Of a DNA stretch of 64,000 nucleotides, positions 1-64,000 are shown in pieces. Each line of letters starts with the position of its first letter. Position 1 is the stretch's first letter. A program made the translations under genes and the position numbers. This stretch comes from Strobilurus pachycystidiatus. Its lineage: Eukaryota; Basidiomycota; Agaricomycetes; Agaricales; Physalacriaceae. Below the pieces are notes generated by a model. That model was not told the origin of the DNA. It searched no databases and saw only the letters and a list, made by a program, of their open reading frames with translations. The stretch lies in contig JAHLMK010000006.1 of the NCBI GenBank assembly GCA_019915135.1, positions 682,001-746,000 of the forward strand, written 5' to 3'.

Positions 1-1
1 C

Positions 2-937
2 GACAATCTTCCCATCATCCTCCAGGCCTTTGCACTTCCCGTTATGCTCTGCGACATTACCCCAGAGGAAGCGAAAGACCATACCTTTCTAGAGACCAAC
101 CCAATGTGGGTTGCCGCGCCCGGAAAGCGTGTATGGGTAGTTGCCATCCCGTTGCAACCCAAATCCTGCAAATGGCCCTCGGAGCCTTGGAATGACAAAT
201 ACAAGTTCAGATTGGAGTCCAATCAGCTTGAGACTCTGTCGAGGAGGGCAGAAAAAGCCGGAGCTCAGTTTAAGGCCCTCGCCGCCAATCCAGAATACCT
301 TATCAACTTCGCGAACTCGCTGAAGAAGTCATACAATGTAGGAGCGAATGTTCATCTTTGAGTTCCTAAAGTCTGATCGTATTGATAATGTAGGCAGCTA
401 AGAAACATCGGCGCGCACAGAAGGCGAAGGCGGAGGCGGACTTGGCAGCCAAGAAAGCAGCTCGAAATGCGGCCCGGGAAGCTGAATTGCAAGCGAAAAG
501 TCCCCCTGCCGTTGACTCGCTCACTGCGTCTATGGGTGCACTGACCATGGTCGTACGTCTTGCTGCTTTCGTACCACTCCATCATAAAGAACTCACCGAA
601 CATTTAGGGCTCGCATCACAAGTCAAACGCGCCTATGAATGACGAAGATATATCGAGTGCATTGGTACGTCAAGTTCGAACTCCCAGTCGCTTTGCTCTA
701 ACAATCATGGATACTCAAGGCCTAGGCGTCCTTACGGACTGCATCGTATGGCTCCCGTTTCTTCCTTGCTTCTGTTACCCAGTCCCTCCCTGTTTCCCTA
801 TTACATTAAGTATCATTGCCTATAATTCACCTACGATCTTTACCTTATAGTGCTGTACCTGTCAGACCACTGGCACGGACGTAACAGATATTTGTGAACT
901 TGATGCACTTGTATTCGAGTACAGGTTCATCGTCTAG
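2..937 (+). CDS. Unknown protein, 5' end outside window
   Basis: The reading frame is open from the first bases, so the start lies before the window. The first exon ends near base 330 at a GTAGGA donor. An acceptor near 394 (AATGTAG) continues in frame into a highly charged Ala/Lys/Arg/Glu stretch (AKKHRRAQKAKAEAD), probably a short helix or coiled coil. Further donor/acceptor pairs (GTACGT near 554 to TTTAG near 606; GTACGT near 665) lead to a Cys-containing last exon from about 850 (CCTCQTTGTDVTDICELD) that stops at 935-937. The gene converges tail to tail with the methyltransferase at 1200. I do not recognise the family. The exon chain is my own splice reading and the later joins are the least certain. 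Confidence 0.5.
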
Positions 938-1199
938 AGGACATGTGGCGCGTATGATGTTCTTGCCCTTGAAGAACCGTGACGTCGCCGTTATTTTGAG
1001 TCTCTTGTGAGACTGCTATTCACGCCGTTCGAGTTATTACCCGCGACTTTCCGCCGGACATCGAGTCACTATCAGCTACGCCAAGTCGCCTGAGTATGTG
1101 AGTGCGAGCTGCTCGTAACGAGTTTGCAAGGTTACACCTAAGATTCTACTTCATTCAAACGCTCGACGAACTCCGAAACAGGGTTATTCGACGCCGTGC

Positions 1200-3016
1200 T
1201 TACGAAGGGATCGCCACAGTGACTGACTGGTGCAATGCATCGGGACGACTGATACGATCCAACTTCCATCCACTCTGCCAAAGAAGGTCCCGGAGTTGAA
1301 ATAGCGTCCGTTCCTTTCCATTCAGCGTGGCCATCATCTGCGACTCAGTGAACAGAAGTCGTACGAGAGGTTATAAGAATCTTGCCAGAAGGGAATATGC
1401 ATGCCCTACGAAGTTCGCGTGCCCGTGGTTCGCTAGTAGATTATCCTCATTCGTATGCGTTGCGTATGACAGTACGGGGTCAATGATCACAATTTCGGTC
1501 TTGGGACCGGCTGCCTCCCTAAGACGCTTCAAGATACGAACACAGTTCGCGTCATTCCAGCTATGCAGTATTGAGCGAAGTAAGTAGACGTCGGCCCCAG
1601 TGATAGGTTGGTGCTGGAAGAAGTCATGACCTATGCAGAGAACCAGGTGAGTCTGTCGACATGTAACAGGGTCAAGCTTACCCAGAAACTTAATACGACC
1701 ACTGTTGAACGCCTCAGGATCCTTTGACAACCAGAACTGTGCTAGTCGTGAACTAGACTCGAGGATTCTCAAACCGCCGTACCTGTCGCGTGTCACTCTC
1801 AAGAAAAGGCAGATCTTGGAGCGTAATATTCAAAGGCGGCTGCAGCTTTGCGACCGCCAGTAAGGCCGCCCCAACGCCGCTACCAACATCCACCACGACA
1901 GCATTCTCCGGAAGCGACTTCCAATCATATCCCACTGTCGCGCTATCAACGCCCACAAACTCGAGCTCGCTTCAAAGAACCAACCTTCCACTATTCGTGA
2001 GCTCTGCGCGCCCATTGCCAGTCCGAACACTTGTCGCTTTTCATGATTCTCAGGAAGCATCAAGTTCTGAAAATACACGGCATCGGTCTTTGTGACCATA
2101 TTGAAGAGTGTCCGAGTCGGCTCATCGGACAGAGCAAAGGTTCGGTCGCGTAACAGGCTAGAGAGATCCATACAGTGTTGCGTTTGTATCCACCTGCGAA
2201 CACTGTCAGATGAATCTCACTGCAAGGCCGAGTGAAGGCGTACGTCGCGCGAACAAGAGCCGGCATTGGCCTACATGTGTCAGTGTATTTGAACTTGGAT
2301 CTTGGAGAGCCAGTGTCAGTGATATCCAATGTCTCTTGACGAACAGGTAGCGGACCGGTCCAGAAGTTCAGGCAAGGCCGTCCCCGAATCCAAGAGACAG
2401 GAAATCCTGTTGTTTGCGAAGACGTCCGGTGCTACCTCTGTGAAGATGTGCTCTGTTGCCAGGAGTCGTAAGACAGAAGCTAATCGCGAGTGAATAAAGA
2501 GGGTCGACAATGAAGAGGCAGATATACCCACATAGTTTAGTCGAATCAGTATCAGCGAGCCTAGCAATTTCTGTCACATTCATGCCCTAGATCACGCTTT
2601 AGCTCGCGTGATTGTATGATGTATAGACAGTACATACCTTCGGGCCAGTATCGCGGAGTATATCAGCTACGTTCAACGATTCCGCCGCAAAGAGTGCTGC
2701 AGAGAGCTCGAACTGACGAGAAGATCAGTCCCAATACATGATCTGAACGGGCTAGCCATACCTGAAGACAAGCCGCTACGATAGATGTTTGAGCGGGCTG
2801 TACGGTTGCGCAAAGTTGAGAAGCCGCTGCAGCGATCGTCGAGATAGCCTGAGTGATCTCGGGTACGTGCTTCGTTGCCTCACTCTCCATGGTACAATCA
2901 TCCAAGCCAGGGAAGTGGAGCCCCTCATCGGTGCATCGTTGCTCGAGGATATCAATGCTGGAGCTTATGAGCCCGGAAAGTTGACGCAGAAGAGGAATGC
3001 ACGACGCGGTGGCCAT
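1200..3016 (-). CDS. SAM-dependent O-methyltransferase (Methyltransf_2 type)
   Basis: This should transfer a methyl group from S-adenosylmethionine to a hydroxyl group of a small, probably aromatic, substrate. The SAM-binding motif I is clear (VVVDVGSGVGAALLAVAKL, about 1850-1910), followed by LQDLPF. The later catalytic region GADVYLLRSILHSWND with the following EIVIIDPVL lies at 1371-1802. The N-terminal dimerisation part starts at the ATG at 3016 and includes FELSAALFAAESLNVADIL. The last exon follows an intron ending in CGCAG near 1332 and codes for LFQLRDLLWQSGWKLDRI before the stop at 1200-1202. At least seven exons are needed. Domain order and length fit the fungal O-methyltransferases related to plant COMT. 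The exact substrate cannot be read from sequence. Confidence 0.85.
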
Positions 3017-3524
3017 TTGGAAGATGCAGTCCCATGGGTACTAGGGAGTAAATATAAGGCTAGCGATGTCAATGGAGAACATCACGGACGTTACTAGTGT
3101 GTGAAGCAACATACCTGATTCAAGGCAAATTGAATTGACATCCACCTTGACGCATGAAATGAAAATGGAGGCGCTGACACAATAAGGTCACCGCCCCAGG
3201 AACCTAGACCATCTACGATGCACCGCAGACGGAGGTCAGAGACAGCCAGAACTAGAAAGAAAATGCATAAAACAATAGATTACAGATCATGCCCACATCG
3301 TTTCGGCCTGCTCGCTTTTTATCGTCTGTCAAAGCAGTGAGCATGTGTGGTGAGTTTATTCTCTTGACGGCGGAAACTGATACACGAAACACCAGTAGCG
3401 ACAAGACATACACGTAATATCATTCAATCGATACATACAGACGCACGAATAGCTGCCATGAGAAAACCCAGTCTGACTTGATACGCTTGGGAACAGGAAA
3501 TTGGCCAAGAATACGGTCCGTCGT

Positions 3525-5266
3525 CTATTTTCTAGCATCTCTAGCTCGAGTCGCAGCCTCTTGGCGGTATTGTTTCGGGAGGTACGCAAGGCCTGCCAAG
3601 TATAGTACGGGTATGAGCTGTAGAACAGTCGCGTGAGCGTATCGGAGATGAGAGCGAAGCATTCTTACCACCACCCAAACATACCATACGATATTCACGG
3701 CGTTCGGAAGAGCTCCACGTCCCGTGGTGCGCGGCCATTCGTGCTTGTACCCTGTCCGCACTTGGTAAAAGGCCAGACCGATCACCGTAATCCCGAGTAG
3801 GGCATGGAAGTAATTCTGCAGCGGACGTCTTTGAGCCGCGCTCTTAGGTTTGAGCCAGTGGATCATTGCGCCCAAGGCACATTGTATGAAGTACAAGACA
3901 AAGATCGCCACCCCCCATCGCTGACGACTGTCAGATTCGATCCATAGGAGGTCGTTCGTATCAGCTGACCTTGTGATCATCGTCGAGGTGTGGCGCGCCG
4001 GCCTTGGAGACACTCCTGACGCCCAGCGCAAATCCAGCGATGATCAACGGGCCAGCTGTCAAATAGATAGGTATTGGTTAGGCTCGGACGAACGGAACGT
4101 CGGCTATGACTTACCTATCGCAAACTGTGATATCCAATGACCGGTATACCAACGCGGGGTAAACGTCCTCAAGTACCGAGCGAGCAAAGACCCAAAAGGC
4201 AAGAAGAAAAGAAAGCCGACAGCACATATGATGCCGTGAGCAGCGATAAGGCGTTGATACGGGAGTAAACCTGAATCCGAGCCGCTACTAGAATCACTGC
4301 CGCCACTGGAGGGTCCACTTGGAGACCCTGAACCGCCGGTGTCGAGAGTTCCTGCGAGGTTCAGCTGCATGGTCCCAGAGTCGAGGTGTTGCACAAATTC
4401 AGCATCGGGGCTGGTTGAATCGGGATTGAGGATGCCAAACGCATAAATGATGTTTTGGGTCGTATCGCCGTTTGCCTAGACATCAAAATTCAACTAGGCA
4501 CCGTAGGCATGAGCCAGCGGATACGCACATCCATAGTGAAGGTGAATATCGAATTGGTTCCCGAGGACTGGTAACGTGGTAAGCCACATTGCGGGGTAAT
4601 CAGAATTCAGGGTAAGATGCTCACCGAACTAAGCGTACTTTGACGTGTCGCGACACGCGCAGGATTGGAATCGACCGTGGGCATCACTTCACCAGATGAG
4701 GAGCGCTGCGATAGTGTGAATGTGCCGTCACTGTTGGCCCACATCACAATTATCGCCGCGTTTGACATCGACCTCCCGAATCCCCTGACAGATGCACACA
4801 TGAGTACGACAGTCGGAAAGATTCTGACTTGCGAAGTCACTTACATGCCCATCCACCCCGCCGACCTAACACCAGTCGTCGATAATTGGTCTGTACCACA
4901 CGCGTCAAACACGCGCGGCAAGGCAAAAAAGAATCAACGTACACTCTACGGTCGTATCATTGACGAATGCCGTGACACACATGTACTGCGTTGGTTATCA
5001 ATCGGTGACCTCGGAGTGCATAGTCGGTTTCGTCTCACCCTGCTGCATTGAGAGTCGCCTTGCCTGGTACTCGTGGAGTTGGTCGTCGAAGTGGTATTGC
5101 TGGATGACCCCGACGTGCCCTGCAGAAATGACCATGAAATACAGGAGCAACAAGGAAAAGGGGAACATACGTAGTAGGCGTCGTCATCATGCGAGTATGA
5201 GTGGGATGCCGAGCTGAGACTAGCCAGAGCGACAGCTACTGGGAGGATGAGGCGAAGTAAAGTCAT
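3525..5266 (-). CDS. CBD9-like DOMON heme domain plus cytochrome b561
   Basis: This is a membrane redox protein. The first exon codes for a signal peptide (MTLLRLILPVAVALASLSSA), followed by a Ser/Thr/Asn-rich linker. The DOMON domain related to the cytochrome domain of cellobiose dehydrogenase is spread over short exons: YMCVTAFVNDTTVE (near 4960-5005), GFGRSMSNAAIIVMWANSDG (near 4740-4800) and SSGTNSIFTFTMD (near 4530). The C-terminal half has several membrane segments: LIAAHGIICAVGFLFFLPFG, then FVLYFIQCALGAMIHW and ALLGITVIGLAFYQV. Conserved His residues there fit heme b ligands. The last intron (GTAAGA to CTACAG) joins WVV to LIPVLYLAGLAYLP before the stop. The family carries electrons across membranes. 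This is one of the best-supported calls. Confidence 0.88.
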
Positions 5267-6682
5267 GATGGTCGAAGTAACGACAGTTGCAAATCAAGTC
5301 CTTTATAATGATCTGACAGGGTCTATTAATTCCGTCAGTGTTTTTGAAAGGCTGTGTGAGACAGGGTACGGAAGCTAATTCATGACCGATGTCATCACAA
5401 ATAATAAGCGGAAAAGATACACTTTCAACAAGTGTTGAAGCTTACACGCGACGAACGCACGCTAAGTATGAACACGCAACACGCGACCTTACAGTATCCT
5501 TGAGCTTGAAGCTTGCAGCTTCATGATGCGATGTCAACTGTAGAGATAACAAAGTTACAGCACAAACCGCCGTCCAATCACGTACGATGGATTCTGTGGA
5601 TGAGACATAGACCCCGCGGTGGCCACTGTCAGACCACTGTAATGAATGAACGCGAGCTGCGGATCATCCCACGAGTTCGAAGGTCGCGTTATCCTGCTGC
5701 TGCGGAAGCCCAATTTTGAATAGCCAAGCCGGATATTGCATAGAGGAGCTGAAGATCAACGAGAGAATGACCTCGGGCTCCCGGCATGGCCTATGTGAGT
5801 ACAGCATTTGGAAAATATTGGGGCACGGGTATGTAGGAATGGGATGACGGGATGATGGTCAAAAGCGGACGAACAACGGGCCCTTGGCGTTGAGCTCAGG
5901 GCTCATGACAAGCAATACCAAGCTTCAGCACCGCCATCTCCTGTCAGCGCCCCATTGCTATTGGCTGGTCCATGGCATCCATTGACTGCGAACTTACGCT
6001 ACTGAGGCCAGGTGTTCTAGCTGTGAAGATGAATATATGACTGTTCGACATTCGTGGCGTTGATGTACGTGGAAGCATTTGCCTCGAGATCAATGTGATC
6101 CACATGGATCCTCGCGCTTCTAAGTCCAAGTTAGCAAGGCTATTGAGTGTTTAGGTCAATTCAGGGTCCATTATGGATTGACAAATTAAACAATAGGTAC
6201 ACAACATACCAGTATATATGTGGCGCAGTCCTGTATTCGCCTACCAAGGATCTATCCATATGGGCATGCAACATCGGACTCGCGAAACTGCGATCCGGTC
6301 AACTCGCCCTACTTCTAAGTCTCAGAACACCTCGACGGCTTCGCCAACCCGACTGCACGAACGTGGCTCTTGTTTGGCCGTGCGCTGTAGGTTTTAGGGA
6401 ACATCCTTTGCCCTGTCCGATTCGAGCACCTTTCATCGCCTATTGCAGCATGATGCCAGCCTTTCTTTACGCCTTAACCCTCCTTAACCTGGTCTGAACA
6501 ACCCGTTGTGGGCGTCTGTGTGGACATCCATTGACGTCATGAGTGAACGAACGTGCACTGCGCCTCATTCAGTTCTGAACAGGCGCCTGTCCTCTTTTAC
6601 CCAGGGCTTTCCATTTTGCAAGGTCAGACTTAGACGGCCATCTCTGCGCCCGCTGCGCATGCCTTGAGCTCGACCGACGACC
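5267..6682. other. Intergenic stretch without a supported gene
   Basis: About 1.4 kb between the cytochrome b561 gene and a very small ORF. Short ORFs exist on both strands, but none shows a recognisable motif or a convincing exon chain. The part next to 5266 should hold the promoter of the b561 gene: TATAAT occurs at about 5304-5309, roughly 40 bases upstream of its ATG. Confidence 0.5.
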
Positions 6683-6903
6683 ATGACTCGGAAGGAGGCA
6701 GGTGAGTACCTGCCTGCTGTGTTCTACAATCATGGCTGACGATGCCAGTGAACGAAGAACGGAAGGTCAACGGGCAGCCAGCGGGGAAGCCAAAAAGGCG
6801 GAAAATTCGGCCAGCTCGAAAGGCGAAAGCGCCAATCGCTACGACGCCGTGTACGTGCCCAAACCAGCCGACGATGCGTCTGCCTGATGGTCTTCTATTC
6901 TAG
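6683..6903 (+). CDS. Tiny spliced basic protein (57 aa), hypothetical
   Basis: A start codon at 6683 is followed after 19 bases by a consensus donor (GTGAGT at 6702). A 47-base intron contains a CTGAC branch-like motif and ends in CAG at 6748. Splicing gives an in-frame product of 57 residues ending at a TAG at 6901-6903. It is strongly basic (KPKRRKIRPARKAKAP) and then has a CTCPNQP segment. The size is right for a small nuclear or nucleic-acid-binding protein, but no family is recognised. The neat splice signals are the main support. An accidental ORF remains possible. Confidence 0.33.
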
Positions 6904-7228
6904 TACTCGTCAAATCAGAGCCCGACGTCGATATGTACTCTGTCGAGTACACGACCAACGGGCTGTACGGCGTATACTCCGCCAGTCAGGATTCCCTCGA
7001 CATTGATTACGGACCTCAGGAAAACATCGGCTGGGCTGGCATTATTGCATTCCTGACATGTAGTTTGATCTGATAGCATTCTCTCTCTGGGACTTGAGAC
7101 ACGGAAACTTGTACTTACATACCCTGTAATACTGATGATCATGATCCGCTGTACAATCACCGTGACCTCGCCACAAATGCAACACCGCTCATTGCGGTAG
7201 GCTCAAGGTTGGTACCCCGAAGAAGTAA

Positions 7229-8240
7229 TCAAACGATGCTACGGCCGCCATCTGCAACCCAAGACGCTCCGGTCACGAAGCTCGCATACTCGCTCGTCAA
7301 GAACAGGATTATGTCCGAGATCTCTTCTGGCTGAGCCAGTCGCTACGATTGCCCATTCAACACCAGACATCGAAGCCGACGAACCAGTTTGACATACCTT
7401 CAACGGAACACCCGCTACGACTTGCGCCCCAGCTTCAGCAGCATCTCCTGTGAGAAGTGGCGTATCAACAAATCCCGGGCAGACAGCATTGACGCGTATT
7501 CCCTCGTGTGCGTGACTCGCGGCTGAATAGCATCTTAGGCGCGGGTCAGTGATGAAGATGAAACCCTCACCAGCATTGCGCGTTATACCATTCACAGCGT
7601 GCTTGCTTGTCACATATGCAGTGAAGCCCGACAGAGCCATCTCCCCAAGCATCGACCCGACGTTAGTGATAGCGCCACGAACGGGCGGACGCCCTGGGAG
7701 TCGCGCTACGGGGTCTTGGGTGCGCATGACACGCAGTTCCTCCCGCGTACATAGAAAGGTCCCGCGCTGGTTGATGTTATTAACGCGGTCGAACTCGGCT
7801 AGAGACGTGTCAGCTGTGCTGGCAATAGAAATATCGGCGACCTGCAGAGTGCCTAGTAAGTATTGGAAGGACTGGAGAACAAAAGAAGGACAAACCCCGG
7901 CAGAGTTCACAGCATAATCTAGCCGCCCAAAGGTCTTGATGGTGTCTTGCAGTGTCTCGATGACTTGGTCTTCTTGTGTGACGTCCATCTGAGAGGTGTG
8001 CACGCGGAAGTTGGGGTTGGTGGCCGCGGCGGATACGAGCGCAGCGGATTCCGTGAGGGCAGTGGGGTTTATGTCTGCGAGATGTATGCCTGCAGCACCT
8101 GCCTGGGCAAAGGCCAGTACGGTAGCGCGTCCGATTCCACTGCCTGTTGGTTTGCAATGAGATGCAGTCATATCAGACCAGATGGAGAGAATAGCCTGAC
8201 CAGCACCGGTGACAAAGGCAATTCCCTCAACGTTGATCAT
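7229..8240 (-). CDS. Short-chain dehydrogenase/reductase (SDR)
   Basis: NAD(P)-dependent oxidoreductase of the classical SDR fold. The cofactor motif TGxxxGIG is split by an intron: VTGAGQ in the first exon and GSGIGRATVLAFAQAG in the next. The fold continues with LDYAVNSAG, the catalytic Ser region ITNVGSMLGEMALSG and the YxxxK motif AYVTSKHAVNG. After another intron come IRVNAVCPGFVDTPLL and, in the last exon, RLAQPEEISDIILFL and ASWVADGG, with the stop at 7229-7231. Length (about 280-290 aa after removing four introns) is normal. Substrate unknown. It is divergent from the stomatin-like gene, 849 bases away. Confidence 0.85.
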
Positions 8241-9089
8241 GGTGTTGAAGAGGGAGACGTATGCAAGCTAAGCTGCTTATGAGTCGGACGCCTCTCTCGG
8301 GCGAGCTGATCAAGCACACTTCCGTGGAAGAAGTGCAAGTAATGGAGCCCTTACATGGCCGGATGAGCATCGCTCAGGTGATTAGAACGACGATACAGTA
8401 GTCAGACTCATAAGCGTACTAAGATCCCTCGCAGAACCAAGCGACGGGTTAGGTACTACTGTGATTCCAAATAGGTCGTGAAGAACGCATGTAGTAGAGG
8501 CAAGAAGGGCATTGTCCGTTAACCGGTAGAGCTGAGGGGTTTACCTACCTGTCAAGTTCACCGAATGCAGCGAGCTTCCAGCGTACATGTCACGGCTTGG
8601 CTTACGTTGGCTGAAGGCACAGATGAGACGCGGAAAGTTTCTGCAGAGTTGGCCGTACACAGTGCTGTTCGTCAGAGTTGCAGTCAGCCCGTGCTCCCAG
8701 TCGCATTGCTAGACGTCTAAGGCCATGACCGCCTGCGTTCCTCGAGATCGAATGATAAGCCAAAGCGAGAATCGTCGAGGCAGAGATCCAGAGACAGGCG
8801 TGTTGGTGGTGGTGGTGGTCGTTGAGTCTAAGGGCGAGGTCGTCACTGGAGTCAGCGTCGATCAACTTGCCTTGCCTTGCCTCCTACCACCACCACCACA
8901 GCCGCTGCTCGCCCTCGCCGTTCCCCACATTCTGCAACACCAAGGACACTCTTTCCAGACTCTTCCAGCGCCCATCACGGACCATGACGCGGCTCGGCAG
9001 GCAAGGAGACGAGGACGTGGTCTGCCGGCATAGCATCCCCACGGCTTAAATAATAAAGTCCACTGTCTCCTTTCTTCGCCAGCATCACC
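8241..9089. other. Divergent intergenic region with GTG/CAC runs
   Basis: This separates the SDR (minus) from the stomatin-like gene (plus), so it should hold both promoters. It contains short triplet-like runs (gtggtggtggtggtc near 8801-8820 and a CCACCACCACCAC run near 8887-8900). AAATAATAAAG at about 9048-9058, some 35 bases before the ATG at 9090, could serve the downstream gene. No coding signal stands out. Confidence 0.45.
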
Positions 9090-10404
9090 ATGAATACGCG
9101 CCCTGTCTTGCGAACACTCTCGCGCACTGCTCGGGTACGGCCGACTCAGCGACGCAATTTCTTCACCATCATCGAGCAGGGCCAAGAAGGCTGGCGGCTG
9201 AGGTGCGTTGCTGCCAACCTGCTGTCTCACCGCAACGCTGACGGCCTACCAGCTTCGGACGCAACCCAGAGCGTCTGGAACCGGGCATCCGACTGTTCAT
9301 CCCCCTCTACCACAGCGTACAAAAGGTCGACCTGCGTGAATCATCAATTTCCATCCCCCATGTACGTGCTTATTCCGTCCTACGATACTTGTTTGACCAT
9401 CTACTAGCTTCAAGGATACACTCTCGACAATGTCCGTGCCATCTAACCTTTCACTGGCTCTCAATTAAACACGCCACAGGTCCCCATCAGTGTCTCGGGG
9501 TCCCTCTTCTATCGCATCATCAACGGCTACAAGGCGTGCTTCAAGGTCACAGACCTAGAAAATAATATCAAGAATGCCGGAACATCCGCTATGCGTGCCG
9601 TCCTTGGGACGTTCAGCTATGACCAGGTGCGTTGATCTCTATTGGCCCTTGGCAGTCAACTCATCCAAGCTCAGGTCATTGGTGACAGAAACGGCATCAA
9701 CACCAAATTGAACGAAGTTATTGGTACATCGCTAACGGTGCGTTGTCTCAACCATGAAATGTTCTCGCACTCACGGTCAACCCAGAACTGGGGTGTGGAA
9801 GGTACACGCTTCGAAGTCCAAAATTTCCAGCCTGCGAACCGTGAAGTCGAGGTACGTCTGATTCTCCTCACACAATCCTCACCTGACATCTTCTCAGCGT
9901 CAACTTGAACTCCAAATGGAAGCGGAACGAAACCGTCGCAAGCAGCTCCTCGACACCCAAGCCCAGATCAACGTCGCCGAAGGCCAGAAACAGCGCGTCA
10001 TTCTCGAGAGCGAGGGCCACCTCCAAGCCAAATCCAACGAAGCCGACGCCAGCTACAAGACCGTCTATCGCGAAGCCGAGGCGCGGCAGCAGCAGGCGCT
10101 CATGGAGGCGTCCGCCTTGGCAGCGCAGGTCGAGGAGGTCGCCAAGGCCGTGGCGGTGGACAAGAACAACATCACCGCGGAGGACAGGCGCCGTGCGCTG
10201 GGCACGCTCGTTGAGCTGCGGCGGCTGGAGCAGCTCAGGGCGATCGCGGCGAGTAAGAGCAACTCGACGTATTTCTTTGGGGATAAGGCGGCGATGGGGC
10301 AGGCTGGGGAGGCGTATAATGTTGATTATGCGGAACATATCAAGAGTGGGGTGGAAAAGGGGAGCCCGCGCGCTGGGATGGGTGTAGGCGGCGTGGTGGT
10401 GTGA
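9090..10404 (+). CDS. Mitochondrial stomatin-like protein (SPFH domain, SLP2-like)
   Basis: Membrane-scaffold protein of the stomatin/prohibitin superfamily. The N-terminus is rich in Arg and Ser/Thr (MNTRPVLRTLSRTARVRPTQ), which looks like a mitochondrial targeting sequence. SPFH segments follow over several short exons: GRNPERLEPGIRLFIPLYH, KVDLRESSISIP, VPISVSGSLFYRII and AMRAVLGTFSYDQ. The band-7 core ends in EGTRFEVQNFQPANREVERQ, followed by a long Ala/Glu/Gln coiled coil in the last exon (9916-10404). Introns such as 9201-9251 and the one ending before 9481 have good GT-AG ends. SLP2-type proteins help organise the inner membrane with cardiolipin and prohibitins. The identity is secure; the role is inferred from the family. 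Confidence 0.9.
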
Positions 10405-10834
10405 TGGTTTATTTCTTTCCTTTTCTCTCGTGGCCCTTTTTCGATTGGATCTTACACTGTATCTCTAGGTCACTCACCCCCACCCAACTCACGACATTTG
10501 TATCTAATATCATCCCATTCATGCAACTTGATTCTGCCCCGAGCTCTACGTCCAGAATGTACATCTCAAAAGCTACAGGACGGATTCTCTATCCCGATCT
10601 GGTGCTTCGAGGTGCCGATTCCTCACCCAAGTCGGAATGGACTGGCCCAAGAGATTTTGATCTTGGTGGTGTTTGATTACTCGAGACACACGAAGACCAA
10701 GACATGCTTCGCCAGAAGCCCCTATCGTCATGTGTTCCAGTCATGCCCATTGTTAACGTATCTTCACAGATTGTCATAGTATACCAATAGTAAGCATCGT
10801 GCTAATCCGAATGCTGTAGAAACCCATGCTATGT
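10405..10834. other. 3' flank, no gene seen
   Basis: 430 bases between convergent coding ends. It contains the 3' untranslated region of the stomatin-like gene (T-rich from 10405). No coding or structural RNA signal is seen. Confidence 0.5.
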
Positions 10835-11299
10835 CTAGCTACCAACGATGTTGTCCGCCACCTCCATCTGCGCCAGTCCAGTTGCAAGTCGCTTCCTACG
10901 ACACCTTATGAACTTCCTGCGAAGACGGTCATCAAGCCTGACAGCCCTATCCGCAAACCTCATTACTTTCCCTCCGAAGAATCCATCTAATGGAAAACTG
11001 GTACTCTCTTCTCCCTCCCTTTCTCGGTTGTCCATCCAGGCACTGAGGTCAGCGATGGTCTGGTAGCACTCGGTCCATGAATCATGGGATGAGCACAGAT
11101 TCCGTAGTGACTCAATCCATCTAACGGAATCTTCAACAGTGCCCAGTATCAAGAGAACCATCGTGAGGCAACGAGGACGGTACAGTAAGTCGAGCAACTC
11201 TGGAGTCGGTCGGCGCGTGAGGAATGCCACGAATGTGACGATGAGATTTGTGGCCTCTTTGAGAATCGGTTTGTACCAGGTAGCCGCCCACAATTCCAA
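10835..11299 (-). CDS. Conserved ORF with a second, decayed copy at 46 kb
   Basis: The open frame has no ATG at its left end and stays open upstream through DDDCITTILELWAATWYKP, so it probably begins at a splice acceptor (GATAG or GTCAG near 11315-11337). The residues RPTPELLDLLYRPRCLTMVL, then FPLDGFFGGKVM and LDDRL are nearly repeated in the ORF at 46059-46484. This shows that the reading frame was under coding constraint. One splice choice (donor GTGCGT inside the preceding gene's last exon) would make this the C-terminal part of the 12074 gene, perhaps as an alternative isoform. The segment has a hydrophobic stretch near its start and a basic C-terminal tail. No known family is recognised. 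Confidence 0.5.
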   Translation of the reverse strand: MELWAATWYKPILKEATNLIVTFVAFLTRRPTPELLDLLYRPRCLTMVLLILGTVEDSVRWIESLRNLCSSHDSWTECYQTIADLSAWMDNREREGEESTSFPLDGFFGGKVMRFADRAVRLDDRLRRKFIRCRRKRLATGLAQMEVADNIVGS

Positions 11300-11336
11300 A
11301 ATTGTAGTAATGCAGTCGTCATCACTGACAAGAAAT

Positions 11337-12074
11337 CTATCGGTCCAAGTCGATGCTAACGGGGACGATTACATTGAAAGTCGAGAGCAGGAAGACGGCG
11401 AGGAGGCCGGAGACGACGCACAGGACGCTTTCGAGAAGCTCTGCGACGCACCTGAGAGTCAAGTTGTCAGTCATTGCGAAGGTTGGAGGGGAAGAGAGAG
11501 GGAGGAAACATACAGGAGCTCACTAAGCAGAGGGGTGACGGCACCCTTCTCGGCGGCACAGACAACGAAGAGGATGGTGCTGACGGCGGTGAAGATGACC
11601 TGTAATTACAGAGTCGAGGTCACTGGCAGGAGCGGAACGAAATTAGAATAGGACTGGGACTCACGATGATCAAAGTACACAGCAGTCCAGCGATGTCAAC
11701 GAGAAAAAGGACGCCGTCGGCGGTCTTGAGGACAATCTCGACCTTCTCGCCGACGAGGAGATTGACCTCGGAGATGGCGGTGACGACTTTGGTCCTTGGC
11801 GTCGTGGATGATGGGAGTGAGGATGTCCGCCGTCGCGTTTCCGGCGGTGCAGTGCTCAGCATGGGAGGGAGGCAATGATAGGCCATGGAGAGCACTTACG
11901 GAGGGGCATCAGGATGACGCTGAGGTCGCCGGTGAGCTTCTCGACGAAGGCGGAGAGCGCAGTGCAGGTGTCGCAGCGCGCCTCGATTGGAAGGGAGAGA
12001 CCCTTCTCGAGGATGGGGGCACCCTGCACGGAAGCGAGGGCGGCGTAGCTGAGGATGTAAATGAAGGAAGACAT
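11337..12074 (-). CDS. Secreted or membrane-bound hydrophobic protein
   Basis: The first exon (12074 down to about 11899) has a signal peptide (MSSFIYILSYAALASVQG) and then a CDTC-containing region (ARCDTCTALSAFVEKLTG). Later exons are rich in Val, Leu, Ile and Ala: VTAISEVNLLVGEKVEIVL, VIFTAVSTILFVVCAAEKG, and CVAELLESVLCVVSGLLAVF up to the stop at 11337-11339. This suggests helical hydrophobic segments. The first intron is awkward. A phase-correct acceptor lies at CCAAAG near 11804, but the skipped stretch also reads as plausible protein (AGNATADILTPIIHDAKD) in a shifted frame, so a frameshift is possible. Small secreted proteins of this look are common in Agaricomycetes; function unknown. 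Confidence 0.55.
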
Positions 12075-12216
12075 TGTAAGGATTGTGGTGGTGAGGGAGT
12101 GTATTTGGCGAGTAAGTGGATGGGAATGTAGGTCGAAAGAACTGAGGAACTACCAAGAACAGAGAGGGCTTTTATAGGCATTGTGAAGACCATTTTTTGT
12201 ATTGACGGTCAGGTTG

Positions 12217-12414
12217 TGAGGTTTTGAATTCCATATCTTTCTAGCTAGTCAGCGCGTTCTTGCTTCTGTTACAAGGGGTGCATCAGCGCGATTGACGTTC
12301 AAAAGTTGTGAACTTTTCGAATTCCATATCTGCTGATGAGTTGTGAGCGCGTCAGTAGCGCGGAACGGGCGCGGTCTGTCTCTATAATAAGGGGAGCATC
12401 AGCGCAATTCAGAC
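12217..12414. repeat. Two imperfect tandem units of about 95-105 bp
   Basis: Each unit begins with GAATTCCATATCT (12226-12238 and 12319-12331), carries a GCGCG-rich middle and ends in ARGGGWGCATCAGCGC (near 12273-12290 and 12390-12405). The pair lies about 150 bp upstream of the start of the secreted-protein gene (ATG at 12074, minus), so it could be a duplicated promoter module. Confidence 0.6.
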
Positions 12415-13511
12415 AATGGATGCATGTCGCTCAGAAGATGTAAGAGTTCCAGGGAGATGCTTCTGCACTATGCAGTAAAGGGAGAAAATCAACAGTCAAA
12501 GAAGTTGTTCACATTCATACCAGGCAAAAATGTGTTGCATTATCAGCGATAAGGGAGTCCCGCGCGTATCATGGAACATTGACGATGTAAGGCTGAGACG
12601 ATATCAGTATGGTTGAGATTGGACGCTTGTGTGGGCGCAGGTGTGTTCCATTGATCAGTTCGTTTGATTGTCGATCTTTTGGACCGAGAAGTCTCTGAGT
12701 ATCCCTGGAAGAAAGGAGGAAAATGTGGTACTCGGTCACGGGTCCCAACGGAACGCATGATGATGGGGAGGTGCAATCGTCTCCAAAGAGAGACTTGTGT
12801 GGCTTTGCTTGGTAAGGGCGTCTCCCGTGCTATAGGGTGAAGCCGATTTTTTTGCGCTTAACCACACCAGATCCGGTCAAGGTAAGCGCACAGAAACACA
12901 TTCGGCAGGTCTGGCAACATCGCCTGTTGACCACTTTTTTGATTTTGGCCCGGAAATGTCATAGTTTGACTGTATAATACTATGATTCCCAACTTATACG
13001 GTAGATGTCAAGAAAAGCGGAACTTGAAAAGACGCGGCGAAGTAGTGCAGAAGAGTGCAGGTGCGAAGAAGTCTGTATGGAGTAGAATCGCAGCCGGATT
13101 GTCAAGCTTCGATGGCAGAGCTCCTAGTTCTATCTGTTGATAAGGATTACTAGAAAGGCCAGACATCGCATTCAACTTGGAAACAAGCGGGATGACCGAT
13201 TTCAGCTTCAGTTGCGAGCAACAACTGGATGATGTGCTGACTAGAGCCGCCCGTGCATTGGGAGATGCACGATGCTCTTGGGTGTATCAGTAACCATCCA
13301 AGACACACAAGACATGATGGAAAACATATGTAAGTACATGAAGCATTGTTTGCCACCGTTGGCAAACATTCAATCTCGCCAAGAAAGGCAAGTGACTTCA
13401 TCTGTCTCCGACGTCCATCATAATACTTACTTAAACAATGTCAGGGTTTATTCCGTCGCTAGAAGGGTTCGCCAAGGTGCGCGCTTCGCTTGCTATCATA
13501 CGCGGCCACTG
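12415..13511. other. Intergenic, no supported gene
   Basis: About 1.1 kb with only short ORFs and no motif. The right end should be the promoter of the BEM46-like gene. Short poly-T runs are present near 12847 and 12935. Confidence 0.45.
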
Positions 13512-14780
13512 ATGCGCTGGTTCAAGGGCACGCTGGCCACGGCGGCGACGACCGTGACCCTCGGTGAGTTCGTGTCCCGCTCAGTTGAATGCGCCGCATG
13601 TTGAATATCTTCGACCAGGCGCCGGCCTGTTATATTACGGCCAGAACTACTTTATCTACCCGTCGGCCTACGTGAGCCTCGGGCCAGAGGCAGACAGTGC
13701 GTCGCCCAATCCCAGAGTGGACTACATTTGACGTGGCTACCAGTTGTGCATTCGCCTTCGGAATACGGTCTCCACTACGAGGACCTCGAGCTCAAGACGT
13801 CTGACGGCGTGACGCTGCGATGCTACCTCTTACCGCAGAAGAAGGAACTACCCACGCAGACCCGCTTCCACAGCATAGGGCTCACGCCCATGAATTATGA
13901 CGACAGAGAGACCGACGAGGCGTTCATAGCGAGGCGGCCGACCGTGATCATGTTCCACGGAAACGGCGGGAATCTCGGGCACCGCATCCCGCTGGCGATG
14001 GCCTTCCAACTCAGCATGAGGTGCAACGTCCTCATGGTGTCCTACCGGGGGTGCGGTCTACAGCTCGCGTAATGGTGCACGCTCATTGTGCATTTAGATA
14101 CGGCAAGTCCGACGGAGCGCCGTCAGAGAAAGGTAAGCTGCCGTGTGTGCTGTTCCATGTCCATCTAAGCATCCCAGGCTTCCAGATAGACGCGCAGACT
14201 GCACTTGATTATCTCACCGCTTCTCCGCGGTTCGCCAACACACCCATAGTACGTCCTCCTCCTCCCATTACTGCCTTGTCCTCATCTCTTAGCTTCTATA
14301 CGGCCAATCCATCGGCGGCGCAGCCTCCATCGACCTCGCCAGCCGAAATCCGTCCAAAATTACCGCCCTGATACTCGAAAACACGTTCACCTCCCTGCCC
14401 GACCTCGTCCCCCACGTCATGCCCTTCCTCTCCTCATTCACCTTCCTGTGTCACCAAAAGTGGGAATCCGCCGTCAAGGCGCTGAGACTCCCCTCGGCCA
14501 TGCCCGTTCTCCTCCTAAGCGGCTCCGCAGACACGCTGGTCCCGCCTGCGCATATGAAGACGCTCCGGGACAGGTTCTTGGAGCGCGGGAAGGAGGCGGA
14601 GGAGAACACGGAGTTTGTCGAGTTCCCTGGGTATGGACATAGTGAGTGTACCAAGATCATGAGAGTCTCGACGGTTGATGACGGTTTACAGACGATACAT
14701 GCAGCCATTATTCGTACTGGGAAACTGTGGCGGAGTTTGTAAGGAAAGTGACGCGGAATACACCCAGGCCGTCGTTGTAA
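13512..14780 (+). CDS. BEM46/ABHD13-like alpha/beta hydrolase
   Basis: Serine hydrolase of the alpha/beta fold. The start at 13512 gives an N-terminal membrane anchor (MRWFKGTLATAATTVTLGAG across the first intron) and then YYGQNYFIYPSAY. The ELKTSDGVTLRCYLLP strand and the oxyanion-region HGNGGNLGHR are in the second main exon. YRGYGKSDGAPSEKG is joined across an intron near 14050-14100, and the nucleophile elbow GQSIGG follows an intron at about 14250-14292. The acid-region strand VLLLSGSADTLVPP and the catalytic-His region GYGHND follow; the His codon sits just before the last intron (14642-14692). The end is at TAA 14778-14780. Domain order and length match the BEM46 family of membrane-tethered hydrolases; the substrate is unknown. 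Confidence 0.87.
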
Positions 14781-15779
14781 TGGACTCTTTTCGTCGCTGT
14801 AAGCTACTATGGGCCGGACAATCTATGTAATTCTAATGGTGAGATTTGTATTTCACTGGTCTGAGACACCTCAAAGTGTGATTGGGTCAGTCAATGGGTC
14901 TTTACTGACCCGGAAAAGGACAAGGACTGGCCTCGTTCGGAGCTACATTGGGCATCTTCCTTTAGTGCTACCCTTCGATGGGGCCGAGCTGAGGTGAATA
15001 GATGACTTCGTCGAGGAAAAGGTCGACTTCCACCGTCACTCCTGCTGCTGCGTCGGGCCAAATCGAGTTGGACGGATGGCGCCATACCATGAGAAGACGA
15101 GAACTTCCTTTCTCCTCTACTTCACACACACCCACGATCCGTACTGTAGCACTACCAATCAAACTCCTTTCACATCTCTTTGCGTGCGATCTCGAGCATG
15201 TAAGTCGTTCGTCAATCGTCAAGGCAAGGCATGAATAAGACAACGACTCCTTTGAAAATAAAGAAGCCACAGTACCGGGCGGCGTCTGTCGAATGCAGCG
15301 AGTTGGGCCAAGCAGATGATTGAGTACCCTCTCTTCCATTCGTGTCCCGAGGTGACAGCCATTGGCCTATCAAGAATCTCCGAGGCCATAGCAAAGGCCG
15401 GCACTTAGACGAGCTTGGTCTCGCAACGAGAACGAAATATTCAAGAACCTTCAGCAAAGGCTCGTGCACTTGTGTTCAAGATGTCTTCGTTTCAACGGCA
15501 GCCTTACTATGCCAGACGTCAAGGCCAAATCTCACGTCCTGGTGCACACGGGAAAGAATGGGAACAAGACTATATTCAGCACTAGCCTACTGTACATACG
15601 AAGTCCGCTACAGAGACATTAGAGTACTCCCCGCGGCAGTCACCCACCCTTGTGTGTATATAGCGTGTAACTCCAACGTTTCCGAGGGCGTTGGACCAAA
15701 TGCCATCTACGCCTCACCGTGACAGTACAAGACAACGACACGGAGTATGCTGGCGTTCCGCAATACGGGCTCAGTCAAT
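14781..15779. other. Intergenic, no supported gene
   Basis: About 1 kb of sequence downstream of the hydrolase. It has several short ORFs on both strands, but no splice chain or motif that I could connect to a product. Confidence 0.4.
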
Positions 15780-18250
15780 TTATGACGATCACCTATTAAG
15801 CTAATATTCCAAGTTCAACGTTCCCGATAGCAAGCGTCAATATCGGCATGAACAAACGGAGGGTGAAGACCTGCGACATAGCATGAGAGGAGAGAAGGAC
15901 AATGATGAGAAACACGTACCAAGATTATAAAGTCAGCGTCAACGTCACGTCGTGATGCGATACTTACCTACACCAGAGATTTGTGTCAACAACGCCAGCA
16001 GGAAGGAGGTCGTGTTCTATACCACCAGCGACACCAACGGTCATAGTCTCGCCGTTATCGAAGCTCATGCTACCGTGGCAATGTTGGACAGGATTGCGTG
16101 AAATCACCAGGACCATGTAGCGTGTAGAAAGGCCCGAATCCCGATACCAAAGTCAAAAAGAAACGGGCCAGTACCGAACGAAACAACGAAAGATCATGTC
16201 GATGCACTTACCCGGATCATAACTCCCTCGTTCCCGAGGGCGGCGTAAAAGGGTGCGGTCCAGGTCTTGAAGAGTCGATGTACGAGTCAGTGACGAATGG
16301 AGTGCATGAGCGGCGAAGATACGACAACGCGTCGGCACTTATCGTGCAAGACACCCACGCGTGAAGAAGCCGTCTACAACGCTAGCATTGATCAAGTCGA
16401 GGCCATGCGCAACCTACCTTGAATGCAATGCACCGAGCAGCACACACCAAGATCATAAGTCCAACCTAGCGAGGTTGGTGCAACGCGCCTACAGAAGCAA
16501 ATACTGGTGTGAGGAAAGACGTCAGCATAAAGTCCAAGGCAGAGAAGGGCAGGAAATACTTACCGGAACCCAGAGTCAATGCGGATAGGAATCCAACGTT
16601 GGCTTCCCGAACGAATACACGGCCAGCTACCACTGACAGTCAGTAAAGCTCAAACAGCGGCGAAGATCAACTGACGTACGTCTGAATGGACGCGTCGTCC
16701 AATGTGCGACCGGTGACCGACTGCATCGCTTACCACGTATCCCATCGAGGCTTAATCTTCGATGGGCCTTTCAATTGTCTACGAGACGGCGGAGATTCAT
16801 CTACAGGTGGCGAGTCAGTACGATTAGAAAACCCGGTGACATGCAGACTCAGCCTCACCAGGGAAAAGAACGACGGGGTAGGCGACGAACGGAGCGGCGG
16901 TCTACCGTTCAGCATCAGCAACAGTATCAATGAGATAATGATATGCACACCATTGTCAACAGTTGGTGGTTGTACACCGTGGCTGAAAGAAATGCTGGAG
17001 GTTGGCATCGTGTCCATGCGAGAGATTGGGCGGAAATATTGGGTCCACCGGCGTGGGCGTGGGTGGTGGATCTGATCTGGCATGAAGACTCGGAGCTGGT
17101 GTCGGGCGCGTGTCGCGGACGGTCTGCAACATGGCGAGTGGCCTCAAATTCTGGGGCAACGTACAGTGTCCGAATTTGAGAACAGTTGCGCGGGATGGAG
17201 GGCCTTAGGGTTGGGTCAGCCTAAGTAAGATGTTGAAGTCAAATAACTACGTACTCACGATGGCAGTGCGTCCATTCCATAGACGAGGAACGTAAATAGT
17301 AAGCCTCACGGACACATGAAAAGGAAAATGTTTGACTCACGGTCGGATGCAGCACTATACTTCTCAACGGACGTCCAGCCTCGCGGCCATGTTGGCGCAG
17401 ATGATAATGGAATCCATCGGTGTCCGTGGTACCCTGATGGGCGACGAATTGAGACCGCGAACGTCAGGCTTGACCTCGTCGTCGATAAGTAGCAAGGAGA
17501 CGCCGTACATGGCGGTGACCGCGCCGGAGATTCACTGTGGCATTGTGTCCGTAGTCTAGGTTGATGTAAGTATCACGAACACATGATAATTAAAAATTGT
17601 TTGCTCACCATTGGCACCAGTTGGTGCTAACGCACCGCCTCTATGGAAACGCCCGACGTCGTCGCTATGCTGGTGCAAAAGGACAGCCAGTAATATTGGG
17701 TCCACCGGTGTAGGGTACGGTGGCGGTCCGGGAATGGTTTGGGCCATAGCTCAATGAGCGAGCATTCGATGAGATGGCACCGGTGTTGGGTGACGGAAAG
17801 AGCCTCGTGAGTGTCGCGGACGAGGCCTTCGACGGGCTTGTGGTGTTCGCCGTCGTCTGAAAGTTGCACCTGTCCGGGTCAGAAAGGAAAAGGTTTGAAA
17901 AGCTGAAGGCAGCGTACCAGACCGCCGTGGCAGGAGCGCAGGTCGTTCAACAGTTGGCGTGCGCCGTGTGGATTGGGTGCAGTGTCCAGAAGTCTATGAA
18001 GAAAGAGTAAGTAAACCGATGATAGACAACAAGCAGCAGAAAAAACATACCGGCAGTTCGGTAGGCGTCCTTGAATACATGGCGGTCTGAGAAGGGTTCA
18101 GCGCGCCCGATGACCGAAGGAGCGGGGAATACATACTACGCGGCGGTGGAGTCGATGGAATGGTCGCGTTGATGTTAACGGTCTGGAGCGACGGCTGCGT
18201 CAGGTAGAGCGGCGGCGGCGCAAACGACGACGAGAAGTCTAGAAGAGAGA
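15780..18250 (-). other. Unresolved multi-exon minus-strand locus with an internal duplication
   Basis: Coding-like exons with good borders occur on the minus strand. One at 17918-17993 (APNPHGARQLLNDLRSCHGG) joins in frame to one starting at 17869 (VQLSDDGEHHKPVEGLVRDT). Others read SLLLIDDEVKPDVRGLNSS (ending near 17364), GRVFVREANVGFLSALTLGS (near 16600), KTWTAPFYAALGNEGVMIR (near 16230) and a longer open stretch near 16000-16130 with NGETMTVGVAGG. The sequence atattgggtccaccgg and its surroundings occur twice (17036-17051 and 17693-17708), so the locus may be two tandem related genes. I could not build a complete gene model and recognise no family. Confidence 0.35.
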
Positions 18251-18427
18251 GAGGTATGAGTGGCTGTTGTGTTGGTGGTGGTGGGAGGAAGGGAAGCAAG
18301 AAGCGCTTTCCGCCCTAGGTTCGATCAAACCCCTTCTTGTTCCGAGACTACCACAACAGTACCACAACTCTCTCAACTCTCTCTGATCTCTCAACGCTCT
18401 CAACTCTTTCTCAAAATCTCTGTTATC

Positions 18428-20353
18428 ATGTCTGCAGACCCGTCAAGCGAGTTCTTTTTTGTTTTATTGGGTTTCTTCTGTACTGACCCGCTCGTATCCC
18501 CTATAGACAACAACCGTCGTTCGTCCAGCTCTGGATCCGAGTCCAGCGACTCTTCTGCGCGCCGCAAGATCTTCGAGGAGGACGACGCCGTCAAGTCCGC
18601 ACACGACGTGCCGAAGCTCGAGAAGTACTACTACTACTTCGATATCCGCGGCGACGGTTGCCTTGGCCCTCCGCTCATCTACAGAACGTCGAAGGATCAA
18701 TTTACGCCTCCCACCGGCCCTGAAAACGACCCTCGCCCCATGAGGCTTCTCCAAGTCGACGACCACACCAAACTGGGCAAGGACGATCTGTGGCCCGCAG
18801 TTCGTGATAAGGTTTGTGATCTTCTAGAAGCGTAGAATTCCGTGGACTGACATTCGTTCCAAGGTCGGCGTCCTCCTCCATGGGCGACGAATCTCTTTCA
18901 CCTCCATCGATCTCGTCCGGTTTGGATGGGACGGGCCCATTGCGGATGGCGCCGTAACCAAGGTTCTCAGTGCCGTCACTATTTGGGTCGGCGTCCAGAA
19001 GAACAGCACAACCGGCGACATGGCGTACAAGTCCTCCCAAGGCATCCTCAGTCTCCTCAAGGAGCACGACATCAACGACGTCGACGTCGCTTTCCGCGAG
19101 TCTGAGACTCGATTCCTCGCTGGTCCCCGGCTGTTGGCTCCAGTCGACAATGACAGCCACCTCAAGAACGTCATCCACTCGCTCACCACTGCTCTCGGCC
19201 TACCCATAGCTGGCGAGAAGACGCCGGAGTCGCAGGGGACAATGGGCTCTTACTTCCGCCGAGGCAATGATCTTTACGGCGTAACGGCACGTCATGTCCT
19301 GTTTGATTTGGATCATGCTAACAACGAGTTTGACTATCCGTGTATGTCCGTTTCCTCGAGGAAATGGGCGCAATTTTGATTACTCCTACCTAGCCTCGCC
19401 AAAGAGGAATGTGATCCTGATGGGTCCAGGGCGTTTGTCGACTTTGTGAAATCCATCGAGGCGGAGATCGGCAGTCTTACCAACTGCGTTGCTCACCAGA
19501 AGAGGTTGATTGATCTGTACACCGGTAAGCCGCAAATGGCAACTAAACTAGCGGCTACCAAAGCCGAGGTGGGGACGGCAAACGCCAAGATCCACGCCCT
19601 CAAGGATTTCCTCGTCATGGTGCAGAGGGACTGGTCTGACCCGGAGAAACGGGTGATTGGTTGTGTTGTATGGGCCCCGCCAATCACTGGCAACACTCCT
19701 CCCTACGGCTACACGCAAGATGTGTGCGTGATAAAGCTTGACAAGGTCAAGTTCTGGGACAACTTCATCGGAAACGTCATTGACTTGGATGCGTACTGAA
19801 CCCGTCTGATTGGAGGTGCCTTATCTAACTGCTCTCATTCCAGCTTATAAAATCGACGTCGGCAATTTTATGGGCATGATCTATGGCCGGGTCGACAAGG
19901 ACAACAAGATCAACTTTGAATACCCCTTGGACCGTCACCTCTTCAAGCTCCAGGGCATCCTCACCGCCGATGAGATCAAGAACCCCACCGCCAAAGACTT
20001 GGACGGCATTCCCGTTCAATTTGTCATCAAGAACGGCTACAAGACGGCCACCACGATTGGTCGTATGAGTCGCTTTGAGTCCAAGACTTGCCGGTATGGC
20101 ATCACCGGCACTTTCGAATCCCTCGAGGCCACAGTCTTGCCTTATGGCAAGAACCAGTACTTTACCGCGTTTTCCAGGGGCGGGGACTCTGGATCTATCG
20201 TCGGCGATCCCAAGCGCAAGTTTGTTTCTCACCGGTGGCACTGGTTCTTCAGACTCGGTCGACATCACCTACACCACCCCGATGCACTGGCTGTGGGACG
20301 AGCTCATCTTGGTCAAGTTCCCTGGTGCCAGCCTCTACTTCAATGAGAACTAG
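18428..20353 (+). CDS. Trypsin-like (PA-clan) protein, probably frameshifted near its end
   Basis: This hypothetical protein looks like a serine peptidase. The N-terminal half (EKYYYYFDIRGDGCLGPPLI, then VGVLLHGRRISFTSIDLVRF) leads into a region with a candidate catalytic His in NDLYGVTARHVLFDLD, a DVCVIKLDK segment that may hold the Asp, and the nucleophile motif SRGGDSGSIVGD near 20180-20210. A heptad-like helix (GKPQMATKLAATKAEVGTAN) is inserted between. Soon after GDSGS, at about 20226-20240, the frame of the C-terminal part (LTGGTGSSDSVDITYTTPMH, ending at 20353) is out of phase with the preceding exon and no clean intron resolves it. The splice at about 19793-19852 is also non-standard. 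It may be a pseudogene. Confidence 0.65.
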
Positions 20354-20686
20354 GTTTGTCTCTTTCTCTTGTTCCATGTCCTTGTGTTTGTAGCTGATAT
20401 TGCTCATGTCAAGGCGTTGTTCGCGGGAGACGTTCTTGCATTGTGTTCCCTCCCCTTTCCCCACACTCCTTTTCTTCTGCGACTCATTCTCGTTTTTTGA
20501 GGTTTTGTTATCCATCGGTTGGGCTAGTGGCGCAGACAGATGTTTTGATTGTCGACTGAGTGGTGGTTCAGGTTCGTGTTTCTTGTCCGCCTCGTCTTCA
20601 CACTTGTAACTAACGACTTTCTGCAGCCTTGATTTTGGCAAGCAGTCGTCTCGCATTATGTTCCTTGTTACAGTACATACATTAGG
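20354..20686. other. 3' flank and left target flank of the Ngaro element
   Basis: About 330 bases of T-rich, non-coding sequence after the trypsin-like gene. The retroelement begins at 20687, directly after CATTAGG, with no target-site duplication visible against the right flank (from 45635). This is usual for tyrosine-recombinase elements. Confidence 0.55.
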
Positions 20687-20860
20687 ATGGAAGCCGCAAG
20701 GGGGCTGGCGCGGGAAGGAGGAATTGCGGCGCGGTTTCATGCAGGATCGGAACGCTACACGTGATCGAGGTCGCGCTTCTCTGATCCACACCGTCATCAT
20801 CCCATATCGACTCGAGAGACTGTCGACGCCTTAGAGTCGCCAGCTACAGGTTTCTTTTGG
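20687..20860 (+). repeat. Left terminal repeat A1 of the Ngaro element
   Basis: A 174-bp unit starting ATGGAAGCCGCAAGGG and ending GTTTCTTTTGG. It is repeated at 45145-45318 with one visible difference (C in CATATCGACTC here, T there). The sequence beyond both edges is unrelated. Confidence 0.95.
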
Positions 20861-20914
20861 TTTTGGCGACTACGGTTTTCACTCTCACGTCGACGGTTTC
20901 CACTTAGAGTTCCG

Positions 20915-23900
20915 ATGGCTGATGTTGGGGATGCAGGGCAGGCGCTCCGGCGCTCCGCTCGTGCCAGATCGAAGCCGGTACCTATCCGCAGCACGGTGAC
21001 CTCCGTTCCCCGCCAGGCGTCCAGCAGAGGCAAGGGCGCTCCCACCGCGGGCGGCGGAGAGGAGGCGGGCGCCGGAGGCGCACCGAGGAAGACGGTTCCG
21101 CCCAAGAAGGTTGCGCCCGAGGTCCCTCCCCCTGCGGTTGAGGACGGCGACGACGACGACGCGTGGTCGGTGGCCGACATGGTCAAGGCGGCAGAGAAGG
21201 ATGATCGCCGGGAGTCGCCCATCAAGGATTTCGAGGACGAGCAGGACGACCCTGGCCGCAGGGACAGCATCGAGTCGTTCGGCTCTGGTTCGGGTCCCAG
21301 CGATTTCCAGTCCAACGCTAGCCGCGCGCTTCCGGCCAATGGCAGCGCTCCGATTGCTCTCGACCTCGATGCCGTCATGCGGGCTCTGGCTGACGTCGGC
21401 AGGTCGTCGAAACCGTCAGTGCGTTTCGATGACGTACTCTTGCCGCCCGCGAGTCTCAAACCGGCCGACCGTGCCCGCCCCGCCAATGACTTCCTTAGAA
21501 CTCTCGGGCGGTCCGCGGACCGCTCCGGGCGAACTGGGGAGGCCAGCGGTGGGCTGGGCGAGCAGTCGGCGGGCGGTGCCGCGGCGGCACAGCAGCCGAG
21601 ACCCTCCGGGACTTTCACCCCGGCTACCGGTGCCAACCTGTCGGCCTTGAAGGCAAAGCGCGCGGCGCACGCTTCAGGGAAGGTTCCTACAGGTGTGTGT
21701 TTTTGCTTATCTCACTCTCTGCCCGTCGCGCCGGCCCCTTTGGGAGCGGGGCGGGCTGCTCGAGGGGGTAAGACGACGGGGAGTGGGGCGTGTGTCCTTC
21801 TCTCTCGGTGCAGTCTTACCGCGGATGCGTGTGTGTCCACCCTTTGTTGAGCTTTCAGCCCCTGCCTTCCGTGATGTGGCGTGTGTCAGCGGATTGCAGG
21901 GGAGAGTTCTGGGCCCCCGGGTTGCGGACGTGTGTCTGCCCGGGGTGAGCTCAGCCCCCCCCCCCCCGTCTGTGGCGTGTGTCAGCGGGGGGTTCCCGTG
22001 CAGTGCGAATAGTCGCTGACGTGTCTTGCAGGCGCAGACACCACGGAGATACAGCCCCCGTCCATGGGTTTTCCGGACGGGTTAGAGCAGCCGCCCCCTC
22101 CCAGGGGTAAGCCGAGCTTGCCCAGCGCCCCGTCCGGGGTTGCGCAGCAGCTTGCTGCCCCCTCGAAGCAGAAGGGGGTGCCGGCGGTCGCCGAGTCCCC
22201 CGCCCCCCTCCCGCGTGTCGCGACGCGGGGCGAAGATCCCTCTTCGGACGATGGCGCAGAGTCATTGGCGCAGTTCCGTAGGGACGAGGAGGAGGCGCTG
22301 CGTCGCATTGCGCAGGAGGAGGCTCTTGCCGCTGAGCACGCGTCCAAGCAGAGGAAGAGAGAGAAGGCGAGGGAGAGGAAGAAGCGCACAGCTCTGCGCA
22401 AGGAGGAGCTGGACGCCGCCCGGGCGAAGATAGCTTCGCTTCACGAGAAGGAGGCGCAGCTGAAGGCCGCCCGTCAGCAGAGGGAGGCGGAGGAGGCGGC
22501 AGCTTCCAGCGGCGATGACGACGCCGCGCAGCAGCCGGCTCTGCCACAGCCGACCACCCCGGGTCGAGGCGACGCGGATGATTCCGACTCAGAGACCGAG
22601 GCGGAGAAGGCCGCCCGGCAAGCGAGGTCGGCGGGGAAGAAGAAGGTTGTTGTCCCCGTCACCCCTCAGCCGGCGCCGGTGCCACTGTCGCCGATGAGCG
22701 TGGAGATTCTAGAGGCCGTCCGGTCAGCCGGGCCAGCAGGTGAGTTCAGCTCGGGTTGCAGTCCCCGTTCGTTCAGCTTCTGACACCCTGTGCGCAGGAG
22801 ATCGCCTGGCGGCGACCATGGGTTTCGCCTCTACGGAGGAGATGATCAGGACTGCTAGGAGGAAGAGAAAGCCGTCCCCCATCATGAGCGGTCTTTCGGG
22901 ACTGACGCCCGAGGAGCGCCGGCGGAAGCGCCGCTTGTCGCTCACGCCTGGGAGGGGCGGAAAGAAGTGGCATACGCCCCCTTCGCCGGCCTCTCCTCCA
23001 GTTTCGAAGAGGCGGACTCTCGAGGACCCGGACGCTGACTCAGACAAGGACTATGTCGGAACCATCAGCCGCGACGCTCTCCCGGGTCGGGACGAATTCA
23101 TCTTCCCCCGCCCGATCGCGAAGATTCTGGCCGCGGGTTGGAAGTCGCTGATCGCCCTCTCCTCCCTTTCGGACGAAAATGGGAAGAAGGAACGGCAGAA
23201 GGAGATGGCGGGCGAGACAGAGGCGATGGTGATGACAGAGGAGGGCGGGAAGCTGGTGTTCAAGGGCATCCCCGCGACTACGCAGCTTGCGCAGGATATG
23301 AGCTTGGGAGCTGCAACCTGGGTCACTCGCGTCTCCCGCCTCACCGATGGCATCGACGCCTACTATGTTCCCCGCAGCAAGAAGCTGGCTTCGGCTAGGG
23401 CGCTGGCGAAGCAGTTCACCGGCCTCCGCAACGACCTCACCAGGAAGATGGGGGAGAACAAGCCGAGGGAGTTCCTCGCCGCGAAGATGTACCTGACTGA
23501 CATGATGGAGAACTTCGTCAACTCAGGCGGTTGCCTGGACGTTGGCGTTTGGACGAGCTCCCTTTGGACGGACTGCATGAACCAGGTGCGCGACCGGGCC
23601 ATCGACGAGAAGGGGGCCCCTGCGAACCCGGGTACGAAGTTTACTCGGACGGCTAGGACGGCTTCTCACCAGCCCAACAGCGCGCCTGCCGCATCCGGCT
23701 CGAAGCCATCCGGCGGCGATAGTTCGAAGGCGGGGGGCGGCGACTCAGCCGTCGCTCGTTCCCGTTGCATGTACTGCGGCAGCCACGACCACATCCACCC
23801 CTCCTGCCCGAACGGCGATAAATGCAAGCAGTGCAGGAAGGATCCCTCCGGAAACTGGAGGGACATCGTCACAGGCGGACTCTATTGTATCGGGTTCAAT

Positions 23901-24011
23901 ACGAACACAACCTGCCGTCGTCGCGGAAAGCCATGCGACCCGGAATACGCTCACGCCTGCTCCCTCTGCGGTACTCGCGGACATGGGGCGTGGCAGTGCA
24001 AGCGCGTGTGA
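20915..24011 (+). CDS. Ngaro ORF1 (gag-like) with two sense-strand introns
   Basis: The product should be the nucleocapsid-like protein of the element. The first exon (ATG 20915 to 21691) is Ala/Gly/Arg rich. A donor GTGTGT after GKVPT and the acceptor CTTGCAG near 22031 join it to the second exon, which has a long charged coiled coil (AQFRRDEEEALRRIAQEEAL and the following Lys/Arg/Glu run). A canonical intron (22741-22797, GTGAGT, TTCTGAC branch, CGCAG) leads to the third exon. This holds the structured core (FPRPIAKILAAGWKSL, ARALAKQFTGLRNDL) and a Cys/His-rich tail with zinc-knuckle-like motifs (RCMYCGSHDHIHPSCP and CSLCGTRGHGAWQC). The GC content is much higher than in the LTR element. 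The stop is at 24009-24011. Confidence 0.75.
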
Positions 24012-25912
24012 GGGGGGCGAGAAGGGAGAAGAAGTGTGTGGGGAGTCGGGGGAGGGGGAGGGTTCTCGTGTGGAGGACTTGGGAGTCGCGGTGCAAGAGT
24101 TGATGGGTTCCGAGGACGACCTTTTTCCGGTAGTGACACCGTTCAGGGCGAACGAGTGGGAGGCGGCTATGCGATTGGCCGGGGTGTACGAGGAGTACAA
24201 GGACGTGCCGAAGGGTATGAGAGAGGGGTTTTCGCTAGGACTGGACGGCATCGCTTTGTCTCGCTCTTTTACGCCGCCCAACCACGCGAAAATCCCCGAG
24301 CATCAGGCTTTTATAGAGACTCAGTGCAGCATGGAACGGGCCCTCGGCCGTTTATCAAGAGGTTTCGAGAAGGAAGAGCTAGAATCATTGATAGGTTGGC
24401 TTCCAGTCTCTTCCAGACCCGGTCAAGCTGACACTCGTCGTAGGACACTTTAGATCAGCGCCGATGAACGTGGTAGAACAGCGCCCCGGGAAACTTCGCA
24501 TTACGACCGACCATTCGTTCCCGCGCGGCGTACTACCACTCGACGTTCAGCAGGAATTGGAGAGAAGGAAATCGCTCTCAATAGAAGAATTACAAGCACT
24601 CGCGCCATTAACAATAGACCCGGAAGTTACCTCAATTAATGCAATAATCGATACCGATAAATTCCAGTGCGAGTGGGGGACGTTCTCGGAGTGTCTCCTC
24701 AAAGTGGCGGAGGCGCCGGAGGGAACACAAGCGGCGACGTTCGATGTCGAATCGGCTTTCAGAAATGTTCCCACAAAACCCTCACAGCGGATTTTCACAA
24801 CGATACTCGTTGGCGCCCTTTTCCACATGAACTATCTGCTGGATTTTGGGGCTTCCCCTTCGCCTGGGATCTTCGGGCGAATCGCGGACGTCATGGTCCT
24901 TCTCCTTCTCTTCGCGGGGGTGGACGCCGTACTGAAGTGGGTGGATGATTTTATATTCTTTCGCTATCCGAAGAACAAGAGGGACGATGGCTCATTCGAG
25001 TACTCCTACGACGCTGCTATTGTCTGGTCGACGGCGGAGAAGTTGGGATGGCCTTGGGCCAGAGACAAGTTTGTCCCGTTCAGCTCGGCGTTCACATACA
25101 TCGGCTTCGATTGGGACTTGGTGACGAAGGTGGTTCAGCTCCCCGCGAAGAAGAAGGCGAAATATAGGGGAAAGCTGGAACCTTTCAAATCGAAAGGGTC
25201 GTTGATGACTAGGAAGGACATCGACTCAGTGGCCGGGACTCTGAACCACGTCTGCTTGGTCTGCCCGGAGGGTCGCTCGCGTATGCCGTCGCTTTACAAG
25301 ATGCGGGCTAGCTTCAAAAACGATTCAAAGGCATTTACGGCGCATAAAGTCTCCGCCTCTTTGGCGGAGGATCTCTCGTGGTGGTTCGATAGGCTGGGGG
25401 ACAATTTCTTGGGAATGACATGCGTCATGCCCGGGCCCATTGACGAGGGAGTGGTCCTTATGGTCGATGCCTCGACTTCTTGGGGTATGGGCTTGGTCCT
25501 GAATGGGCGCTGGTTGGCGTGGCAGTTTAAGGACGGTTGGAAGTCGGACGGCAGAGATATTGGATGGGGAGAGATGGTGGTGATAGAGTTGGCCCTGCGG
25601 ACGTTGCACTCAGCGGGTTACAAGAATACGCACATTCGTCTCCGCTCGGACAACCAGGGAGTCATCGGCGGACTCAAGGCAGGGTACTCCAGGGGGAGAC
25701 AGCAGAACGCGATCCTCCGTCGCATCGTCAGCTTGATGCAGGACTACGGGATTTGGTTGACAATTGAGTACGTGAACACAAAGGTGAACACGGCGGACGC
25801 CCCGTCTCGAGGGGAGTTTGGTGCGAAGAAGGACTTATTACAGTATCCGCCGAGGGTGCCAAAGCATCTGCAACCGTTCGTTAAGCATTCAGTAGCGTAC
25901 CAGGATTTGTAG
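23983..25912 (+). CDS. Ngaro reverse transcriptase - RNase H
   Basis: Copies the element RNA into DNA. The ATG at 23983 overlaps the end of ORF1 in another frame. A 49-base sense intron (24395-24443, GTTGGC to CGTAG with a CTGAC branch) joins KEELESLIG to HFRSAPMNVVEQRPGK. Without it the frame stops at 24451-24453. The two exons add up to exactly 627 codons. RT motifs: AATFDVESAFRNVP (first Asp) and KWVDDFIFF (catalytic DD, near 24940). The RNase H domain follows: MVDASTSWGMGLVL, IELALRTLH, RLRSDNQGVIGG and NTKVNTADAPSRG supply D, E, D, D. The protein ends just before the antisense gene. No methyltransferase domain is seen. Confidence 0.9.
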
Positions 25913-26064
25913 TATCAGTTAGAATTATCATACCGCCTTGTTACCTCAACGAGACGTCTTAATTGGGGTCTTTCATAGCAAGACAGACTACACACAAACG
26001 GGACTACAAATACATACAGGCGGCGGTCGGATGGAAGAGCAATACGTAGGAAAATACGGCTAAG

Positions 26065-26259
26065 CTAACGATACTCATCGAGAAGCTCTCGGAGGACGGT
26101 TTCATCGTCGTGCCCGGCTGAGATGGAAAGTGCAACGTGGAGGAGCTCGGGAATCCGTGTAACTCCAGAATGGTCTGGAAACGTAGGTCAGAATGCGAAG
26201 GAAAAGAAATAGGGCAAACGCACACAAGGTGGATAGGAATCGAAGATCCACGAAGCCGC
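26065..26259 (-). pseudogene. 3' part of the Ngaro antisense gene, cut off by the LTR element
   Basis: This holds the end of exon 2 (26224-26259), an intron of 49 bases (26175-26223, GTGCGT to TTTCCAG) and exon 3 (26065-26174). Exon 3 codes for HSGVTRIPELLHVALSISAG and an acidic tail ending LRELLDEYR before TAG at 26065-26067. Its 5' part is at 43147-43536. With one copy of the CCGC duplication counted, the two pieces meet in frame. The LTR element therefore disrupted an intact reading frame. Unknown family. Confidence 0.7.
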
Positions 26260-26429
26260 TGATACGCAGGGTACTATTCCAGTACTAGAAACGGGGAATT
26301 TTGCGATTCCTGAACAGCCCAAAGACCTTAGGAACCTCCAGTCAAGTACTTAGGATAGAGCACGCAGGAGTTACTGCCTTGACGCGGGCAAGCCTCCAGG
26401 ACAAGGTCCAGGCGCCTTAACAAGTCCTT

Positions 26430-26902
26430 TAGACATGAGCACGAATGTTGGATATTTTCGGATATTTCAATTATATTCGTATCCGACATCCGAAGATATT
26501 CGGATGTCGGATGTCGAATACCTCTCGGATGTCGGATACCTCTAGAATGTCGGATGTCCACTTTCTGAGCAGACATCCGAGACATGATAGTGTGGGCTGT
26601 AGTTTATGAGTGTTCTGTTATAGCTATGTGACTCTAATTGACATTTACACACAGTGTAATATCATAACTTCATAGTAGGTATGGTTTCAGGCTGCTCTTG
26701 ATGCAATATTATGCCAATACTCATGGATATTCAGATATATTCGAATATATTCGGATGAATATTCACAAATATTCGGATATTGGACAATCATCTCGGATGC
26801 AATGTCGGATATTCATCCGAATACAAATATCTGGGTTTGAGGTGCACATATTCGTGGTTCGGATGTCGGATACATCCGAATAGACACTCGTGATCATGTC
26901 TA
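26430..26902. mobile_element. hAT-like non-autonomous DNA transposon (MITE)
   Basis: A 473-bp insertion present only in the 5' LTR. It is bounded by a perfect 8-bp target duplication AAGTCCTT (26422-26429 and 26903-26910). The uninterrupted site is visible in the 3' LTR near 41640. Terminal inverted repeats begin TAGACATGA, followed by G or T and then CACGA. There is no ORF of note. The interior is AT-rich with many copies of ATATTCGGAT and GGATGTCGGAT in both orientations, which could be transposase-binding subterminal repeats. An 8-bp duplication is typical of the hAT superfamily. Confidence 0.9.
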
Positions 26903-27592
26903 AAGTCCTTTAGGACAGGCGCGATCGAAACCTTCGATCACCTTCATCCGAATATCCTTATCCGCGCGTTGGATCCCTTTCAAGATCCCGTACCTTTGCG
27001 TGTACCTTGTACTACAGACGATGTGCTATAACCATTCGCACCCAAGGAGGGTCCAAAGGTCTCCAGGCGGTTCAGTTTGAGCGACCCAAGACCTGCGCAC
27101 CTCAACCCAAAGACCTGGAAGGTCCCGAAATAGTTCAAGGACGTCACAACCCTTTTGGGGAAACAATCTTCGGAGCTGTCAAGGACTCCGAACCGACGCC
27201 TTCCGCTATGCTGATCGATCATGATCCACGATCAAGGACCACCCCGAAAGCAGGGTGTATTACCACTTTAAGAAAGCACTCCCTCGTAGTGTCTGCGCTC
27301 AAAAGGACGTTCTTAACGATCCCCATCCAACCTATTCACAAGAAAGCAGGTGTCCGTAGGATCTTGCAACATAAAGATACCTAAGGATCGAAGTCCTTAT
27401 CGGACCTTGATCTCCTGGGCACAAGGATGGTACCATACCGCCAAGGTGGCGTATATGGCTAAAGGACCAAGCGGCCTGTCCGCAGTTGTTTCGACCAGGG
27501 ATAGCCAATAAGAATCCAGCTCTTGTATGACTCGAAAGTCCGATGTATCCGATCCTAGAATAGATGCTTACTCAGTAGGAACCCACCAGTAG

Positions 27593-27600
27593 TATAAAAG
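27593..27600 (+). promoter_or_regulatory. TATA-like box in the 5' LTR
   Basis: TATAAAAG in an otherwise mixed sequence, with the same motif at 42330-42337 in the 3' LTR. The position about 800 bp before the LTR end fits a U3/R boundary. No transcript start can be confirmed from sequence. Confidence 0.5.
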
Positions 27601-28414
27601 GGCCCAAAGGACCCATATTTCGGTAGCTTAGAGCCCCCTCCAGTAGCCGCTAGTCAGACGCAGCCATTGTAGTGAATCTATCTCGAGTTTCGACTCATTT
27701 CTGCAAAGTACACAAAGACCCCAAAGACCTTTCCAAGATTTAAAGACATCAGGTGTTGCCAAACTCCTTGAAAGACTCGAAAGAACCTTATTCCGACGTA
27801 CCAAGTCAAGTACCAACGAATCTACTTGGTGTTAGAACCTTGTATTCGCAAGAAGGCCGGTTTGCAAGTGGTTCTGCCCTGCACTCACGCTCTTTCGTGA
27901 AGTACTTCCCTTTGAGGAATAAGTCGAGTTTGAACGAGTGTTGTCAACGTCTGAGACACCTTTCGGAACCTTTGGTCCCGGTGCAAGACACTAGAAGTTT
28001 GGTTTAAGTGCAAGAAGGAGTCCTTATCGTTAGCAGTCCAGTGGCGTAAAACCTGCGGTAGCGGCCTGACGATTCCAAGACCAAGTTCTTGTACACCAGA
28101 GCACTTGATAGGTAGAAGCTACATTGCCTCGCGCTGTTTAAGGTCTTCATACGTCAAGAGGTTCGGCCTACGACTTCAAGGTTTTCTTGTGTCATTTCGA
28201 TCAGAATCCCTACACCCCCAAAAACAACTCGTAGTTTAACTACAGCGATTCGGAATACATCTCTATTTCTCCATTACCCAAAAGCACCTTGTTCTCTCGA
28301 ACCTTTGTGCACCCCAGCTCCCTTACAAGGAGTACTAGTTGTGATAAGGATTGATAGTGTGGTTAGACGATAGCTTCTTTTCAGAGGTCTATTCCGAACT
28401 TGCACATCATATTT

Positions 28415-28431
28415 TGGAGCCCACCGCGAGG
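28415..28431 (+). other. Candidate tRNA primer-binding site
   Basis: TGGAGCCCACCGCGAGG lies five bases after the LTR end and starts with TGG, the complement of a tRNA CCA end. The matching tRNA was not identified. Confidence 0.5.
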
Positions 28432-28476
28432 GGGTGTAAATTTTGATTTCGAAAGAGACTTCTAAGTCGACCTTGA

Positions 28477-30345
28477 GATCGGAATCTCCATAAACAAAAG
28501 ACACTGGCTGCAAGGAACTCTGGTCGTTACACCAACAGCCAGAACCGCGCAAATCCACAACCACCAAAAGGAGACCCAGTTATTGCCGGATCTTCAAATC
28601 CAGCAACCTCTGGTATCACTAGTCGCCTAAGAAGCAATCGCCCAATCGCCGGCTCACTTTACAACGGTTTACCTAGTGAAGTAGCTCAAGCACAGCGACG
28701 CTTTGCAGACCCGACTACTCCCAAGAACCAAAAGAAGAAACGTACGCCAGTACCACCTTCAACACCTACTGCCTCTAGGATCAGATCTTCTTCAGATCCT
28801 GAATCACCTTCGAGAACTCCAACCAGTACCCGAAGACATTCGGACTCTAGAACTTCGCCTAGTCCCGCATTTGTGACACCTTTCGGAAGTCCTTTGACTG
28901 ACCTTGAAGACCCCGAAAGTCCAGAACCTATTACCCCCTTCATTGACTTTAACCCGTCTACCCAAAACACGATACCAGTTCCAGTAATGGCAGTACGAGC
29001 AATTGTACCTTCCGAGGAGCTTAGTGCTGAAGCTAAGAAAGAGATCCAAGGCAAGAAGATTCCGATACCATTCTCAAGGGATGCTCCCAAATTCAAGGGA
29101 CACTCCGGCGATGATGTGAGGGAGTTCTTCACGATGTGCAACTGGATCTTTGACCAGACAGGAATCGCCGAACAAGGTACTAAGTTGGAAGTAGCCGCGC
29201 TATACGCCGGCCACGAACAACGCCTAAGGTGGCACAAAAACCCAGACTATCTGAAAGGTGTCTGGGCGGACTTCCAAGAATCAGTTCTTTCCTCATACTC
29301 AAAGGGAAAGAATGATCCTACATACGTCCCGGTCGACCTAAAGGATGCCTTGGAACCGTACCTGGCTAGGCCCATAGCCAACAAGCAAAAATGGGAAAGC
29401 TTTCAGCGCGAAGTGCTCCATATCATGGGACATCTTATCACGTCGGGAGAACTTACCAATAAGGGTGCTATAGAAGATATCAAGTCCTCTATCACAGAGG
29501 GAGTTTGGCATAATGTCCTTGGGGACCTCAGGCGTGATGCGAAAGCTAATGCAACAGCCGGGACAACCCCCACCTATGACTTCACGTTGTCAGAGGTCGA
29601 GGCAGCGATCTCCAACTACTTCTTGACCGATAAATGGATGAGCAAGAGTGCGAAGGATAGTCCTTATAACAGAGAACTTATTCCCGCCTCTACCACCCGA
29701 ATCAAGACAGAGGAGTTGGATGAATACCTGAATAGGGTAGCTAGCCTTCAGGACATTATCCAGAAAGGAGAAAAGGAACGCGAAGAGGCTCGCAAGGCTG
29801 ATCAGAAGATGATGGCAGAACTTCTCCATACCTTACAGCGTGGAGGTCCGCAAGGACTCCGCACACAAGGTTTTGTACAAGAAGCCTCGCCGGTTTATCT
29901 ACAAACACCTGCTCAAGGTGTCTCAGTCCCGACCAACTTACTGAACGGACTCTACAAAGCTCCTCCGGGTGCGTTCCCAGGAAACAAGTTCGTAGTTAAC
30001 GATGGAAGGTGCTACTTCTGTCGTGAACTAGGGCATATTGTAGCGAATTGTCCTACAAAGGAAATGTGCGAAAGCAATGGTCATATCTACAAGCCTGGTG
30101 GTACCAACATATATCATGTAACGAATGGAACTACTAGTCAACCTATTCAAAGGGTTAGTCCCAAGCAGCCTCTCAGCCCTTGGGAACAAGTCCAGAAGTT
30201 TCAACAAGAAAATGCACCTAAGGTATCGGCGTTCCAATCTCAAGAAGATGAGTTTGCACCTGAGGTCGCGATGTATGTTCAAACCCCAACCCAAGAAGAA
30301 GAGTTTGCCCCCGACGCCTATCAGGGTTTCGGCAGGGCTCGATGA
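28477..30345 (+). CDS. Gag polyprotein of the LTR element
   Basis: Structural protein that packages element RNA. The frame is open from 28477, and coding-like residues (NPQPPKGDPVIAG, then Ser/Pro/Thr/Arg-rich sequence) precede the first internal Met codon, so translation may start at a non-ATG codon or after splicing. The capsid-like core (PFSRDAPKFKGHSGDDVREF, then the helical region to about 29670) resembles the retrotransposon gag domain. A coiled segment (QKGEKEREEARKADQKM) and one CCHC zinc knuckle CYFCRELGHIVANC (30010-30051) follow. The C-terminus is Gln/Glu/Ala rich. The stop codon overlaps the start of the next ORF (ATGA at 30342-30345). Confidence 0.85.
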   Translation, partial: DRNLHKQKTLAARNSGRYTNSQNRANPQPPKGDPVIAGSSNPATSGITSRLRSNRPIAGSLYNGLPSEVAQAQRRFADPTTPKNQKKKRTPVPPSTPTASRIRSSSDPESPSRTPTSTRRHSDSRTSPSPAFVTPFGSPLTDLEDPESPEPITPFIDFNPSTQNTIPVPVMAVRAIVPSEELSAEAKKEIQGKKIPIPFSRDAPKFKGHSGDDVREFFTMCNWIFDQTGIAEQGTKLEVAALYAGHEQRLRWHKNPDYLKGVWADFQESVLSSYSKGKNDPTYVPVDLKDALEPYLARPIANKQKWESFQREVLHIMGHLITSGELTNKGAIEDIKSSITEGVWHNVLGDLRRDAKANATAGTTPTYDFTLSEVEAAISNYFLTDKWMSKSAKDSPYNRELIPASTTRIKTEELDEYLNRVASLQDIIQKGEKEREEARKADQKMMAELLHTLQRGGPQGLRTQGFVQEASPVYLQTPAQGVSVPTNLLNGLYKAPPGAFPGNKFVVNDGRCYFCRELGHIVANCPTKEMCESNGHIYKPGGTNIYHVTNGTTSQPIQRVSPKQPLSPWEQVQKFQQENAPKVSAFQSQEDEFAPEVAMYVQTPTQEEEFAPDAYQGFGRAR

Positions 30346-31514
30346 AGGAAGGAGTGCAGTTAGCACATACTCCTCCGGAGAGCCAGTTCACTGTAGAAAC
30401 TCGTCAGACTCGTCAGAGCGTAAAAGCACCTAGTGCTCCTGTGGATTCAACTCCACAAAAGAAGGTAACCTCATGGCCTAAGGACCGGGTGTCCGTGGTC
30501 ATTCCAAAAGCAGCGCCGCCTAAGGTATCATTCTCCAAGCCGGAAGTCACTCAAGAAGTAGAACCTGTTGACCAGGACCTTCTTGACGAAGTCCTGGCGA
30601 TGGAAGAACCAGACCCGGTGCCGCAACCAAAAGCAGATTCAACTCTGCCAGAAAAGAACCAACCAAAGGTTCAACCTAAGGAACCTAAGGTCAAGAGTTT
30701 CCAACGCCGTAGCCTGGCAGAAGAACTCTTGCACAAGAATCCCAGTTGGCGTGAAGCCTGGAAGTTCTTGTTACCCGAAGCGCTACTAGCTACCAACCCC
30801 CCTTGGCAGCAGAGCATTTCGGACTTCATCAGGAAACGCAACACGCCTGTGGCTGTATTCAAGACGGAAGAAGTGGCCGATACGGTCCAAGATCACTTCC
30901 AACCCGAGCTGTATTCAGTCAACTTTCATGAGCAAGGTGATTTACCTATTGGGGGAATTGTAGTCCACGATGCGGTAGAACAGTTTGTAAACCTTTCCGG
31001 AGGTCACTATACTGGTCCCTTTCAAATGATAAGTGGCAATATGGCGCCGGAAAATGCAGATCTACGAACCTTTTGGCCCTTGATCAACAAGAATGGTAAA
31101 AAGGAGAGTTTAGTGGATGGTGGGTCGCAGATCGCCTCCATTTCGCTCAAGGCAGCATTGGAACTAGGAATAGCCTATGATCCCACTTTCACCATTACTA
31201 TGGAAAGTGCGGACAAGGGACGAACCAGTACCTTGGGATTGGCTCGTAACATACCTTTTGACTTTGAAGGAATTGTCTATTACCTTCAGTTGCATGTGTT
31301 GCAGGATCCCGCCTATGAGGTCCTACTGGGACGACCTTTCGAGATCGTTTCAAACCTGGTCATCACCAACCTTCCCAACGGGAACGCAATCGGAACCCTT
31401 ACGGATAACACCAATGGGAAGAAGTTATCGCTACCTTCTTACCGTCGAGGACAGATCCCAAGACATATGATTCCAGGAGGACAAACGGGTTTTCACGGGA
31501 ACCTAAGGACGTAG
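30342..31514 (+). CDS. Aspartic protease ORF of the LTR element
   Basis: A separate ORF between gag and pol, beginning with the ATG that overlaps the gag stop. The N-terminal half is a Lys/Pro/Glu-rich linker, followed by a helical region (SLAEELLHKNPSWREAWKFL). The retropepsin-like core has the active-site loop ESLVDGGSQIASISLKAALE (Asp-Gly-Gly in place of the usual Asp-Ser/Thr-Gly) and the flap and second half with VLLGRPFEIVSNLVI, a typical LLGRP-type motif. It ends at TAG 31512-31514. The pol frame is -1 relative to it and a slippery heptamer lies 19 bases before the stop. Confidence 0.82.
   Translation: MKEGVQLAHTPPESQFTVETRQTRQSVKAPSAPVDSTPQKKVTSWPKDRVSVVIPKAAPPKVSFSKPEVTQEVEPVDQDLLDEVLAMEEPDPVPQPKADSTLPEKNQPKVQPKEPKVKSFQRRSLAEELLHKNPSWREAWKFLLPEALLATNPPWQQSISDFIRKRNTPVAVFKTEEVADTVQDHFQPELYSVNFHEQGDLPIGGIVVHDAVEQFVNLSGGHYTGPFQMISGNMAPENADLRTFWPLINKNGKKESLVDGGSQIASISLKAALELGIAYDPTFTITMESADKGRTSTLGLARNIPFDFEGIVYYLQLHVLQDPAYEVLLGRPFEIVSNLVITNLPNGNAIGTLTDNTNGKKLSLPSYRRGQIPRHMIPGGQTGFHGNLRT
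31487..31493 (+). promoter_or_regulatory. Candidate -1 ribosomal frameshift site
   Basis: GGGTTTT sits in the protease frame as G GGT TTT, matching the X XXY YYZ rule. A shift of -1 here reads through the protease stop (31512) into the pol frame without another stop. No other in-frame fusion of protease and pol is seen. Confidence 0.6.
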
Positions 31515-34500
31515 GAAATTCCTATGAAGAAGCCGTGTTGATTCTTGAAAGGACACCAGAAGGAAACATCGAAGTAAAGCAAAGTTGGATACCTGGTGAT
31601 AACAGGGAGACCTTCGGGGAAGGGGACTTAACGTCCTTATACATGAAGAAGTCACCCAATAGGGTTCATCAGGCAGCCAAAAGGCTAAGGAAGCAACACG
31701 CCTTCATGCATGCATCGATGCACCAAGCATCGACACATATGACTGTCCCAGAACATATGGTGACACCTACGGGACTATTAAAGGTCCCAACCAAGACTCA
31801 AGGCTTTCGCAAGGTATTCAATATCAACCAGATTGCGGAAGACCAAGAAGAACTTAAGTCCTACGCTACTGCGACTTTGAACCTCTTTTATGGGGTACCA
31901 AAGGAGCTAGAACAAGTCTTTACGGGCTTGTCGGTAACCTTACCAAAGGATTACATGGCGGAGGCCCAACAGGAGTTCCTAAGGTTGGAAAGTCAGATCC
32001 CTAAGAGGGGTGTATTCGTAGGAAAGAAGTACAAGCCAGTGGCCTTGAAAACCAAAGCTCACCTTGGAACCTTACCTGAAGAATTCAGGATCAAGCGCCA
32101 CATTCATGGAGACCCACTAGCTGGGATGCCGGAATTAGTACCTGATCCACCACCCTTCGTACCCACAGGTAGGTATACTGCCGAAAGGAGGGAACAGATA
32201 CAAGCCGACCACGTCGGGGACTTCCTGACGGATGCAGAAAGACGGATTATAGACTCCATCTTCTGTAACCAGAACGAAGGCTTTGCCTGGGAAGAATCTG
32301 AGAAAGGACACTTCAAACCAGAGTTCTTTCCACCAGTGGATATCCCGGTAATACCGCACACACCTTGGGTGTTAAGGAATATACCAATTCCACCAGGAAT
32401 CTATGACGAAGTCTGTAAGATTATCAAACACAAACTAGACTCGGGCGTGTATGAGCCTTCGAACTCCTCATACCGCTCCAGGTGGTTCTGTGTTGTGAAG
32501 AAGGATGGAAAGAAACTTCGCCTAGTGCACAGTCTGGAACCACTCAATGCGGTGACCATTGCGCACTCAGGGTTACCTCCAGCCACGGAGGAACTAGCGG
32601 AGTCCTTTGCAGGACGAAGTTGTGGAGGGACCTTGGACCTGTTCGTTGGATATGACGAACGGCTCCTTGCCACCGCGTCTCGCGATATGACCACCTTCTC
32701 AACACCTTACGGAGCGTTAAGGTTAAAGACCTTGCCAATGGGCTGGACTAATTCAGTACCTATCTTTCATGACGATGTTACAACGATTCTCAAGGATGAA
32801 ATACCAGCCTTCACCAGACCTTATATCGACGATGTGCCCGTCCGCGGGCCCGCCACGCGATATGAACAAGCTGATGGTACCTACGAAACGCTTCCAGGTC
32901 ATCCTGAAGTAAGGCGTTTCGTTTGGGAACACCTTGTGAACATGAACAGAATCATACAACGAATGAAACATGCCGGAGGGACCTTTTCTGGTCACAAGGC
33001 TATCATTTGTGCAGAAGAAATTGTGGTAGTGGGACATGTCTGTACCTACGAAGGTAGAAAGCCAGCTGAAGATCGCGTTAAGGTGATCTCGGATTGGCCC
33101 CCTTGTAAAGCGCTCACGGAAGTCCGTTCGTTCTTAGGAACAGCTGGAATCTTCAGAGCATTCGTAAAGGACTACTCTAAGAAGGCGTTACCTTTGACCA
33201 GGTTAACCAAAGACATTACCAAGTTCAGATGGACAGACGAGGAGCAGGAAAGTATGGATACCTTAAAGGAAGCCATACGAACTTGTCCGATGCTGAAACC
33301 ACTGAATTATGAATGGTCCACGCCAATCACGCTGTCGGTAGACACCTCTTACCAGGCAGTAGGTTTCTATCTGTCCCAGGTAGATCCCAAGGACCCTAAG
33401 AAACGATACTTTGCCAAGTTCATGTCTCTGACATTGAACGAAAGAGAGGCAAGGTACTCGCAAGCCAAGCGAGAACTATTCGGGCTCTTCAGAGCTCTGT
33501 CCGCGTGCAAGTACTACCTTCTAGGTTGTAGAAAGTTAGAAATTGAAGTAGATGCAAAATACATCAAGGGCATGTTATCCAACGTAGACTCCTTAGCGAA
33601 CGCAAACCTGCAAAGGTGGGCTGAGGAGATCTTGATGTATCACTTCACGCTTGTACACGTACCAGGAAAGGTTCATGGCCCGGATGGTTTAAGTCGCCGT
33701 CCAGCTTCAGAGCATGATATAGTAGTACCCAGACCTCAAATAAACATAGAGGATGACGAGGTCAATACCTTTGAGTACCAGGAGCCTAAAGGTCTGCCTA
33801 TAGAGGAGCAACCGTTAGACTTTGACACTTTCAGGAATGACATCGACAGTAGGGGAGGCTATTTCCAGGAAATAGTACGAAGTCCTTTACCAGACCATAT
33901 AAAGGTTTCTAAAGTGGTAAGGACTTCGGGACTAGTCAATGTTAAGGATATCGAAGGTTGGATGCATATCACGGAGTTCCCGGAGCTCAATAAGAGCAAA
34001 AGGGAGCGTTTGTGGGAAACCTATTTGCCCAAACTTCAACCTTACTTACAATCGGAAGATGTACTTGAGGACGAAGACTTGGAGAAATGGAGCAAAGACT
34101 TCTTTGTCCAGCATGAAAGGTTATACCGAACCCATTCGGACTCCCACCCCCGTCGAGTGCTACTTCCAAATGAACGAATCCCGGTTTGTAAAGCTCTACA
34201 CGACCGGGCAGGACATAAAGGACAATATTCCGTGTTACAACTCATCATGAAGCGATTCTGGTGGCCAGGTATGGAGGTCGACATACGATGGTATGTAAGG
34301 ACCTGTGTACTATGTCAGAAACGCCAGAAACGTAACATAAAGGTTGCACCAACGATTACTTCAACTCCAGGTATCTACGAAAGGGCTTATATAGACACCT
34401 TCCGGATGCCTAAGGCAGGAGAGGAATCCACCCGAAAGAAACGGCCTTCAAAATGGGCCGGCTTCAACGCTGTGACCGTAGCAAGGTGTGGATTAACAAG

Positions 34501-35380
34501 TTGGCCAGAGGCAAGGGCTCTCAAAGAAGAGACCGCCGAGTCACTGGGAGAATGGATCTTTGAGGACATTCTATGCAGGTGGGGTTGTATCAAGGAAATT
34601 GTAACCGACAATGGGCCAGCAATCAAGAAGGCCTTAGTACATATTGAACAGAAATATGGTATTACAGGTATCTTGATCACGGCGTACAATAAGCAAGCCA
34701 ACGGAAAGGTTGAACGAGGGCACTGGGATATCCGTCAATCTCTCTTCAAGGTATGCAAGGGTAAACCCGAGCAATGGCCAGAGTTCCTACATGAGGTCCT
34801 TTGGGCAGAGCGCATTACCATAAAGAGAAGTCTAGGTACTTCAGCGTTCCAGGCAGTAACCGGTTGTGAACCAATCATGCCAATGGACCTGGAGGAATTG
34901 ACTTGGCTGGTCGAAGCACCAGGCCGACTGGTCTCCCATTCGGACCTTATTGCCTTCCGAGCTAGGCAGCTCATCAAGCACAAGGAAGATACTGTCAAGC
35001 TAAGGTCAAAGGTCCTTCTAAATAAACAGAAGGCCGCGGCGAAGTTCCTGGAGGACTTCCAGAACAGTATCCCTCGCTACAAATTCAAAACTGGTGAACT
35101 AGTACTAGTAAGGAACACTAGGATTGAATCAGAAATGAATGCGAAGTTCAAGGAAAGGTTTATGGGACCTTACGCGGTAGTAACAAGGACCTCGGCAGGA
35201 AACTATGTGGTCTGCGAGTTGGACGGAACGATCTACAAAGACAAGATAGCTCAGTTCCGTGTAATACCTTTTGTATCGCGACGAGATCCTATAGACCTTG
35301 GAAAACAGTTCTTTGATCGACTACACTTCATAAGTAAGCCGATCACGAAGACCTTAGACGTCCTTGCCAGAACTACGTGA
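31493..35380 (+). CDS. Pol polyprotein: reverse transcriptase, RNase H, integrase
   Basis: The order RT - RNase H - integrase identifies Ty3/gypsy. RT: SRWFCVVKKDGKKLRLVHSL, GTLDLFVGYDE (first Asp), LPMGWTNSVPIFHDDV and the catalytic box YIDD at 32822-32833. RNase H: LSVDTSYQAVGFYLSQ, REARYSQAKRELFGLFRAL and EVDAKYIKGML. Integrase: an H-H-C-C zinc region (HDRAGHKGQYSVLQLIMKRF and VRTCVLCQKRQK), then the DDE core with AYIDTFRMP, EIVTDNGPAIKK and NGKVERGHW. The C-terminus holds a small SH3-like part (GPYAVVTRTSAGNYVVCELD), with no chromodomain seen. The ORF is uninterrupted for 1281 codons from 31535 and open from the slippery site, so the element may still be active. Confidence 0.95.
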   Translation, partial: SREPKDVGNSYEEAVLILERTPEGNIEVKQSWIPGDNRETFGEGDLTSLYMKKSPNRVHQAAKRLRKQHAFMHASMHQASTHMTVPEHMVTPTGLLKVPTKTQGFRKVFNINQIAEDQEELKSYATATLNLFYGVPKELEQVFTGLSVTLPKDYMAEAQQEFLRLESQIPKRGVFVGKKYKPVALKTKAHLGTLPEEFRIKRHIHGDPLAGMPELVPDPPPFVPTGRYTAERREQIQADHVGDFLTDAERRIIDSIFCNQNEGFAWEESEKGHFKPEFFPPVDIPVIPHTPWVLRNIPIPPGIYDEVCKIIKHKLDSGVYEPSNSSYRSRWFCVVKKDGKKLRLVHSLEPLNAVTIAHSGLPPATEELAESFAGRSCGGTLDLFVGYDERLLATASRDMTTFSTPYGALRLKTLPMGWTNSVPIFHDDVTTILKDEIPAFTRPYIDDVPVRGPATRYEQADGTYETLPGHPEVRRFVWEHLVNMNRIIQRMKHAGGTFSGHKAIICAEEIVVVGHVCTYEGRKPAEDRVKVISDWPPCKALTEVRSFLGTAGIFRAFVKDYSKKALPLTRLTKDITKFRWTDEEQESMDTLKEAIRTCPMLKPLNYEWSTPITLSVDTSYQAVGFYLSQVDPKDPKKRYFAKFMSLTLNEREARYSQAKRELFGLFRALSACKYYLLGCRKLEIEVDAKYIKGMLSNVDSLANANLQRWAEEILMYHFTLVHVPGKVHGPDGLSRRPASEHDIVVPRPQINIEDDEVNTFEYQEPKGLPIEEQPLDFDTFRNDIDSRGGYFQEIVRSPLPDHIKVSKVVRTSGLVNVKDIEGWMHITEFPELNKSKRERLWETYLPKLQPYLQSEDVLEDEDLEKWSKDFFVQHERLYRTHSDSHPRRVLLPNERIPVCKALHDRAGHKGQYSVLQLIMKRFWWPGMEVDIRWYVRTCVLCQKRQKRNIKVAPTITSTPGIYERAYIDTFRMPKAGEESTRKKRPSKWAGFNAVTVARCGLTSWPEARALKEETAESLGEWIFEDILCRWGCIKEIVTDNGPAIKKALVHIEQKYGITGILITAYNKQANGKVERGHWDIRQSLFKVCKGKPEQWPEFLHEVLWAERITIKRSLGTSAFQAVTGCEPIMPMDLEELTWLVEAPGRLVSHSDLIAFRARQLIKHKEDTVKLRSKVLLNKQKAAAKFLEDFQNSIPRYKFKTGELVLVRNTRIESEMNAKFKERFMGPYAVVTRTSAGNYVVCELDGTIYKDKIAQFRVIPFVSRRDPIDLGKQFFDRLHFISKPITKTLDVLARTT

Positions 35381-36038
35381 CCTTGAGTGACCTTGAGCAC
35401 CCAAGAATGAACTACAGCTTCAAAGGAGGCTAAGGTACCATACCAGATGACGGGGACGTCATCAGAAAAGTAAAGAAGGGAATAGAGGGACACCGGTCCA
35501 TTTATTCAAAGACTATAAAAATTTTATTTAAGACTTATTCTGTGCCCAGCTGGCTACAATAGTAGCTAAGGTAGCTGTGAACTAAGAACAGAATAAGGAA
35601 ACAAGACAAGGCACGAGGCATCAGGGAAGTGGCGGGGTGCGAACCAAGAAAGCTTAAAGGTGATGAAGCCGTAAAGTGATGTGGTAAGCGCAAAAAGGAA
35701 GCACCACACACCGAACCACCACCATGACAATGCCCACAAGCTCGCCCCAAGATACCGAGCGCAAGGAGGACGCGAAGGTAAGCAACCAACGCAATCAGCG
35801 CCAGGGCGGCAGACGAACTTACTTACCAAAAGGAGCAGTCGCCGCCGCCGCCGCCAACGTCGCCACAAGGACATCAGGAGCCTCCCGCAGCTCAGGAGGA
35901 AGGGGAAAAAGAGGCGCTAGCGCAGGAACAGGTGAGTGACGGGCAACGACGCGTAAAAGTGCGAGAACGCTCACCCCGACCACTTTCTCGCGCTAGCCCC
36001 CACCCATCGCCTGTGAAGCTAGGCCCGACCACATCAAA
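35381..36038 (+). other. Pol to accessory-gene spacer with a short basic ORF
   Basis: The base composition changes here from the AT-richer pol to the GC-rich accessory gene. A 71-codon ORF from an ATG at 35724 (MTMPTSSPQDTERKEDAKVS, then Arg/Gly/Ala rich) ends at a donor-like GTGAGT near 35933. It could be an upstream exon of the 602-aa gene, but I found no join that stays open. A TATAAAAATTTTATTT stretch lies near 35514-35529. Confidence 0.4.
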
Positions 36039-37847
36039 ATGACCCGTCCCCTGTTTAACTACAGCGGCTTCCTCACCAACATGACCGCACCACCGGAGCT
36101 GGACGCAGGGATCAGTCTGCGCCTGGCCGAGTCGTTGTGTGCCAAACCGCCGTCAACGCGGGACATCCTGAACGAGGCCGGCTACAAGGGGTATCTCCGT
36201 AACGGAGTCTTCTGGTTGACCTTCCAGGACGCGCTCGAATCGACCCCAGCGGGCAAGGCCACTCCGCTGGAACGCGTCGAGATGGCGCTGAGCGCCGCGT
36301 GGCGCGACAACACGTCCTACCGGAGGCAGGTCCGCCCGGTTCATGAAATCACCTTCCTAGACAACGACCGCATCGCCCCCGAGCTCGCGATCCGGCTTTC
36401 AGAAGACGACGCCCAGCGTTGTTTTCTGGAGCTGGATCACCTCTGGAACTTTGTGCACGACCAGGACCGGGCTAATTTATTCTGGGGCGCGCTGCTCGTA
36501 GAAATGCGAAGACAGCGCGACGGGACCGCCATCCAAGGAACGTTCTACAAAACCATGGACAACCTGATCGAGAGCGCGATAACCAAGCTCGGAATCGCCA
36601 ACTACGAACGCGACGGAACGCCCAGCCTCGACAGCAAAGTCGAGGACGAGGATACGCCGCGCCCCACGATGCAACAGCTCGCGCAGGAGGCGTCGCCCAG
36701 TCCCCGCGACTCGCGAGCCCCGTCTCCGGCAGCCTCGTCACACCATGAACCCACGCCCGAGATGGAACCTCCTCAGCGCCGACCAGTTGTCGCAGCGGGT
36801 AAAGGGGGCCCCAAATCGGTGACCAAGTACGTCCGCCGAACCATCGCGCCGCTAATCCTTGCTGACGCCTCGACCAGGCCGAAGGTCGCCGTCGTGAAGG
36901 TGGAGCCCAAGGACAAGGACAAGGATGTCGCCCCCACCCGGAAGACCTCTGTCGCACGCGCCACCACCGGTGGAAGCCAAAAGCGCAAGTTCGTCGAGGA
37001 GGAACCAGAGGAGGAGGACGAGTTGGAAGAAGACGCCGAAGCTAGCGACGAGGAGGAGGACGACTTCGTCCTCGACGTACGCGACAAAACTAACCCGCGC
37101 ATCCCCCTTCACCGCGACGACGGTGTCTGTGTCCCCTGCATCAAGCAGCGGTTGACCTGCACCTACTTCCGGATTCACGCCACGCCCGCCGAGAAGAACA
37201 ACAGCTTCACGTGCGACCAATGCAAGGAGAAGGACGGGCAGCACGGTCCGTGCTGGGTCGCGTGGAGGCGAGGACAGGTCCCCGAGCCGTGGAAGGAGGT
37301 CGCGTTGAAGGTCCGCGCCCAGTTGCAGGCTGTGGCGAGGAACAAGCCCGACTCTCAGATCCGGGCCCGGCGCCACCAGGACTACTCCGACGCCGCGCAA
37401 GCTATCGCCAAGGAAGCGGACCAGCGGTGGAAGGAGGAGAAGCAGCGGAAGAAGGACGAGCCCGCGGCGAAACGTCGTCGCGTCGAGAGCGCCGCCGGGA
37501 AGAAGGGCAAGGCCAAGAAGGAAGAGACGTCGGACGAAGAGGGAACCGGCGACTCCGACATCGAGGAGGTCCACGCGCCCCGCACCCGCCTCCAAAAGGG
37601 AAAGGTTAGCGCCGCCCCGCCTCCCGCCTCGACCAAGTCCTCGAAGGGGGCCACCACTTCGATCAGCGCGGTCCAACGACAGGACAAGGGCGAAGGAGCC
37701 AGCCGTCAAGGTGCGACGTCCTCCGCCTCCACCAGCCGCGTCGACCCCGCCGAGGACGTGGACAAGGTCCTGGCGTTGTACTTCTCCCTGAGTGAGAAGA
37801 GCCGAAGGAAATTCAGGAAGATCGCCGAGATAGCGGTGGGACGTTAA
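36039..37847 (+). CDS. Sense accessory protein (602 aa) with a Zn2Cys6-like Cys cluster
   Basis: An intact intronless ORF behind pol, in the position where env sits in some elements, but with no signal peptide or membrane segment. The N-terminal 190 residues look globular (MTRPLFNYSGFLTNM, YKGYLRNGVFWLTFQDAL, FLELDHLWNFVHDQD). Next comes a Ser/Pro/Thr-rich stretch, a basic patch (KYVRRTIAPLI) and an acidic run (EEEPEEEDELEEDAEASDEE). The Cys region is CVPCIKQRLTC, 17 residues, then CDQCKEKDGQHGPC, close to a Zn(II)2Cys6 cluster with a long linker. Bipartite basic signals (KRRRVESAAGKKGKAKK) suggest nuclear location. The C-terminus ends in a helix (ALYFSLSEKSRRKFRKI). Composition is GC-richer than gag and pol, suggesting capture. 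A DNA-binding role is inferred, not shown. Confidence 0.75.
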   Translation: MTRPLFNYSGFLTNMTAPPELDAGISLRLAESLCAKPPSTRDILNEAGYKGYLRNGVFWLTFQDALESTPAGKATPLERVEMALSAAWRDNTSYRRQVRPVHEITFLDNDRIAPELAIRLSEDDAQRCFLELDHLWNFVHDQDRANLFWGALLVEMRRQRDGTAIQGTFYKTMDNLIESAITKLGIANYERDGTPSLDSKVEDEDTPRPTMQQLAQEASPSPRDSRAPSPAASSHHEPTPEMEPPQRRPVVAAGKGGPKSVTKYVRRTIAPLILADASTRPKVAVVKVEPKDKDKDVAPTRKTSVARATTGGSQKRKFVEEEPEEEDELEEDAEASDEEEDDFVLDVRDKTNPRIPLHRDDGVCVPCIKQRLTCTYFRIHATPAEKNNSFTCDQCKEKDGQHGPCWVAWRRGQVPEPWKEVALKVRAQLQAVARNKPDSQIRARRHQDYSDAAQAIAKEADQRWKEEKQRKKDEPAAKRRRVESAAGKKGKAKKEETSDEEGTGDSDIEEVHAPRTRLQKGKVSAAPPPASTKSSKGATTSISAVQRQDKGEGASRQGATSSASTSRVDPAEDVDKVLALYFSLSEKSRRKFRKIAEIAVGR

Positions 37848-38232
37848 TAGCGTCCCGCCGCTATGTTTTTCTTTATATATGTACATGCAACCTAGTCACA
37901 GTGCCAAAATGGACACTCATATACGCATCGCCCGCCCCGTTGTATTTTATATAAAAATTTACAACTTCTTGTACTCAAAGAACCGTGTGGAAACACTAAG
38001 GAAACCAGAACAAAGACCTTAGTTGAAACCTTAAGTCAAGGGGAGAGTCCAGGACTCTCCTTGATATACCAAAGGTTGCAAAGGTCGGAGGCTAAGGACC
38101 TTGGAAGTCGAAAGGGCCCACAAGGAACTGCGTTGCAAGTAAAGTAATACAGGCAAAAGCGATGTGACTAAGGACAAGTTGTAAGGAATAAAAAGAGAGG
38201 CGACCTTTAGGTCAAAAGAAGTCATCTAAGGA
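37848..38232. other. Spacer between convergent accessory genes
   Basis: 385 bases between the ends of the sense 602-aa gene and an antisense gene. An AT-rich patch (TTGTATTTTATATAAAAATTTAC near 37940-37963) may hold the polyadenylation signals of both. No coding seen. Confidence 0.45.
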
Positions 38233-39456
38233 CTAAGCAAAACGACTCCAATCAGGAGGGACCGCAAGGTTCGCAAGGCGCGCATAGAAAGGTCCTGCGT
38301 GGCCAAGGTTGATTGCTAACATACTAGCAGCAAGGAGTTCGTAGTCTACTTCGGTGGCCTCCGACCAGTCGATGAGCCAGAGTAGTGGATCGATGATAGG
38401 CAGCGACTGGTTGGGGCGCTGGAAACACAGAAGTTACAAACGGACCTCAAACTACGAAGTTGTTCACGGACCCGATTGGCGGGAAGGTCGATCTCGGGGA
38501 TCAACCGACGCATATTGGGAGGTCTATCCAACGCGTAGACGTCGTCCCAGCCGTAAAGAGCAGAGTTCTGACGTTGGAACTCTGGCCACCACTTCATAAC
38601 CGTGACAAGGTCGGCAGGAAGGTCCCCATACTGAACAGGAAGGACCTTCAGGTCGTCAGACCCGATGTAAAGCGAGCGAAGGAGTGTGGAAAAGCCGGAG
38701 TAACCACCAAAGTGGGCCTCGACCTACTCCTAAGGTCAGCGCCGACCACAAGACATGAAAGGAAGAGACCAGGTTTAACTCACCATGAAAGGTCCGATGA
38801 ACTCTTGGGTAAACCAAGGGTGACTCGCAAGGATGTCCATGTTCAGGTCCCCCAGGTGGAAGCGGGCGCCTTCACCGTCAAAGGTATTGCCTTCGGCGAA
38901 CCAAGCCTTGCAAAGTTCGACGGCGGTGTAGTACAAAGGAAAGAAGTGCGCCTTGAAACCGTGAGGAATGGCCCCGTTCTGGAAGTGAAAAGCGGGTTCC
39001 CAGATATAACGAAAGCGGACCTAAGTACCATCCGTTAAACGAGAAAGGTGTCGAGACAAAATCAACTGGACTGACCAGAACGTGCAAAAGATAGCGCAAG
39101 GTTGGGACGTCTAGAGGTTCGTCGCGCCCAAAGGCATGAACCGGAGGCTTGAGCTGGGGAAGGAGGCGAGTGTCGTCCTCCGTAGCTAAGGTCCCATCCG
39201 GATGACGGACTACCGCAACGAAGTAGCGTGTATAGTTATACATCTCCATGGCGCAGCTCAGTGCAAGGTCCGCTGTGACTAAGTCATGTTGAAAGGAGGT
39301 CAACGGCGAGCGAAGTCGAACGCCTTGAATGCGCGTATCTGCAAAGGAAGGCAGGACGGGTGCGGGCATGATCAAAGATGAGATTCCTGTCCCCAGGACC
39401 GACTTAAAAGAGGACCCCTCGTCAGTCGAAGGTCCGAACGAACCGATAAAATGCAA
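38233..39456 (-). CDS. Antisense accessory gene 2 of the LTR element, three introns
   Basis: Unknown protein of roughly 340 residues encoded opposite to gag-pol. Exon 1 starts at the ATG at 39456 (MHFIGSFGPSTDEGSSFKSV) and ends HVL at a GTCAGT donor. A 58-base intron ending GTACTTAG restores the frame into RFRYIWEPAFHFQNGAIPHG and LYYTAVELCKAWFAEG. After GPFM a GTGAGT-CTTAG intron leads to VEAHFGGYSGFSTLLRSLYI and MKWWPEFQRQNSALYGWDDV. A last short intron (GTCCGT to TTCCAG) gives RPNQSLPIIDPLLWLIDWSE and the stop TAG at 38233-38235. All joins stay in frame and there are no nonsense codons, so the gene looks functional. No known domain recognised. Confidence 0.72.
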
Positions 39457-39744
39457 AGTTTAGGCGCCACCTATCTAAAGGTAGGTACGATCGGCGATAG
39501 CCGATCGAACTAAGTTCGATCTTAGACCTACCAAGGTGCGGTCAGGAAAAACTTTAAGGGTTCAAATCGAAAGGAGTTGGATTATGCACCAACTGGGCCT
39601 AGAGTAGTCTAAGGAAACAAAGTGACTACCGCTCCTACAAGTAGAGAAGAAATCCGAAACCAGTATAAAGACGAAGTAGAGAAAAACTATGAGTAGTACT
39701 GGTTAAGACTTGGCGAAAGCTAAGCTAAAGAAGGACCTTGTAGT
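39457..39744. other. Spacer between the two antisense genes, likely promoter of gene 2
   Basis: 288 bases upstream of the start at 39456 (minus). It contains the nested inverted repeats at 39480-39532 and otherwise no feature. Confidence 0.5.
39480..39532. repeat. Two adjacent perfect hairpins inside a larger inverted repeat
   Basis: CGATCGGC (39488-39495) and GCCGATCG (39500-39507) form an 8-bp stem with a GATA loop. ATCGAAC (39504-39510) and GTTCGAT (39514-39520) form a 7-bp stem with a TAA loop, overlapping the first by four bases. GGTAGGT (39480-39486) and ACCTACC (39526-39532) enclose both. It lies 24-76 bases upstream of antisense gene 2. Confidence 0.75.
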
Positions 39745-41279
39745 CTACTGAGCCTGGTCTATCGCGTCTAAGGCCGAGATATAAAGGTCGCGAGTCGACT
39801 GCAAGACTTGGATACGACCCCGAATCTCGTTGAAGGTCGAGATAATGTCGTGCCGGTACTGGCGTTCCAAAATGACCAAGTTGGGCGAGATGTTGGGATC
39901 GTCAAGACCAGACAACCTTGACATACGCTTGTGGACTTGGGCCAAGGCAGCAGACAGACCATTGATGTACTGGTTCGCTAAGGGGAAGTAACCAGGAATC
40001 AACAAGGCAAACCAAGGAGCGAGGAAGAAGCACCTTACCGCCTTCAAGTTGTTTAAGAACGACGGGTTCGACCCCAAAGGTCGAAGGCCGGGCCGCCTTT
40101 ACAACCCGGCGAGCGTTCTCATCGTTAAGCTTACGCTTAGGAGGAGCTTCTTGACCATTGATCGCGCCCAAGGTTTGAAGGGCTTTCTGGTAAACACGGG
40201 CGTTAATGTCCATACCGGGAAGAGCTGCGAAAGGAAGGTAACGGACGGAAGATGACTATTAAGGAAGTCATAAGGACGTCCGGGACAAACATAGGATTCA
40301 AAGGAACGTACCGCTTCGGCTTCCTTTGACAAGGAATTGGCGAGTTGGAGCTGGCGAAAGGCTTCAATAAAGGAAGATGAGACTGGCAAAGAAATTGAGC
40401 GCACAGTATCACCGACGACGACAACGGAGTCCTCACCGTCGCTCTCGCCAGCTGCCACATCGTCAGCCCAATTAAAGTACTCCGGACGAAAGAAGCGCGC
40501 ACAAGAGTCGGGATCCATCGCGACGTCGCCGTCTCCCGCCTCGGCTCGTTTCTCCATGGCCTCGGTAACGACCTCGGGCGATTTCTTCGTCTTCTAAGCG
40601 AAGACATCCAAAGGTTACAGTAGGAAACCGACGAGTAACGAACGGACATACCTTGCCTTTCTCAAGCTTGTCCGGCTTGAAATAAGCGTTATCCGGATGC
40701 ATAGGGTGACCCGGGGACAGGCCAGGGAAGTGGGCGTTAGACGCCTTCTTGCAGCTGCTCACCAAAGGTTGGAGGATATGAGCGATGTGGTGCGTCGGCG
40801 TCTGAGGGTGAATCCCCAGCAGGTGTACCAGCATCCCTACATAGAGGCGAAGGTTGAAAAAGAACACCGCCATGTCCGTCGACACCTTGGAACCATTCGG
40901 AAAGGTGCGAAGGTCATGGGCGACGGCCTAAAGAAAACAAGGACAGGATGAAGTCAGGATCAGGAAAAGAACACAGCGAAGGAGTACACACAAGGACTCT
41001 CTCCATGATCTTGTCAACATAGCCGGTGATCTCCAGTGCCACGTCGGGATTCGAACACGCCTTCTTGAGGTCCAGACGATGGACCTTGGGAATGATGAGC
41101 GTAAGATGCATGCCGAGGTACATAAGGAAGTCGGGTGTGTTGGCTGGAGGGTCGTAGTCGAGCGCATAAGCGACAAGACCAGCACCAAGGTCGCGCGTAG
41201 TGATCAGGTCCTTCGCGGACGGAACGTGCGGCGTTGTGGGAAGCAGTTTTGCGATGGGGGTCCAAGTTTTGGGAGCCAT
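39745..41279 (-). CDS. Antisense accessory gene 1 of the LTR element, four introns
   Basis: Unknown protein of about 400 residues on the strand opposite to gag-pol. Exon 1 starts at the ATG at 41279 (MAPKTWTPIAKLLPTTPHVP) and ends ERVL. An intron GTGTGT-CTTTAG joins it to AVAHDLRTFPNGSKVSTDMA and a hydrophobic RLYVGMLVHLLGIHP. A GTATGT-GCTTAG intron leads to KTKKSPEVVTEAMEKRAEAG and the acidic GESDGEDSVVVVGD. A 52-base GTACGT-AATAG intron leads to SSSVRYLPFAALPGMDINAR. A GTAAGG-CTTAG intron gives NQYINGLSAALAQVHKRMSR and a helical tail ending DAIDQAQ. All four joins keep frame and no stop intervenes. Function unknown; the tail may be a coiled coil. Confidence 0.75.
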
Positions 41280-41465
41280 GATAGGATAAAGGCAGGAATG
41301 AAAGGTCTGAGGACAAGTCCCAGAACCTTTTATAACGGAACGAAGTTAGGCAAAAGAGGGTCCATCGGGCGATAGAAACCAAAAGGGGACTTCGTCACGG
41401 CGGCCTGGTACCCAGGATAAAGGTTCTGAACCACCAAGGACTATGTCGCGGACGACATTTCATAA

Positions 41466-41477
41466 GTCAAGGGGAGA
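41466..41477 (+). other. Polypurine tract before the 3' LTR
   Basis: GTCAAGGGGAGA directly precedes the TG of the 3' LTR, the usual place of the plus-strand primer. Confidence 0.7.
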
Positions 41478-43146
41478 TGATACGCAGGGTACTATTCCAG
41501 TACTAGAAACGGGGAATTTTGCGATTCCTGAACAGCCCAAAGACCTTAGGAACCTCCAGTCAAGTACTTAGGATAGAGCACGCAGGAGTTACTGCCTTGA
41601 CGCGGGCAAGCCTCCAGGACAAGGTCCAGGCGCCTTAACAAGTCCTTTAGGACAGGCGCGATCGAAACCTTCGATCACCTTCATCCGAATATCCTTATCC
41701 GCGCGTTGGATCCCTTTCAAGATCCCGTACCTTTGCGTGTACCTTGTACTACAGACGATGTGCTATAACCATTCGCACCCAAGGAGGGTCCAAAGGTCTC
41801 CAGGCGGTTCAGTTTGAGCGACCCAAGACCTGCGCACCTCAACCCAAAGACCTGGAAGGTCCCGAAATAGTTCAAGGACGTCACAACCCTTTTGGGGAAA
41901 CAATCTTCGGAGCTGTCAAGGACTCCGAACCGACGCCTTCCGCTATGCTGATCGATCATGATCCACGATCAAGGACCACCCCGAAAGCAGGGTGTATTAC
42001 CACTTTAAGAAAGCACTCCCTCGTAGTGTCTGCGCTCAAAAGGACGTTCTTAACGATCCCCATCCAACCTATTCACAAGAAAGCAGGTGTCCGTAGGATC
42101 TTGCAACATAAAGATACCTAAGGATCGAAGTCCTTATCGGACCTTGATCTCCTGGGCACAAGGATGGTACCATACCGCCAAGGTGGCGTATATGGCTAAA
42201 GGACCAAGCGGCCTGTCCGCAGTTGTTTCGACCAGGGATAGCCAATAAGAATCCAGCTCTTGTATGACTCGAAAGTCCGATGTATCCGATCCTAGAATAG
42301 ATGCTTACTCAGTAGGAACCCACCAGTAGTATAAAAGGGCCCAAAGGACCCATATTTCGGTAGCTTAGAGCCCCCTCCAGTAGCCGCTAGTCAGACGCAG
42401 CCATTGTAGTGAATCTATCTCGAGTTTCGACTCATTTCTGCAAAGTACACAAAGACCCCAAAGACCTTTCCAAGATTTAAAGACATCAGGTGTTGCCAAA
42501 CTCCTTGAAAGACTCGAAAGAACCTTATTCCGACGTACCAAGTCAAGTACCAACGAATCTACTTGGTGTTAGAACCTTGTATTCGCAAGAAGGCCGGTTT
42601 GCAAGTGGTTCTGCCCTGCACTCACGCTCTTTCGTGAAGTACTTCCCTTTGAGGAATAAGTCGAGTTTGAACGAGTGTTGTCAACGTCTGAGACACCTTT
42701 CGGAACCTTTGGTCCCGGTGCAAGACACTAGAAGTTTGGTTTAAGTGCAAGAAGGAGTCCTTATCGTTAGCAGTCCAGTGGCGTAAAACCTGCGGTAGCG
42801 GCCTGACGATTCCAAGACCAAGTCCTTGTACACCAGAGCACTTGATAGGTAGAAGCTACATTGCCTCGCGCTGTTTAAGGTCTTCATACGTCAAGAGGTT
42901 CGGCCTACGACTTCAAGGTTTTCTTGTGTCATTTCGATCAGAATCCCTACACCCCCAAAAACAACTCGTAGTTTAACTACAGCGATTCGGAATACATCTC
43001 TATTTCTCCATTACCCAAAAGCACCTTGTTCTCTCGAACCTTTGTGCACCCCAGCTCCCTTACAAGGAGTACTAGTTGTGATAAGGATTGATAGTGTGGT
43101 TAGACGATAGCTTCTTTTCAGAGGTCTATTCCGAACTTGCACATCA
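41478..43146 (+). repeat. 3' LTR (1669 bp)
   Basis: TG...CA boundaries match the 5' LTR. It lacks the MITE, so it shows the empty site AACAAGTCCTTTAGGACAGG. Only one other base difference was noticed (C42824). It holds TATAAAAG at 42330-42337. Confidence 0.95.
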
Positions 43147-43536
43147 CCGCGGACACCCATGTCTTCGAAGGCGGGTGCCCAGGAGAGACGATGGACGGAG
43201 GAGAGGCAAAGGCCGACTTCACCTCGTCCGGTGTTGGGAGACGGTTCGTTAGGCTCCTCGTATTTGGCGCACTTGGAAGCAACATCTGCTATAGGGTCAG
43301 AAGGGATAGTAGACAATGGAGATGGGGGGCGCACAGCGAGCGGAGGAGGACACTTCACCGTATCGCCGAATGAGCGCGCTTTGGATGTGGAAGACGGTAT
43401 GCTGGTCGGTTAAGATCTGGCTAACATCGCGTAGTCCGACAAGCAGGTCGCGTATCTGATCGCAAGCGACACGAGATGGGTGGACAGGAGCATTTGCAGG
43501 CGCGGTAGCGATGCCAAAGGACATGACGGAAGACAT
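43147..43536 (-). pseudogene. 5' part of the Ngaro antisense gene
   Basis: Exon 1 (43359-43536) starts MSSVMSFGIATAPANAPVHP and continues ACDQIRDLLVGLRDVSQIL. A 70-base intron (43289-43358, GTGAAG to CTATAG with a TTCTGAC branch) leads to exon 2 (VASKCAKYEEPNEPSPNTG, then CLSSVHRLSWAPAFEDMG). Exon 2 is interrupted at 43147 by the LTR element and resumes at 26259. The gene lies between RT and YR, on the strand opposite to both. The spliced protein would be about 170 aa. No family recognised; expression is presumably abolished or altered by the insertion. Confidence 0.7.
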
Positions 43537-43784
43537 GGTGGAAGGGTGAGAGAGAGAGGTTCGAAGCCGCTAAGGCGCTTAAATCGAAGATTCCAATGTC
43601 GCGTGGCGAAGAGCTTAATGGGCGCGTGGCGTCTGGGGTTAGGGTCATCGATCTTAAACACTTTCTACGACCAACGACGCGAGATACGCCGTTTACAGAC
43701 TATGCCACGCGCGACACAGATTGGTATGAATCAAGGTGAGAAGAACAGGCTAATTAGCGCCTGTCAGGAGCTGACACAGCAAAG

Positions 43785-44854
43785 GGCGGGGTCGCTTCAG
43801 GACAACTCAGAGTAGAGCGCGGAAGGACTATCTGGAGGAAACGCGTTTAGAGTATGGCGAGTTCATCCCAGCCGTATCAAAAGGAAGGCGAGAATCAATC
43901 GCAAACGCCTGGACGAAAGGCACGCGGAAACAACATGAAACGGGACTTCGGGCGTACGTGACCTGGGCGGACTCGGTAGACCTCGAGAAACGTCTTAGAT
44001 TCCCGGCGAGCGCGGCCTCTCTCGAAGAATTTGCGGCATCCTACCTAGGAAAGAGCGGCAGCTCGAGCATTCGGACGAAGATCTACGGGGTTAGGGCTTT
44101 CCATATCTTGAATGGGATGGACTGGCAGACGTCGATCCAACTCAAGTACATCCTGGAGGGAGTGCAGAGGGAGGCGCCGAAGGATAGGAACCCTCCGGCG
44201 AGGGATCCGGTCACTATCGAGAGGCTGATGGTGTTGGCGGAGAATCTGGATATGACGGTTCCGAAGGATATAGCCGTGATGGGGAACGCTTCGCCGATGT
44301 TGTTTGGACAGATGAGGGCAGGGGAAGTGTTGCCGGACTCGGAGCGACTTCAGGATTTCAATCCAAGGAAGCACCCGACCAGGAAGAATCTCGGGCTCGC
44401 CTTTTCGAAACGAGGATCGCGTCCCCTAGACCTACCGTGGACGAAGACGAAGAAGGAAAAGGGCGAGCGTGTGGCGATCTGCGCTCAGCCGGAGCTGGGG
44501 ATTGCGTGTCCGTCTAGGGCGTTGCTGTACCACATCGAGGCGAACGAACTCGAGGAGGGCTCGCCGTTAGCGTCGTATCTGGAGGTCTCGGGAGAGAGGA
44601 AAGTCCTCACAGCGAGAGCGTTCATGGCGAGATGCAACGAGGTCTGGGCGCAAGCGGGGATGACCCGTTTGACGGGACACTGCTTTAGGATTGGTGGAAC
44701 CACGTTCTATCTCCTGGAAGGAGTTCATCCGGACGTGGTAAAGGCGTTGGGGAGATGGTCATCGGACGCCTTCTTGAGGTACTGGAGGAAGCTAGAGGCG
44801 TTGGGAGTGTTACACGTTGAAGGGTTGGCAAAGGGAGAGGGACGCACAGACTAG
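43785..44854 (+). CDS. Tyrosine recombinase of the Ngaro element
   Basis: Integrates the circular DNA copy in place of an integrase. The frame is open from about 43785 (HSKGRGRFRTTQSRARKDYL), so the first exon or start upstream is unresolved. The N-terminal SAM-like part includes LRAYVTWADSVDLEKRLRF and TKIYGVRAFHILNGMDW. The catalytic residues are visible: the first Arg in FGQMRAGEVLP, the His-x-x-Arg box in LTGHCFRIGGTTFYLL, and the nucleophilic Tyr in LGRWSSDAFLRYWRK. The ORF ends 78 bases before repeat B1. YR plus RT/RH with split direct repeats separates this from Cryptons, which lack RT. Confidence 0.9.
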
Positions 44855-44932
44855 GACCCTGGTGACAGCTTGCGTGGCTTGGGGTTGTCTCGTTCGATAG
44901 GATCGCGACGCGCTGCCTCTTGGTTCCCGGTT

Positions 44933-45144
44933 GGGGTATCGGATCCTTTCTCACTAGCTCGTCACTTGGAGAAACAAAGACGACGCAAAGTGTCGTTTTG
45001 TTTCCCCTTCACCCAACCCACGGCAACCAGTGTCCCCAGGTTCTTTGAGTAGACAGAACAATAAACAAGTTTAGTTTTCTATCTACGGCATGAGCCCTAT
45101 CGATATGGAGATCTAAGTAACGGTGTGAAGATCCCCGTCATGAA
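44933..45144 (+). repeat. Internal repeat B1 of the Ngaro element
   Basis: 212 bp starting GGGGTATCGGATCC and ending CCCCGTCATGAA, directly abutting A2. Copy B2 is at 45422-45633. Differences noticed: GCAAAGTG against GCGAAGTG, and TTTCCCCTTC against TTTCCCTTTC. Confidence 0.93.
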
Positions 45145-45318
45145 ATGGAAGCCGCAAGGGGGCTGGCGCGGGAAGGAGGAATTGCGGCGCGGTTTCATGC
45201 AGGATCGGAACGCTACACGTGATCGAGGTCGCGCTTCTCTGATCCACACCGTCATCATCCCATATTGACTCGAGAGACTGTCGACGCCTTAGAGTCGCCA
45301 GCTACAGGTTTCTTTTGG
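45145..45318 (+). repeat. Internal repeat A2 of the Ngaro element
   Basis: A 174-bp copy of A1, joined without a gap to B1 on its left. It is separated from B2 by 103 bp of sequence that is not found next to A1 or B1. Confidence 0.95.
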
Positions 45319-45421
45319 CCCACCCACCCCAACCTCTGCAGAGCAGCATTGAGAGAGTCAGAGCTTCAGGAAGCATCAGAGAGCCATAGGAGATGGCTGG
45401 TTGTTAGAGCTAGTGTGAGAC

Positions 45422-45633
45422 GGGGTATCGGATCCTTTCTCACTAGCTCGTCACTTGGAGAAACAAAGACGACGCGAAGTGTCGTTTTGTTTCCCTTTCA
45501 CCCAACCCACGGCAACCAGTGTCCCCAGGTTCTTTGAGTAGACAGAACAATAAACAAGTTTAGTTTTCTATCTACGGCATGAGCCCTATCGATATGGAGA
45601 TCTAAGTAACGGTGTGAAGATCCCCGTCATGAA
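45422..45633 (+). repeat. Right terminal repeat B2 of the Ngaro element
   Basis: A 212-bp copy of B1. After the final GTCATGAA the sequence changes to host DNA (CCTACATAGTTATATC). Confidence 0.93.
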
Positions 45634-45698
45634 ACCTACATAGTTATATCATTATGGTTAACATATAACCGGAGACGCGCGGTGATGTTCCTTAACAA

Positions 45699-45779
45699 CT
45701 TACCGTCACCGTCGCTCTTCAGGTCAGTACTTACCTTACCGTGCTCTTAATCTAAACGTCTTACCGTCACCGTCGCTCT
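45699..45779. repeat. 20-bp direct repeat pair
   Basis: CTTACCGTCACCGTCGCTCT occurs at 45699-45718 and 45760-45779, 61 bases apart, each followed within a few bases by CAG. It lies between the Ngaro element and the decayed paralog. Confidence 0.7.
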
Positions 45780-46016
45780 CCAGCCGCGCTATTGCTCCCT
45801 ACTCCTTTGACATTCCTGCGACGTCTTCCTCTTTCACTATGCCCTCATCTCTCTTCCCTGTCTGTGTCCCCTGCGGTCTTTTTCTTGACTCCCCGTTCTG
45901 TGCTCGCTGGTCGTCGGTGCAAACGTGTGTTTCCGACGGTTGGAATTGCTGTTCAAGTTTGTGTTCTCTCTCTCTTTCTCATCTTTCATGCTAATAACTG
46001 ATGACCTCAACGACTA

Positions 46017-46500
46017 GCGCTTCGCCCCACCCCACACGCTTTATTTGCCAAAGCGGCCATGAACGTTATCCTTGCATTTGTGGATCTCCTCACGTGCCGA
46101 CAGCCGACACCAGAGTTGCTCAACTTACTGTACCGTCCTTGTTGCCTCACGATGGTTCTTGTGATATTGGGCACTCCCACAGGTCCCATCAAATGGTTTG
46201 AGGCACTTCGGAGTCTTTGCTCATTCCATGAGTCATGGCCCGAGTGCTGCCAGACCATCAAAGACCTTGTTGCCTGGATGGACAGACGAGGTGGAGAAGA
46301 GTGTCCTATTTTTCCATTGGACGGATTCTTTGGAGGAAAAGTCATGCAATTTGGGCATGGAAGTGTTCATCTTGATGACCGTCTTTGCGAGTTTTCACTG
46401 GCCCTCTCAAGTTGGGATCACATCTTGGGGATGACTTATAGCTTCACTCCGAGTGCAGATGGTTTTGGCGGACAACATCGTTGAGAGCCAGGGTTGCGAC
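46017..46500 (+). pseudogene. Decayed paralog of the 10835-11299 ORF
   Basis: The ORF from 46059 repeats the other copy closely: PTPELLNLLYRPCCLTMVL, RSLCSFHESWPECCQTIKDL, then FPLDGFFGGKVMQF and LDDRL. Upstream residues from 46017 (TPHALFAKAAMN) also align with the other copy. After LDDRL the frame is lost: the matching C-terminus (QMVLADNIVES) is in another frame near 46455-46490. No upstream exons matching the secreted-protein gene at 12074 were seen. This is therefore a dispersed copy carrying only the last part. Confidence 0.65.
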
Positions 46501-48468
46501 AGCGCTTGGGTGAACACAGCGCTTACTATTGACTACGACAATATGTGAATCTGCGTCAACAATTAGCTATAAGTAGTGTAGTATGAAGATTTGACATCTC
46601 CTTATGCAGACAGAGCTCTAGTGATACATTGTGAGGCGATGATGTATAGTACCTCGGCGTATTCATAAGCCAATGTGCCACTCCAAACTACAGAGACACC
46701 ATGCTCGTGAAGGGAACCTGCCATACACGCCATATTAGAAGCTGCGTCGGGATACAGTGTAGTTGGGAGGGGCCGGCGATCAACCTCATTTAGCATGAGC
46801 GTCGGCAATAAACAGGTGTCATCTTGCCATCATACCCTCTACGCATGAATCGCCCACCGTTCATCATGAGTGACTCTGATCTCTTTGATAACTCAAGAAA
46901 GCCGACTGAGTGGGCAGCGTAGCGGATGCTCTGGGAGGGATTTTCTCTAGCTAAGACTAGCCGGTGAGTACTAAGTATTCTAGCCCATTTGTCCATGACT
47001 CTGAGGCCCAGCGCAAAGGTCATTCTTGGCGGCAATTGCATTCGTGGCGCTCTGGCTCTGGGCGTCTATCAGAACCGATGATGAAAAGCCCATATATCCT
47101 ATTGCACCGTCCGAAAATAGGTTCAAAGTCGCAGCCTGCGTACAGACCTGCCTTTTGCCCAATTTTGGCGGTCTCGAAACAGCCCAGCACCCAGCTCCAT
47201 CGTAAAGCGTTTGCCCTCAAGATTATGGCAGCCTGTTGACTATGCCAACGTCCTGTTCTATTGCTCTCTTGCGCCGACTAGCGATCTCAAACAATCACGG
47301 CCGGCGTGGATGCCGTCACGGTCGAGAAGCGCTACGTAGAGGACGAATCTCATCTTCCAGCTCTCGAAAAGCGGCTCGATGACTCGGTTACTGAACTGTG
47401 AACTTTTCCAATTCATCGCAGACGACTTCGACCATCGTTGCTTCTGCCAGTTAGCTTTCCGCGCTCCCCTTACTCGTAAAAGTCCTTATCACAGGAATTG
47501 CGTTGCAGGTAGGTTCTTATGCTCTCTCCCACGGCGCCGCTCGTCACATGTATCCCAAGTTCCAGTCATCATATCCTCTTCATTATTTGCGGCGAAGGCA
47601 TGAATGCGGCCGAGATCCTTCGCGATGCTGGGCCCAGTGTGTGCATCCCCTTTCCTCGTCTATTCAGTGTCGCCTTACTGGCTTCCTATGTAGGGTATGC
47701 ATTCTACGCAAAATGTGGCTACTGCGAACTGATTTTGCCAGACCAAGTTTGTCTGTTCACACACCCTGATATATGAAGCTATGAAGGCTGACCTGCATTA
47801 TAGTCACGATCCTACGGCTCATGGCATCCGAGCATATATTTGCCGATAAAGCTCCCAGTGTCTTTTCGAATGCTGTTTTGAGATTCGAGTCGGTCTCCAT
47901 GTCACAGCCATTTCATCAGCTTTAGCTACACTTCTTACCGCTCCTTATGACCCCAGTACACCAGTCAATATCCCCGTCATCCCGAGTCTCTCTACCGCTG
48001 CATGACCAAAAGGGCTAAAATGCCGGACGATTACGCGTAGCAAATTACATGAGCTGGATGAAGTTTGGAGTAGCGGTTAGTATCCACTAACTAAGGACGA
48101 TGAAACTATCACGATGGACCGATAGACGCGGAAAACAAACGGTTCAGTATACAGCTGGTATGCAATCTTGGAACCTATCCAGGAGCACACGCGTGTATTG
48201 ATGTGCGCCGAGTGACGAGTCCAGGCTCAGATGTGAATTTTCACCCAAGCGGGATCGGTACACACGAAGAATAACGGTGTCGTCAGTGTCTTTGAAAGAG
48301 TCCCAGCCTGGATTTGAGACGGCCTCGAGATTTTTGTCTTAGGGTAAGAGCTTCTCAAAGTACGAACGGTTTTACGCAACTGAACATAGTGACATTACAT
48401 CAGATTCTGATTCGGAGGTCTCTATAAAACGACCATGACTGGAGCTAGTCCCCACACTTCTTTGAAAC
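46501..48468. other. About 2 kb without a complete gene; possible gene remnants
   Basis: Some coding-like pieces exist. A plus-strand stretch at 47296-47401 reads TAGVDAVTVEKRYVEDESHL and ends in a stop. A plus-strand ORF near 47590-47770 includes GEGMNAAEILRDAGPSVCIP. A minus ORF near 46602-46808 has HEHGVSVVWSGTLAYEYAEV. They do not join into a model and I recognise none. The last 100 bases contain TATAAAAC at 48422-48429, about 45 bp before the P450 start, which is a likely promoter element. Confidence 0.35.
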
Positions 48469-50575
48469 ATGCTTTCATCCACCAACCCAACCTTCGTTGC
48501 CCCAGTCTTACTTCTCGGCGTATTACTCGTCTACCGCCTCCTACAACGGCGTGGTTCAGCTGTTCGGAAGCTACGCTGTGCTGTACGCTCTAGTCTTTCC
48601 TCCATATCCACCGCATCGCTGATTTTCTTGTTCATCAGCCGGCCGATCAACAACACTGGCTGTGGGGACACGAATACACGATCTGGTCCCAGGAGTCCAA
48701 CGTCCAGCACTCTCAGCACTCGAAATGGGCTGCGTCACTTGGCTCAGTATACAGAGTCAAGGCTCCCCTGTTCAGTCCTGATGTCGTGAGTGTTTTTGTG
48801 ATTGGCGACTTTCTTGCGTGACTTATAGTGCCTCAGCTGGTAATCTCCGACAACGTTGCAGTTCACCACATCTTCCAGAACTGTTACCGTTACGTCAAGT
48901 CACCAGAGTATCGTCCAACCTCGGAGAAATGGCTCGGACGAGGAGTAGTCTGGGCAGAAGGCGACGAGCATAAACATCAGCGTAGATTGTTGGCGCCAGC
49001 TTTCACGTGTGTACCACGCTTTGACGTGTTGAGTGTGCTTTTCATCATGATCGTCCTTCTTCTTCATGTAGGCTCGCATCGGTAAAGGGAATGACTGATG
49101 ATGTTATTGCTTCTGTTGAGAGGGCAAGTGTTTCTTGTTTCTTCAGTAGAGTGAAGCTGACAGGGGAGATACATTTGTAGTTGAGCAGTCGTCTGAGCAA
49201 GCATGTCGCCGGTTATTGTGGAGGCCCGGTTTCGACAAACATCTCTCCCTTCATAGCTTCGTGCACGTACGCTCTTGTCTCCCTTGTCACCTTTCATGAA
49301 CATGAAACAACGTCTTTGAAGGTTGGACATTATCGGACGCGTGGCATTTGGACATGACTTCGGTGGCGGTCAATCCGAGGATGCTCGAAACATTTCATCA
49401 TCGTGGCACAACGACGTACTCATGGCTCATACCTTTGCTGGATTCTGTGTCCCTTTGCTCATGGTTAAGTTTCCTTGGATTCAAAGGTTGCCGATCGCTA
49501 AACTACGGAACGATGGCGTGGCAAAGAAGGTTGCTATAAGGATTGGGACGGACATCATCAGAAATAACGGGATGCCTGTCGATTCAGCCGGCGGAGGAGG
49601 AAAGGATATCCTGTCAATTTTGCTGAACAACCAGAAGAAGACGGTAGAAGAGAGCGACAGACTTGACGAGACGACGTTGCTGGAAAATATATCGACTCTG
49701 ATGTGCGTACCAGTCATTCACAGAAGCTGCAGCTGCTGCACAGACTCAATAACGGGGCACATAGAATGGTTGGACATGAGACGACTGCTTGCACCATCAA
49801 CTTCAGTCTATACGAGCTTGCCGGCCATCCGGAGGTGCAAACCAAGCTTCGAAAGGAGATTCTCAAGTTAGGGAACAATATGACCTACGACAGTCTCAGT
49901 AGTTTGCCGTATCTTGATGCTGTGACGCGTGAAAGGTACCGACTTTCCTTCCAAAAGTTGTTGCTGCATCTGATTGCTAAAATCTGGTAGTCTTCGCGTC
50001 CATTCCGCCTCGGCTCGTACAGATCGTGTTGCTCTCGAAGATGATGTGCTTCCTCTTGGCAAGCCCGTCGTCACAATGAGCGGAGAGGTCATCACATCGC
50101 TTCCGATCAAAGCTGGACAGGTTTATCTTTCTCAATCCATTCGCATCACCAGCAGTGACCAACATACATGCTTCTAGGTGATCCAAATACCGGAATCCGT
50201 ACTCAACACCGACCCGGACGTCTGGGGCCCGACTAGCCACGAATTCATCCCCGAGCGATGGCTCTCTCCTGATGCGCTCCCTCCTTCGGACAGCCTCCCT
50301 CGTGGCCCTTACGCGAGCATTGCCTCTTTCCTCGATGGACCGAGAAACTGCCTGGGATGGCGGCTAGGTATGTGTCGACAATGATTTGGATTCATGAGCT
50401 GACACAAGCTCGTCTAGCGGTACTGGAGTTCAAGACCATCATGGCAGTGCTGGTCCGAGACTTTGCATTCGAGCGCACGGATGACAAGGTTGAGGAGTTC
50501 AGAGCGGCTACGACGCAGGCCTTTGTTGGTGACGAGGCGATGATGCCACTTCGTGTGCGCTACGTTGGACAATGA
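48469..50575 (+). CDS. Cytochrome P450 monooxygenase
   Basis: Heme-thiolate monooxygenase, membrane-anchored in the ER. The first exon starts MLSSTNPTFVAPVLLLGVLL, an N-terminal anchor. About ten exons follow, including WGHEYTIWSQESNVQHSQHS, RGVVWAEGDEHKHQRRLLAP (C-helix region), IIGRVAFGHDFGGG, the I-helix oxygen-binding motif MVGHETTACTINFSLYELAG, the ExxR region PYLDAVTREGLRVH (split by an intron), the PERW-type motif HEFIPERWLSPDA and the heme loop FLDGPRNCLGWRLAVLEFK with the Cys ligand, also split by an intron. The stop is at 50573-50575. All key residues are present, so it should be active. The TATAAAAC motif near 48422 is the probable core promoter. The family cannot be assigned from motifs alone. 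Confidence 0.9.
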
Positions 50576-51050
50576 GAGTTGTAGCTGGGGAACTGGGGAA
50601 TACTTATGCCCAAAGAGTTCTACTGAACACTCTGTGTGTTGTGGATCCGTGATATGCCTCCGTTCTTCCTCCTCATTCGCCTCATCGGACCGTCATCCCC
50701 TTTCATGCCTTTGGTTGCCTCATATACTTACTATGTAGAATTACACCCAATACCTTGAATAGTCACTGTAGGGACCTTACCTTTGCCCTTTCCAGGTCAC
50801 TTAATCTTACTTCTTTACCATTGCCATACTCGCGTGATTTTAAGAGCCCCTTCGTGGCCTAGCCCGATAATTTACGTCTCGCCCTTGAACAGTTCGGTTC
50901 CTTTCTTATCTCACTGACTGTTCGCACTCGACAACGTTGGTATTCGGACTTTCACTCTACACTATGTCTACTAGAATTCAAATCATTACTGTAGTCCGAA
51001 ATTTATAACCAATTCTCAACAAGGTGGTTAAGTATAGTATTTCCGCATAC
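50576..51050. other. Convergent 3' flanks
   Basis: 475 bases between the stops of the P450 (plus) and the F-box gene (minus). Pyrimidine-rich, no coding seen. Confidence 0.5.
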
Positions 51051-52559
51051 TCATACGTCGAAGCGCAACTCTAAGCTACTAGACTGTTCGTTGCGGTCCA
51101 TCATCAGCCGCCGGCGAGGACCGAATGGCATGAGAGCTACGTCCAGCCAGTCGCCAGGGACGGCGCTCTGATGCACAGCTGAAGTCAATACGACTTCCCT
51201 CATAAGACGCTTCGCTCGGAAGGCATCTCTGTCGGGTGGTGGGACACCGTTTCGAGGAGAGAACAGTGGCGGACATTGGACGACCAGCTGAAGCAATGAC
51301 TTGGGTGAGGTCTTCAAAAGATGAGCCTGCACAGAGAGGATTCAGTTCAGCTGGACAATGACCAGGTAATAGACGCTAACCAAAGTCCTTTCGACGCGCT
51401 CAAACTTCAGCATGAGACTCAACGTCTCCAGCTTGGGGAGCCAGAACAGCTCACTTGCCACAGTGTCGTCTTCGTCCAAACACCAGGCGCCCTCAAATAC
51501 CGACCGTATTTCAACGCACTGAAGCGTAGCTCGATGTTGCTCCAAAACGTCCTTCCAAAATTGTCGTGCGAGGCGGTCATTCGTGATATTGTCCTCGTCG
51601 CAGCGTAGTTTGAGCTCGCAGATACCGGAGTATGAGAGGAGATATCTGATCAGGGTTCCAGAGACCTTGTCGACATTTACTTTCGTCAGGCAAATGCGTT
51701 CGCGCTGCAGGATGAGCCATAGCTCGATTGTGTCAGGCACGTCGTGCAGTGATAGTGACGCGAGAGAGTGGAGGACGTTAGGTGGTAGAGTTAATGGTTG
51801 TTGCACTCGGCGAAGATAGAGATTGCCTATGCCATTTTGACATATCGGCTGTGCGGAGGGGGCTCGGAGGTCGGTTAGAGGATTGGAGAGGGACAGTGCT
51901 CGGAGGTTGGGAGATGCGGCGGTTATAGAAGGGAATGTCAGACGCATGAATCGCGCCCACGAGGTAGCGCCCGTGAATGTGCCTTCGAGTGATGTCAGAT
52001 TGGAGAAGGACAAAGGCGGTAGGGGGATATCTAAAAAGTGGAGGGCGAGTGCACGCAGGCATGGTAGAGCAGCCAAAGAGTCGGCAATAGTACGCAGCAG
52101 GTGTGGTTCAGCCTCAAAGAGGCATGTCCATCTAGAACCGCCATGAGTCTTAGAGTATCTACAAGACATGACCAAACAGGAACTCACGAGACGCTTCTAA
52201 CGAGCTGTAAGGCGCCGACTGCTGCAGTGAGCGCACTAACGTCAAGCTCCGGCGTTTCCTGGACCATGTGTATGCTAAGGTTCATCACATATAGTCCAAT
52301 GAGTGTCTTCTGGTCCACGAGGTCTTGGAGAAGGCTCTTTCGCTTTGGAGGTACAGTGAGGGTGAGTGACGCGAAAGCATCTTCAAACAGAGCAGCATTC
52401 AATGCCTGGCAAGTAGACCGAAGGCTTAGGCGGTCTCGCTGACAAGCCTATATAACTTCAATGTCAGCACTGGCGAAAGTCGGATTTGGCGATTGTTTTT
52501 GACTGACGTACCTCTCCGGAGATCTTCAATAACAACTCGAGTGGAAGAAAGTGCAGCAT
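51051..52559 (-). CDS. F-box / leucine-rich-repeat-like protein
   Basis: Probably a substrate-recognition subunit of an SCF ubiquitin ligase. The start at 52559 gives MLHFLPLELLLKISGE, the first helix of an F-box, and the next exon continues RDRLSLRSTCQALNAALFED. The large exon (about 51370-52150) has irregular Leu-rich repeats: CLRALALHFLDIPLPPLSFS, NLRALSLSNPLTDLR, SLASLSLHDVPD, GICELKLRCDED and KLETLSLMLKF. The last exon (51051-51320) includes SLLQLVVQCPPLFSP and ends ELRFDV. This Agaricomycete F-box type is highly multiplied in mushroom genomes. Target unknown. Confidence 0.78.
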
Positions 52560-53563
52560 GTAGTCGTCAAATGAACCAGTGCGCCCTTTATATATGTAAA
52601 AGCGTCCACGTCGAAACGCGATCGCCGGAATGAGGCATGAATCGGGCATTACATGAGCGCCGCAGTGAGACCCGAGGGCGCTGAAAAGCATGAATAACCA
52701 ATTTCAACAATGGGAAGCTCGGATAAAAGTTGCATAACAAGTCAAGCAATAAGTACGAGTTGATGTTCATGTTCAAAGACGGTCCAGGCCAAGTGGCAAA
52801 GCCGGTTTGCTGCCGGTCGCGATCAGGCCCAACGAGGCACATGTTCCCGCGGCACGTAGCTTCCTGCATTGCGACTCTCCACTCTCCATAAACTCTGTCT
52901 GAACTTTCGGCGTCCCAACGGGCTCAAACTCCCTTTGCACGTTTCCCATACATTCGTTCGAGCCCTTTAACTGTCAATCCCGTCTCCGACGGCATCACTC
53001 CCTAATAACCTACGGCTCCACAAGCCAAGGAAGCTATCGTCCTAATTCAATATGGCCCATGGGGTCGTGGCCCCATTGGCGACCACAAGGCTTATCGAAA
53101 CCTCGGGGAATTGGGCCTTGTATATCGTCATGAATGGCGTGAGGCACATCAAGTTCATCAACCCGTCGGTAGGGACTGCGCCACCTGTCACTTGATGCGA
53201 ATGGGCGCCTATGTCAAATTCCGTCAACGAAAATACTACGCCACTTCGTGCTTGCCTTCCTCCGCTGCCTCTCCTCGACAGATATGCTACTACCAGAACG
53301 TTGACACGAATATGGAGGTGTGCGGCGATATGGATAGCTCTTCATCTAATTCGGTCCGGACCACGCCACGCACTGCGGAGCGGGACCTGCTTGAGCGAGC
53401 GGCGAGGTCAGGGCGAGCTTCGACGTCATCGTCCACGACCTGAAATGATATAAGAACACGGACCTACCAAGGTCTCGTAAAGTCCACTGATACACGTACT
53501 CCTCTCCTCTTACCAATATCCTATCCTTCACATTCTATCCTTCATAGGCCTAGGCATTCTACG
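52560..53563. other. Intergenic between divergent genes
   Basis: 1 kb between the F-box gene (minus) and an SDR (plus). An ORF at 53111-53443 (Cys/Ser-rich, GRDCATCHLM) and a short one at 53051 were considered, but neither has supporting signals. It should contain both promoters. Confidence 0.4.
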
Positions 53564-54818
<1,255 letters not shown>

Positions 54819-55093
54819 GCTGTCATACTAGTCTATATACCCAAACCTAATTCTGTCTATGCCATCGGCGAAGAACATTCCATATGTCTACAGCATGTAA
54901 ATTGTAATAACATACCTCAATTAGTCCTGAGTTAGAACTCAGTTGTATGATAACTTGCCGGGCTCATGATTCACTAGTACAGTGTACTGAGTTATTTCGC
55001 TGGGACTAATGCGGATCACTACTCGTCTAAAGCGATGCTTTACGGCGCGCGCTTCTTTCCTCCGCACTCTCTGGAGGTCTACTCTCGTACACG

Positions 55094-58000
55094 ATGAGCT
55101 CAGAAAACTGGCTGCCTGAATGGCAGGGCGGTCCGTTTCCTTCCCGCCGCCTCGGGAATGTACACGACAGTGATTCCACTGGAAGCATGAGCTCTGGTTC
55201 ATTGCCAGTCGTCGAGTCGCCCTCACCGCCGCTGACATTCGGCGAACTCGACGACCTCGAAGGATATTCGTGGCCGGATCCAAGCCTCGGGCTTGGGTTA
55301 TTCGCCGTCGGCAGTTCGGGATCAGAGGCGTCGGGATCGGCAGCTCGGCCGAATCCTCATCCGTTCATTACCGTCACCACCTGCGACGACGACGACGGCG
55401 ACGGCGACACATACACGCCTCACCTCTCTCGACGCCAGCCCGCTGAAGAGGACAGCTTGGACAGCAGCTCCTTCGACATCAATGTTGTCCCGCCCTCGCC
55501 GCCAACATCCGAATCATCCATCGCCGACAAAACCCTGCTGAACACCCATGCCGGCGTGCCAGACTCACGCAACACGCTGGGAAATGCCAGCTGGAATCTT
55601 AGCCAGGGGTCCATAGCGGAGAGGGTGTCTGCAGAACGGGAATGGCGACGGAAACGACACGACTGGACGATTTCAGAGCTGCTTGGAGTACCGCCATCTC
55701 TCCCAAATCGAGGTAGACGCGTCGATTTCTTGAACGAATCAATCCATTAACATATCTCAAGGCTACGACCAGACGGATTATCGACAAAAGTATCGCGCCG
55801 ACGAGCAACTTCAAGAGGCGGGCCAAAATGCGCGTATTTGGAGAACATATCTCGACGAAAGCGACATTTACGACAAGGAAATGATCAGAAATTGGACGGA
55901 CACGATTTCAATGCTCTTAATCTTTGTACGTCCATTTCCGTTTCTGTAGACTTACTCCTCATCGCCAAGCAGGCCGCCCTTTTTTCTGCCATCTTGGCTA
56001 CGTTTGTGGTCGAAAGTCTACAGGCTCTTCAGCCGGATTACACCCAAATCACCGCCACCCTCCTTGTACGCTTGGTGAACGCGGTCGAGAATGGTCAAGG
56101 TATCACCACCTCTGTCCTCCCCGGCGATCCAGCAGAAGGCTTCACAGCCGACAATTCGATGATATGGGTCAACGCCATCTGGCTGGTCAGCCTCGTGCTA
56201 AGTCTTACGACTTCTCTGACAGTCATCCTTGTTCGACAATGGCTGTACGCCTACGAGTCAAATCCCCCCGGCTCGGCCAGAGACCGTAGCATCATCCGTC
56301 ACTATCGATACATGGGCATCGAAAAGTGGCAGGTCCCTCTCATCATCGGACTACTTCCCGTGTTCCTCCATGTCTCTCTCATTCTCTTCCTGGTCGGGCT
56401 TGCCCTTTACCTTTGGTCTCAGAACATCGTCATCGCAGGCATCCTGACGGGACTCACAAGCGCAACCCTACTCGGGTATGTCGTCAGCCACATATGTGCC
56501 ATCGCGGATCCGCAGTGCCCTTATAAAACGCCCTTGGTGACACTCACGCGAAGCGTCTTCAATCATCTCTTCAAACGACGTCGGCGCCCGCAACCCAATG
56601 ACCGTGTAAACCCTCGATCGCGCCCCTCGTCTACCACTCCGTCGCCGCCCATCGCCACAGAGAAGGAGACGGAATACAGCCGCGTCATGATGGTTGACGC
56701 AGCATCGCATATCCAGATTGACGCCATGCAATGGCTAGACTCGAATTCGTATAACCCGACTGTCCACCCCATCGTGTTCGATGCGATCAGTGGTCTACCC
56801 CCGAGGTCTTTGGAGAAGGCCATGAACACTTTCAAATACGACGATGTCGTGAAACATGCTCTGGAGTCTTATGGCAGAACGAGGGACTGGATGCACGACG
56901 GAGCGCGGGACGAAGAATTCGCAAAGTTCCTCCGAACTTGTGCATTCCTCGACATGAAGCGAATTCCGGTGGAGCTGCTGAAGACTGTCATGGACGTTCC
57001 CGTTGTTGACGGATTGTCTTCGAGGCTCATGGTGACGGCTATCCAGCCTCAGACGGATCCTACCATCGCTCTGGAGGATATACTCTTCACGAAAGAAATT
57101 TTTTTGCCGCCGGCGTTCTGGGCGCGTATGATTCGGAATGTTATCCACCACAATCAAAAGCTCGTTCCCCTTCCTCGCAACACTCCCCCGCCCCAGGTCA
57201 TGCAGGAAATTGAACGTTCCAAGCTCACGTTGTATCTGAAGTTCCTCTCTTATCTCGACTCTTGGGATGAGAGCTTGACCAATAGCTCAAACGAAAGGAC
57301 GTCATTCCCTCTCTATCGAATGTCAAAGGCAGAGTTCACTTTGCTCGTCGAGCCTTTCATCCCCATGCTTTCCGAATTCGACCCGACAGGGGATCTTTCA
57401 ATCTCACCTTGGCTACGCCTGCTCCTCTCCACCAACAATCTCTTCCTTTGCCTCTTAAAAGACATCGACTTGAGCGACATCGGCAATAAGCCCTTGTTCG
57501 TTCTGCAGCGCTACACCGTCCGCTGTCTGCGAGCCAGACGAGTTTCTTTAATGGAGTCCTCCCCGGCAGAGCGAAGAGTCATGTTCGATGCGATGAAGCA
57601 GTTCATCGAGTGCGACCTCTTCATGGGGATGCACAGAGTAGCAGAGCTCCGCGAGATCTGCGACTTCGCTGTCGAGGTGTGCTATAACATTCTGCTGTTC
57701 GACCACAAACTCCTCCCCTCTATGTCTCGCGAGTGGTACACCCCAGCGATCCTGCGGAACCTCATCGCTCGAACGCAGATCACCCGTGTGTTTGTGGCGT
57801 TTGAGACCGACGTTCCTTCAAAGACGAAGAAGGCGGTGGCGGCGAATCCCAAGGAGCTCCTCCACATTAGGGACCGGGCGGTGACTGGGCTTATGATGAA
57901 GCATGCATTGGACCATTCGATACCTGAGGCGTACGAGCTGTTCCTCGCGGAGGATATGCTGCAGGTCCTTGGGCATCATCCACACTACTACAACAAGAAT

Positions 58001-58663
58001 GCGCGTAAAGCCGTCGGGGAGGCAGTGGGGGCGTACGTAGTGGGCGTTCGGGACTCGATGTTACCCAGACTCCCGCAGCTAGCGCTTACCATAGGGAGGA
58101 GGAAACGACCACTGCCTTTGGCCATGGCCCGCGATCATCTGCGCTACGTTCACCAAACGGACAATCTCTACCAGGCCTTCGCGTCGCTCATCTATGTCTT
58201 TAACGTATCGGATTATCGTGTAGAGGCCTTGGCACATATCTGGCCGCACACCCTTACGTCATGGAGATACTGCACTGATCAGCTTGGATGGGTGTATGGT
58301 GCCAAGCAGCGCGACTTTATGGCCGTACTGGATAGCCCGTCTGGTGGGGTGGCGCTTGGCTGCTCGGCCACTGATGCTGAGGATGCAGGCCGTTCACTGG
58401 ATCATACGCTTGGGGGTTGTAAGTCTCTTTCTTGGCAGGTGCGTGTACTTCTTTCGACGTAGAGCTTGAGCGCTAAACGACGGTTTCAATAGGGAGAACT
58501 CCTTCGGTCCCTCGAGTTGCTGCAGTCGTTGTTGGTACAGCGAGCGGACCCGGATACAGATATGCACCACATGCCGCCTATGAGGCTTGCTATGGAGTTA
58601 TTCCTACGGAGTCTCAAGGTTGAGGATCCGAACAGTGTCGTAAACCCGGATCGCAACGATTGA
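55094..58663 (+). CDS. DUF6535 membrane protein
   Basis: Agaricomycete-specific family of unknown function. Exon 1 (55094 to about 55709) is a disordered Ser/Pro/Asp-rich tail. A GTAGAC intron ending CTCAAG leads to the conserved start ARIWRTYLDESDIYDKEM and NWTDTISMLLIF. After the next intron the DUF6535 core gives AALFSAILATFVVESLQAL, then NAIWLVSLVLSLTTSLTVIL, VRQWLYAYES and PLIIGLLPVFLHVSLILFLV: four membrane helices in the usual order. The long C-terminal part (about 600 aa) looks like an alpha-helical repeat and is cytosolic by inference. A last intron (58439-58491, GTGCGT-AATAG) adds GELLRSLELLQSLLVQRADP before the stop at 58661-58663. Such genes occur in large families in mushroom genomes. 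Confidence 0.85.
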
Positions 58664-59077
58664 TGATGACTATGGACTGTCGATACATTGTAGTAAGGAG
58701 CCTATCAAAGCTACACAGCCTACCCCCTTGCTCACACTTGTTAAAAGCGAATTCGACTACTTGATACCTGATGTTACCGGACCTGATAAATATCTGAATG
58801 CCCGCGATCAGCACCTCAGTACGGCTAACAGAACGGAAAGGAACAGCTCGGAAATACGAATACGAGCAATATGTGGGCTTGCATCCCAACAGGAGTGTAT
58901 CATGTATCCGTGGGATATGAATTTCTCCCGACCTCAAGTGCTGCTGATAACGCATCATCATCTTGAAATTGCGAACGATGTATATGCGCCATCTTTTTTT
59001 TCCAAACCGTTTCATAACAGATACACTTTCTTCACTCACTCTTTCATCGTTATCTCGACCTCCCTCGTTTCTTCTTC
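58664..59077. other. Intergenic, promoter of the GH76-like gene
   Basis: About 410 bases with no coding signal. The start region is pyrimidine-rich (TTTCATCGTTATCTCGACCTCC) just before the ATG at 59078. Confidence 0.45.
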
Positions 59078-61404
59078 ATGCACCACTGGTGGCCCTTCGT
59101 CGTGCTCTGTGGGACACTAGTCTCTGCCCTGGTTCCAGATGACCAGTTCTCAATTCCGCCTACCTGGCAGGTCCGTATGTCCGTGTCCCCACATGACGAC
59201 GACCTGAACGGCCTGCAGCAAACGATTGTACATGCGACTGTTGACGAGCGGATTTCGACTGCAACTAACGCTATCGGCGAAGTTTTTGGCAAATTGCCTG
59301 GCAATGCGTTCGGTATGTGTGCTCATTGCTCGTGTCTGGTTGATATCGATATATACGCCCTCTCCCAGGTCCCTCAGATTTTTACGCACTACTGGCTGAC
59401 TTCGACGCGATCACCAATCAAACAAAATATGCTACCCAAGTCTCGCAGTACTTCAGCTTGAATCCCCCCGATTTAAGCAACAACTTGTAAACAATGCTAC
59501 GAACGATCATACAATCCAACGCTGACACTGAAGGCTAGCGTATGTTTTTACCATATTCCATATCCTTCGGCTCACAAGAGGCCTGTGGGAATCAGGTAGA
59601 CGCAACGCTGTACGTGGCGAAGAAGCGCTCCCCGGTTTCGAAATCTCACTCGCCTTTTCTCTAGCGCCGCCGGTTACCGTGCTCTAGATGCGTACAACAC
59701 CTACAAGGACAGCCATTTGATGGACATCGCTGTGAATACCTGGGCGGTGGGGAGAAATTATACCCTCAGCGATAAAGATGTCGGATCGGGAAGGACGCCC
59801 GTCAAATTGTTTGATATCAGGACAACGTGTGGCAATGGTACGTCAGTCGAATGTATGTTGGACTTTGCTCATCAGGTTGCAGCGACGATGGCGGGCGGAA
59901 GCTTCTGGGTAGGAAACCAGCTTAAGAAGGATGCCTGAACTAATGATATCATAGCAAATGAATCCGAGTGAAACTTCTCTTGCTGATTTCACTACTGGGT
60001 AAATCACCCATTACTTTCCGATTAGAAGAACTCACTGATGGCAATCTCAGTATCTTTTTCGTGTATGGCATGTTGCCCTCAGATACCTGTCTAGACGTTA
60101 ATCCCGCTGGCATCCAGGCTTTCCGCGGCATTGGCCAATGCGACTTCGAACGACACTTACCTGTCCGCCGCAATCGAGTCTGGAAAGTTCCTTTTGTCTA
60201 ACTTTTTGGTGTTGAGCAAGAACAACGGATTAGCGACGTTGTCCGCGAACGCGACTGATTCTTGTACCACTGATCATTTCGGCGATGGCACCTTTCGTGT
60301 CACGGCTGTGGGAACGTTCATGGAAGGCCTTTCCTATCTCTCCCCGGATACCGTCATTGGAGGCAGTTCGGTGACTGATCTGTAAGTTCTGGCATCTCCC
60401 CCCTCGGGTATCGTTGATTTTCCTCAGGCGTCGAGAAGCTGTACTGAGCACGCTCACAAACAACACCAAGTGCAATACAAGGGAAGGCATTATAGGTAAT
60501 CCGTTTACCATGCAAGATACTTCTGGCTCAATTCATACAGATGTTGGGAACGGTATAGGGAACGTCGATATAATTCGTGGCCTTGGCGCTCTGTATAGGC
60601 GGGACGCAAGCAATTCAAATTTCACAAATTATATTCGTGACTATCTAGCCGTACAAGTGAGGCATCCTCTGGTATGAACTATCAGCGTACTGACTATATT
60701 TATTGCAGTACAACGCGGTGACCACCTCAGCGACATCGAGCGGAAGTACATATGGGGGATCCTGGGCAGGCCCGCCGTCTGATACTTTCGACGTCACCAA
60801 TGAGACCTTGGCATTATCCGTATTGGTCAATGCTATACCACTCCGGTACGACTCGTCCACCAACACTGGTAGTGGCGCTGGAGATCAGAGCACGAATCAA
60901 GGCGCCAATGGTAACCACACCTCCAGTTCCTCCGGCGCCAATGATAAACACACCTCCGGTCCCTTCAAGCTTTCCGGCAGCGCGATCGCTGGCATTGTGA
61001 TCGCTGTATTGGCCCTCCTCCTCGGTCTTTTCCTCTTATTGTGCAAGCAACAGAAGAAGATGAGGTCTCTTTCGCAAGACTATACAGTCAGATCCTTCCC
61101 CTCCCTCACAGTGCCGCCATGGCAGCCTCCTCCTCCTCTGGATCCTCCCCCGAGGCGGAAGTTTGGTATATGAGAGCCCAATCGTGCGTCATCTGGCGAG
61201 CGACAGACAGTACTCCAGGCAAACGAGGGTGGTATGGAGGTGTTCTTGTCGACTGGAAATATGGTGTCTGGCGCTAGTATCCCTCCTGCGATTACTCCAG
61301 GGGAACTTCAGCCGGCAGATCTGGCTCGTTGCCTAGGTGAAAGTCTGCAGCAGGATAGGGAGACTACACCACAAATAGCGCCGCCACCGTACATGTCACT
61401 TTAA
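59078..61404 (+). CDS. Glycoside hydrolase family 76-like protein with C-terminal membrane anchor
   Basis: Secreted or cell-surface protein of the six-hairpin type, related to alpha-1,6-mannanases. MHHWWPFVVLCGTLVSALVP is a signal peptide. Exons then give ATNAIGEVFGKLPGNAFG, AAGYRALDAYNTYKDSHLMD, NTWAVGRNYTLSDKDVGSG, IFFVLSAALANATSNDTYLS (across an intron), TFMEGLSYLSPDTV and VDIIRGLGALYRR. The hallmark segment YGGSWAGPPSDTFDVTNETL closes the domain. A Ser/Asn/Gly linker precedes the membrane helix GSAIAGIVIAVLALLLGLFL and basic KQQKKM. The frame then meets TGA at 61171, but a 46-base GTATAT-GACAG intron removes it and extends the tail to ETTPQIAPPPYMSL, stop 61402-61404. Either end is possible. 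Catalytic Asp residues were not placed. Confidence 0.8.
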
Positions 61405-61505
61405 ATGAATAGATCTACTTATTAGAATCGACTATTATATATAAGTATTGATGTGTAGGCGATGAGTACTGAGTCACAATGTCAATAGCAAACAAACACT
61501 GACAC
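61331..61505 (+). repeat. Duplicated segment, copy 1 (3' end of the GH76-like gene)
   Basis: The stretch from GTCTGCAGCAGGATAGGGAGACT through AATCGACTATTATA and GTGTAGGCGATGAGT to GTCAATAGCAAAC recurs imperfectly at 62866-63028. Here it covers the end of the coding region and the 3' flank of the GH76-like gene. Confidence 0.75.
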
Positions 61506-61546
61506 AAAAGTACATCACCGTTGTCAGTTCCTACCTTGAAGCCACC

Positions 61547-62819
61547 ATGTTTCAGACTGATACACTCAATGTTCATGCCCGCCTTTCTGATGCGGCAGCC
61601 CCTAATATCGTTCATGGAGCCCACATTGTACGCTTCAAGGCGTTGAACTACCCTCCTCCTTGTCAGGATCGGTACATTGTGGAGGAGTGGATCTTGTACA
61701 ACGGTTCTTGGACCTTCGCTGCTGTCTTCGACGGTCTGCATGTGTTTCCAGTCAAGTGAGGCCTGCAACTGACCCTCCGCTATGTCAGGTCATGGCTATA
61801 CTTCAGAAGCGGTCGATTTCGTCTTCGAAATGTTGCCACCAATGCTCAGAGAGTCCCTCACCACCGAGCTTGGGGGAGATACGCACGCTCATTTAGATGA
61901 TTCTGTAGTGGCCCGTATTCTCAAGGAGGTCGTGGCGGCAGTTGACAATCGCATTGGCAAGGACCTCACGTCGCTTCTAGATCTATCGGCCGGTGTCGAC
62001 AAGGAGATCCCGTCTCGAGTCGAAGCTTTACGGGCGGAATCCGGAACGACGTGTACCATTGCGCTGATTGACCCGTTGAGAACGATCCATGTTGGCAATG
62101 TTGGCGATTCCGATGCATGTCAGTCTTCATCCTATTGTCCCTCTTTCCACCCTAAGCTCAAGCCCACTGTCTAAACAGTCCTTTGTATTCTCCGTGAAGA
62201 TGATTGGCATTCTGAGGCATTGACGGTTACTCATCACTGCAGCAACCCGCTTGAACTCGAACGCGTCAGGGAGGAGCATCCCGGTGAACCGTTCTGCCTC
62301 GACGAATCGAGGTCGGTTGCAAGGATACTAGGGGGACAGTTTCTCACCCGTGGTAATGATCTTTGTGAACCGAAATCGCGATCAATTCTAACCTCCCCCC
62401 AAGCCATGGGAAACTTTCCCTACAAACTTCCAACCGAGTACCACGAAAGGGCTTCAGCAGTAGGCTTGTTTGACCCAAGGCTACTCGTCAACTGCCTCAC
62501 CCCTCCATACATATCCAACATCGCGGACGTGAAACACGCTCGTCCTCCTCCGGCGTCTGCCAGGTTTCTCATCTTGGGCTCGGATGGGATGGTTGAGCTA
62601 TTTGCCCGTTGTAATCCTATCAAGGAACCTCTCGCTGTAGCCAACGCATGCGCTTCCATTGCTATGGCTGCTCAAGTCCAGGGGAAGAATATGGCGCTTG
62701 AGATTCTATGGGAGGCATTTGGCGGCGTCAGCGAGAGTAACTTGTACGGAACAGTACTAGCCGGAAAACCCATACGGGGGCGTGTGGATGACACAACGAT
62801 TATAGTGATTCCAATCTAA
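61547..62819 (+). CDS. PP2C-type protein serine/threonine phosphatase
   Basis: Metal-dependent phosphatase of the PPM family, with an order like mitochondrial pyruvate dehydrogenase phosphatase relatives. Exon 1 has PPPCQDRYIVEEW (metal Asp region) and WTFAAVFDG. An intron separates it from HGYTSEAVDFVFEMLPP, so the DGHG motif is rebuilt by splicing. GTTCTIALIDPLRTIHVGNV with GDSDA and, after another intron, LCILREDDWHSEAL follow. Inside the last long ORF a probable 51-base intron (GTAATG to CCCAAG, with TTCTAACC) brings ARILGGQFLTR next to AMGNFPYKLP, the usual motif. RFLILGSDGMVELFARCNP and GRVDDTTIIVIPI end the domain. All main motifs are present, so it should be active. Confidence 0.83.
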
Positions 62820-62865
62820 ACCATAACCACCCTTGATGCATGAAGCTGTCTGACTGTTCCTTTAC

Positions 62866-63028
62866 TAGCCGAGTGCCTGCAGCAGGATTAGGGAGACTGT
62901 ACAAGGAACCTGCGCCGCCGCCGTGCATTTCACTATCAATGATTAAAGCTATTTAAATCGACTATTATACAATAAGTAGGTATAAACGTGTAGGCAATGA
63001 GTCGCAATGTCAATAGCAAACGCTGATA
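62866..63028 (-). repeat. Duplicated segment, copy 2
   Basis: An imperfect copy of 61331-61505, shown by GTGCCTGCAGCAGGATTAGGGAGACTG, AATCGACTATTATA, CGTGTAGGCAATGAG and GTCAATAGCAAAC. Its right end supplies the last codons and stop of the minus-strand oxidoreductase (ISVCY, stop at 63010). Confidence 0.75.
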
Positions 63029-63957
63029 CATCCATTTCCATATTCGCCCCACTTCTTCGTCACCGCATCAACTACGAAGTGCGCCACGTCCCGTCTCGAG
63101 ATCTTCCACCCATTGACGTCCTCACCATCCGATACCCTATAAGCGTGCGCGTCGGAATCAGCTTTGCACTTGCCATCCGTGAACAGCCCAGCCCTGACGA
63201 CCAACGCGTTCTTCATACTGCCAGGAGGCAATAGTCCCGCTCTGTCAGTCCAATTCTCCCCCATATATTCTGGCCCTGGGCCGAGGTCCCAAGCCCGTCC
63301 GGCAACGTGAGCCAGTGCGCGTTCCGCGCCCAACTTGTCGGCGTGAGGCTCGGCGAGGAAGTGTCCGTAGAAGCCTTTGATCATGAAAGGGAGTTTGGCG
63401 TGCGAGGTGGGGGTGACGCCGATTGTAGAGATCATGACCAGTTTGGGCGGGGAAGATGAGGATGGGATGGTGCAGAGGACGTTTAGGAGGCATTGGGCAA
63501 CGAGGTTGGGAGGGTTGGTGATGAAGCCCCTTGTGAGATGGAAGGATGGAGCACCGCCTTTGTAAGAAGACTTGTCAGTTCATCCGACGTTAAAGTTATA
63601 TGCATACTGACCGATTGTGAACAGCACAACGTCGATTGGCAACAGTGAAGATGCAGCGCTCCATGCGGACTGAACGTCCTCTTGCTTGAGGGCATCGCAT
63701 TTCACGAGTTTGGCGTGACCAGACGAGATAAAAGGTTCTATTTCCTGGTTTCCATCGAATACGGTCGTGGAACGGAGAGCGAATGTAACAGTCGACCCGA
63801 GTCCTTCGAATAAAGATCAGAGGAAATTTCTGGACGAGGGAGAATCCAGATACTCACCTAATAAGCGGACAGCAGCATAGTACCCAACGCCCTTGGATCC
63901 ACCAAGGACAAGAACGTTGCTGTACCCTTCGAGGTTTGCTGAAGACATGTAGGCCAT
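63010..63957 (-). CDS. NAD(P)-binding Rossmann oxidoreductase-like protein
   Basis: The start at 63957 gives MAYMSSANLEGYSNVLVLGG followed by SKGVGYYAAVRLLG, an atypical SDR or NmrA-like nucleotide-binding motif (GGSKGVG). After an intron (GTGAGT) come the strands HAKLVKCDALKQEDVQSAW and LLPIDVVLFTIGGAPSFHL. Another intron leads to NPPNLVAQCLLNVLCTIPSS, PPKLVMISTIGVTPTSHAKL and YGHFLAEPHADKLGAERALA, then DVAHFVVDAVTKKW near the end. Length (about 290 aa) fits the extended SDR-like families. No YxxxK motif is clear, so it may be a regulator or an atypical enzyme. Its last codons lie in the duplicated segment. Confidence 0.72.
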
Positions 63958-64000
63958 GATGAGAGATGAGGATTGCAGTAAAGGTGGGCGAAGCTGATAA
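63958..64000. other. Window edge, upstream of the oxidoreductase
   Basis: Only 43 bases; nothing can be called. Confidence 0.5.

Follow-up and report, generated by a model that had tools for sequence, protein, structure and literature searches.

Two intron-bearing antisense genes under purifying selection in a Ty3-type LTR retrotransposon of Strobilurus pachycystidiatus

The window analysed here, the whole 64,000-nucleotide stretch from contig JAHLMK010000006.1 of Strobilurus pachycystidiatus, contains a young Ty3-type LTR retrotransposon (26260-43146) in which pol is followed by a sense accessory gene (C) and by two antisense genes (A and B) situated between pol and the 3′ LTR. Judged from their substitution patterns, A and B are real genes under purifying selection. 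Genes of a retrotransposon would be expected to lose their introns in reverse transcription; A and B together keep seven or eight of them through repeated cycles and the divergence of families, which their antisense position can explain. We infer, with a probability of about 45%, that A and B encode trans-acting nuclear regulators on behalf of the element and that one lineage of large Ty3 elements carries the trio as a resident accessory module.

Structure of the element and its accessory genes

The element is flanked on either side by the target-site duplication CCGC and possesses two LTRs, a probable primer-binding site, a polypurine tract and a pol ORF with RNase H ahead of integrase, the features of a Ty3/gypsy LTR retrotransposon (Table 1). 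All differences between the LTRs come down to a single substitution (28087/42824) and an insert of about 480 bp in the 5′ LTR, which is a later event. In pol, Pfam placed the RNase H domains within 608-744 and the integrase zinc domain at 922-975, i.e. in Ty3 order, and reported no reverse transcriptase domain at E 1e-3; the pro-region ORF had no Pfam match.

Table 1. Coordinates of the features of the element in the window.
Feature	Position	Strand	Details
5′ LTR	26260..28409	+	same as 3′ LTR except for one substitution and the insert; begins TG, ends CA
Probable primer-binding site TTGGAGCCCACCGCGAGG	28414..28431	+	named by its position directly after the 5′ LTR
gag ORF (stop to stop)	28477..30345	+	zinc knuckle; PF21890, E 3.3e-4, below that family's cut-off
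pro-region ORF	30264..31514	+	-1 frame relative to gag; assigned by ORF position and frame
pol ORF	31409..35380	+	-1 frame relative to pro ORF; PF17919 and PF17917, then PF17921 downstream
Gene C	36039..37847	+	sense accessory gene; single ORF, 602 aa
Gene A	38233..39369	-	322 aa; 3 introns; exons 39369-39076, 39020-38784, 38723-38472, 38418-38233
A intron 3	38419..38471	-	53 nt, GTCCGT..CAG, phase 0 after aa 261
A intron 2	38724..38783	-	60 nt, GTGAGT..TAG, phase 0 after aa 177
A intron 1	39021..39075	-	55 nt, GTCAGT..TAG, phase 0 after aa 98
Weak TATA-like CTTTTAAG upstream of A	39403..39410	-	fam2 counterpart CTATAAAAACG at roughly equal distance
Palindrome GATCGG-N6-CCGATC	39489..39506		between B stop and A start; in fam2 with a different core
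Gene B	39745..41279	-	431 aa; 4 introns; exons 41279-40992, 40927-40652, 40593-40312, 40255-40039, 39977-39745
B intron 4	39978..40038	-	61 nt, GTAAGG..TAG, phase 1 after aa 354
B intron 3	40256..40311	-	56 nt, GTACGT..TAG, phase 0 after aa 282
B probable optional intron	40383..40436	-	inside exon 3; 54 nt, GTGAGG..CAG, phase 1; in frame, no stop here
B intron 2	40594..40651	-	58 nt, GTATGT..TAG, phase 0 after aa 188
B intron 1	40928..40991	-	64 nt, GTGTGT..TAG, phase 0 after aa 96
TATAAAAG upstream of B	41327..41334	-	within element, outside LTR; fam2 has CTATAAAAAC at a similar place
Polypurine tract AAGGGGAGA	41469..41477	+	assigned by sequence; adjoins 3′ LTR
3′ LTR	41478..43146	+	1669 bp

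An earlier note on this DNA had placed two antisense genes between pol and the 3′ LTR, readable solely when spliced, together with a sense accessory gene, and these positions are borne out. The span it gave for gene A (38233-39456) was correct in location, but the coding sequence starts at the ATG at 39369 and 39370-39456 is a leader; we set the start here because a second family (fam2) begins at the homologous methionine. For gene B, the four introns it proposed are confirmed and a fifth, optional one is probable in the window. In fam2 and in a third LTR family, fam3, the frame of B hits a stop unless the homologue of this intron is removed, and since fam2 requires it, B has four or five introns. 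Its removal would shorten the product to 413 aa, and its variable sites (2/54 among 11 sequences) are too few to be informative. A frameshift called in fam2 B was re-read as this intron.

TATA boxes lie upstream of B in fam1, the family of the element itself, and in fam2, and upstream of A in fam2; TATA-like sequences precede both genes in fam3. Since CGG-N6-CCG is the type of site bound by Gal4-type regulators, the palindrome between B and A was an attractive candidate target of the gene C product, but a weak one according to a shuffle test on the best inverted repeat of the whole A-B interval (3/200 in fam1, where this repeat is an overlapping neighbour of the palindrome, 25/200 in fam2 and 0/200 in fam3, where it is a different repeat).

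The product of gene C looks like a zinc-cluster DNA-binding protein (Zn2Cys6-like), given six conserved cysteines (CX2CX6CX17CX2CX9C), all kept in one fam2 homologue of 36% identity. The Gal4-type pattern is CX2CX6CX5-12CX2CX6-8C, and in the two sequences compared the loops of C are longer. Just two hits were obtained in PDB sequences, both with E 0.2, and a single-sequence structure model (mean pLDDT 41) was too poor for a structure search.

Selection and conservation of the trio

The same antisense genes occur in other copies of the element, of which there are at least 36 close ones. Stops or frame loss in such copies, named beforehand as evidence against the genes, affect a minority only: of the 21 fam1 copies sampled, 19 have an open A and two carry stops in it, and B is broken in 3 of the 14 that are nearly completely covered. 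The proportions of variable columns at codon positions 1, 2 and 3 are 7.1, 4.3 and 17.6% in A (19 fam1 sequences; L027 and L028 left out) and 3.2, 0.7 and 11.3% in B (11 sequences; L022, L027 and L028 left out), compared to 16.0% in A introns and 11.2% in B introns, so that exon changes cluster at third positions and introns are as variable as these. Exons contain no gaps and introns gaps of 1-2 nt; this is partly by construction, since the alignments took intact copies alone. Pooled dN/dS, which the earlier note had proposed as a check, ranges from 0.07 to 0.21 and indicates purifying selection: 0.158 for fam1 A (171 pairs, 19 copies), 0.093 for fam1 B (153 pairs, 18 copies including seven partial ones and the frameshifted L022), 0.068 for fam2 A (28 pairs) and 0.208 for fam2 B, or 0.154 with the five-intron model (8 copies). 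RIP-like mutation was considered for copy L019, as its DNA is 84% identical but its proteins are not; ordinary decay suffices, since a spliced aligner shows many frameshifts and stops.

The antisense genes are likewise conserved between pol and the 3′ LTR in related families. Fam1, fam3 and 8 of 11 fam2 loci share one order, with pol and C in sense and A and B in antisense; in the remaining fam2 loci (L009, L012 and L017) C was not found beside A. Protein identity between fam2 and fam1 is 49% for A, 61% for B and 36% for C, and 77-87% for pol (8 fam2 loci where pol was reached), i.e. the three genes diverge faster than pol; over all families sharing the trio, pol is 66-87% identical. Each of the seven introns of A and B has a counterpart of identical phase in fam2; six of them interrupt the corresponding residue and B intron 2 is displaced by two residues, an agreement that exceeds chance at protein identities of 49-61%. 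Most B intron positions are kept in fam3, and they are kept less exactly in fam4, where a suspected loss of intron 4 was withdrawn after a 48-nt intron had been placed there. The fam3 A protein matches the A profile (hhalign probability 98.3, E 1.8e-14); its intron 3 is ambiguous, the aligner having picked a 67-nt phase-1 intron adjoining a canonical 52-nt one.

The earlier note had explained the survival of the introns by their antisense orientation. This fits fam1 and fam2, in which C is one ORF whereas A and B retain introns, but it falls short for fam3, a sister family in which a sense gene, too, seems to have retained introns. There, C requires two sense-strand introns, present in 22 copies, and likely has a third; only two count as required, since the third is in frame without a stop. 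Antisense orientation is hence not the sole route to intron survival, and the system provides a natural experiment on the ways in which RNAs of an element evade splicing.

At 15 or more sites there is a deletion derivative, with one common junction, that lacks C, A and most of B. As the junction has an 11-bp microhomology, repeated deletion could account for part of this, yet descent is favoured because three of the four copies fetched (L021, L023 and L024) share extra substitutions at the junction. With so many sites occupied, A, B and C look dispensable in cis and any need for the trio can be met in trans; the commonness of such copies also means that its products may be quite irrelevant to movement. 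The derivative provides a ready-made comparison without the three genes.

Possible functions and alternative explanations

Retention of A and B with their introns across families suggests a function of both genes in the service of the element. In the reading we prefer, both would be expressed from the minus strand, probably from own promoters adjoining each gene, and the host would splice the transcripts into two mRNAs. The genomic RNA would be the plus-strand product; there, the introns of A and B present no splice sites and would thus pass through reverse transcription unchanged. The proteins of the trio would be supplied in trans and would affect how the element is transcribed, silenced or integrated. 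Their most likely site of action is the nucleus, as the cysteine pattern of C and a basic motif in B common to four families (KRK-X(6-8)-[KR]R) suggest. In HTLV-1, Tax and HBZ act on the element, and the role of A, B and C might be similar; control of the element by A and B, as the earlier note had suggested, is plausible.

A wider version of this reading, which is possible if on balance doubtful, takes the lineage to run a retrovirus-like programme of intron-bearing genes on two strands, with A and B in antisense and fam3 C, which has its own TATA box and two or three introns, in sense. The spliceosome would then have to leave the full-length RNA intact and yet process messages initiated inside the element. 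The optional intron of B, which is in frame in one family but contains a stop in two others, may act as a switch between forms of the protein.

It is unlikely, yet worth weighing, that A, B and C are real and selected with the host cell or competing elements as their targets, for example in anti-silencing or anti-retrotransposon activity. Their faster divergence than pol, often seen in conflict proteins, and the existence of copies without them point in this direction; none of the three resembles a described family in Pfam (A and B searched at E up to 5), and A and B had no match in PDB sequences either. The observations are compatible both with this reading and with the preferred one.

Capture of host genes, raised in the earlier note, appears quite improbable. 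The introns of A and B are of the ordinary short spliceosomal type and would be retained in an antisense insert, but all matches of two genome searches with A segments (58/58 and 100/100, assigned by identity class) fall in fam1, fam2 and fam3 copies, in a search blind to relatives as diverged as the A-like pieces at fam4 locus L040, which it missed. As A thus has no detectable paralogue outside the element families in this genome, a recent capture is unlikely, and any capture would predate the families that share the trio.

Since A and B sit wholly within the unit transcribed as genomic RNA, their mRNAs necessarily overlap it, and these rather than the proteins might tune the genomic RNA through double-stranded RNA or interference; the low dN/dS and three-base pattern argue for selection on proteins and make this very unlikely. 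That A and B are spurious ORFs or remnants of a transposon nested in an ancestor, for which the lack of domain matches might speak, is scarcely credible, since introns, codon periodicity and gene order are conserved across families and the only direct repeats of at least 60 bp in 25000-45000 are the LTRs.

Comparison to known systems

Ty3 elements of plants and fungi were already known to carry antisense genes. Plant Retand-type Ty3 elements and Grande/RIRE2 are described as having antisense ORFs between pol and the 3′ LTR, of which Grande gene23 has its own promoter, and their function is given as unknown (PMC11963269, PMC7264820). The likeness extends to the long region between pol and the 3′ LTR, the conservation over families and the suspected regulatory role. 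In 97% of Retand clusters the antisense ORF contains TRP28 (PMC11963269, PMC7264820), unlike A and B, in which this domain (PF04195) was not found by Pfam at E up to 5. A term search of the main texts of these two papers found no mention of introns, compared to three in A and four to five in B. In the literature searched, which covers subscription papers so little that absence is unproven, we encountered no LTR retrotransposon whose antisense genes are rich in introns, and the system may serve as a model in fungi for antisense genes of this class of element.

Boty-like elements of Botrytis are likewise fungal retrotransposons with an extra antisense gene, brtn (Zhao 2011, via PMC7264820 and PMC8365987), but with one such gene instead of two, and the likeness is by description, not by sequence. 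HBZ of HTLV-1 is a spliced antisense regulator gene of an LTR retroelement, whose transcripts are reported to start in the 3′ LTR and to occur in two spliced forms (PMC1459196). By comparison, the TATA box of B lies outside the LTR, Pfam detects no bZIP domain in A or B, and their splicing is predicted. PMC12477816 was dismissed as a precedent, since its opposite-strand gene belongs to a DNA transposon and not to an LTR element. In an rDNA group I intron, an antisense homing endonuclease gene carries a spliceosomal intron whose splicing is reported in vivo (PMC9548176); here, too, the antisense protein gene of a mobile element itself needs spliceosomal splicing, although the element is of another class and the intron a single one of 47 nt.

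Reading frames, introns and selection of A and B

The earlier note had described two intact, intron-rich antisense genes, and this description held: A contains three and B four introns, with every join keeping frame. We searched the 51.8 Mb assembly, in which the window occupies G000:C6:682001-746000, and read the copies at 38 loci with a frameshift-tolerant spliced aligner. In the family of the window element (fam1), A is open in 19 of the 21 copies containing all of it, the window copy counted (L027 and L028 are broken). These copies are a sample of 36 matches (at least 93% identity, at least 1219 of 1224 bases covered) from 40 scored among 45 candidates; the more distant, degraded L019 and the partial L026 lie outside it. 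B is open in 11 of 14 fully or nearly fully covered fam1 copies (the window, L022, L027, L028 and L029–L038; L027 is cut at residue 30), with L022, L027 and L028 broken. Broken frames in other copies, which the earlier note had named as evidence against the genes, thus do occur, and the remainder is open. Seven fetched loci (L001–L004 and L006–L008, L001 being the window copy) span only B residues 97–431 and are open over that part, and L005 spans residues 361–431. In the related family fam2, A is open in 10 of 11 copies (L017 is truncated) and B, under a five-intron model, in eight of 11 (L009–L016), the exceptions being an altered end in L018, a frameshift in L017 and a truncation in L020.

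While the fam1 and fam2 proteins share only 49% (A) and 61% (B) identity, their introns align. Those of A follow residues 98, 177 and 261, all in phase 0; those of B follow residues 96 (phase 0), 186 (188 in fam1; phase 0), 282 (phase 0) and 354 (phase 1). In a third family, fam3, the fam1 query places the B introns at 96/0, 203/0, 281/0 and 354/1, the fam2 query adds a fifth (54 nt, phase 1), and two A introns agree in position, the third being ambiguous. For fam4, the fam2 query yields B introns at 96/0, 190/0, 237/1, 264/0 and 333/1 (fam2 numbering), at most a few residues from the fam2 positions. Since this query also gives three more intron calls and one frameshift, and the fam1 query places the first intron differently, the fam4 B model is rough. 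The fifth B intron of fam2 measures 53 nt, and the frame reaches a stop unless it is removed. Its window homologue is 54 nt long and in frame, hence this intron may be optional in the window. If retained, it would encode an acidic stretch with DSVVVVGD, similar to the fam2 residues and presumably resembling a SUMO-interacting motif.

The comparison of dN/dS among copies, proposed earlier as a check, came out in favour of the genes. Pooled values (NG86; pairs are not independent) are 0.158 for fam1 A (19 copies), 0.093 for fam1 B (18 copies, each above 300 codons), 0.068 for fam2 A (nine copies, eight distinct) and 0.208 for fam2 B (nine copies; 0.154 in eight copies under the five-intron model), the sets excluding L017, L019, L020, L026–L028 and the deletion derivatives. 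Variable columns are most frequent at third codon positions, and introns vary about as much as these. Between the families, A has a dN of 0.47 and a saturated dS, and B a dN of 0.30 and a dS of 1.49. Judged from sequence, A and B have in our estimate a probability of about 95% of being genuine, spliced genes of the element that are under selection.

Related families, gene C and a deletion derivative

At eight of 11 fam2 loci, pol (77–87% identical) and the accessory gene C (~30%, tblastn) lie in sense, followed by A and B in antisense. No C was found beside A in L009, L012 and L017. The sole pol match of L009 (26%) is to another pol, and L017 has a 67% gag match, both copies having another element adjoining or inside; these loci are thus rearranged or nested. 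On contig C21, fam3 is represented by a complete LTR element whose 1831-bp LTRs are 99.9% identical; gag (28%) and pol (66–71% identical) are succeeded by C, A and B, arranged as in the window. The A gene of this copy aligns with the A profile across 192 columns. Two further ORFs of 325 and 247 codons lie between its pol and C (G000:C21:12630-14456; L039:830-2656) and gave no Pfam match above cut-off. At the fam4 locus (L040, G000:C3:2808501-2817400), B alone is convincing, and neither LTR nor pol was seen within 8.9 kb; the locus also contains A-like pieces in scattered positions and, on the minus strand, an ORF of 726 codons. By identity class, all 58 genomic matches to an A segment fall in fam1 or fam2, and the 100 matches to a segment of fam3 A all fall in these two families or in fam3 itself, part of them retrieved; since both searches missed the fam4 A-like pieces, they are not exhaustive. 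The B matches, among those listed, belong to the same four families.

C is a single ORF in the window and in fam2 L010, in line with the earlier proposal that A and B keep introns because they are antisense; the fam2 C reading at L013 contains a stop. As a limit to this proposal, fam3 C (L039:3923-5381) reads through only after two sense introns, 53 and 47 nt long, are removed; a third one (60 nt), which is in frame, is likely. This model is our own prediction, its splice sites having no comparative support. With the introns in place, 22 of 27 matches cover at least 501 of 521 bp. Should this model hold, introns on the sense strand survived there as well, and antisense orientation would be sufficient, not necessary. 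TATAAAAG lies upstream of fam3 C.

Some copies lack C, A and most of B. L021, L023, L024 and L025 share a junction (35629 to 40723, 11-bp microhomology) that deletes C, A and B residues 168–431; it is spanned in at least 15 matches (40 scored of 96 candidates), which are distributed over 11 contigs. These four copies do not share a 3′ flank, and three of them keep pol open along 1323 codons. The three genes therefore look dispensable in cis. Less probably, the derivatives arose by repeated deletion at this one site. Two sequence types occur at the junction among the four.

Promoters, possible role and known systems

A TATA box lies upstream of B in fam1 and fam2 and upstream of A in fam2, and TATA-like sequences precede both genes in fam3, while the site upstream of fam1 A is limited to CTTTTAAG. 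These sites point to internal antisense promoters predicted to drive A and B. A Pfam domain search of A, B and C found none, and a PDB sequence search gave no match for A and B and just two for C (E 0.2). Six cysteines of C with a Zn2Cys6-like spacing are conserved, fam3 C aligns to this region over 42 columns (hhalign probability 88), and the basic KRK motif of B is kept in four families. A, B and C might be nuclear trans-acting regulators; the whole mechanism including this role is slightly less than an even bet.

Antisense genes in Ty3 elements are already known: for plants the literature describes them well (PMC11963269, PMC7264820), and a fungal retrotransposon case is cited (PMC7264820, PMC8365987). 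In HTLV-1, the antisense gene HBZ is spliced (PMC1459196), and a mobile group I intron has an antisense gene that carries a spliceosomal intron (PMC9548176). Our literature search found no case of a pair of antisense genes, each with several introns, whose intron positions persist from one element family to another.

Organization of the window element

Gag, a pro-region ORF, pol and C follow one another in sense; the stretch from C to the 3′ LTR holds A and B on the opposite strand. The LTRs are identical except for one substitution (28087/42824) and the 5′ insert, probably a small DNA transposon that arrived later than the element; CCGC is present at both element ends. From gag to pro to pol the frame shifts by −1 at each step, with a slippery heptamer in correct phase in each overlap, and the fam3 ORFs have the same frame order. 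We take these two shifts to resemble those of betaretroviruses. Beyond the element limits lies a large ORF with DUF6535 (E 1.3e-45).

Features of the element and its surroundings in window coordinates
Feature	Position	Strand	Remark
5′ LTR	26260-28409	+	with insert of about 470–480 bp
Insert in 5′ LTR	26433-26901		inverted ends, repeated AGTCCTTTAG on its flanks
gag/pro overlap	30264-30345		GGGTTTC at 30324
pro/pol overlap	31409-31514		GGGTTTT at 31487
C	36039-37847	+	602 aa
A	38233-39369	−	
B	39745-41279	−	
Possibly optional B intron	40436-40383	−	inside exon 3
TATA box upstream of B	41327-41334		
3′ LTR	41478-43146	+	without the 5′ LTR insert
ORF with DUF6535	55751-58459
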